Source: a virus. Taken from it: a DNA stretch of 34,403 nt. Location of the stretch: positions 1 through 34,403 of the IMG/VR virus record IMGVR_UViG_3300032050_000446. One strand, given 5' to 3'. Shown here one piece after another: positions 1-34,403 of the stretch. How positions within the stretch are numbered: the stretch's first letter is position 1; every line of letters begins with the position of its first letter. The notes under the pieces were generated by a model that worked only from the letters and a program-made list of their open reading frames with translations, was not told where the DNA came from and searched no databases. Both the position numbers and the translations under genes were made by a program.

Positions 1-2391
1 CAAAGTGCCGATCAACTGGCACGTTCTGGTGTGTTGAAGCCTGGTTCAGAAAGTCTTGTTAATGGATTAGCTAGTGCAGGAAAAACACTCACCAATACTC
101 TTCCCGCATCAGTGTTTACTGGTAGAGCCGGAGCTGAGACAGTAGAACAATTAGCAGCAAACCCTGACGCACAAGCAACAGCAGCAGTCAACTTAATGAC
201 CACTGCTCAGCAGGAATTAACGCAAGCAGGCGTAATTAATGGTAGTGAATCAACAACTCAAACTGCCGGGCTAATAGCGGCTGCTAGTACTTTGGGCACC
301 GATGCTGTTGTTGACGCAGTAAAGCAATCTTCTACAGCCACAGAAGCAGTGGAAACTGCGACAACTAATCTCACCGCAGCAGCCAGTGCAGTCGGTATCC
401 CGGCAGCAGCGACCGCGGCAGCTGGAGCAAATCTAGTAAACAATGCAACGGCATCTGCCACAGCATTGGCAGGCGCTGCTGCTGGAGCAAAAAATGTTGC
501 CGGCGCTATTGGAGCAGGTATATCAGCAGCTAAACTGGCTGATAGCTTAGGTGGATTGGGAGGAATAGCAAATTCTCTCAGGGCGCTGGAAGATGCAAAC
601 AGCGCATTAACTGGACTATTAGATTCAGTTAAGGGTATATCAGGATCTGCATTTAGTGCAGTCAAAGATGGATTTGGTAAATTAGAAGCCGGTGTACCAC
701 AAAACTTGTCAGAAATTGCTAAAGAAAAAGCTGCTAAAACCGCTGTCACTGAGAATCTTCCAGGATCGCAGCCGGCATTTGCTAAGAGCTTGTCTAGCCT
801 AGTAACAAAAGCAGGCGATGCATTTAACAAGGCAGCTAAGTTATCCAGCGATCTTAGTAATTCAATTAATAGTGTGGTTGGTCCGGCCGGACGAGCATTA
901 TCAGGCGTCGCAGGAGCCGCTACCGGTGCTTTAGGAGCCGCTACTGGCGCCGCAGGAACTATTACTGGCGCTGCAGGAACTATTACTGGCGCTGCAGGAG
1001 CTATTACTGGAGCAGCCGGTGCTGTTACCACTGCGGCCGGTGCTGTTACTAACGCAGCAGGTGCTGTGAATAGCATCACTGGTAACGTCAGTAATCTAAC
1101 TACTGCTATCGGTGAGGTCACCGGACCTCCAGGCATTGCGGCAATTACTGCTGCCCCCGCCGTACCCGGAACCACTAATATTACTACTACACTGTCTTCA
1201 ATTGCTGATGTATCATCCGAAATTGGTACTCTTCCCAACACGATTGGTGTAAGCACTGTTAATAATGCGATAGTTATTTCAACTTCAGCAGACCAATTAG
1301 TAGCGGAAGGAACTGGTGCAGTCAATGCAATTAGCGATTTAGCCAATGCAGGCAACAACTTAGAAAATGCCGGGCAACAAATCACTACACTGATTGACTC
1401 AACTACAGGCAATGGTGTAGATAATTTGGCAAATAATATTAGCGGTGCAGTTGACAACATTAACAGCTTAGCAGGAGGAGCAACGTCACTTAAGAACGGC
1501 TTGTCAGGTCTAGCTAATGCTGCTAAGAAGGCACAGGGAGGCGGACTTGCTGCTAGAGCATCTGCACTGGCTAGCGGGGTAAGTAATTTGCCAGGCGGAA
1601 TCAAAGCCTTCTCCAGTGTGTTAGATAAAGCAGATGAAGCTGCTAATCAGATACCAGGTACCGGTCAGTTAACAGGTCTGATGAATGATTTGCAGACGGG
1701 AGTTAAAAATGGACTTGGCAGTGCTACATCAACCCTAACTTCAGCAGGTAATGCATTGAATGCAGCTTCATCTGCATTGAATACAGCAAATAGCATAGTA
1801 GGAGCAGCAGGTGATACAACAGCGGCATTGGGTAACTTAAGTTCAGCAGCCAGCAAAGCGGGCGGACTCACTTCGGCTATTGCAAGTAAGCTTCCAATAG
1901 GACAGGTTACTCAGCTACTAACATCTGTGAGTGCTTTGGGCGCTGGCGGAGCAAGTCCTATCAGACTGCCTAGCTTGGGAGTCAACACGACAAACAGAGA
2001 CGGCATTACTGCCCAAATTAGAGGAGTATTGGGTGATGCTAGAATTCCAATACCAAATCTGTTAGGAGACATTATAGGTGATGCTATTGACAGTATAGAA
2101 AAGAGGGCACGTACTTTAAGAGAAGAAAGACGCCGAATTCAAGCACAACTTGACACTGCAAAGGAAGAAGAAACCGCAGCAGGTGATGCATTCATTGTTG
2201 CATTTAATACTCTGCCAGCCGGCGACCCAAGTATTGCTGCACTAGAACAGAGGTATCAGGAAGCAACAACTAAAACTCAAAATTTAGTACGAGAACTAGC
2301 AAATGTAGGCAAACGTCCAAGAAAAGCTGCACCAGCGACAGACCCAGCTGCTGCTGGAACGCCCCCGGCCGGTACCGGAACTACTACGTAA
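1..2391 (+). CDS. Ala/Gly/Thr-rich virion structural protein, 5' partial
   Basis: The frame is open from base 1, giving at least 796 residues, so the true start lies upstream; the GTG at 31 is only an internal codon. Composition is strongly Ala/Gly/Thr/Ser/Asn-rich with few charges. Near the N-terminus of the visible part there are two related stretches, around 'SGVLKPGSESLVNGL' and 'AGVINGSESTTQTAGLI', suggesting a small repeated helical unit. Eight tandem heptads of GAAGxxT type follow at 904-1071. The last ~110 residues change character: a charged segment with 'LREERRRIQAQLDTAKEEE' reads as a coiled coil, ending in a Pro/Ala/Gly/Thr tail. The gene sits 24 bases before gp25, so a baseplate or tail-tube-associated role is likely by position. 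I cannot assign it to a named T4 gene; a hub-associated or tape-measure-like protein are alternatives. No catalytic motif is visible. Confidence 0.85.
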   Translation, partial: QSADQLARSGVLKPGSESLVNGLASAGKTLTNTLPASVFTGRAGAETVEQLAANPDAQATAAVNLMTTAQQELTQAGVINGSESTTQTAGLIAAASTLGTDAVVDAVKQSSTATEAVETATTNLTAAASAVGIPAAATAAAGANLVNNATASATALAGAAAGAKNVAGAIGAGISAAKLADSLGGLGGIANSLRALEDANSALTGLLDSVKGISGSAFSAVKDGFGKLEAGVPQNLSEIAKEKAAKTAVTENLPGSQPAFAKSLSSLVTKAGDAFNKAAKLSSDLSNSINSVVGPAGRALSGVAGAATGALGAATGAAGTITGAAGTITGAAGAITGAAGAVTTAAGAVTNAAGAVNSITGNVSNLTTAIGEVTGPPGIAAITAAPAVPGTTNITTTLSSIADVSSEIGTLPNTIGVSTVNNAIVISTSADQLVAEGTGAVNAISDLANAGNNLENAGQQITTLIDSTTGNGVDNLANNISGAVDNINSLAGGATSLKNGLSGLANAAKKAQGGGLAARASALASGVSNLPGGIKAFSSVLDKADEAANQIPGTGQLTGLMNDLQTGVKNGLGSATSTLTSAGNALNAASSALNTANSIVGAAGDTTAALGNLSSAASKAGGLTSAIASKLPIGQVTQLLTSVSALGAGGASPIRLPSLGVNTTNRDGITAQIRGVLGDARIPIPNLLGDIIGDAIDSIEKRARTLREERRRIQAQLDTAKEEETAAGDAFIVAFNTLPAGDPSIAALEQRYQEATTKTQNLVRELANVGKRPRKAAPATDPAAAGTPPAGTGTTT
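904..1071 (+). repeat. Eight tandem 7-residue (21-nt) repeats in the Ala/Gly-rich protein
   Basis: In frame, eight consecutive heptads read GVAGAAT, GALGAAT, GAAGTIT, GAAGTIT, GAAGAIT, GAAGAVT, TAAGAVT, NAAGAVN. The central copies are nearly identical at the DNA level, so recent slippage or unequal exchange is likely. A strict heptad of small residues would suit a tightly packed helical bundle. Confidence 0.85.
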
Positions 2392-2392
2392 A

Positions 2393-2399
2393 CTAAATA
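2393..2399 (+). promoter_or_regulatory. Candidate late-promoter-like motif CTAAATA before gp25
   Basis: CTAAATA lies in the 24-base gap before gp25, 16 bases from its ATG. It resembles the 3' part of the T4 late consensus TATAAATA. The same seven bases occur at the same distance before the gene at 31607. AAGGA at 2405-2409 is the ribosome binding site. Confidence 0.45.
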
Positions 2400-2415
2400 T
2401 TAAAAAGGATAATTT

Positions 2416-2865
2416 ATGGCAACTTATTTAGGATTCAGTACGATAAATGCGTGTAACCCAAAAACAACGAATGCTACCTCAGGTAGTGCTGGCGGCCCGG
2501 GCGGAATCCGCGAAGGTATCTCATGGGGAAATAAATTTAGTCTCGTTGATGCCCAATTAGTAGTACAAGATTTTCTCAATGCGTTGAATATACGATTAGG
2601 TACCAAAGTGGGTCAGCCCGGATATGGTACAAGACTCTGGGACTTTATTTTTGAACCAAATACTCCAACTACACGAATTGATATTGAAAATGAAATACGA
2701 CGAGTAGCCAGTCAAGACCCTAGACTTCAACTTGCAGAGCTGGTATCCTATACATACGATAACGGAATACTATTAGAAATACAGTGTGCAATACTGCCTT
2801 TCAATCAACCAATTGCTGCAAAAATTTCTTTGAACCGAGCGACACAAACAGCCACTTTACTATAA
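2416..2865 (+). CDS. 25: Baseplate wedge subunit gp25 (GPW/gp25 family)
   Basis: This 149-residue protein belongs to the gp25/GPW family, whose members (T4 gp25, T6SS TssE) sit in the inner baseplate wedge, bind gp6 and help start sheath assembly. The family core is visible: a helix around residues 45-60, then 'GQPGYGTRLWDFIFEP' at about 66-81 with the conserved G-x-x-LW and the E-P pair, then an acidic/basic helix 'IDIENEIRRVASQDPRL'. It is slightly longer than T4 gp25 (132 aa) because of a Gly/Ser/Asn-rich N-terminal extension of about 35 residues. The ATG at 2416 has AAGGA six bases upstream and no competing start. Gene 6 follows 47 bases later, matching their physical partnership. The fold resembles lysozyme in name only; no lytic activity is implied. 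Confidence 0.93.
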   Translation: MATYLGFSTINACNPKTTNATSGSAGGPGGIREGISWGNKFSLVDAQLVVQDFLNALNIRLGTKVGQPGYGTRLWDFIFEPNTPTTRIDIENEIRRVASQDPRLQLAELVSYTYDNGILLEIQCAILPFNQPIAAKISLNRATQTATLL

Positions 2866-2883
2866 AATCTGGTTTTTTTCTAT

Positions 2884-2891
2884 GATAAATA
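2884..2891 (+). promoter_or_regulatory. Candidate T4-like late promoter GATAAATA before gene 6
   Basis: GATAAATA differs from the T4 late octamer TATAAATA at its first base. It lies in the 47-base gap between gp25 and gp6, 21 bases before the gp6 ATG. A transcript starting a few bases downstream would have a short leader containing the purine-rich GAGAG at 2903-2907. The same octamer recurs at 25945 and 29318. Confidence 0.6.
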
Positions 2892-2912
2892 TATTATCAA
2901 TAGAGAGAAACT

Positions 2913-5900
2913 ATGGCAACAAGTTCAAGACAATCAGCACTATTTGGCCCCAACGACTGGAAAACCATTTACCAGACGTTCAACCAAGCAGACTTCCGTA
3001 GCTATGACTACGAAACCCTACGTAAAGCATTCATTGACTACCTACAAGTAAATTATCCAGAAACATATAACGACTATGTTGAATCAAGCGAATTTGTTGC
3101 CTTGCTTGACGTTATTGCCTTTATGGGTCAAGGTCTTGCTTTCCGCAATGACTTGAATGCTCGTGAAAACTTTATTGATACCGCCGAACGCAGAGACAGT
3201 GTTGTTAAGCTTGCCAATCTTGTGAGCTATACTCCAAAAAGAAACATTGCTGGCCAGGGCTATCTAAAAGTCACGAGTATTAAAACTACTCAGAACCTAA
3301 ATGATCTTAACGGATTCAATCTAAGCAATGTTCCTGTATTATGGAATGACCCTGCTAACCCCAACTGGTTAGAACAGTTCAACACGATCATCAACGCTAC
3401 CTTAGTAGATACACAGAGAATCGGTAGACCTGGCAACGTTAGTGAAATCGCTGGAGTAAACACCAGCGAATATAGCATACAGATTGCCCCTAATAATCTA
3501 CCTATCGTACCTTTTACAAGTTCGGTTGGTGGCATCAACATGAACTTTGAATTGTGCAGTGTGTCCAGCTTAGACAGCGAATCAATCTACGAAGTTCCTC
3601 CTGCTCCTAACGGCAGATTCAATATGTTATATCGTAATGACAAGTTAGGATTTGGTAGCCCCGAAACAGGCTTCTTCTTCTACTTTAAGCAGGGCAATCT
3701 ACAGACATTTGACTTCTCGTTGCAGCAGCAAATCAGCAACCAAAATATTGATATTGATATTCAGGGAATTAACAATTCTGATACATGGCTATACAAGATT
3801 AATCAAGATAACACAAGAGACCAGTGGCGTCAAGTAGAAAATGTTTATGCTAATGCTTCACTACAAGGCAATAGTTCATTCAAGCAGACATTTTCCGTAA
3901 GCTCACGTTTCAACGATCAGGTCACCTATGTATTTGGCGATGGCGTATTCAGCGAAATCCCTGTCGGAAACTTCAGAGCATATGTACGTGCTGGCAATGC
4001 ACTCACCTACACTATCTATCCTTCAGACATGAATGGCTTGTCAGTGACATTCACTTATATTTCTCGTTTGGGTAGAGCAGAAACATTAACTGTTGGTCTA
4101 GCGTTGACCCAGACAGTAACGACTGCTCAGGCAAGAGAATCACTTGCAAGCATTAAGCAACGTGCGCCTACTCGTTACTATACACAGAACAGAATGGTTA
4201 ATGGCGAAGACTACAACAACTTCCCATATACACTGTACAACTCAATTGTCAAGAGTAAAGCAATTAATAGATCAAGCGTTGGCGTCAGTAAAAATCTTGA
4301 CTTGCTAGACCCTACTGGAAAATATTCTAGCACAGTAAGTTATGGCAATGACGGTGCATTGTATCAAGACGATGCCGACGGTAGCGAAAGCTTAACAATT
4401 AATAATACCAGTGATATCATTGCATTCTTTACTGGTGAGCTAACTAATATATTGACGCTAAACAAAGCCACACAATACTATATTCAGAACTATCCAAGAT
4501 ACACCGTAACTGATCAGAATACTCCTGCAAATGAAATAGTGTATTGGAGAACTAGTACCGTAAATGCAGACAATGAAACAGGTTATGTCTACACAGTAAC
4601 CGGTTCATTAGAGCAGCCCACAAGCGTTGGTGTATTCAGCACTACTAATTTGAAATACATGACCACTGGTGCTATCGTTAAATTTACTGCACCCTCAGGT
4701 TTCTATTTTGACCAAGACAATAGACTTGTAGCAGGTATTCCAGGTTCGGGCGACAGCACATTTATTTGGACTACTGTTCTAAATGTAGTAGGCGACGGCT
4801 CAAACAACAATCAAGGTAGCTTCGCTAATGGAGCTGGTCCTATCAGACTTAGTGGCTATGTCCCTAATGATGTTATTGTAAGCACTATCATTCCTGTGTT
4901 CGGTAACATTATTCCTAGAGAAATAATTCAAGAGGCAGTAATCAGAATTGAACTGAATCAAGAATTTACATTAGTGTTTGATAACTCGCTACTAATCAAT
5001 CAGTCACGCTGGTCTATTAAAAAGATTACTGACCCCAATTGGTTCGTAAAGTTTACCAGCTTAGGTAATAATAGATACACTGTAACATATAGATCATTGT
5101 CTTACTATTTTGGAAGTGTCTCAGACACAAGATTTACTTTCGCTAAAGACGAATTAGTATACGATCCGTTTACTGGAAAGATTATTCAAGATAATGTTAC
5201 GGTATTGGGAATTAATACAGCACCCTCATCTACTACTGCGATCGGTAAGAACACTGAGATTAATATTGTTGGACAAACAGTTGAGAGCGATGGATACGTA
5301 AACGACTTTGAAGTTGAAGTTGCAGCAACGGATGTGAACAACAATCAGTTGATTTTAAATCCGGACTTCTTTAATGAGATTACAGGTTTCGTAACGGGTA
5401 ACAATAATTTTGGTATATATGTTTTCTTTGAGACTGTACAGGATCCAATCAACCTCACCAAAGAGTTCATTATTCCTACCAGCTCAGTACGATTCCAATA
5501 TCCTACTCAAACACAGATTGAATTAGTGAAGTATGATTATCCAGTTGGACAATTGTTCTATGCAACTAGTGAAAATAAATTCTATAAAACAGTTCAGGAT
5601 CAAACTGTAACTACTATTGTCTACGATTTAGTAGAACAGTTTAATTATAGTGTGAAGTCAGGAAGACAGGGCCTGAGCTATCAGTACAAGCATAATTCAA
5701 ACAACACTAATAGAATTGATCCGGCAACTACTAACATTATTGACTTATATGTTGTCACATTCAGCTACTATGAACAATATCAGAGATATATTGTTGACAC
5801 AACAAATACTATTCCTGAACCGAATAGACCAACAATTACTGAGTTGTCTTCGCAGTACACTCAATTACAAGACTATAAAATGTTGTCGGATTCTGTAATA

Positions 5901-6287
5901 TTAAATAGTGTAGAGTTCAAACCATTGTTTGGTCCTAAAGCAGTACCGGCACTGAGAGCGACAATTAAAGTAATTAAAGACAGTACAACAAATGCGAGTG
6001 ACAGTGAAGTGAGAAGTGCAGTGCTAGCCGCAATGGATCAATATTTCAATATTAATAATTGGAACTTTGGTGATACCTTCTACTTCTCAGAACTTAGTGC
6101 ATACTTACACGCCGAATGCGGAGACTTGATTAGCTCTGCTGTATTAGTACCGAATGACCCCTCAATGAGGTTTGGAGACTTGTATGAAATAAAATGTAGA
6201 CCTTTTGAAATTTTTGTAAACGCTGCTACATCAAATGATGTATTAGTAATACCCGCGCTCACACCCGACGAATTACAGATAAGATAA
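2913..6287 (+). CDS. 6: Baseplate wedge subunit gp6, enlarged
   Basis: The product has 1124 residues; T4 gp6 has 660. In T4, two gp6 chains pair with gp7 and gp25 to form the wedge core and the ring that holds the baseplate together. The N-terminal ~110 residues carry the gp6 signature: a 'SYDYETLRKAFIDYLQ' helix, then 'FVALLDVIAFMGQGLAFRND' and 'RRDSVVKLANLVSYTPKR'. The C-terminal ~120 residues have the matching end, with 'NWNFGDTFYFSELSAYLH', 'SSAVLVPNDPSMRFGDLYEI' and 'CRPFEIF'. The extra length lies in the middle, a beta-rich Asn/Thr/Tyr-rich stretch (roughly residues 480-980), probably additional domains on the periphery. The start follows a weak GAGAG site; the gene ends 8 bases before the giant gene, so the two are likely co-translated. 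Confidence 0.9.
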   Translation: MATSSRQSALFGPNDWKTIYQTFNQADFRSYDYETLRKAFIDYLQVNYPETYNDYVESSEFVALLDVIAFMGQGLAFRNDLNARENFIDTAERRDSVVKLANLVSYTPKRNIAGQGYLKVTSIKTTQNLNDLNGFNLSNVPVLWNDPANPNWLEQFNTIINATLVDTQRIGRPGNVSEIAGVNTSEYSIQIAPNNLPIVPFTSSVGGINMNFELCSVSSLDSESIYEVPPAPNGRFNMLYRNDKLGFGSPETGFFFYFKQGNLQTFDFSLQQQISNQNIDIDIQGINNSDTWLYKINQDNTRDQWRQVENVYANASLQGNSSFKQTFSVSSRFNDQVTYVFGDGVFSEIPVGNFRAYVRAGNALTYTIYPSDMNGLSVTFTYISRLGRAETLTVGLALTQTVTTAQARESLASIKQRAPTRYYTQNRMVNGEDYNNFPYTLYNSIVKSKAINRSSVGVSKNLDLLDPTGKYSSTVSYGNDGALYQDDADGSESLTINNTSDIIAFFTGELTNILTLNKATQYYIQNYPRYTVTDQNTPANEIVYWRTSTVNADNETGYVYTVTGSLEQPTSVGVFSTTNLKYMTTGAIVKFTAPSGFYFDQDNRLVAGIPGSGDSTFIWTTVLNVVGDGSNNNQGSFANGAGPIRLSGYVPNDVIVSTIIPVFGNIIPREIIQEAVIRIELNQEFTLVFDNSLLINQSRWSIKKITDPNWFVKFTSLGNNRYTVTYRSLSYYFGSVSDTRFTFAKDELVYDPFTGKIIQDNVTVLGINTAPSSTTAIGKNTEINIVGQTVESDGYVNDFEVEVAATDVNNNQLILNPDFFNEITGFVTGNNNFGIYVFFETVQDPINLTKEFIIPTSSVRFQYPTQTQIELVKYDYPVGQLFYATSENKFYKTVQDQTVTTIVYDLVEQFNYSVKSGRQGLSYQYKHNSNNTNRIDPATTNIIDLYVVTFSYYEQYQRYIVDTTNTIPEPNRPTITELSSQYTQLQDYKMLSDSVILNSVEFKPLFGPKAVPALRATIKVIKDSTTNASDSEVRSAVLAAMDQYFNINNWNFGDTFYFSELSAYLHAECGDLISSAVLVPNDPSMRFGDLYEIKCRPFEIFVNAATSNDVLVIPALTPDELQIR

Positions 6288-6295
6288 GTACATAT

Positions 6296-9200
6296 ATGGC
6301 ACGCATTAGAACACTAAATTTTCTTCCGGAAATTTTCCAAACACCCACCAACAGTCAGTTCCTCTCGGCTACACTTGATAGACTCGTAAGCAATCCTTCG
6401 TCAACTCGTGTACAGGGATATGTTGGTAGCAAATTTGGTTCGGGAATTAATGCGCTTGATTATTATGTCACAGAGCCAACCAAAACTCGTGCAGATTATC
6501 AATTAGAACCAAGCGTGGTGTTTACAAAAGCAGAAGAAGAAATTGCTAATGATTTTATTACATACCCGGGCATAATTGATTCGCTCAAACAACAGGGTGC
6601 TATTACTAATAACAACGATAGATTATTCAACAGTCAAATCTACTCATGGGACAGCTTCACTAATCTAGATAAGTTGGTCAACTATTATGAATACTACTGG
6701 TTACCAATTGGTGCCCCAGCAGTTACAGTTGCTCCCAGTACTGTATTCATCAACCAAGATTATGTTGTCACTGACTTCCCTAATAGCTATGAAATCAGCG
6801 AAGTCGGATCAGCGATTGGAACAGGAACGAATCCTACAATCTCAGTGATTCGCGGTGGCACATATAGATTTGAAGTAAATCAAACTTCACAGTTCTGGAT
6901 TCAGACTGAGCCAGGTACTAGTGGATTTTCTCCCACACAAGAAAATCTACCTACAAGAGAAGTATTTGGTGTGGATAACAACGGTACTGAAGTAGGCATC
7001 GTAACATTCAACGTCCCATTCAAGAATGCACAGGATCAATTTGTTTTCCCTGGCAACAATATGGTTGACGTAATTTGCAATATTCCGTTTGATCAGGTTA
7101 ACGGTAGAAATCTGTATACGATTAATGACCCTGCTACAGGCGTAATTTATCCCGGACTAGATAATATTGACGGTGTGACTGGCTTAGAAGGCCTAAGAAT
7201 ACTGTTCTACGACACCGGAGTACCAGATGAGCAAGGATTCGTCTCATCGTATTATGACAGCACAACTTATGACGTAAATGATCCGTCCTTTACAGAACCT
7301 AAGACTGTCACTGTCGGTAGCACTAACGCTAGTGGTAATAGATTATCAATGGCATCGGGCTTCACTACAGATGAACTAATTCCTAATCAAACTGTAACCT
7401 TTAGTGGAGTGCTATTAGGTGGCATCGTTGAAGGTCAAGTATATTTTGTAAAAGATATTATCAACTCAACCGACTTCACTATTTCCGAAGACCTTGAAGG
7501 TGATACTGTAACTGTATTTTCTCAGTCAGGCGCCAACATGATTGTTAACATCAATCAGGGCCAGTTTCAGAATGGATTTAACACTGTAGTAAGTGAGAAC
7601 TTCTACAGAATTCAGTATGTAGGTGATCCCGATAATCCTATTATTAGACTGTTACCTGATGGTACTATTCCTAATAATGAAAAGATTTCTCCGAGATTCG
7701 GTGACCAATACATCAGTAGATCGTTTTACAGAAATAATTTAGGTGTTATTAGTATGATACCTATTATTACTGCACCGCTTGATGTGTTGTATTATCAAGA
7801 TGGAATCAATCCAAATAAAGTCGGCGTAATTAAAATTAATGATTCTGACATAGACAACTTTATTAATATTGAAACAGAAATCTTAGGTAGAACAACTTAC
7901 ACCTCACCTAACGGCGTACAGTTCACGAATGGATTGAAGGTTCAATTTGATGGTAACGTCTTCCCTAATTCATATCGCTCAGGCGAATATTATGTTGAGG
8001 GCGTAGGTACAGCAATAGAATTGATTCCGGTCAGTGAATTAATTGTTCCTGAGAAATTCTCTAGAGGAGACTTCATACCATACGATACTGTAGGCTATGA
8101 CGACACTGATTATGATATTGAATTGTTTGTTCCAATTGACCCCGACTATATCACTATTACAAGAAATAGCATCAGCAAGAATGCATGGTCAAGAAGCAAC
8201 AGATGGTTCCACATTGACGTTATCAATGCCACTGCACAGTATAATGATAATCCAAATATCTTGACAGAATATGCGACTCTTGACAACAAAGCTAAGAGAC
8301 CAATCATTGAGTTTTATCCTAACTTAAAAATGTTTGATGCAGGTACTCAAGGTAAGAGACCAGTTGACTTCTTTGATACTCGTGCAACAGATGCATTGTC
8401 TCAGGTTGCAGGGTTAAACAATTATTTCCCTGACGTAGAAACCTATACTGGCAACACTGCTGTAGTTGCAAGCACACCAACTGTCATAGTCAATGTAGTA
8501 TCCATGGAGCTGGGTAAAACATATGAGCTTGTCAACGTTGATGACACTATACAAGATTCATGGAATGAGTTAGCAGGAACGTTGGGCGTTACGTATTTTC
8601 CGGGTGACAAAATCGTATGTGTTAAAGACGGAAACGATCTCCTAGTTCCTGGCACCGGTACTGGACGCTTAATAGATGATCAGACAACTGTAACTGTTCC
8701 GTCAGACGATGTTACTGGGGTATTCCAAATTGGGATGTATGTCGGTGACGTATTAAATATTATACCTACTAATGCACAGATTATTAATCTCACTGATGAC
8801 GGGACAACGACCACTCTCACTATCAATTATCCGTTCCCACAAGACATTGTTGGCGGAACAACATCAATCGTTGGTACTGACACTACAGTAAGCAACTATT
8901 CTGTTTTCCCTGGATCAAGAATTATTTTCTCTAACGATACCGACGAAGGTACAAAGCATAAGATTTACGTTGTAGATATCGTTGTTACTACTTTAGGTGG
9001 TAGTCCACAGATTGTGTTGATTGAAGCTGAAGACACTAATGTTGAAGTAGATCAGCAGGTTGTCATCACGAGAGGCTTCACCGAGCAAGGTAAAACATTC
9101 TATTTTGATGGCATTGAATGGCTACAAGCACAGCAGAAAGTAACTGTTAATCAGGCTCCTCTATTTGATGTGTTTGACGATAATGGTATAAGTCTTTCAG

Positions 9201-12200
9201 ACAGCACAGTTTATAATAGTACAAGCTTTACTGGAACTACGCTTTTCTCATATGGTATTAATCCATTAACAGTTGACGATCCTATCTTAGGTTTCCCTGT
9301 AAGATTCACTGATGTAGGCAATATCGGAGATATTAGCTTTGACGTTACTATCAATTCTGATACCTTTAACTATGTGCGCGGTATTGAATCAATAACACAG
9401 CAAGTAAATACTGGTTACGTACATAACTATATCAATAGAATTGAATTTGCTAGAGAATTGGGCTGGGTAACAGCAGTAGAAAACAGTGTACAGTATCAAG
9501 AATTCAACTTCAGATATAATGTTGCTACCCCAACAACTCAGTTTGTTTGTGATGTTGCTGCGTTACCTGAAGTAGAATTTGACAGTGTAGGTTGGCCAAG
9601 AGTAAAAGTATATAACAATAACAAGTACCTAGAACCAACTGATTACACCGTTGAAATATTTGATACTGCTACAAGAATTACCTTAAACAGTGCACCTGAT
9701 GTAGACACCGTAATTCAAGTATTGCTTCTGAGTGATCAAGTCAGTCAGAGCGGATTCTATCAGATTCCTGACAACTTGAACAGCAACCCATTCAACGAAG
9801 ACTTGACTGTAGCAGATTTGGGTGACATTCGCAATCACTATCAAGATATCTTTGTCAATGCACCAAACACTACTGGTGATATCTTTGGCTCAAATAACTA
9901 TAGAGACTGCGGTGACTTAACCCCATATGGTACTAAGATTATTCAGAACAGTGCTTCAATGGTACTACCGGGTGTGTTCTTACGTAAAACAAAATATGAC
10001 CTATTAAACGCATTGATGTTTACGAGCAATGAGTATGTCAAGTTCAAGCAACTATTGGTTGACACTGTACAAAATACCCAGTTCACTATTAGAAACACCC
10101 CAGCAGAAATTCTTGACGAAGCTATTGAGCAGATTGCAGCGAGTAAGAGTGAGATTAGCTCATTCTACTGGTCAGACATGCTGCCAAATAGATCGCCGCT
10201 AGCGGTAAATACATATAACTTTAATAGCAACACCGACGTAACTCGCTATCCGTTGAGCAAAGTTTATAATTTTGAATCAGCTAACTATGACAGCGTATTA
10301 GTATACTTGAACAGAACCGTCAATAACAATCTAGTACAAAGACAGCTCCTAAGAAATGTGGACTACACTATCAGTGCTGATAGCCCAACTGTCACCGTTA
10401 CTTTAGATTTGGTACCCGGCGACCAAATCATAGTTAAAGAATATAATCAGACATATGGATCATTTGTTCCTTATACTCCGAGTAAGCTCGGACTCTATGC
10501 TTTGTACGAACCTAGTGTTGTATTAGACAGCAATTATTCTACACCTACATATTTCATTAAGGGACACGACGGATCATATACAAAGCTATATGGTACCTAC
10601 ATTCCTCAGACTGACACACTTTTAGACTTCAGAGACCAAACACTATTGGAATTTGAAAAGAGAGTTTACAACAACGTTAAGCTAAGCACAGAAGTTCCAA
10701 TCAAGTTCTATGACGTATTGCCTGGCTTCTTCAGAGACAGTGACTATTCATATGATGAATGGTTGCAGATGTATTCAACTAATTTCTTGAATTGGGTTGG
10801 TCAGAACAGAATTGATTACAAGACTCAGTTCTTTAATAGAAACAACGAGTTCACCTACAACTACACTAACTCAAGCAACAAGTTGACCGGCGAGCAAATC
10901 CAACAGGGTTATTGGAGAGGCGCATATCAATATCTATATGACACTACTACTCCTAATCTGACCCCATGGGAAATGTTAGGGTTCGCTAACAAGCCTACTT
11001 GGTGGGAGGAGCGCTATGGTCCCGCTCCATACACAAGCGACAACTTAGTATTGTGGGGAGACCTTGAATCAGGTAGAGTATATTCAGCAGATGGCACAAG
11101 TGTTATTGTTCCTGAAGTAGCTCGCCCTGGACTTTTAGATATTATCCCTGTCAATTCAAATGGCAATTTGCTAAGTCCATTGAATAGCATCGTGGGGACT
11201 TATAATGCAAATACTTTCCAGAAAGATTGGAAAGTAGGTGATGATGGCCCGGCTGAACTTAGCTATCGTCGTAGCTCAACATATCCGTTCGACGTTATCA
11301 AGTTGTTTGCAATGACAAAGCCTGCTGAGTTCTACAACTTAGCAGTTGACCTAGACAACTACAAATACAATGCTGAGTTTAATCAATATTTGGTAAACAA
11401 CCGTGACCACTTGATTATCAGTGATGTTGAAATTTACGGTGATGGTATTGCTAAGACCAGTTATATTAACTGGATCGTAGACTATGAAAAGCAGTTTGGA
11501 GTAGATACTACTCAAGAAATCAAACAAGCATTGCGTAATCTAGATGTTAGATTGGCATATCGTCTTGCAGGCTATAGTGACAAGACGTTGCTTAAGTTCT
11601 ATGTTGAAAAGGGTTCACCAAATACTGCCAACGCATCATTGTTGATTCCTGACGAAAGCTATCAGGTTCTTCTTTATGATAACCAGCCATTCGACAAGGT
11701 AGTTTTCTCTAGCGTAATCATTCAGAAAACTGTTCAAGGTGGATTTACTGTTTTTGGCAATTCACAGTCCTTTGCTTACTTTATAATTAAGGCACCTGTT
11801 AATAGCGGTAGAAGCGAACTTGTTACTGTATTAGATAAGACAGTAAAATTAGCAACTGATTATTCATCTAAGGAAGTACTCGTCCCTTATGGCACAACCT
11901 TCTACAGCATACAAGAAGTTGCACAATTCCTAATGAGCTACAACGCATACCTAACAGACAAGGGTATGAAGTTTAATGAAGTACAGGCTGGTACCGAGAT
12001 CAATTGGGAATTGATGGTACAGCAGTTCATGTATTGGACTCAGATGGGCTGGGAAGACGGAAGCTTGATTACATTAAATCCTGCTGCCAACGATCTTGTC
12101 TTTGATAAAGAAGGAAGCATTGTTCAGCCGCTAACCATCCAACAGCAGAACTTCATTCTTAACCAAGACCTGTACCCTATTCAGATTAATACTCTTTGCG

Positions 12201-15200
12201 TGAATCGTGACGGGACATACTTCAAAGTTCACACACTGAACGAAGGCGATAGCATGTCCTTCGCACAATTCAACGTGAGTAACTTTGAACATGGTATTGT
12301 GTTCAACAACACCACACTATTCAATGACGTAATCTATAATCTTGTTACTGGATTAAGACAAAACAGAATTACGTTGCGCGGAACTAAGACCAGCGAGTGG
12401 AACGGAACCGTAGACGCTTGGGGCTTTATCATTAACCAAGACAACGTAAAAGAGTGGTCAAAGGATGTTAAGTATCCAAAGGGTTCAATCGTTCTCCACA
12501 AGAACAAATATTACACTGCACTAAGATTGTCAGAACCATCAACTGTCTTTAACGACCTTGATTGGAAATTAATCAACTATGAAGATGTGCAGAAAGGTCT
12601 GTTGCCTAACTCAGCGACTCGTTCGTTTGAAAGCACACTATATTATAACTGCAATGAAGCTAACCTAGAACAGGATGCTGATCTATTATCGTTCTCTTTG
12701 ATCGGCTATCGTCCAAGAGATTATCTCGCATTAGCAGACTTGACAGATATTACCCAAATCAATGTCTACAAGAACATGATTAAGAACAAGGGTACTGTTA
12801 ATGCGGTAACTGCATTTGACGGCGTTAACTTGCCTCAGGGCGGCATTGAATATGAAGTTTATGAAAACTGGGCAATCAAGTCAGGTGACTATGGTGGTTT
12901 GCTAAGTCAAAACTTTGTAGAGTTTAGGGTTGACCAAAATCTTTTGACCGGTAATCCAAGCATTGTATCATTGACCAATGGCGTCTACACTGAAGGCTCT
13001 CAGCAAGAAGTGCCTATCTATAGTTTGTTTAATTACGGTGATACTATTACTGATCCAAATGTATTGGCAGTAACCACTGACCCATATAATAATCTGTATC
13101 CATCAGCCGGTTATGCTAACTTTAACGATGTGAAAATGTCGTCCTTCTACTACGGCGGATTGCCTAATGGAGTCAACAAGGACGGTATAGTCGTTCCTAT
13201 TCAGAATTTCTATGTAAGAGACTATCTATGGTTAGCAAGCTTTAAAGAAAAGTGGGGAATCTTTTCTTGGAGTCCGATCGGCGAGGTAGTTGAAGTAGCT
13301 GCGAACTTAAACAACACTGCGACAGTGACGTTTAGTAAGCCGCACAACCTAAAGAATCTAGATCCAATTGCAATCGTCAACTTCAGCACGAATGTAGACG
13401 GCTACTACATTGTAACACAGGTTGTTAACTTGAATCAAGTAATAATCAACTTGAGTATTTCTAATATCGGGTCAGAAAGTATCACTGGTTCAGGCGTAGG
13501 TATGTTTATCTACAGTCAGCGAGTAGCACAGCCAGGCGATATCAATACTCTACCTCTATTGGAAGCAGAGTTCAGCAAGAATACTGTCTGGGTAGACGAA
13601 AACACTGACGGTGGCTGGGCAGTATATAGAAAAGGCATCAACTACGCTAGACAGGGTGAACTATCCACAACTACTTCAAGTACATTTGGTAATAGTGTTG
13701 CATTTACTGAATCTGCTGGTTACTTGGTCGCCGACTCAGCGAATGGAGTAGTATACAGATACTATTATAAAAATTCTAATTACGACCTAGCTGAAACTAT
13801 TACCAATGACACCAGTTTTGGTGAGAAGATTGTACACAATGATAACACATTCGTTATTTCACAACCTACTACTGATCCTACTGTATACATATATGCATGG
13901 AATGATACTGCTTTAGCAAACGAGTTGTTGCTAACTCAAACGATTGCTGCACCGATGGGAGTGACCGATTGGGGAAGTGAATTAGCTATTTCCGGCGATG
14001 GTAATTGGGTCTATGTTTCAGATACGTTGAACACTCAAGTATATGTTTACAGAAAGAATAATCAAGAATTTTCTGCTGGTTATTTTGTCCCAACACAAAC
14101 ATATGTAATTACTGAGTTGGGTACTACTGACTTTACTGCAATTGGTGCAATTGAAAACAGTGTTGGTATTACTTTTGAAGCAACAGGAATAGGATCTGGT
14201 ACTGGTACAGCAATCAATGCTACATACGAATTAGTAAACATAATTGAAAATCCTGACATAGTGACGGCCGGTTCATTTATTATTGGAGAAGAATATAAAA
14301 TTGCTTCATTAGGAAATACTGATTTTACATTAGTTGGCGCAGCATCAAATAATGTAGGGGTAGTATTTACTGCTACTGGCCCTGGCACTGGGACCGGAAC
14401 TGCATCAGCACAAAGCAACGGTTTTGGTACTGCAATCTCTACCGATTTTGACAGTGATTGCTTGTTCATCGGCGCACCCAACAAAGACTATAGCGTAAGC
14501 GTAACTAATTGGGGAGAAGTTTACTTCTACCAACGTTCTGTGCAAAACTTTGAATCAACTGCTGTATCTACGTTAACGCAGCCGCAATTCTTTGCATTAG
14601 GATGGACACCTGATACTGCAACTAAAGCGGTAACAGCTACCTCTGACAGCACTGACAGAATCACATTGGCGAACGTATCTGGAATCAGTGTAAATGATGC
14701 TATTACTTTTGTGGGCACCGGTCTAGCCGGAACAGATATTATTGCATACAAAACATATTATGTAGCCGGTATATCCGGTAGTGCTATTACTATTAAGGAA
14801 TCAAGATCAACTAATGCTATAGTTCAACTATCTACCGTTTCGAGCATTTCTAATGCGACGGCTCACGTTCAAAGTGAATTGCTGCTCGTAAATGTCAACG
14901 GACGTATGGTTCAGGACAACAACTATGCAGTCGTAGGTAGTTCATTAGTATATACTGGTTCACTAAATGCAGGAGACATTGTAGAAGTCAGTGGTAACGA
15001 TTTTTATAATGTTCAAACGTTCAACGCTGCTTCTAATAGCGCAATCAACATTCAATTTGGGTATGATTTGGACGTTACACGACAAGCATCTGAACTATTA
15101 ATCGGTAGCCCATATGAAATTGACTCTGAGAATAGAGAAGGTTTAGTATATAGATTTACTAATGGTGGTGCAAGATTTGGTATTGTAGTAGGTGAGAATC

Positions 15201-18200
15201 AATGCTTCCTATCAACAACCCGCAGCGTTTTAATCAACGGGTATCAAGTCACATTGGCTGCTGGTACTGCCGCTGCCGTCGCCAATCAAATCGTAAATTC
15301 ACGAGTACCTAATATTACTGCATCTGCAACTACAGACAATAAACTTATCATTCAAGTAGTTGATCCAAACTTAGCAGAAATCAATAATAAGTTGATGGTC
15401 ACTGCATTTGATACTGCTACTTTAGATGAATTGGGTATCAGTGTGTATTCACCTACTCAAGTAATTCCCTGCCCTCACAAAGAAGGCCCAACTGAGTTTG
15501 GTAAGACAATTAAGTTTAACCAGTTTGATTCAGTTGTAATTGCTGCCCCTGCAGGTCCTAACTTTGTAGCCACCACATTTGACTTCACCGATGACGAGAA
15601 TCTAGATAATGACACGGTGTTTGACAACAATGCAACCAGATTCCTTGAAGACTATCCTAACGCCGGCGCAGTCTACATGTTTGACCTGTTGACAAACAAT
15701 AACGGTAGCTTGTTGAATCCGGGTGCATTCGTATACGCTCAGCCTTCTAACAGCGCAACTTTAGATTTTGTCATCAATCCGTACTACGGCGAAGCTGTTG
15801 ACTTCTACGACAACACAGTTATTGTGGGTGCTCCTAACCAGATAATCAATCCATCGCAAGTAGGACAAGTAACAACATTTGTTAATGCAACTGGCGTGAG
15901 AAACTGGTCAGAGTTCCGTCAAAGCGCACCAATCGTAGATATTAACAAGATTCAAAACACCCAGTTGTTTAGTGCAAGCACAAATAATACCCTAATAAAT
16001 CTTGATTACATGGATCCGTTGCAAGACAAGCTATTGGGTGCGATAAGAGAAAACATTGATTATGTTTCACCGGAAGATCCTGCCAGATACAACGTTGATC
16101 CACTAAACATATCTGCTAATACATGGGGAAGTCAACAGGTAGGAAAAATCTGGTTCAATACATCAACCGTCAGATTCGTAAACTATCATCAGAATGATGT
16201 AGTTTATAATAGTGAGTATTGGGGAACAGTGTTCCCAGGCTCAGATATCTCAGTATGCACCTGGGTAGCCAGTAATGTTCTTCCCGGTCAATATCAGGGA
16301 CCTGGAACTCCTATTGACGCTACAAAGTATGCAGTCGGTAGTAGATTGAATGCGTCTAACATCGTTACCCCAGTTTATTATTTCTGGGTAAGAAATAGCG
16401 GTCTAATCGTTAAAGAGCGTGAGAAGACCCTATCGGACGCAGTTCTTGCTTCATACATTGCAAATCCACAAAGTTCAGGCATTGCATATATGGCACCTCT
16501 GTTGCCTAATACTTTTGCGCTGTACAACTCAGCAGAATATATCAACGATGCTGATAGTGTTTTCCATATCGGATTTGCTACTAACCAAGACACGGATGTT
16601 CCACATAACGAATTTAAGTTAATTCGCCAGAACTTCCCTGATGACTTCTTACCAGGACTGATGCCAGGTGAACGGCCATTCTCTCTATATGCAAGAATGC
16701 TTGATAGTTTGTCAGGAACTACTATTAGTGGGGAGATCGTACCTAATCCGTTCTTGCCATTAGCAGTACAGTCAGGCGTATTAGCAAGACCAAGACAAAG
16801 CTTCTTCTACAACAGATTTGAAGCACTAAAGAACTACTTGACATATGCTAACGCAGTTCTTGTACAGTATCCTATTACTGAAATAAAGCCGGACATTTCG
16901 TTCGCTTTCGTTTCAGATGAATTTTACAATACCGCAGATTATTGGGAATACATCAACTGGTGGGCACCTGGTTATAACAATAGCACAAGAGCTTTTGTGC
17001 AGGTACCGCTATACGCTGACTTAGCAGAGCTTGTAGTAAATCCAGACACTCTTGTTAAGGTGGATAACAACGGTACCGGCTCATTTGAAATCTATCGTTA
17101 TGACGGCGAAGGAGTTTGGACACGAGTTGGTCTAGAAAACGGAACAATCCAATTCAGTAGTGCATTGTGGGAGTATGCTAAGTTTGGCTTAGGATACGGA
17201 AACGATTTCTATGATACTATACCATACGATGACTATCCAAGTGAAGCAACAAGAAATATCATTCGCCTCCTAAACGAGCAAATCTACACTCAGGAGTTGT
17301 TGATTCACAGAAATAAGAGTCTAATTCTACTCTTAGAGTATATCCAAACGGAAACGATAGAGTCACAAAATTATTTGCCTTGGCTTTCTAAAACATCATT
17401 GATGGATGTATTCCACACCGTTCGTGAACTAAGACCGTTTGAAGTATTCAAGAGCGACAACGTTGAATTCTTAGAAGGTTACATTAACGAAGTTAAACCT
17501 TATCACGTAGTCCTTAAGGAATTCTTAGTCAAGTATGATGGTATGGAAGTCTATGACGGAAACTTCACTGACTTTGATGTTCCCGCAACATATAATAATA
17601 ATTTTGATCAGTACATAAGCCCGCAGCTTGTATTCACTGACCCTGATAATGAATATACGTATGATGAGAATTCACCAATCTGGTCTACTGCGCCATACAC
17701 TCAGTGGTATCAGAATTATGGTTTGTCATTGACTGGACAAGAAAACTATCTCATAACTACACTAAAATCATATATGGATTTGGGGTCTAACGTAATGCTT
17801 GTAGATAACGCTAGCGGATTCCCATCCAATGGCGTCATACAGATTGATGGCGAAATAATTTCTTATGCGTTTGTTGACAGAAACTTAAATCTGTTGGGAG
17901 GCTTGTCAAGAGGTCTTAACAACTCACAAGTGTCAGAACATATTCCTGACTCAGATATCTTCATTGATTTGCCTGCGGTGGTAGTGTTGGATGAAGGTTC
18001 CGGCTACACTCAAGTACCAAAAGTAATAGCACACGTTGATACTACATTGTATCCGGCACCTAGAAAAGAAGCAATACTACAAGCAGTGATGAGCGGCGGC
18101 AGAGTAAGTTCAGTTCAAGTTATTGATCCGGGCGCGGGCTATGTTGTTCTGCCTGAAATCAAAATTGACTCAGCATACACTATCTTGTTCTCCGACACAG

Positions 18201-21200
18201 ACATTAACGCAAGCCTAAACACAATTAATATCAATGCTCCTTTCCTTAGAACAGGTGAGATAGTTAAATTCAATAGTGGTACCGGTGGAGCAAAGCCAAC
18301 TAATCTTGTAGACGATTCTTGGTACTACGTTGGCGTTCTTGAATCACTGCCCTCAGTAATCATAGCTCTCTATACTAACTATAGTGATGCAGTAAAAGAT
18401 CAAAATAGAATTAATATTGCACCTGGTTTAGCTTCTGATGATATGTCGCTTTCTCCGGGCGCCAGAGCTTCAACTATCACAAGCTCAGCACCTACCAGAG
18501 AAAATAATATCACGCTACGTTTCGACAGAACTACCTATAATTCTCAAGTTATTGATTGGGAATCAGGAACATTCTATGGTGCATTCTTTGCTGGTACCTA
18601 CTATAACAGCGACAAGATATCAAGTTCTGCCATCACGCTAGAAAATACTGAGCCAGATATCAACACTATCTTAGCAAGTGCCCAGGGCGTAGCACTACAA
18701 ATTAGTGATGTTACTGATGAAGAGGAACTTGTTTGGTCTGCATTTACTCGTTATGTCAGCGAAACTTCAGCCATTGACAACTCAATTAGTTTGGTCCCGC
18801 AAGATGGAAATAACCCTGACTTGTCAGAATTAGAACCTAATGCTTCAGGAACCACAATAGGTTTCTATATCGGAATGCCTATTAAATTCATTGGTACTGT
18901 AATCGGTGGCCTATCAGAAGGTGTAACATACTATGTTTCTGAAATTATTGATGAAATCAAGTTCTGTGTATCAGATACTATATCAGGATCCACAAGGGTA
19001 CTTAATAACGGAACAGTAAACGCACCACTACTTGAGTGCTATACAGGAAATATCAACGAAACTGTTATAGTTTCAGTTGAATATCCGGGTATTATTGAAG
19101 CAACACAAACTCAAAGCGTTACCAATGCTATCACGGTACCACTATCACCGGTTGGCACAGGGGGAACAATTGGTTTCTATACTAATCTTCCTGTATTCTT
19201 TACTGGTAACGTGTTCGGCGGAATAATTGAAAACTTTAATTATTACGTGACCTCTGTAATTGATAATCAGACATTTACAATCAGTGAAACACAAAACCCA
19301 GTGACTACCACTGTCACTCAAACTAAGGCCACTGGAAACATTCTGGTTGTTGGATCCATTAATGGAATTTCTAGAAATGACCCAATCATCATTACTTCGT
19401 TGACCGGCGGATTAGCTCTTAGCGGAATAGTTGCAGGTAAAACTTACTACGTAAGTCAATTTATTAGTCCGACTGAAATTACTATTTCTGAAGTGGTCAA
19501 CGGTCCTGTGTTAGTTGTTTCTAATAGAGTCGGTACGGCTGTTCTCACTAACCAAAAGGATACAGTCAAGCTAACAAATGCAACCGGTTCAATGACAATG
19601 AACGTTTCTCTACCGGTAAGTCCAGGACAAGTTGACGGGCAGCTATTCACACTGTACCAAACTTCAGGGCAGTTTACCGATATTGCTCCTTCAGGTGCTA
19701 ACTATTCAGACCTAATTGACAGACAAATTAGAGCTACAATTGGAACAGTGAACAAGATTGCTATCTCTGAAAACGATGGCGGAACATTTAACTTCTATGT
19801 GAACATGCCAATTCAGGTACTACAAAATGTGGGCGGTCTAACTACCGGTACAACATATTATATCACTGAATATTCAGGAATGGTTGATCCGTTAAATAGT
19901 GAACTTACACTACCTAACATTCAAGTTGAAGTTACTAACTCATCAGATATCGGAAACGTATTGACTTGCACAGTTGATCTTCTCAGAGGGTTCGATGGCA
20001 CTGATTCACTTTACGAAAAAATGCCTATTACGTTCCAAGGCACTGGTTTAGGTGGAATCGTAATTGATCAAGAATACTATGTAAAAACTATAGTAAGTGC
20101 TACACAATTTACTGTTAGTGAAGTAGTTGATGGGCCTGTCAAAGTATTAACTCTCGCAAACGGCCTCATGGTTGGCACCGGCGACCCCTACATCAAGGTT
20201 TCAACGTCAAAGGGAGGTTCAGCGGTTTCACTGACAGACAACAACAGTGCTACTTCTTCATTTACACAGTTTATTACAGTAGACCCAGTGTTTGACCTTT
20301 CATATCTGTTAGGCGGATATAACGCTATTATCTCTACTCCGGGTGAAGGGTTTGCAATTAGCAACACTATCTTAATTCCAGGAACAGCGGTTGACGGAAC
20401 TTCACCGGCTAATGACATATTGTTGACAGTGAATACCATAGACGAAGATGGTGGCATCACATCAGTAATTCGCTCAGGAACTCCACCAAGCGTTGCAAAT
20501 CAGTACTACATGCAAGTCCGTTCAACAAACACACTTGCGGTGTATAAGAACAGCCTATTAACAATTCCAGCAACTCCTGCTGAATTTGATTATGTAGGTT
20601 ACACTACTGCAACTGTAACAGAAACCCAGGCATCAACTGATATTATTACCGTAAACAGCACAGCCGAATTTGCGGTTAATGATGCAGTAGTATTCACAGG
20701 TGATGTTACTGGCGGAATGAACTTAGGTCAAACTTATTACATTCTAGACAACGGAAACTTCACTGCCACAACACTACAGATCAGTGATACTCCCGGAGGA
20801 AGTGTAATTCCTCTAAGCACTGCAACGTCACAGAATTATTCAATGGCTAAACTAGGAAGTGTTGCGTTTCTTCCGGAGCCATTCTTCTTCAATCAAAGTA
20901 TTGTCAGGTACAACAACCGCGTATATGTTTGCGTAGTATCTAATAATGATGACGAGTTCATCTTTGGTAAGTGGGAACTTCTAGACAGCGGCGACCGTAG
21001 ATTGAACGCAATGGATAGAGTCATTGGTTACTATCAGCCAACAAGCAACATGCCTGGTGTTGATCTACAGCAACTATTTGAGGGTACTACATATCCCAAC
21101 CCAACCTATCAGGGCAACAACTTTGACCCGAACTTACAGTATGGTGTTGATACTATATTGACCCCGCTTCCATTCTATCCTAGCGAAGTCGATATCAGCG

Positions 21201-24200
21201 GCATTGTTTGGAACGGTGATAACTATTTGGCTAGTGCTAACTTGCCAGGATACAACGCTATCTTGACGAGTGAGGACGGCGAAACATGGACTATCAATCA
21301 GTTAACAAATAACAATATTAATACTACGAGCATTTCGCAGTTGAATGGGTTCTATTTCTTAACCTCAGCTAACCCAACTGTTCCGCTTCTCAGAAGTGTT
21401 AATGGTGTAGCATGGTCTGCGGTATCATATTTTGTACCATTTGGAACAACTGAACTGGAGTTACAAAATCTCGCAGCACTGAACATCCCTTCGCTGTCAC
21501 TAAATGATGTTGCATACTGCACGATCGGTGATGCATGGGTATCAGTAGGTAGAAACATTTTAAGAAGCGAAGACGGAATTGTTTGGAGAGAGTTGACTGA
21601 GTTCAACCCTTCACTTGAATATGAACTTAATGCGGTATCATCTATAACAGGTGCAAACTGCCAAGGTTTGGTAGCAGTAGGTAAAGGTAAACAACCAGAC
21701 TACTCAACCGGCGTAACACAACTTGTGCCGATTGGCTTGATTTTCTATAGCCAAAATAGCGTCAACTGGAATCAAATTCAACCCCTCACTGATAAAGGCC
21801 TCTATGGTGTGTCAAGTGACGGAACTACTGTGATTGCAGTGGGCGAACGCCAAGTAATCTACTATACTCAAAATGGTTTTGACTGGGTAGGACTTAATGA
21901 AGTAGGATGTGTGTTTGTTGATAGCATCAACAATTACCTCAACGTCACTAACACTGCTGGGTTTAATGATGGATCGCTAGGAACTCCAGTAAGATTCAAT
22001 CGTTCATTCTCTACTATAGCAGCAAATACCACTTACTATGTCAGGGAAATAATTTCATCTACTCAGGTAACACTATCTTCAACTCTTGATGGTAGCGTAC
22101 TTACCCTTTCAAGTGCCTCTGTTCCTGAAAATACAAGAATGTTTGTATACGATGCAAGTGACCCAATTCCAGCTACACTAAACGACATTTTGTATGCAAA
22201 CAGTCTTTGGATTACGGTAGGTGATGAAGGTACTATCAAGACCTCAACAGACGGTATCGTTTGGGAAACTCGCACCAGCAACACTACTAACAACTTGAAC
22301 AACGTTACATATAACGAAGATCAAGGCGTGTTCGTTGTAGTAGGAGAAAACAACACAATCCTAACAAGTGCTGATGGCATCAGTTGGGAAGAGACTTCAG
22401 TGTTTGATCCTATTGTACCAGTATATGATGTGAAGGGTGCAAACTTCCAATTCGGATATGCACCGGAAGAATTAGTAGCAGGCGTTGTAAGCGACAATCT
22501 CGCATTGATTGTAAACACCAGACCAGGATCTAACTGGCCTGTTGTTGAATACGGACACACTGGATTCAATGTCAACTCTATTGAAATAGCACCAACTTTT
22601 GGAGAACAGGTAGAATATAGCTTTGCGAACTTAGTAAATGTTCCGGTAACACTTAGAGTGCAGGTTATTAATGGCACCACTGAGTTGGGAACTACTCTAT
22701 CACCTGATGCTTATACTATTGATTGGATAAACAAGAAAATCATATTAGATCAGGCAATTAGTTTCTCTCCGAGACTTGATAAACTAAGAATTGATGTATA
22801 CGAAGCAGGCAATGGCGATCAGCTTGTGAAGGCAAGCACGGATACTTATCCTATCATTACTGATAGCGACTTTGGTTTCAGAGAAATCAATCTACCTTGT
22901 AACTACAGTGCTACTATCTTTGAGGGTGGTGGCGCTCTAAGACCCGGCACTGATAATGTGAACGTTAGAGTCTTTGAAACTGAATCTGTCACAAATCGTA
23001 TTTTCTGCGATGAGGTAGCAGACTTCATCATTAACAGTCCGATATCATTCCAAGGTGTTCCGTTCGGTGGCTTGCAAGAAGAAACTGTTTACTATGTCAA
23101 GACAATAAGCTTCGCAACCAATGCAATCACTGTGTCTACAGTTTTTGATTCATTGACCGGCATAGCTGGACCAACTACTGAGTTGACAGACGATACAGGC
23201 GAAATGTTTGCAAACATTCAGAATGGTGTAGCTGCTGTTTGGACAGATCCACTCGTAGAACACAATGGCGAGAAATTAGTGTTTGGTGGTATTGGTCTCG
23301 TTACTAGATCAAAATCTAGCAACAACGCACTGACCACTGGAACTACAAGCGGATTGATTGTTGGTACTCCTATCACCTTTGGTCAGGCTTCATTTGGCGT
23401 ATTAGTACCCTTCCAAAGATACTATATTCAATCAATCATTGACGGTAACGAATTTACTATTTCTGAAACACAGGGCGGGCCAGTTCTAGCTCAGGATGAT
23501 TTCGCAGGAACTACTACATTCGTGACTAATGATTACTCAATTGGACTTAGAAATGGTAATAAGGCAAAGTTAGTATTTGCAAACAATACCTTTACTAACG
23601 ATGTTGACTATATATCCTTCTCAATCTTTGGCGAAACACAGCCAGCGCAGTATGGTTATGCTGTTCCGGAAACTCAGTATTACGCAGGAAATGGTTCAAC
23701 CAGTCTATTCCAGTTAGCTAACTTTGTAGGCTTAGATAACCCACAAAATGCGATTGTGGAAGTGAACGGTGTTAGACAGACTATATCACAGTATACGATT
23801 GACGCTATCGCCAACACAATATTGTTTGATAGTCCTCCTCCCGCAAACTCAGTGGTTGCGGTAACTACGTACAACGATACATTAAGACAATACCTAACCA
23901 GTCAGTATGACATTACTGGTAACCCAGGTTCTTCGTTGCTTAACCTAACAGTTATAGAAACAGTAAACGAGCTAGGAACATATGACCAAGACGCTCCGGT
24001 AGTTCAAACATATGACCAAGATACTCCTGTTATTGTTCTCTATGATGAATTCTTGAACTATCTAACTTTGGGACCAGGCGATGACACCAGTGTATTGAAT
24101 GTTAACGATTCATTGCAGTTCAGCGCACCAACATTAGGCGGAATTGTTGCAGGACAAACCTATTATGTTCTTCAAATTCTTAACTCTACCGACTTCGTAA

Positions 24201-25942
24201 TTTCTGAAGAAGTAGGGGGAACTCCTTTTGTAGTGTCTGATGATACTGGGTCAATGTCACTGTTGGCAAACGGATTGACGGTTGCGCCTATCGCAAATAT
24301 CAGTAATAGTTTGACTCCGCCGATAGCTATTAGCAACGCAACAAGCACAACCGCAGGATCTCCTAATCAAATCACAGCAGATAGCACTACTGGATTTATC
24401 GTAAATCAACCAGTTCAGTTCTTTGGCACATCATTTGACGCCAACATTAGAACAGACGGTGTTGTATACTTTATTAGAAGTATTGTTAATAGCACTACGT
24501 TTACTATTAAAGACGCTGCCGGTACCCAAATTGTGACTGTTGGTGGTTCAGGCAATATGCAAGTTGTAGTGGGCGGACAGCCCAGTGTGCGTGTAACTAC
24601 CTCAATTGAGCATAAGTTTGTAGAAAATACGTTAATTAGAATTGACGGTACAACTGGTTCAGTTCAGCTTAATAATAACACATATTATGCTAAGATCATT
24701 GACCCACTCACATTTGATATCTATAATAGTCCATATGATTCTTCAATTACTGCGGTAAATGATCCCGTAACTACTATTGAAGCGTATATCAGTGGCGGCT
24801 ATACATGGCGTCAGGGTCTATTCTTCATCAGCACTACTACAGCCACTGCTACTACTGAAGCATCACCCGATGACGATTATATAACTGTAGCTTCTACTGA
24901 CGGTCTGGTTTCTGGAACTCCAGTATACTTCAGTGAAATTGAAACATCAAACACTGATATTAACGGAGATCCTACTCCGCTAATGGGAGGCTTAACACAG
25001 GGTACACTGTATTATGTGAAGGACATTGTTAACTCTACTAGATTCACTGTGTCTTCAGTGAGATATGGTCCTGCTGTTAGCTTAACCGACGATTCCGGAA
25101 GAATCAACGTAACTCAGTGGTCACAAGAAAATGTTGATAGAATGTATGTAACAATCAACGGCTATCGTGTTCCGTCATCTAAGCTCAAAGTCAATGACTT
25201 CAACGAAGTCAGCATTTTGTCAGAGATTGTCCCCGGTGATAGAGTCATTATCTCAAGTATGATACCAACTGCAACTCCTAATGAGGAAATATACATCAAT
25301 TTTGTTAACAATGTTGGGGACGCTGAAGTTTACAGAACCAGTCCAGAAATTACAACTTGGGTAACCGAAACTGTATATCCTTTAGCAACAGAAATCTTAG
25401 TCAACGATGTTACTAAGCTAACTCGCCAGATAGTGCAGGAAGTCACAACTCCAGCTCCAGCTATTGCTGACGGATTCTACTATATAGGATTAACCGCAGA
25501 CAAGAACTTGATTGCTAATGTTAGAATCTTCAACAAGACTACACTAAACTTCATACCACAAGAAGCAATCAGTGTTGCTCTTATTGATTTGTCTCCTAAT
25601 GTTAAGATTGCGCCCGGAGTCTACATTACGGAGGACGATGAGTTGACTATCACTACCCTAGAAGGTAACTTAGTCTATATCAACGGCGAACAGATTAGAT
25701 TCAATAAGGTAGACTTTGATACTAATGCGTTGCAAGAAATTAGTAGAGGCGTGAACGGTACTGGTACACAAACTATCATACCTGCTTACTCTCCTGCATA
25801 TGGACTGTTGTCGATAAATCAACTACCTAATGTGTTCTATGATCAGACTTGGAATTCCAACAAATATAACACCGTTGAAGGGGATCCGTTGCAGATTAGC
25901 GACACTATTCCTGCTCAATTCCTAATTGATCCGGCTAATTAA
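6296..25942 (+). CDS. Giant mosaic baseplate/tail protein in gp7 position (6548 aa)
   Basis: A single uninterrupted frame of 6548 codons begins 8 bases after gp6, where gp7 is expected in a gp25-gp6-gp7 wedge set; T4 gp7 has 1032 residues. A gp7-like role is inferred from position; I recognise no T4 gp7 motif. The N-terminus 'RIRTLNFLPEIFQTPTNSQF' and the backbone-like stretches at about 9,780-13,000 and 15,900-17,640 (including 'EGYINEVKPYHVVLKEF') are Trp/Tyr-rich, contain few repeats and look like the ancestral core. Added modules: a beta domain with 'GGTYRFEVNQTSQFWIQT' (~6,850-7,050); YYV repeat copy 1 (~7,300-7,560); an FG-GAP-like propeller (13,680-15,895); a dense YYV-repeat half (18,840-25,110); and an Asp-box propeller (21,187-22,412). 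No signal peptide or membrane segment is seen. The start has only a poor ribosome binding site, so translational coupling to gp6 is likely. It could instead be a fibre fused to a wedge protein. Confidence 0.93.
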   Translation: MARIRTLNFLPEIFQTPTNSQFLSATLDRLVSNPSSTRVQGYVGSKFGSGINALDYYVTEPTKTRADYQLEPSVVFTKAEEEIANDFITYPGIIDSLKQQGAITNNNDRLFNSQIYSWDSFTNLDKLVNYYEYYWLPIGAPAVTVAPSTVFINQDYVVTDFPNSYEISEVGSAIGTGTNPTISVIRGGTYRFEVNQTSQFWIQTEPGTSGFSPTQENLPTREVFGVDNNGTEVGIVTFNVPFKNAQDQFVFPGNNMVDVICNIPFDQVNGRNLYTINDPATGVIYPGLDNIDGVTGLEGLRILFYDTGVPDEQGFVSSYYDSTTYDVNDPSFTEPKTVTVGSTNASGNRLSMASGFTTDELIPNQTVTFSGVLLGGIVEGQVYFVKDIINSTDFTISEDLEGDTVTVFSQSGANMIVNINQGQFQNGFNTVVSENFYRIQYVGDPDNPIIRLLPDGTIPNNEKISPRFGDQYISRSFYRNNLGVISMIPIITAPLDVLYYQDGINPNKVGVIKINDSDIDNFINIETEILGRTTYTSPNGVQFTNGLKVQFDGNVFPNSYRSGEYYVEGVGTAIELIPVSELIVPEKFSRGDFIPYDTVGYDDTDYDIELFVPIDPDYITITRNSISKNAWSRSNRWFHIDVINATAQYNDNPNILTEYATLDNKAKRPIIEFYPNLKMFDAGTQGKRPVDFFDTRATDALSQVAGLNNYFPDVETYTGNTAVVASTPTVIVNVVSMELGKTYELVNVDDTIQDSWNELAGTLGVTYFPGDKIVCVKDGNDLLVPGTGTGRLIDDQTTVTVPSDDVTGVFQIGMYVGDVLNIIPTNAQIINLTDDGTTTTLTINYPFPQDIVGGTTSIVGTDTTVSNYSVFPGSRIIFSNDTDEGTKHKIYVVDIVVTTLGGSPQIVLIEAEDTNVEVDQQVVITRGFTEQGKTFYFDGIEWLQAQQKVTVNQAPLFDVFDDNGISLSDSTVYNSTSFTGTTLFSYGINPLTVDDPILGFPVRFTDVGNIGDISFDVTINSDTFNYVRGIESITQQVNTGYVHNYINRIEFARELGWVTAVENSVQYQEFNFRYNVATPTTQFVCDVAALPEVEFDSVGWPRVKVYNNNKYLEPTDYTVEIFDTATRITLNSAPDVDTVIQVLLLSDQVSQSGFYQIPDNLNSNPFNEDLTVADLGDIRNHYQDIFVNAPNTTGDIFGSNNYRDCGDLTPYGTKIIQNSASMVLPGVFLRKTKYDLLNALMFTSNEYVKFKQLLVDTVQNTQFTIRNTPAEILDEAIEQIAASKSEISSFYWSDMLPNRSPLAVNTYNFNSNTDVTRYPLSKVYNFESANYDSVLVYLNRTVNNNLVQRQLLRNVDYTISADSPTVTVTLDLVPGDQIIVKEYNQTYGSFVPYTPSKLGLYALYEPSVVLDSNYSTPTYFIKGHDGSYTKLYGTYIPQTDTLLDFRDQTLLEFEKRVYNNVKLSTEVPIKFYDVLPGFFRDSDYSYDEWLQMYSTNFLNWVGQNRIDYKTQFFNRNNEFTYNYTNSSNKLTGEQIQQGYWRGAYQYLYDTTTPNLTPWEMLGFANKPTWWEERYGPAPYTSDNLVLWGDLESGRVYSADGTSVIVPEVARPGLLDIIPVNSNGNLLSPLNSIVGTYNANTFQKDWKVGDDGPAELSYRRSSTYPFDVIKLFAMTKPAEFYNLAVDLDNYKYNAEFNQYLVNNRDHLIISDVEIYGDGIAKTSYINWIVDYEKQFGVDTTQEIKQALRNLDVRLAYRLAGYSDKTLLKFYVEKGSPNTANASLLIPDESYQVLLYDNQPFDKVVFSSVIIQKTVQGGFTVFGNSQSFAYFIIKAPVNSGRSELVTVLDKTVKLATDYSSKEVLVPYGTTFYSIQEVAQFLMSYNAYLTDKGMKFNEVQAGTEINWELMVQQFMYWTQMGWEDGSLITLNPAANDLVFDKEGSIVQPLTIQQQNFILNQDLYPIQINTLCVNRDGTYFKVHTLNEGDSMSFAQFNVSNFEHGIVFNNTTLFNDVIYNLVTGLRQNRITLRGTKTSEWNGTVDAWGFIINQDNVKEWSKDVKYPKGSIVLHKNKYYTALRLSEPSTVFNDLDWKLINYEDVQKGLLPNSATRSFESTLYYNCNEANLEQDADLLSFSLIGYRPRDYLALADLTDITQINVYKNMIKNKGTVNAVTAFDGVNLPQGGIEYEVYENWAIKSGDYGGLLSQNFVEFRVDQNLLTGNPSIVSLTNGVYTEGSQQEVPIYSLFNYGDTITDPNVLAVTTDPYNNLYPSAGYANFNDVKMSSFYYGGLPNGVNKDGIVVPIQNFYVRDYLWLASFKEKWGIFSWSPIGEVVEVAANLNNTATVTFSKPHNLKNLDPIAIVNFSTNVDGYYIVTQVVNLNQVIINLSISNIGSESITGSGVGMFIYSQRVAQPGDINTLPLLEAEFSKNTVWVDENTDGGWAVYRKGINYARQGELSTTTSSTFGNSVAFTESAGYLVADSANGVVYRYYYKNSNYDLAETITNDTSFGEKIVHNDNTFVISQPTTDPTVYIYAWNDTALANELLLTQTIAAPMGVTDWGSELAISGDGNWVYVSDTLNTQVYVYRKNNQEFSAGYFVPTQTYVITELGTTDFTAIGAIENSVGITFEATGIGSGTGTAINATYELVNIIENPDIVTAGSFIIGEEYKIASLGNTDFTLVGAASNNVGVVFTATGPGTGTGTASAQSNGFGTAISTDFDSDCLFIGAPNKDYSVSVTNWGEVYFYQRSVQNFESTAVSTLTQPQFFALGWTPDTATKAVTATSDSTDRITLANVSGISVNDAITFVGTGLAGTDIIAYKTYYVAGISGSAITIKESRSTNAIVQLSTVSSISNATAHVQSELLLVNVNGRMVQDNNYAVVGSSLVYTGSLNAGDIVEVSGNDFYNVQTFNAASNSAINIQFGYDLDVTRQASELLIGSPYEIDSENREGLVYRFTNGGARFGIVVGENQCFLSTTRSVLINGYQVTLAAGTAAAVANQIVNSRVPNITASATTDNKLIIQVVDPNLAEINNKLMVTAFDTATLDELGISVYSPTQVIPCPHKEGPTEFGKTIKFNQFDSVVIAAPAGPNFVATTFDFTDDENLDNDTVFDNNATRFLEDYPNAGAVYMFDLLTNNNGSLLNPGAFVYAQPSNSATLDFVINPYYGEAVDFYDNTVIVGAPNQIINPSQVGQVTTFVNATGVRNWSEFRQSAPIVDINKIQNTQLFSASTNNTLINLDYMDPLQDKLLGAIRENIDYVSPEDPARYNVDPLNISANTWGSQQVGKIWFNTSTVRFVNYHQNDVVYNSEYWGTVFPGSDISVCTWVASNVLPGQYQGPGTPIDATKYAVGSRLNASNIVTPVYYFWVRNSGLIVKEREKTLSDAVLASYIANPQSSGIAYMAPLLPNTFALYNSAEYINDADSVFHIGFATNQDTDVPHNEFKLIRQNFPDDFLPGLMPGERPFSLYARMLDSLSGTTISGEIVPNPFLPLAVQSGVLARPRQSFFYNRFEALKNYLTYANAVLVQYPITEIKPDISFAFVSDEFYNTADYWEYINWWAPGYNNSTRAFVQVPLYADLAELVVNPDTLVKVDNNGTGSFEIYRYDGEGVWTRVGLENGTIQFSSALWEYAKFGLGYGNDFYDTIPYDDYPSEATRNIIRLLNEQIYTQELLIHRNKSLILLLEYIQTETIESQNYLPWLSKTSLMDVFHTVRELRPFEVFKSDNVEFLEGYINEVKPYHVVLKEFLVKYDGMEVYDGNFTDFDVPATYNNNFDQYISPQLVFTDPDNEYTYDENSPIWSTAPYTQWYQNYGLSLTGQENYLITTLKSYMDLGSNVMLVDNASGFPSNGVIQIDGEIISYAFVDRNLNLLGGLSRGLNNSQVSEHIPDSDIFIDLPAVVVLDEGSGYTQVPKVIAHVDTTLYPAPRKEAILQAVMSGGRVSSVQVIDPGAGYVVLPEIKIDSAYTILFSDTDINASLNTININAPFLRTGEIVKFNSGTGGAKPTNLVDDSWYYVGVLESLPSVIIALYTNYSDAVKDQNRINIAPGLASDDMSLSPGARASTITSSAPTRENNITLRFDRTTYNSQVIDWESGTFYGAFFAGTYYNSDKISSSAITLENTEPDINTILASAQGVALQISDVTDEEELVWSAFTRYVSETSAIDNSISLVPQDGNNPDLSELEPNASGTTIGFYIGMPIKFIGTVIGGLSEGVTYYVSEIIDEIKFCVSDTISGSTRVLNNGTVNAPLLECYTGNINETVIVSVEYPGIIEATQTQSVTNAITVPLSPVGTGGTIGFYTNLPVFFTGNVFGGIIENFNYYVTSVIDNQTFTISETQNPVTTTVTQTKATGNILVVGSINGISRNDPIIITSLTGGLALSGIVAGKTYYVSQFISPTEITISEVVNGPVLVVSNRVGTAVLTNQKDTVKLTNATGSMTMNVSLPVSPGQVDGQLFTLYQTSGQFTDIAPSGANYSDLIDRQIRATIGTVNKIAISENDGGTFNFYVNMPIQVLQNVGGLTTGTTYYITEYSGMVDPLNSELTLPNIQVEVTNSSDIGNVLTCTVDLLRGFDGTDSLYEKMPITFQGTGLGGIVIDQEYYVKTIVSATQFTVSEVVDGPVKVLTLANGLMVGTGDPYIKVSTSKGGSAVSLTDNNSATSSFTQFITVDPVFDLSYLLGGYNAIISTPGEGFAISNTILIPGTAVDGTSPANDILLTVNTIDEDGGITSVIRSGTPPSVANQYYMQVRSTNTLAVYKNSLLTIPATPAEFDYVGYTTATVTETQASTDIITVNSTAEFAVNDAVVFTGDVTGGMNLGQTYYILDNGNFTATTLQISDTPGGSVIPLSTATSQNYSMAKLGSVAFLPEPFFFNQSIVRYNNRVYVCVVSNNDDEFIFGKWELLDSGDRRLNAMDRVIGYYQPTSNMPGVDLQQLFEGTTYPNPTYQGNNFDPNLQYGVDTILTPLPFYPSEVDISGIVWNGDNYLASANLPGYNAILTSEDGETWTINQLTNNNINTTSISQLNGFYFLTSANPTVPLLRSVNGVAWSAVSYFVPFGTTELELQNLAALNIPSLSLNDVAYCTIGDAWVSVGRNILRSEDGIVWRELTEFNPSLEYELNAVSSITGANCQGLVAVGKGKQPDYSTGVTQLVPIGLIFYSQNSVNWNQIQPLTDKGLYGVSSDGTTVIAVGERQVIYYTQNGFDWVGLNEVGCVFVDSINNYLNVTNTAGFNDGSLGTPVRFNRSFSTIAANTTYYVREIISSTQVTLSSTLDGSVLTLSSASVPENTRMFVYDASDPIPATLNDILYANSLWITVGDEGTIKTSTDGIVWETRTSNTTNNLNNVTYNEDQGVFVVVGENNTILTSADGISWEETSVFDPIVPVYDVKGANFQFGYAPEELVAGVVSDNLALIVNTRPGSNWPVVEYGHTGFNVNSIEIAPTFGEQVEYSFANLVNVPVTLRVQVINGTTELGTTLSPDAYTIDWINKKIILDQAISFSPRLDKLRIDVYEAGNGDQLVKASTDTYPIITDSDFGFREINLPCNYSATIFEGGGALRPGTDNVNVRVFETESVTNRIFCDEVADFIINSPISFQGVPFGGLQEETVYYVKTISFATNAITVSTVFDSLTGIAGPTTELTDDTGEMFANIQNGVAAVWTDPLVEHNGEKLVFGGIGLVTRSKSSNNALTTGTTSGLIVGTPITFGQASFGVLVPFQRYYIQSIIDGNEFTISETQGGPVLAQDDFAGTTTFVTNDYSIGLRNGNKAKLVFANNTFTNDVDYISFSIFGETQPAQYGYAVPETQYYAGNGSTSLFQLANFVGLDNPQNAIVEVNGVRQTISQYTIDAIANTILFDSPPPANSVVAVTTYNDTLRQYLTSQYDITGNPGSSLLNLTVIETVNELGTYDQDAPVVQTYDQDTPVIVLYDEFLNYLTLGPGDDTSVLNVNDSLQFSAPTLGGIVAGQTYYVLQILNSTDFVISEEVGGTPFVVSDDTGSMSLLANGLTVAPIANISNSLTPPIAISNATSTTAGSPNQITADSTTGFIVNQPVQFFGTSFDANIRTDGVVYFIRSIVNSTTFTIKDAAGTQIVTVGGSGNMQVVVGGQPSVRVTTSIEHKFVENTLIRIDGTTGSVQLNNNTYYAKIIDPLTFDIYNSPYDSSITAVNDPVTTIEAYISGGYTWRQGLFFISTTTATATTEASPDDDYITVASTDGLVSGTPVYFSEIETSNTDINGDPTPLMGGLTQGTLYYVKDIVNSTRFTVSSVRYGPAVSLTDDSGRINVTQWSQENVDRMYVTINGYRVPSSKLKVNDFNEVSILSEIVPGDRVIISSMIPTATPNEEIYINFVNNVGDAEVYRTSPEITTWVTETVYPLATEILVNDVTKLTRQIVQEVTTPAPAIADGFYYIGLTADKNLIANVRIFNKTTLNFIPQEAISVALIDLSPNVKIAPGVYITEDDELTITTLEGNLVYINGEQIRFNKVDFDTNALQEISRGVNGTGTQTIIPAYSPAYGLLSINQLPNVFYDQTWNSNKYNTVEGDPLQISDTIPAQFLIDPAN
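13680..15895 (+). other. FG-GAP-like seven-blade beta-propeller with inserted domains (residues ~2462-3200 of the giant protein)
   Basis: Seven units follow the pattern F/W/Y-G-x-x-h ... hh-h-[AS]-[PD] ... G-x-V-Y-x-[YF]. They start near 13,684 (FGNSVAF...GVVYRYY), 13,817 (FGEKIVH...TVYIYAW), 13,971 (WGSELAI...QVYVYRK), 14,423 (FGTAIST...FIGAPN...GEVYFYQR), 15,055 (FGYDLDV...LLIGSP...GLVYRF), 15,497 (FGKTIKF...VIAAPA...GAVYMFD) and 15,786 (YGEAVDF...VIVGAP...GQVTTF). This is the FG-GAP/integrin-alpha type of repeat. Extra material sits between blades 3/4 (two LGxTDFT repeats), 4/5 (a YYV repeat plus an NG-Y module) and 5/6 (a segment with 'VLINGYQVTLAAGTAAAVA'). A binding or spacer role is inferred; calcium-binding Asp loops are not clear. 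Confidence 0.7.
14102..14405 (+). repeat. Two LGxTDFTxxGA repeats inserted in the FG-GAP propeller
   Basis: Two copies about 64 residues apart read YVITELGTTDFTAIGA...FEATGIGSGTGTA and YKIASLGNTDFTLVGA...FTATGPGTGTGTA. The motif Y-x-I-x-x-LG-x-TDFT-x-x-GA-x-x-N-x-VG-x-x-F-x-ATG-x-GTGTA is shared. They lie exactly between propeller blades 3 and 4. This short module is common in aquatic phage virion proteins to my knowledge; function unknown. Confidence 0.85.
18840..25110 (+). repeat. YYV beta-repeat array in the C-terminal part of the giant protein
   Basis: A repeat of about 60-90 residues recurs with the pattern F-x-G-x-x-x-GG-[IL]-x-x-G-x-x-YYV-x-x-I-x-x-x-x-F-T-[IV]-S-[ED] ... x-[GS]-x-M. 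The YYV/YYI/YFV centres lie near 18,930, 19,243, 19,450, 19,860, 20,080, 20,742, 22,038, 23,093, 23,425, 24,165, 24,471 and 25,015. Two more lie outside this interval near 7,445 and 14,760. Degenerate relatives lie near 18,322 (SWYYVGVLES) and 24,680 (NTYYAKIIDP). Copies differ in sequence, so the expansion is old. The region looks like a string of small beta domains. Confidence 0.85.
21187..22412 (+). other. Asp-box (BNR-like) beta-propeller region, interrupted by a YYV repeat (residues ~4964-5372)
   Basis: Seven Asp-box-like motifs S-x-[DN]-[GS]-x-x-W are spaced along the region: TSEDGETW (~21,267), RSVNGVAW (~21,392), RSEDGIVW (~21,563), YSQNSVNW (~21,746), YTQNGFDW (~21,863), TSTDGIVW (~22,240) and TSADGISW (~22,363). 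Each is preceded by a beta segment such as 'VAVGERQVIYY' or 'FVVVGENNTIL'. Between motifs 5 and 6 a complete YYV repeat (~21,900-22,130) is inserted. Asp boxes mark sialidase-like propellers. I see no sialidase catalytic arginine set, so carbohydrate binding or a purely structural role is more likely than an enzyme. Confidence 0.75.
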
Positions 25943-25944
25943 GA

Positions 25945-25952
25945 GATAAATA
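25945..25952 (+). promoter_or_regulatory. Candidate T4-like late promoter GATAAATA after the giant gene
   Basis: The octamer begins three bases after the giant gene's stop codon. It ends only five bases before the ATG of the 48-codon gene, so T4-type late initiation a few bases downstream would fall at or near that ATG. It is better placed for the gene at 26104. Confidence 0.5.
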
Positions 25953-25957
25953 AAGAA

Positions 25958-26104
25958 ATGAATACTAATATATCAACCAGTTCTACTAAAAAGGTTACTG
26001 AAAAAAAGCCCAACGAGATTGGTGGCTTCCACTTTTCCTCTGGAATTAAGATTTTTGATCCAGTAACGAAAGAAGTTCTTCTACAAAAGAGAGGCGACAA
26101 CTAA
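25958..26104 (+). CDS. Small conserved-looking phage protein (48 aa)
   Basis: The ATG at 25958 opens 48 codons ending in TAA, whose last base is the first base of the next gene's ATG (TAATG). The N-terminal half is Ser/Thr/Lys-rich and probably disordered. The C-terminal half reads 'GGFHFSSGIKIFDPVTKE' followed by 'VLLQKRGDN'. Its KIFDPxxxEVxxxKR core matches KIYDPxxxEIxxxKK near the N-terminus of the following 206-residue protein, so it looks like a small paralogue or a split-off first element. The gene fills what would otherwise be a 161-base gap, and its stop/start overlap is typical of coupled phage genes. The ribosome binding site is poor (AAGAG at 25941-25945, 12 bases away). Function unknown; probably a virion component by context. 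Confidence 0.72.
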   Translation: MNTNISTSSTKKVTEKKPNEIGGFHFSSGIKIFDPVTKEVLLQKRGDN

Positions 26105-26724
26105 TGTCTATCATCAACTTATCATATAAGGTAGAAGGCTTCCTCAAGATTTATGACCCTAACAACGGGGAAATTTTTGTAGATAAGAAGAACGCCATCA
26201 ACTATGAGAATATGTCAGTAGCAATTGCTGATACATTGAGCAGTAGAGGATACGGTGAAATCTATCAGATGGCATTCGGTAACGGCGGAGCTAGTGTTGA
26301 TCAGACTGGCGTGATCACATATCTGCCACCTAACGTAACTGGTCAAAATGCTGCATTGTACAATCAGACTTATGCTAAGATCGTAGATGACACAAGCGTA
26401 TTCAATCTTGATCCTACACGTAACAAGATGACTGTCCTACACACGACAGGCACCGTGTACTCAGATATTCTGGTTCAATGTCTATTAGACTACGGTGAGC
26501 CAGCTGGACAGGCAGCATTTGATAACAGTACTCAAACAGATTCAACGTATGTATTTGATGAATTAGGACTATTAGCCAACTATGGTACGGACAATAACGG
26601 TAATGTAATAACCAGACTACTGACTCACGTTATTTTCCATCCAGTACAAAAGTCACTGAACAGACAAATACAAATTGATTACACCATTAGAATTCAGAGT
26701 CTAACTAATTTGGTAACTATTTAA
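26104..26724 (+). CDS. Virion structural protein, probably baseplate or fibre-attachment (206 aa)
   Basis: The start overlaps the previous stop (TAATG) and has AGAGAGG at 26088-26094. The N-terminus has 'EGFLKIYDPNNGEIFVDKKN', a motif shared with the 48-residue neighbour. After a helix ('MSVAIADTLSSRG') come beta-rich blocks 'IYQMAFGNGG', 'CLLDYGEPAGQAAFDN', 'YVFDELGLL' and a C-terminal 'LTHVIFHPVQKSLNRQIQI' strand pair. It sits between the giant gp7-position gene and the first tail fibre. In T4 that interval holds the gp8, gp9, gp10 and gp11 wedge and fibre-connector genes, so a wedge or connector role is plausible by position. At 206 aa it is shorter than T4 gp8 (334), and I cannot match it to a specific T4 protein by motif. 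No enzymatic signature is seen. Confidence 0.9.
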   Translation: MSIINLSYKVEGFLKIYDPNNGEIFVDKKNAINYENMSVAIADTLSSRGYGEIYQMAFGNGGASVDQTGVITYLPPNVTGQNAALYNQTYAKIVDDTSVFNLDPTRNKMTVLHTTGTVYSDILVQCLLDYGEPAGQAAFDNSTQTDSTYVFDELGLLANYGTDNNGNVITRLLTHVIFHPVQKSLNRQIQIDYTIRIQSLTNLVTI

Positions 26725-26737
26725 GGGAGCGCAAGAA

Positions 26738-28978
26738 GTGTCGTATAGTATTTTCAGAACCAATGGTTCACTTTTAACAACTATTCCGGACGGTACGGTT
26801 AATACTACCAGCACTCCTTTAAGCTTGCCAGGTAGAAACTATGCAAGTTACGGGCAAATCGTAGACACCAATTTTGTCCATCAACTAGAAAACTTTGCTA
26901 ATTCTACTCCACCGCCTGATGCACTGCGCGGCCAGCTATGGTACAACACCACTGCAAATGTATTGTATATTTGCCCGTCAGACGGCGAGTCAAATGTTGC
27001 ATTATGGGTTCCTATTCTAACACCAAATAATATTAGCAATATCTCAGTTGTAAATCTTACTGCATCGGCTAATATATCAGCAAACAACGCTACTATTACC
27101 AACAATGCAAACGCTAATGCTATCTCTACCAACTACTTAACAGTCAACGTTCAAGCAAACATTTCTAATGCAAATGTTACTGGAAATGCAGTAGTTGCAA
27201 ACTTACGAACAGTAAACGTAACAGCTGGTTCAAATACCATCACCGGTACTTTAACTGGTGCCTGGACAGTAAACGGAGACGCAACAGTTAGCAGCGTTGC
27301 AAACACTGCTTTGTATGTTACCGGAGGTAATCTGGTTGTTAGCACCGGTATAAAGACTAACAACTATCTGTATGCTAACGGTGTCGCCGTATCATTTGAC
27401 GGTACATATACTAACAGTAACGTAGCAGCTTACTTACCTACTTATGAAGGAAACGTAGGCAGCCCAGGTGGCAACGCAGTATTTAATGGCAGAACACTTA
27501 ATGCTGGATCAAACGTAACAACAGGCACAATCAACGGTAACTGGACACTTTCCTCAGGTTCACAAATCAACGGTCTATCAGGTATTGCAGGTGCTAATGT
27601 TACAGGAACAGTTGCTAACGCTACATATGCAGTAAGCGCAGGCTCAGCAGGAAGTGCTACAACTGCCGCTACAGTAACAACAGCAGCACAACCAAATATC
27701 ACTTCAGTCGGTACATTAACCGGCCTTAACGTATCAGGTAACGCAAACTTTACCGGTCAGCTAATAAGTTTGGGATCAAACGGTAATGTAAGCATCACTG
27801 GCGGCGCAGCCGGTCAAGTATTGTCAACAAACGGTTCAGGCGGACTAAGCTGGGTATCGGCAGCGGCTGCTCAAACTGCAATTACTGTTACTGCTAACGC
27901 TCAGCCAAACATCACAAGTACAGGCACACTCACTGGCCTTAACGTTTCTGGAAACGCATCATTTACTGGTGCTAACGTAAGTTTAGGAGATGCTGCTAAT
28001 CTAAAAATTAATGGCGGTTCGTCAGGACAGCTTCTAACGTCACTTGGTTCTGGAACCGTAGCTTGGCAAACAGCCGAGACTGTCATCCCATCCGGAACCA
28101 GAATGTTATTTGCTCAAACTAATGCTCCTACAGGATGGACAAAGCAAACTTCAAGCGACAACGCTGCATTAAGAGTCGTATCAGGCACTGCCGGAACAGG
28201 CGGCTCTGTCAACTTTACGGCTGCGTTCACTTCACAATCAGTGTCTGGTACAGTGGGAAGCACTACTGCCGGAGGGACGGTCGGCAATAGCACTATCAGT
28301 GCAACTGTAGGTGACACTGCTGTTTCAGGCACCGTGGGTTCTACCGTAGCAGAAGGTTCAGTAGGGTCTACTTCTATAACTGCAAGCATCGGTGAAACTG
28401 CGGTATCAGGTTCAATAACATCGGCTACTGCTGGCGGCACAGTAGGGACCAATACTATTAGTGCAAGCATCGGAAACACTGCGGTATCAGGAACAATAGA
28501 CGAAACTACGGTTACTGGAACTACCAATAGCAATTTCACCGGAATTACCCTAAACATAATTAACTCAGAGCAAATTGAGAACGAGCAAAATCAGTTTTGG
28601 GTTTATCGTTATGCAATAAATGATCCAGGACACAGCCACACGTTTTCTGCTGCCCCACACAATCACACGTTCTCATCACCGTCCCACTCTCACGATTTCA
28701 CTCAGTCGGCTCACGGTCACACATTTGCTGGATCGCCTCACAGCCACAGCTTCACTTCGCCAAATCACACTCACGGATTTACTCAGACAGCGCACAATCA
28801 CACATTTGCTGGATCCGCACACACCCACTCATTCTCGTCACCAAACCATACTCACTCCTTTAGTCAGTCAGCGCACACTCATACCTTCACCGGTGATTCC
28901 CATAATCACACATTTTCGGGAACGGACATTAACTTGGCTGTTAAATACGTAGACGTTATTATTGCACAGAAAGATTAA
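26738..28978 (+). CDS. Tail-fibre protein with collar-like motif and His-rich metal-needle tip (746 aa)
   Basis: The start is GTG, preceded by a strong AAGGGAG at 26723-26729 that overlaps the previous stop; no nearby ATG competes. Residues 1-95 form an attachment-like domain ('LTTIPDGTVNTTSTPLSLPG', 'TNFVHQLENFA', 'RGQLWYNTT') shared with the second fibre. The middle is Asn/Thr/Ala-rich, shares 'NSNVAAYLPTYEGN' and 'AVFNGRTLNAG' with that fibre, and carries two 71-residue 'QPNITSxGTLTGLNVSGN' repeats. Residues 451-471 ('FAQTNAPTGWTKQ') resemble a phage tail-collar domain. Then come a 27-residue-period array (502-596), a 35-residue loop, and eleven HxH motifs exactly nine residues apart (632-728), ending 'NLAVKYVDVIIAQKD'. 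HxH-coordinated iron in the gp37 tip of T4 is the closest known parallel. Likely a receptor-binding fibre; trimerisation and metal binding are inferred. Confidence 0.93.
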   Translation: MSYSIFRTNGSLLTTIPDGTVNTTSTPLSLPGRNYASYGQIVDTNFVHQLENFANSTPPPDALRGQLWYNTTANVLYICPSDGESNVALWVPILTPNNISNISVVNLTASANISANNATITNNANANAISTNYLTVNVQANISNANVTGNAVVANLRTVNVTAGSNTITGTLTGAWTVNGDATVSSVANTALYVTGGNLVVSTGIKTNNYLYANGVAVSFDGTYTNSNVAAYLPTYEGNVGSPGGNAVFNGRTLNAGSNVTTGTINGNWTLSSGSQINGLSGIAGANVTGTVANATYAVSAGSAGSATTAATVTTAAQPNITSVGTLTGLNVSGNANFTGQLISLGSNGNVSITGGAAGQVLSTNGSGGLSWVSAAAAQTAITVTANAQPNITSTGTLTGLNVSGNASFTGANVSLGDAANLKINGGSSGQLLTSLGSGTVAWQTAETVIPSGTRMLFAQTNAPTGWTKQTSSDNAALRVVSGTAGTGGSVNFTAAFTSQSVSGTVGSTTAGGTVGNSTISATVGDTAVSGTVGSTVAEGSVGSTSITASIGETAVSGSITSATAGGTVGTNTISASIGNTAVSGTIDETTVTGTTNSNFTGITLNIINSEQIENEQNQFWVYRYAINDPGHSHTFSAAPHNHTFSSPSHSHDFTQSAHGHTFAGSPHSHSFTSPNHTHGFTQTAHNHTFAGSAHTHSFSSPNHTHSFSQSAHTHTFTGDSHNHTFSGTDINLAVKYVDVIIAQKD
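27692..28077 (+). repeat. Two 71-residue (213-nt) repeats in the tail-fibre shaft
   Basis: The units start with PNITSVGTLTGLNVSGNANF and PNITSTGTLTGLNVSGNASF, 213 bases apart. Both continue through GQ[LV]LST/LTS...G to a W (LSWVSA, VAWQTA). They probably form repeating beta shaft segments of a trimeric fibre. Confidence 0.85.
28241..28525 (+). repeat. 27-residue tandem repeat (3.5 copies) with 9-residue sub-period
   Basis: Three full copies of 27 residues begin VSGTVGSTTAGG, VSGTVGSTVAEG and VSGSITSATAGG; a half copy follows (VSGTIDETTVTG). Each splits into three 9-mers of similar form, for example VSGTVGSTT / AGGTVGNST / ISATVGDTA. The block is about 95 residues long, close to the 97 residues of the HxH array that follows. 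Confidence 0.9.
28631..28921 (+). repeat. Eleven HxH motifs at an exact 9-residue period
   Basis: His-x-His occurs at residues 632, 641, 650, 659, 668, 677, 686, 695, 704, 713 and 722 with no register slip: HSH, HNH, HSH, HGH, HSH, HTH, HNH, HTH, HTH, HTH, HNH. Most units continue T/S-F-x-x. A 27-residue super-period is also visible (HTFAGSx / HSFxSPN / HTHxFxQxA). In a trimer, each HxH layer could supply six imidazoles to one metal ion. Confidence 0.95.
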
Positions 28979-28986
28979 GGTATTGT

Positions 28987-29319
28987 ATGAAGTTAGAACC
29001 CGGAAAATTTTGCCCACTGATTAAGAAAGACTGTGTAGGACTACAATGTTCATGGTTTACATTAGTTAGGGGCACGCATCCGCAGACGGGACAAGAAGTT
29101 GATGAATGGGGCTGTGCAGTAACATGGTTGCCGGTCTTGATGATTGAAAATAGTCAGCAGCAGCGACAAACAGGTGCCGCAGTTGAAAGTTTCAGAAACG
29201 AAGTAGTTAAGTCGGCTGAGAAAAGTCAGCATTTGATAGCAGCAGACCTTCAACATCGTATAGAGGAATCTAGAAGAATACAGACGCTACCTTATAGCGA
29301 TACAGCAAATAATACATGA
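28987..29319 (+). CDS. Conserved-looking phage protein with four cysteines (110 aa)
   Basis: The ATG has AAGG at 28977-28980, overlapping the stop of the first fibre gene. The first half contains Cys9, Cys16, Cys21 and Cys43 in the arrangement C-x6-C-x4-C-x21-C, with the tryptophan-containing contexts 'LQCSWFTLV' and 'DEWGCAVTWLP'. The four cysteines could hold one zinc ion or an iron-sulfur centre; there is no CxxC pair, so a classical zinc ribbon is not supported. The second half is a charged, Gln/Glu-rich helix ('QTGAAVESFRNEVVKSAEKS'). It sits between the two paralogous fibre genes, so a role in fibre assembly, folding or attachment is reasonable but unproven. Its stop overlaps the candidate late promoter of the next gene. 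Confidence 0.88.
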   Translation: MKLEPGKFCPLIKKDCVGLQCSWFTLVRGTHPQTGQEVDEWGCAVTWLPVLMIENSQQQRQTGAAVESFRNEVVKSAEKSQHLIAADLQHRIEESRRIQTLPYSDTANNT

Positions 29320-29325
29320 TAAATA
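29318..29325 (+). promoter_or_regulatory. Candidate T4-like late promoter GATAAATA before the second fibre gene
   Basis: The octamer starts inside the preceding TGA stop and lies 23 bases before the ATG at 29349, leaving room for a short leader with the GGAGA ribosome binding site at 29335-29339. Confidence 0.6.
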
Positions 29326-29348
29326 TTCGTACACGGAGAAATTTTTAA

Positions 29349-30587
29349 ATGGCATATACAATAGTTAAAAGCGATGGTACAGTACTTACCACCATTCCAG
29401 ATGGTACGATAGATACTACCAGTACCTCTCTTGGATTACCAGGAAGAAGCTTTTCCGGTTATGGACAAGCTCAAGACACAAACTTTGTTCACTTAACAGA
29501 AAATTTTGCTTCTTCTACTCCTCCTCCTAATCCTATTAGAGGTCAGCTTTGGTACAACACAACTACTAACACGATGCTTGTGTGTCCAGCAGACGGAGAA
29601 GCAAACGCAGCAGCTTGGTTAGCACTAACTTCAACATCAAGTGGTTCTACTACTACATTCGGTAACATTTCAGTAAGCGGGTCAATCACAACTTCTGAAT
29701 TGACAGTAGACAATGAAATTTCAGCCGGCTCAATATCAACCGACTCATTGACTGTTACTAATGACGCAAACATTGCTAATGCTACTCTATCGGGAACTAC
29801 CACAATTGCAAGCACTCAAACAGCAATTATTACAACAGGCGCAGCCGCTACAAACGGTAGCTTGACAGGAACTTGGACAGTATCCGGTAATGGTGTAGCT
29901 AATAGTGTTAACGGAACTGCTCTTTGGGTTACAGACGGTAACCTTGTAATTTCAGGCGCAGGTAGTATCGGTATACGAACCGATAACTATATGTACGCAA
30001 ACGGAGTATCCATTCCACTAGGCGGTACATATGGTAACAGTAACGTAGCAGCATACTTACCAACATATGCAGCAAACATCGGCCCCGTAGGCGGCGCAGC
30101 AGTGTTTAATGGTAGAACTTTATCTACTGGTGCAAATACAACTACTGGTAACATTACAGGTAACTGGTCATTAACTGCTGGCTCACGCCTCAACGCTACT
30201 TACGCTGACCTTGCAGAACGTTTCGCAGCAGATGAAGTGTATGAACCAGGTACTGTAGTAGAATTGGGCGGCGAAAAAGAAATCACAATTGCAAAAGATG
30301 AACTGTCAGAGAAGATATTCGGTGTTGTTTCAAACACTGCTGCCTACTTGATGAACGCTGGTGCCGGTGACGATGATACTCACCCTGCAATTGCGCTTGC
30401 CGGACGAGCTTCAGTTAAAGTTGTCGGCTCTATTAAAAAGGGTGATAGACTTGTAAGCGCCGGAAATGGAGTAGCAAGAGCAGCCTCTGAAGCTGAAGCA
30501 ACTGCGTTCAACACTATTGGTAGATCATTAATAAATAAAGATACAGAAGACGCCGGCATTATTGAAGCCGTTGTTATGATAAGATAA
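29349..30587 (+). CDS. Second tail-fibre protein, paralogue with a different C-terminal domain (412 aa)
   Basis: Residues 1-95 are clearly related to those of the first fibre ('LTTIPDGTIDTTSTSLGLPG', 'DTNFVHLTENFASSTPPP', 'IRGQLWYNTT'). The shaft shares 'NSNVAAYLPTYAAN', 'AVFNGRTLSTGAN' and the 'NxTGNWSL' ending. The C-terminal domain (285-412) is different: it opens 'YADLAERFAADEVYEPGTVV', continues 'KIFGVVSNTAAYLMN', 'IALAGRASVKVVGSIKKGD', and ends 'GIIEAVVMIR'. This domain recurs at the ends of phage fibre and spike proteins and resembles the Peptidase_G2-type intramolecular-chaperone domain, which can self-cleave; I cannot show the catalytic residues here. GGAGA gives a good ribosome binding site. 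It probably makes a second kind of fibre or an accessory fibre sharing the first one's attachment site. Confidence 0.92.
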   Translation: MAYTIVKSDGTVLTTIPDGTIDTTSTSLGLPGRSFSGYGQAQDTNFVHLTENFASSTPPPNPIRGQLWYNTTTNTMLVCPADGEANAAAWLALTSTSSGSTTTFGNISVSGSITTSELTVDNEISAGSISTDSLTVTNDANIANATLSGTTTIASTQTAIITTGAAATNGSLTGTWTVSGNGVANSVNGTALWVTDGNLVISGAGSIGIRTDNYMYANGVSIPLGGTYGNSNVAAYLPTYAANIGPVGGAAVFNGRTLSTGANTTTGNITGNWSLTAGSRLNATYADLAERFAADEVYEPGTVVELGGEKEITIAKDELSEKIFGVVSNTAAYLMNAGAGDDDTHPAIALAGRASVKVVGSIKKGDRLVSAGNGVARAASEAEATAFNTIGRSLINKDTEDAGIIEAVVMIR

Positions 30588-30602
30588 TAATAAGGATTTA
30601 AG

Positions 30603-31556
30603 ATGGCCTACGCTCAATTCGCTACAATAGATGCAGCAGACTTTAATACGCTCGTAGGTGGCAACCCCACTACGACTGTTAATACGCTAAACGCAACTTG
30701 GGCAGTAGGTGGCGGCGCCGCCGGTTACGGACAGACTGCTGTAGCAAACGTTGCTGCAGGAACTAATATTCTGGCAAGCACTCAGTGGGCATCACTCGTC
30801 TCTAATACAGCAAGTGCAGCATCGCATCAAGGGTCTAGTATTACAAGCGTCTCTACTCCGGTTGCGGGCGGGGTAATTACATTCAATGCAGCTATTCCTA
30901 CTAACTTGACAACTATCTATACCAATAGACTAAATGCAGCGGCACAAGGTTCATCTACAAACAACACAGCTACTAGAGGTACTACTTGGTCAAACCAATT
31001 GACATTCACTCACACTGCTACATTTGCTAACGGTAACGCTGCTCGCTATTTCTTCAATGCTGGTGGTCAAATTAGAATGACTGTATCACATCCTAGCGGT
31101 ACCGGAATTAATCTATTGTTTAACAATTTGGCAAGTAACGTAGGCACAGTAGTAATGTCTGCCCCTACATCAGGATCAGTATCTATTGCCGGACTATCAT
31201 ATAACGGAATAACTAAAATAGGCGGCGGCGGAAACGCTCCTACTATTTCTCAGAATACTGGTTACTATGCGTTGACTACAGCTAATGCCAACGTATTCAC
31301 TCAGACTGCAAGTACAGGTCCAAGTGGGTATCTATCATCGTTCATTCGTTTCATCGTTCAGAGTAACGGTACGCAGGGTTCTAACGGTGACGCTGGCTCA
31401 GTAATCACTGTTCACACTGTCTGGGACGAAATTCCAGACGGGTTAGTAGTAGCAAGTGGTTCTGCAACTACTATGACACTCACCCCTCCTGCAACTACTA
31501 ACATTGCTAACACTTGGGGCGCAGTCACGTTAACCGGTACTGTTACTGGTTCCTAA
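30603..31556 (+). CDS. Virion structural protein, tail-associated (317 aa)
   Basis: AAGGA at 30592-30596 precedes the ATG. The protein is Ala/Thr/Asn/Gly-rich, with no Cys and few charges, as expected of a beta-rich phage surface protein. The N-terminal third is helical-looking ('FATIDAADFNTLVGG'). The remainder contains 'FANGNAARYFFNAGGQIRM', 'NNLASNVGTVVMSAP', 'YNGITKIGGGGNAP' and a terminal 'VHTVWDEIPDGLVVASG' segment. No catalytic motif is visible. It lies 15 bases after the second fibre gene and shares its style of composition, so it is probably a tail or fibre-network protein expressed with it. I do not recognise a named T4 counterpart. Confidence 0.9.
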   Translation: MAYAQFATIDAADFNTLVGGNPTTTVNTLNATWAVGGGAAGYGQTAVANVAAGTNILASTQWASLVSNTASAASHQGSSITSVSTPVAGGVITFNAAIPTNLTTIYTNRLNAAAQGSSTNNTATRGTTWSNQLTFTHTATFANGNAARYFFNAGGQIRMTVSHPSGTGINLLFNNLASNVGTVVMSAPTSGSVSIAGLSYNGITKIGGGGNAPTISQNTGYYALTTANANVFTQTASTGPSGYLSSFIRFIVQSNGTQGSNGDAGSVITVHTVWDEIPDGLVVASGSATTMTLTPPATTNIANTWGAVTLTGTVTGS

Positions 31557-31563
31557 CTTTTTT
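31532..31563 (+). terminator. Weak candidate intrinsic terminator at the end of the structural block
   Basis: AACCGGTA (31532-31539) and TACTGGTT (31544-31551) can form an 8-bp stem with one G-U pair and a CTGT loop, followed by six T at 31558-31563. Six bases separate the stem from the T run and the stem is inside the coding sequence, so strength is doubtful. A new promoter-like motif follows at 31584, which fits a transcription boundary. Confidence 0.3.
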
Positions 31564-31583
31564 AATCGCATAGGGGTATCCAT

Positions 31584-31590
31584 CTAAATA
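31584..31590 (+). promoter_or_regulatory. Candidate late-promoter-like motif CTAAATA before the 31607 gene
   Basis: CTAAATA ends 16 bases before the ATG, the same distance as at gp25. TAGGAG at 31595-31600 is the ribosome binding site. It opens the downstream group of small genes and glycosyltransferase-like genes. Confidence 0.45.
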
Positions 31591-31606
31591 CTCTTAGGAG
31601 TTTACG

Positions 31607-31912
31607 ATGGATACTAAAACCTTAATTACCGAAGCAAAAGCTCGTTTTGCTCACAACTCAGCAAAAGATTATCTAAAAGAAAAGTACAATGCAAAGCTAT
31701 TAGTAGCAGAGCAGGGTGGTCTATGGCGTGCTGACAAAGAAACTATCTCTTTCTTAACAGCATTCTTGAATGAAGAAGTCGTTCTCATGGATACGTTTGA
31801 CAATCCAGTAAAGGTTAATAGACAAGACCTTAAAGACAAGTTGTGTGAAACTTATTATAGAGTGATGAACGAATGGCACAATGAGTGGAAAGAGCTTGAA
31901 AGTAAGAGATAA
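31607..31912 (+). CDS. Small phage protein of unknown function (101 aa)
   Basis: The ATG follows a good TAGGAG site. The protein is charged and helical: 'TLITEAKARFAHNSAKDYLK' at the N-terminus, 'AEQGGLWRADKETISFL' in the middle, then a short beta segment 'VVLMDTFDNPVKVNRQDL' and a C-terminal amphipathic helix with 'VMNEWHNEWKELESKR'. It is unlike the Thr/Asn-rich virion proteins before it and reads as a soluble intracellular or assembly protein. It is the first gene after a 50-base gap with a weak terminator and a promoter-like motif, so it probably begins a new transcription unit. The next gene starts one base after its stop. I do not recognise the family. Confidence 0.9.
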   Translation: MDTKTLITEAKARFAHNSAKDYLKEKYNAKLLVAEQGGLWRADKETISFLTAFLNEEVVLMDTFDNPVKVNRQDLKDKLCETYYRVMNEWHNEWKELESKR

Positions 31913-31913
31913 C

Positions 31914-32087
31914 ATGACCGAACTGGTATACGATTCAGATAACGGCATCATCGCATTAGCATTACAAATGTACGTTCACTACGCTACTGAAATGGGCGGC
32001 GATCAGCATTTGATTGACAGAGCAGGTGAACTAGAGTTTATCTTTAAGAATAAACCTACAACAGAAAGATACGAGTGGCCAGAATGA
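31914..32087 (+). CDS. Small phage protein of unknown function (57 aa)
   Basis: I chose the ATG at 31914, one base after the previous stop, with AAGAG at 31904-31908. An upstream in-frame ATG at 31881 would overlap the previous gene by 32 bases and adds a basic 11-residue stretch unlikely to be coding. The 57-residue product is acidic: 'MTELVYDSDNGIIALALQMY' is a probable helix, followed by 'GGDQHLIDRAGELEFIF' and a polar tail ending 'YEWPE'. Its stop is interlocked with the next start as ATGA (32084-32087), so the two are probably translationally coupled. Function unknown; it could be a partner of the adjacent glycosyltransferase-like protein. Confidence 0.8.
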   Translation: MTELVYDSDNGIIALALQMYVHYATEMGGDQHLIDRAGELEFIFKNKPTTERYEWPE

Positions 32088-32890
32088 CTCGTGGCGTAAT
32101 ACTATTTGCCTTTAATAGTCCCAAATACAATTACTATGATATGGCTAAACATACTGCAAAGCGTGTTGAGCATTTCTTAAAGTTGCCTGTTACGTTAGTA
32201 ACAGATGACGATTCTATGCCTAAAGACGAGTACGAACTTTGGGATAAAGTAATAAAAATCAAACCGGACAAGAATAACTTTCGTGACTGGGGTATGTGGA
32301 TCAATAAGGGCCGCTATATGGCATATGAATTAAGCCCGTATGACGAGTCACTATTGTTGGATGTAGACTATATCATCAACTCAAACAAACTACTAACCTT
32401 ATTTGATATTGACACAGACTTTTGCTGCCACAATAGAACTAATTTCTTAATGAATGTTGGTGCAGCACAAGAACTACTAAGCGCATATAGTTATGAAACA
32501 CTATGGGCTACTGTTGTGAAGTTCCGCAAGTCTAATCGTGCAGAACAAATTTTTAAATGTTTAGAAATGGTACAAAAGAACTATGAACACTACGCCAACA
32601 TTCATAATTTTATCGCCCCTGTATATCGTAACGATTATGCTCTTACTCTCGCCCTTCGCATTGCTAACGGCCATAGTAGTGATTCCCGCGATGTTATTCC
32701 TTGGGATTTATTGCACGTTGGAAAAAACACGCAAGTTTATCGTGATGGTGATGACCAGCTCGGCACAGAGTATACGGTCATGTTTGACAACTGGCAACGG
32801 GGCAAAATAAGAAAAGAGTATATCACAATCAAAGACCAAGACTTCCACGTGATGGATAAAGAAATATACGTGGAGATGATTAATGAATAA
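32084..32890 (+). CDS. Glycosyltransferase-like protein, GT-A type (268 aa)
   Basis: The start at the ATGA overlap (32084) is preferred to the GTG at 32075, which would overlap the previous gene by 13 bases. The N-terminal half has the layout of a GT-A nucleotide-sugar transferase: a first strand 'GVILFAFNS', a strand 'PVTLVTDDD', and a hydrophobic strand ending in a DxD motif, 'LLLDVDYII' with Asp93 and Asp95, the usual metal/nucleotide-sugar site. Further on, 'DFCCHNRTNFLMN' and 'DVIPWDLLHVGKN' are candidate acceptor-side elements. It is a diverged relative of the next gene: AYELSPYDESLLLDVD here aligns with VYEASPYEYTIKLEAD there. The sugar and acceptor cannot be told. Possible roles are virion-fibre glycosylation or change of host surface sugars. 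Confidence 0.85.
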   Translation: MTRGVILFAFNSPKYNYYDMAKHTAKRVEHFLKLPVTLVTDDDSMPKDEYELWDKVIKIKPDKNNFRDWGMWINKGRYMAYELSPYDESLLLDVDYIINSNKLLTLFDIDTDFCCHNRTNFLMNVGAAQELLSAYSYETLWATVVKFRKSNRAEQIFKCLEMVQKNYEHYANIHNFIAPVYRNDYALTLALRIANGHSSDSRDVIPWDLLHVGKNTQVYRDGDDQLGTEYTVMFDNWQRGKIRKEYITIKDQDFHVMDKEIYVEMINE

Positions 32891-33641
32891 AGGCTTTGTC
32901 ATTATGGCGCAGGGACTTGACTATGAAGTTTGCGCCGATGTTCTTAAGGATAGCATATTAAATGTGATGCCTGATGCTAACGTAACAATCATTACTACTG
33001 ATATGCTTCCATATGGCGATCAAGCTCCCGACACTGATTGGAAGCTACAGAATGATTGGCAAGTATACGAAGCAAGCCCTTACGAGTATACTATCAAGCT
33101 TGAAGCTGATATGTATTTGCCAAGGTCAATTGAATATTGGTGGGATGTACTACAGAATAGAGACTTAGTAGTAAGCACTACAATCAGAAACTTCAAGCAA
33201 GAAATATCGGATATCAAAGCATATCGTAGATTCATTACTGACAACAATCTACCTGATACTTATAACGCTATTACGTATTTCCGCAAGAGTGAATTAGCAG
33301 AAAAGTTCTTCAATATTGTGCGTGACGTATTTGAGAATTGGGCTGAGTATAAATCTGTTCTCAAGTGTAACGTTGATGAGATTTGTACTACAGACTGGGC
33401 TTATGCTATCGCTGCACACATCCTGGGTGAAGAGAATACTACGCTACCTCAATTCAAAGAAATGTCAATGATTCACATGAAGCAATTCATTAATGGTTGT
33501 CCTACAGAGAAATGGACAGACAATTTGATTTATGAGAAGCTTCCGCACACTTTCAGAATCAATACTATTCCGCAATTGTATCCATTACACTACCATGTAA
33601 AAAGCTTAGCCAAAGAAATCAAGGGGAATAACAATGGATGA
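32883..33641 (+). CDS. Glycosyltransferase-like protein, paralogue of the preceding gene (252 aa)
   Basis: The ATG overlaps the end of the preceding gene by 8 bases. The first strand 'KGFVIMAQG' and the strand 'ANVTIITTD' parallel the neighbour. The metal-site position reads 'KLEADMYL' (Glu74-Ala75-Asp76), an E-x-D variant of DxD. Downstream are 'NAITYFRKSELAEKFF', a helical middle, 'DWAYAIAAHILG', and a C-terminal 'YPLHYHVKSLAKEI' whose His-x-His could take part in metal or phosphate contact, as a late His often does in GT-A enzymes. The shared 'YE-SPY' block shows the two genes arose by duplication. It may have a different donor or acceptor, or be less active because of the E-x-D change. 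Three-gene overlap implies a single operon. Confidence 0.82.
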   Translation: MNKGFVIMAQGLDYEVCADVLKDSILNVMPDANVTIITTDMLPYGDQAPDTDWKLQNDWQVYEASPYEYTIKLEADMYLPRSIEYWWDVLQNRDLVVSTTIRNFKQEISDIKAYRRFITDNNLPDTYNAITYFRKSELAEKFFNIVRDVFENWAEYKSVLKCNVDEICTTDWAYAIAAHILGEENTTLPQFKEMSMIHMKQFINGCPTEKWTDNLIYEKLPHTFRINTIPQLYPLHYHVKSLAKEIKGNNNG

Positions 33642-33954
33642 AGTAATTGTTATTTGGGAAAGTCAGAAGGTTGACAAGCCAGAGTTTAGGCTGTATTATG
33701 ATGACAAGGGCTGTGTTATTAACTACACATGTGAACCTCATGAGGGTAACTATATTGTTATTGATGCCCTAACATTTGCTGAGGCTAGACCCGACATTAA
33801 AGTTATTGACGGGAAGATCATTAAAAATCATTTTGGTTCAGTGATGAGTAAACTATGCAAAGACACTGAGGGTGTTCTTTGTGAGGTTGAAGACATAAGC
33901 ATTATCACTGAAACTGACGGACAACATTGGAAATTAAAAACTTATGAATTATGA
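33634..33954 (+). CDS. Small phage protein of unknown function (106 aa)
   Basis: The ATG overlaps the previous stop by 8 bases and is preceded by AAGGGG. The product is beta-rich with 'FRLYYDDKGCVINYTCE', 'EGNYIVIDALTFAEARPDIK' and 'VIDGKIIKNHFGSVMSKLC', plus a C-terminal 'ISIITETDGQHWKLKTYEL'. Four cysteines (27, 33, 75, 84) are not arranged as an evident metal site. The overlap with both neighbours places it inside the glycosyltransferase-like operon. I do not recognise the family, and a role as an accessory to the transferases is only a guess from position. Confidence 0.88.
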   Translation: MDEVIVIWESQKVDKPEFRLYYDDKGCVINYTCEPHEGNYIVIDALTFAEARPDIKVIDGKIIKNHFGSVMSKLCKDTEGVLCEVEDISIITETDGQHWKLKTYEL

Positions 33955-34403
33955 TGACATTGTAGATATCGCAGACCTAGACTGCATCTATCTAAGCTAT
34001 GACGAACCTCAGAAAGAAGAATTCTGGATCAAGATTAAGAACATGGTTCCGTGGGCTAAGCGAGTAGACGGAGTTAAGGGTAGTGATGCTGCACACAAGG
34101 CAGCAGGAGAAGCAAGTGAGACAGAACGTTTCATTCTCATTGACGGCGACAACATGCCGGACGAAGACTTCTTCAATCTACAGTTAGACTTTACAGGATT
34201 AGATGAAAACTACAAGTTAGCGCAATATCGTTGGAGAGCGGTCAACGCAATCAACGGTCTGCGTTATGGCAACGGCGGTATGAGTTCTTGGACTAAGACT
34301 TATGTTGCCAACATGAAGACCCATGAGACAAGTGACGGAAGTGATACAACAGCGGTTGATTTCTGCATGGATTCTTCAGATAATCTATACTGGGCAATGC
34401 ACG
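33944..34403 (+). CDS. Glycosyltransferase-like protein, GT-A type, 3' partial
   Basis: The ATG at 33944 overlaps the preceding gene by 11 bases, and the frame stays open to the window end (153 codons visible). The N-terminus reads 'DLDCIYLSYDEPQKEEFW', then 'VPWAKRVDGVKGSDAAHKAA', then 'RFILIDGDNMP', giving Asp67-Gly68-Asp69 as a DxD site at the end of a strand. That order (first strand, a helix with a His-Lys that could face the donor, then DxD) is typical of GT-A/GT2-like proteins, and similar phage proteins are usually called glycosyltransferases. Further on 'NAINGLRYGNGGMSSWTK' is Gly-rich and may form the acceptor loop. It differs from the two upstream transferase-like genes in sequence and spacing, so it is a separate family. 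The C-terminus is not in the window. Confidence 0.85.
   Translation, partial: MNYDDIVDIADLDCIYLSYDEPQKEEFWIKIKNMVPWAKRVDGVKGSDAAHKAAGEASETERFILIDGDNMPDEDFFNLQLDFTGLDENYKLAQYRWRAVNAINGLRYGNGGMSSWTKTYVANMKTHETSDGSDTTAVDFCMDSSDNLYWAMH

Follow-up and report, generated by a model that had tools for sequence, protein, structure and literature searches.

A phage tail fibre with eleven HxH motifs at an exact nine-residue period: a probable metal-stapled needle with two equal legs on the plan of T4 gp37

Needles stapled by HxH motifs are known from a few structures. In T4 gp37 (PDB 2XGF), the needle is described as an insertion in a collar-like domain, with seven coordinated irons along its length (PMC6957217); this line of seven irons had been correctly cited in an earlier note on the DNA studied here. 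The T4 stem consists of residues 882–931 and 960–1009 (50 and 50 residues) and the tip of residues 932–959, with the receptor patches placed at tip residues between the legs (PMC6957217). The same account reports that G921 packs on F970 and that alanine at H929 or H931 gives no plaques (PMC6957217). HxH motifs of the T4 needle region start at residues 883, 915, 929, 966, 980, 989 and 998, the last three being at period 9. In the shaft of the R-pyocin fibre, the HxH motifs of three chains are described as forming an octahedral iron site of six His, for which the authors suggest a role in folding and stiffness (PMC6116203). A 180-Å arm described as gp37-like has been reported for gp34 of the Anabaena phage A-1(L) (PDB 8KEC; PMC10966104). 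In its sequence, five HxH are spaced at exact period 9, and the Gly/Ile leg that comes next looks about equally long by eye. For the tail fibre of the Alteromonas phage R22Y, a trimer with HxH iron sites has been predicted (PMC11705849), and gp23 of the Burkholderia phage E094 is described as carrying seven HxH in a gp37-like C-terminus (PMC8174754). Further HxH fibres are described in PMC11990801.

The window, i.e. the whole stretch of DNA analysed here, is a virus record of 34,403 bases. The tail fibre gene carrying the putative needle is located at 26738..28978 on the + strand and encodes 746 aa, with a GTG start and a TAA stop. No Pfam family was found for the 746-aa fibre at E ≤ 1. In PHROGs, residues 2–74 (26741..26959, +) matched phrog_14394 (virion structural protein, E 7e-11) and residues 674–725 matched phrog_4311 (E 1.6e-4). 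Residues 1–78 or less also had matches in the large phages PA5oct, RaK2, 121Q and Atu_ph07, and this N-terminal domain is a probable baseplate anchor. Residues 1–278 (26738..27571, +) align with a second fibre encoded at 29349–30587 and are identical to it in 149 of 282 alignment columns (53%). The C-terminal 307 residues were found at 100% identity on a 106-kb contig of metagenome 3300031857. A 77%-identical version, also with eleven HxH, is carried by a 118-kb contig (L002). In L131, where the gene is cut at its 5' end, a run of 11 HxH is accompanied by one more HxH upstream.

The HxH motifs of the 746-aa ORF start at residues 632, 641, 650, 659, 668, 677, 686, 695, 704, 713 and 722, and all ten intervals are of 9 residues. 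The eleven motifs, their exact period and the start of the array at nt 28631 were confirmed as the earlier note had given them. The longest period-9 HxH run obtained in 20,000 composition-preserving shuffles of residues 620–746 was 3 (41 shuffles). Twenty-two of the 23 histidines of the fibre lie inside HxH motifs, the remaining one being H48. The frame of the array is that of the long sense ORF, and the array is conserved in two other phages (L002 and L131). The array forms the return leg of the needle, made of eleven HxHx(F)xxxx units (residues 632–730; 28631..28927, +). A second 9-residue array is present upstream. This outgoing leg, of eleven units of the type xxSGTVGxT (residues 501–599; 28238..28534, +), was delimited by autocorrelation, by conservation in L002 and by the equal-leg rule observed in relatives. 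Both legs have a 27-residue super-period: identity was 0.59 at lag 27 vs 0.45 at lag 9 in the HxH leg, and 0.28 vs 0.22 in residues 440–631. Neither the super-period nor the upstream array had been mentioned in the earlier note. The simplest reading of this super-period is a three-unit module duplicated in both legs. Between the legs, at about residues 600–631 (28535..28630, +), lies the tip loop, assigned from its position, from its variability in relatives and from the T4 precedent; by that precedent it is probably the receptor tip. The two legs and the tip are flanked by the halves of a collar. The N-terminal half (residues 446–500, APTGW ... ALRVVSG ... FTSQ; 28073..28237, +) was defined by alignment with relatives, and the C-terminal half (residues 731–746; 28928..28975, +), which ends LAVKYVDVIIAQKD, is conserved in relatives.

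The array DNA is identical between the window and L002 at 225 of 297 positions, yet no His was lost: all 22 were kept, vs 52 of 77 other array positions (Fisher p 0.0008). Within the return unit, the His positions 1 and 3 were kept in 22/22 cases, position 5 (Phe) in 10/11 and position 7 in 10/11; the weak positions were 2 (3/11) and 4 (7/11). Position 7 (Gly/Ala) and position 8 of the outgoing unit, counted from residue 498, were each kept 11/11. The alternation seen in the return leg is that of a strand with one buried face.

The end of the window fibre is very probably a trimeric receptor-binding needle on the T4 gp37 plan, stapled by metal, with the trimer and the metal proposed by analogy. 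A long beta hairpin would be inserted in the collar domain (446–500 + 731–746). Every chain would follow the axis outwards through the eleven Gly/Val units, turn at the tip loop and come back through the eleven HxHxF units. A single thin needle would be built from the six strands of the trimer, three outgoing and three returning. Its eleven levels would be spaced about 9 residues apart; at each of them, the HxH pairs of the three chains would point six imidazoles towards the axis and coordinate one divalent metal, most likely iron, in octahedral geometry. The Phe that comes four positions behind the first His would contact a Gly in the outgoing leg, in the way F970 meets G921 in T4. Stapled by its metals, this long and thin needle would expose the tip loop to the host surface. 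The inward orientation of the His is a prediction of this plan, and the presence and identity of the metal are proposed from the solved fibres that share it. From 99 residues at the rise of an extended strand, the length of the needle can be estimated at roughly 25–33 nm.

The core of the earlier note, a metal-stapled needle of the gp37 plan, appears right with corrections. The split collar, the inserted HxH hairpin, the 9-residue spacing and the equal legs all favour it. The array had been placed in a fibre tip; the needle stands, and the array is the return strand of its stem. The metal sites had been described as layers; they should instead be in line along the axis, about 9 residues apart, and not stacked transversely. 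Like T4 gp37, the window fibre has a collar insert, equal legs with the tip between them and period-9 HxH spacing, and T4 has an HxHTF unit at 966–970 comparable to the HxHxF units of the window. Unlike T4, where seven HxH are found in the needle region, the window fibre has its eleven HxH all in the return leg; its legs, of about 99 residues, are about twice the 50 of T4, and both are at period 9 with the 27-residue super-period. In A-1(L) gp34, the order of the legs is reversed (HxH first) and there are five sites. The motifs of R22Y number six, four of them starting 22 residues apart, and belong to an N-terminal segment (PMC11705849). The E094 fibre comes from a different phage group; what it shares with the window fibre, spacing aside, is several HxH in a C-terminus described as gp37-like (PMC8174754). 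The R-pyocin fibre is described with one site only (PMC6116203).

The same hairpin could exist with its HxH sites mostly empty or partly filled, the His stacks being structural or acting as a pH- or metal-responsive zip. This was judged rather unlikely, although it is the strongest of the alternatives. Metal content is not readable from a sequence, and since the metal solved in gp12 is zinc after reconstitution (PMC6116203), even a structure leaves doubt about which metal is bound. Against empty sites stand the conservation of all His in L002, the metal carried by the HxH fibres described as solved and the loss of plaques in the T4 alanine mutants.

Collar fibres related to that of the window were searched using as query a short-needle relative (L299), found beside a relative of the small gene downstream. 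This gave 529 relatives, 80 of which were listed and examined. Among these aquatic-phage fibres the collar is constant and the needle is variable; relatives with needles down to 9+9 retain both collar halves flanking the insert, and the tip stretch between the legs varies in length and sequence. Together with L250, L001 and L002, 83 loci were used for leg measurement. The outgoing leg was taken to run from the collar end up to the TLxxxQIPxHxH landmark; the return leg was counted from the HxH that comes first behind the tip up to the collar strand at the C-terminus. After removal of 18 entries with missing landmarks and of 13 duplicates, 52 loci were used, i.e. 50 without the window and L002.

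The two legs were exactly equal in 36 of these 50 distinct fibres, a count that varies with landmark placing, and within one residue in 49. Return legs had 14 distinct lengths, from 9 to 40 residues. In 10,000 random re-pairings, at most 23 of the 50 were within one residue; with one example kept per distinct length pair, 18 of 19 fitted, vs a permuted maximum of 8 (kinship was ignored in both cases). The slope relating the leg lengths was near one (0.93 ± 0.04) and independent of landmark placing. As a control, tip length was compared with leg length and did not grow (slope -0.35 ± 0.16). The exception to equal legs was L310 (18 vs 35). The 18 dropped entries were re-read by eye: seven distinct fibres were readable, all within one residue, and no measure was obtained from L353 (wrong ORF), L307, L351, L352, L354, L364 and L379. 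Since many leg lengths are not multiples of nine (12, 16, 17, 24, 25, 31, 40), the rule is one of residue-level pairing and not of turn counting. No description of the length series or of the equal-leg rule was found in searches of the open-licence literature.

In the window and L002, the return leg has 99 residues and the outgoing leg 94 by landmark or 99 by eleven full units, its tip-side end in the window having no sharp landmark. The return-leg HxH count is 11 in these two and 1 to 4 in the other fibres measured, none of which has 5 to 10, which leaves a gap before the window's family. The window fibre is an 11+11 outlier at the long end of the 1–4 HxH series. Co-variation of the base-side units was analysed in the 15 of the 50 fibres that have return legs of 17–18 residues and recognisable landmarks (kinship ignored). 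In nine of them a base-side HxH goes with an outgoing unit of NxT type on the base side; the other six lack both, and no fibre has one without the other. This co-variation (15/15) is as expected for an antiparallel pairing of the legs. The needle design is common, its two strands agreeing in length almost to the residue, and the window carries one of its long forms.

Because the legs match almost residue by residue, the design of the needle can be read and tested from the sequence. The related fibres provide natural needles with 1, 2, 3, 4 and 11 return-leg HxH (L330, L347, L302, L327 and the window, respectively) on one kind of collar. Such a series could be used to determine whether the metal is structural, what the maximum length of a needle is and whether phages tune the reach of their fibres; metal per trimer should rise by one per natural unit. 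In the relatives, the additional HxH of the tip-side QIPSHTH may contribute one more site. A bolder extension is offered tentatively, with slightly more doubt than confidence. Every level would hold one ion, giving eleven octahedral irons in line; the needle would lengthen or shorten by gain or loss in the two legs at once, for the most part by nine residues and one site per step; a single collar would bear from 1–4 to as many as 11 sites; and needle length would be an evolvable reach of the receptor tip.

A transverse triple beta-helix or beta-prism of the T4 gp5 or phage-spike type, in which each unit would be the face of a turn and eleven metals would lie in adjacent layers, was considered first because 3 × 9 = 27 in both legs. 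The exact 9-residue period and the super-period would fit a triangular cross-section, and isolated HxH iron sites are present in central spikes. However, the legs of relatives match at lengths of 12, 17, 24, 25, 31 and 40 residues, which a fixed turn length forbids; with these lengths and one of 16, the relatives do not show the constant number of residues per turn of a gp5/gpV-type spike. The insert leaves from and comes back to a single collar, and in T4 the comparable unit is described in a stem with two equal legs (PMC6957217). The transverse fold was rejected on the leg lengths and is regarded as improbable. The metal-stapled hairpin needle is preferred.

Slightly less probable still is that the His are exposed for host contact, by binding of surface metal or as a decoy for siderophore receptors (Trojan or Ferrojan horse). 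A Ferrojan-type hypothesis has been published for marine phages (PMC11705849). However, it needs accessible iron, and the site expected here would be enclosed by six His. The alternation of the His with free residues looks like a buried face, and the receptor patches of T4 are reported at the tip, between the legs (PMC6957217).

A profile of 44 relatives with the window-type collar (A3; window excluded) matched two tail fibres of solved structure, 9QGO at E 4e-8 and 9NXK at E 1.3e-5. A gp12/gp37 fold is proposed for this collar. With the window fragment alone, no solved structure was found below E 0.01, the best being 6V8I (0.012) and 8KEC (0.025). Alignment to T4 gp37-like sequences with hhalign was not significant (probability 14 and 61, misplaced 17-column alignments). 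As gp37 sequence homology is not significant, the same working plan is claimed here and not a proven common descent. An AF2 monomer of window residues 446–746 with one relative gave a meaningless model (mean pLDDT 38.4). The model built for L302, a short relative, together with 43 others was weak (pLDDT 61.4); Foldseek returned no significant match to it, the best being 9NXK, then 6OV6 (best E 0.41). With VIA-align, five chains were aligned to this weak model and three were listed, 6OV6, 9NXK and 2XGF, at Z 2.4–2.6 (2.4 for 2XGF). Structures of this sort would be expected, but neither the Foldseek nor the VIA-align matches were counted as evidence.

The next gene (28987–29319), which encodes a Cys-rich protein of 110 aa, was considered as a metal-loading factor and rejected. 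It has 571 relatives, and an HxH period-9 run of at least 3 was present in the flanks of only 5 of the best 80, 3 of these 5 being the window's own family. No metallochaperone link is claimed on these counts.

Period-9 HxH runs were scanned in 2.9 million viral contigs. Among the matches listed, 119 ORFs had a run of 5 or more, and 85 were left once entries that were short, repeated or of simple composition had been taken out. The earlier note had presented the array as an unusually clear case; arrays of 5 or more motifs are a common design, and those of 8 are not rare either. Tail proteins with HTHxVxIP units are found among the listed ORFs, as are T4-like fibres and collar fibres in which the HxH leg comes first. 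The full listing for viral contigs contained 28 stretches with 11 or more HxH at period 9. These were judged by eye, because the composition filter lets through some out-of-frame simple repeats, e.g. the 19 motifs of L198. Twelve were needle-like, with a varied residue in unit position 2 and a hydrophobic one in position 5; three of the twelve are the window's own family, and L038 and L200 are near-copies. The other 16 were simple repeats or outside an open frame. The longest needle-like array had 16 motifs (L079), so that eleven is in the far tail and is not a record. That the window array is a random DNA-level tandem repeat devoid of selected meaning, as those 16 stretches and the TRF result on the HxH leg (81 bp × 2.8 copies, 73% match) might suggest, has a negligible probability, the frame belonging to the 746-aa gene, the motif number and frame being kept in three phages and the DNA differences from L002 having cost no His.

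A second, unlike group of collar fibres was drawn from 230 arrays, from which 13 duplicates, 63 simple, 9 open-ended and 116 arrays without the collar motif were dropped. The 29 arrays kept comprised 24 with the HxH leg first and 5 with the HxH leg second. In these 5, the slope of the collar-to-array distance was 6.8 ± 0.7. For uninterrupted HxH-first arrays, i.e. those of the 24 with all HxH in the main run (n = 19, kinship ignored), the stretch from the array to the C-terminus, on the side of the partner leg, grew by 10.9 ± 0.9 residues per HxH (r 0.94), a trend like that of the first group. To obtain this clear slope, it was necessary to set aside five fibres carrying additional HxH beyond the main run. 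When the 23 usable HxH-first rows were taken unrestricted (L078 being outside the distance filter), no slope was found (1.6 ± 2.2), probably because interrupted arrays are under-counted. The control, the collar-to-array distance, was flat (0.6 ± 1.9, n = 18); L078 is in the n = 19 set and out of this control.

In the 85 proteins, a crude count of Gly chains correlated only moderately with HxH number (rho 0.44). The HTHxVxIP tail proteins (L079, L038, L132 and others) have a period-9 HxH leg like that of the window, and a Gly-rich repeat leg stands beside the HxH leg in L079, L038 and L081. They differ from the window fibre by a Gly leg of period about 10, by other flanking domains and by arrays of up to 16 motifs.

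Both legs of the needle fibre (positions 28238-28927 of the window), the outgoing one of Gly/Val units and the return one of HxHxF units, show a 27-residue super-period, in which position 7 runs G-G-A in the outgoing leg and S-Q-G in the return leg. This pattern was preserved in both legs at 77% identity between the window and L002, an eleven-motif relative. In the short-needle collar-fibre relatives L336, L349, L359, L361, L375 and L377, the return unit on the base side, i.e. at the collar end of the needle, has no HxH (e.g. GSGTFSGNA), and the outgoing unit facing it is of a different type too. If this reading is right, these base-side units are natural metal-less levels. Needle-like HxH arrays of period 9 were also observed in other phages, with 16 motifs in L079, where a Gly-rich leg adjoins the array, and 14 in L212, whose gene is truncated at its 5' end.

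Two ORFs in other frames overlap the repeats (28620-28952, + strand, and 28114-28557, - strand); both appear to arise from the codon bias there and not to be genes.

Directly after the needle fibre gene, a Cys-rich protein of 110 aa is encoded (28987-29319, + strand). Viral contigs were searched and 571 relatives were found; among the best 80 of these, 5 had a run of at least three HxH in the fetched flank. A second fibre of 412 aa follows (29349-30587, + strand). By pairwise alignment, its residues 1-282 are common with the needle fibre at 53% identity, and its C-terminal end matched a Peptidase_G2/intramolecular-chaperone-like domain in a Pfam search (E 2.7e-7). The two fibres are a paralogous pair whose heads differ.

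The baseplate region contains a single ORF of 6548 aa (6296-25942, + strand), neither half of which matched any Pfam family at E<=0.01. In our judgement, it is larger than is usual for a phage protein.
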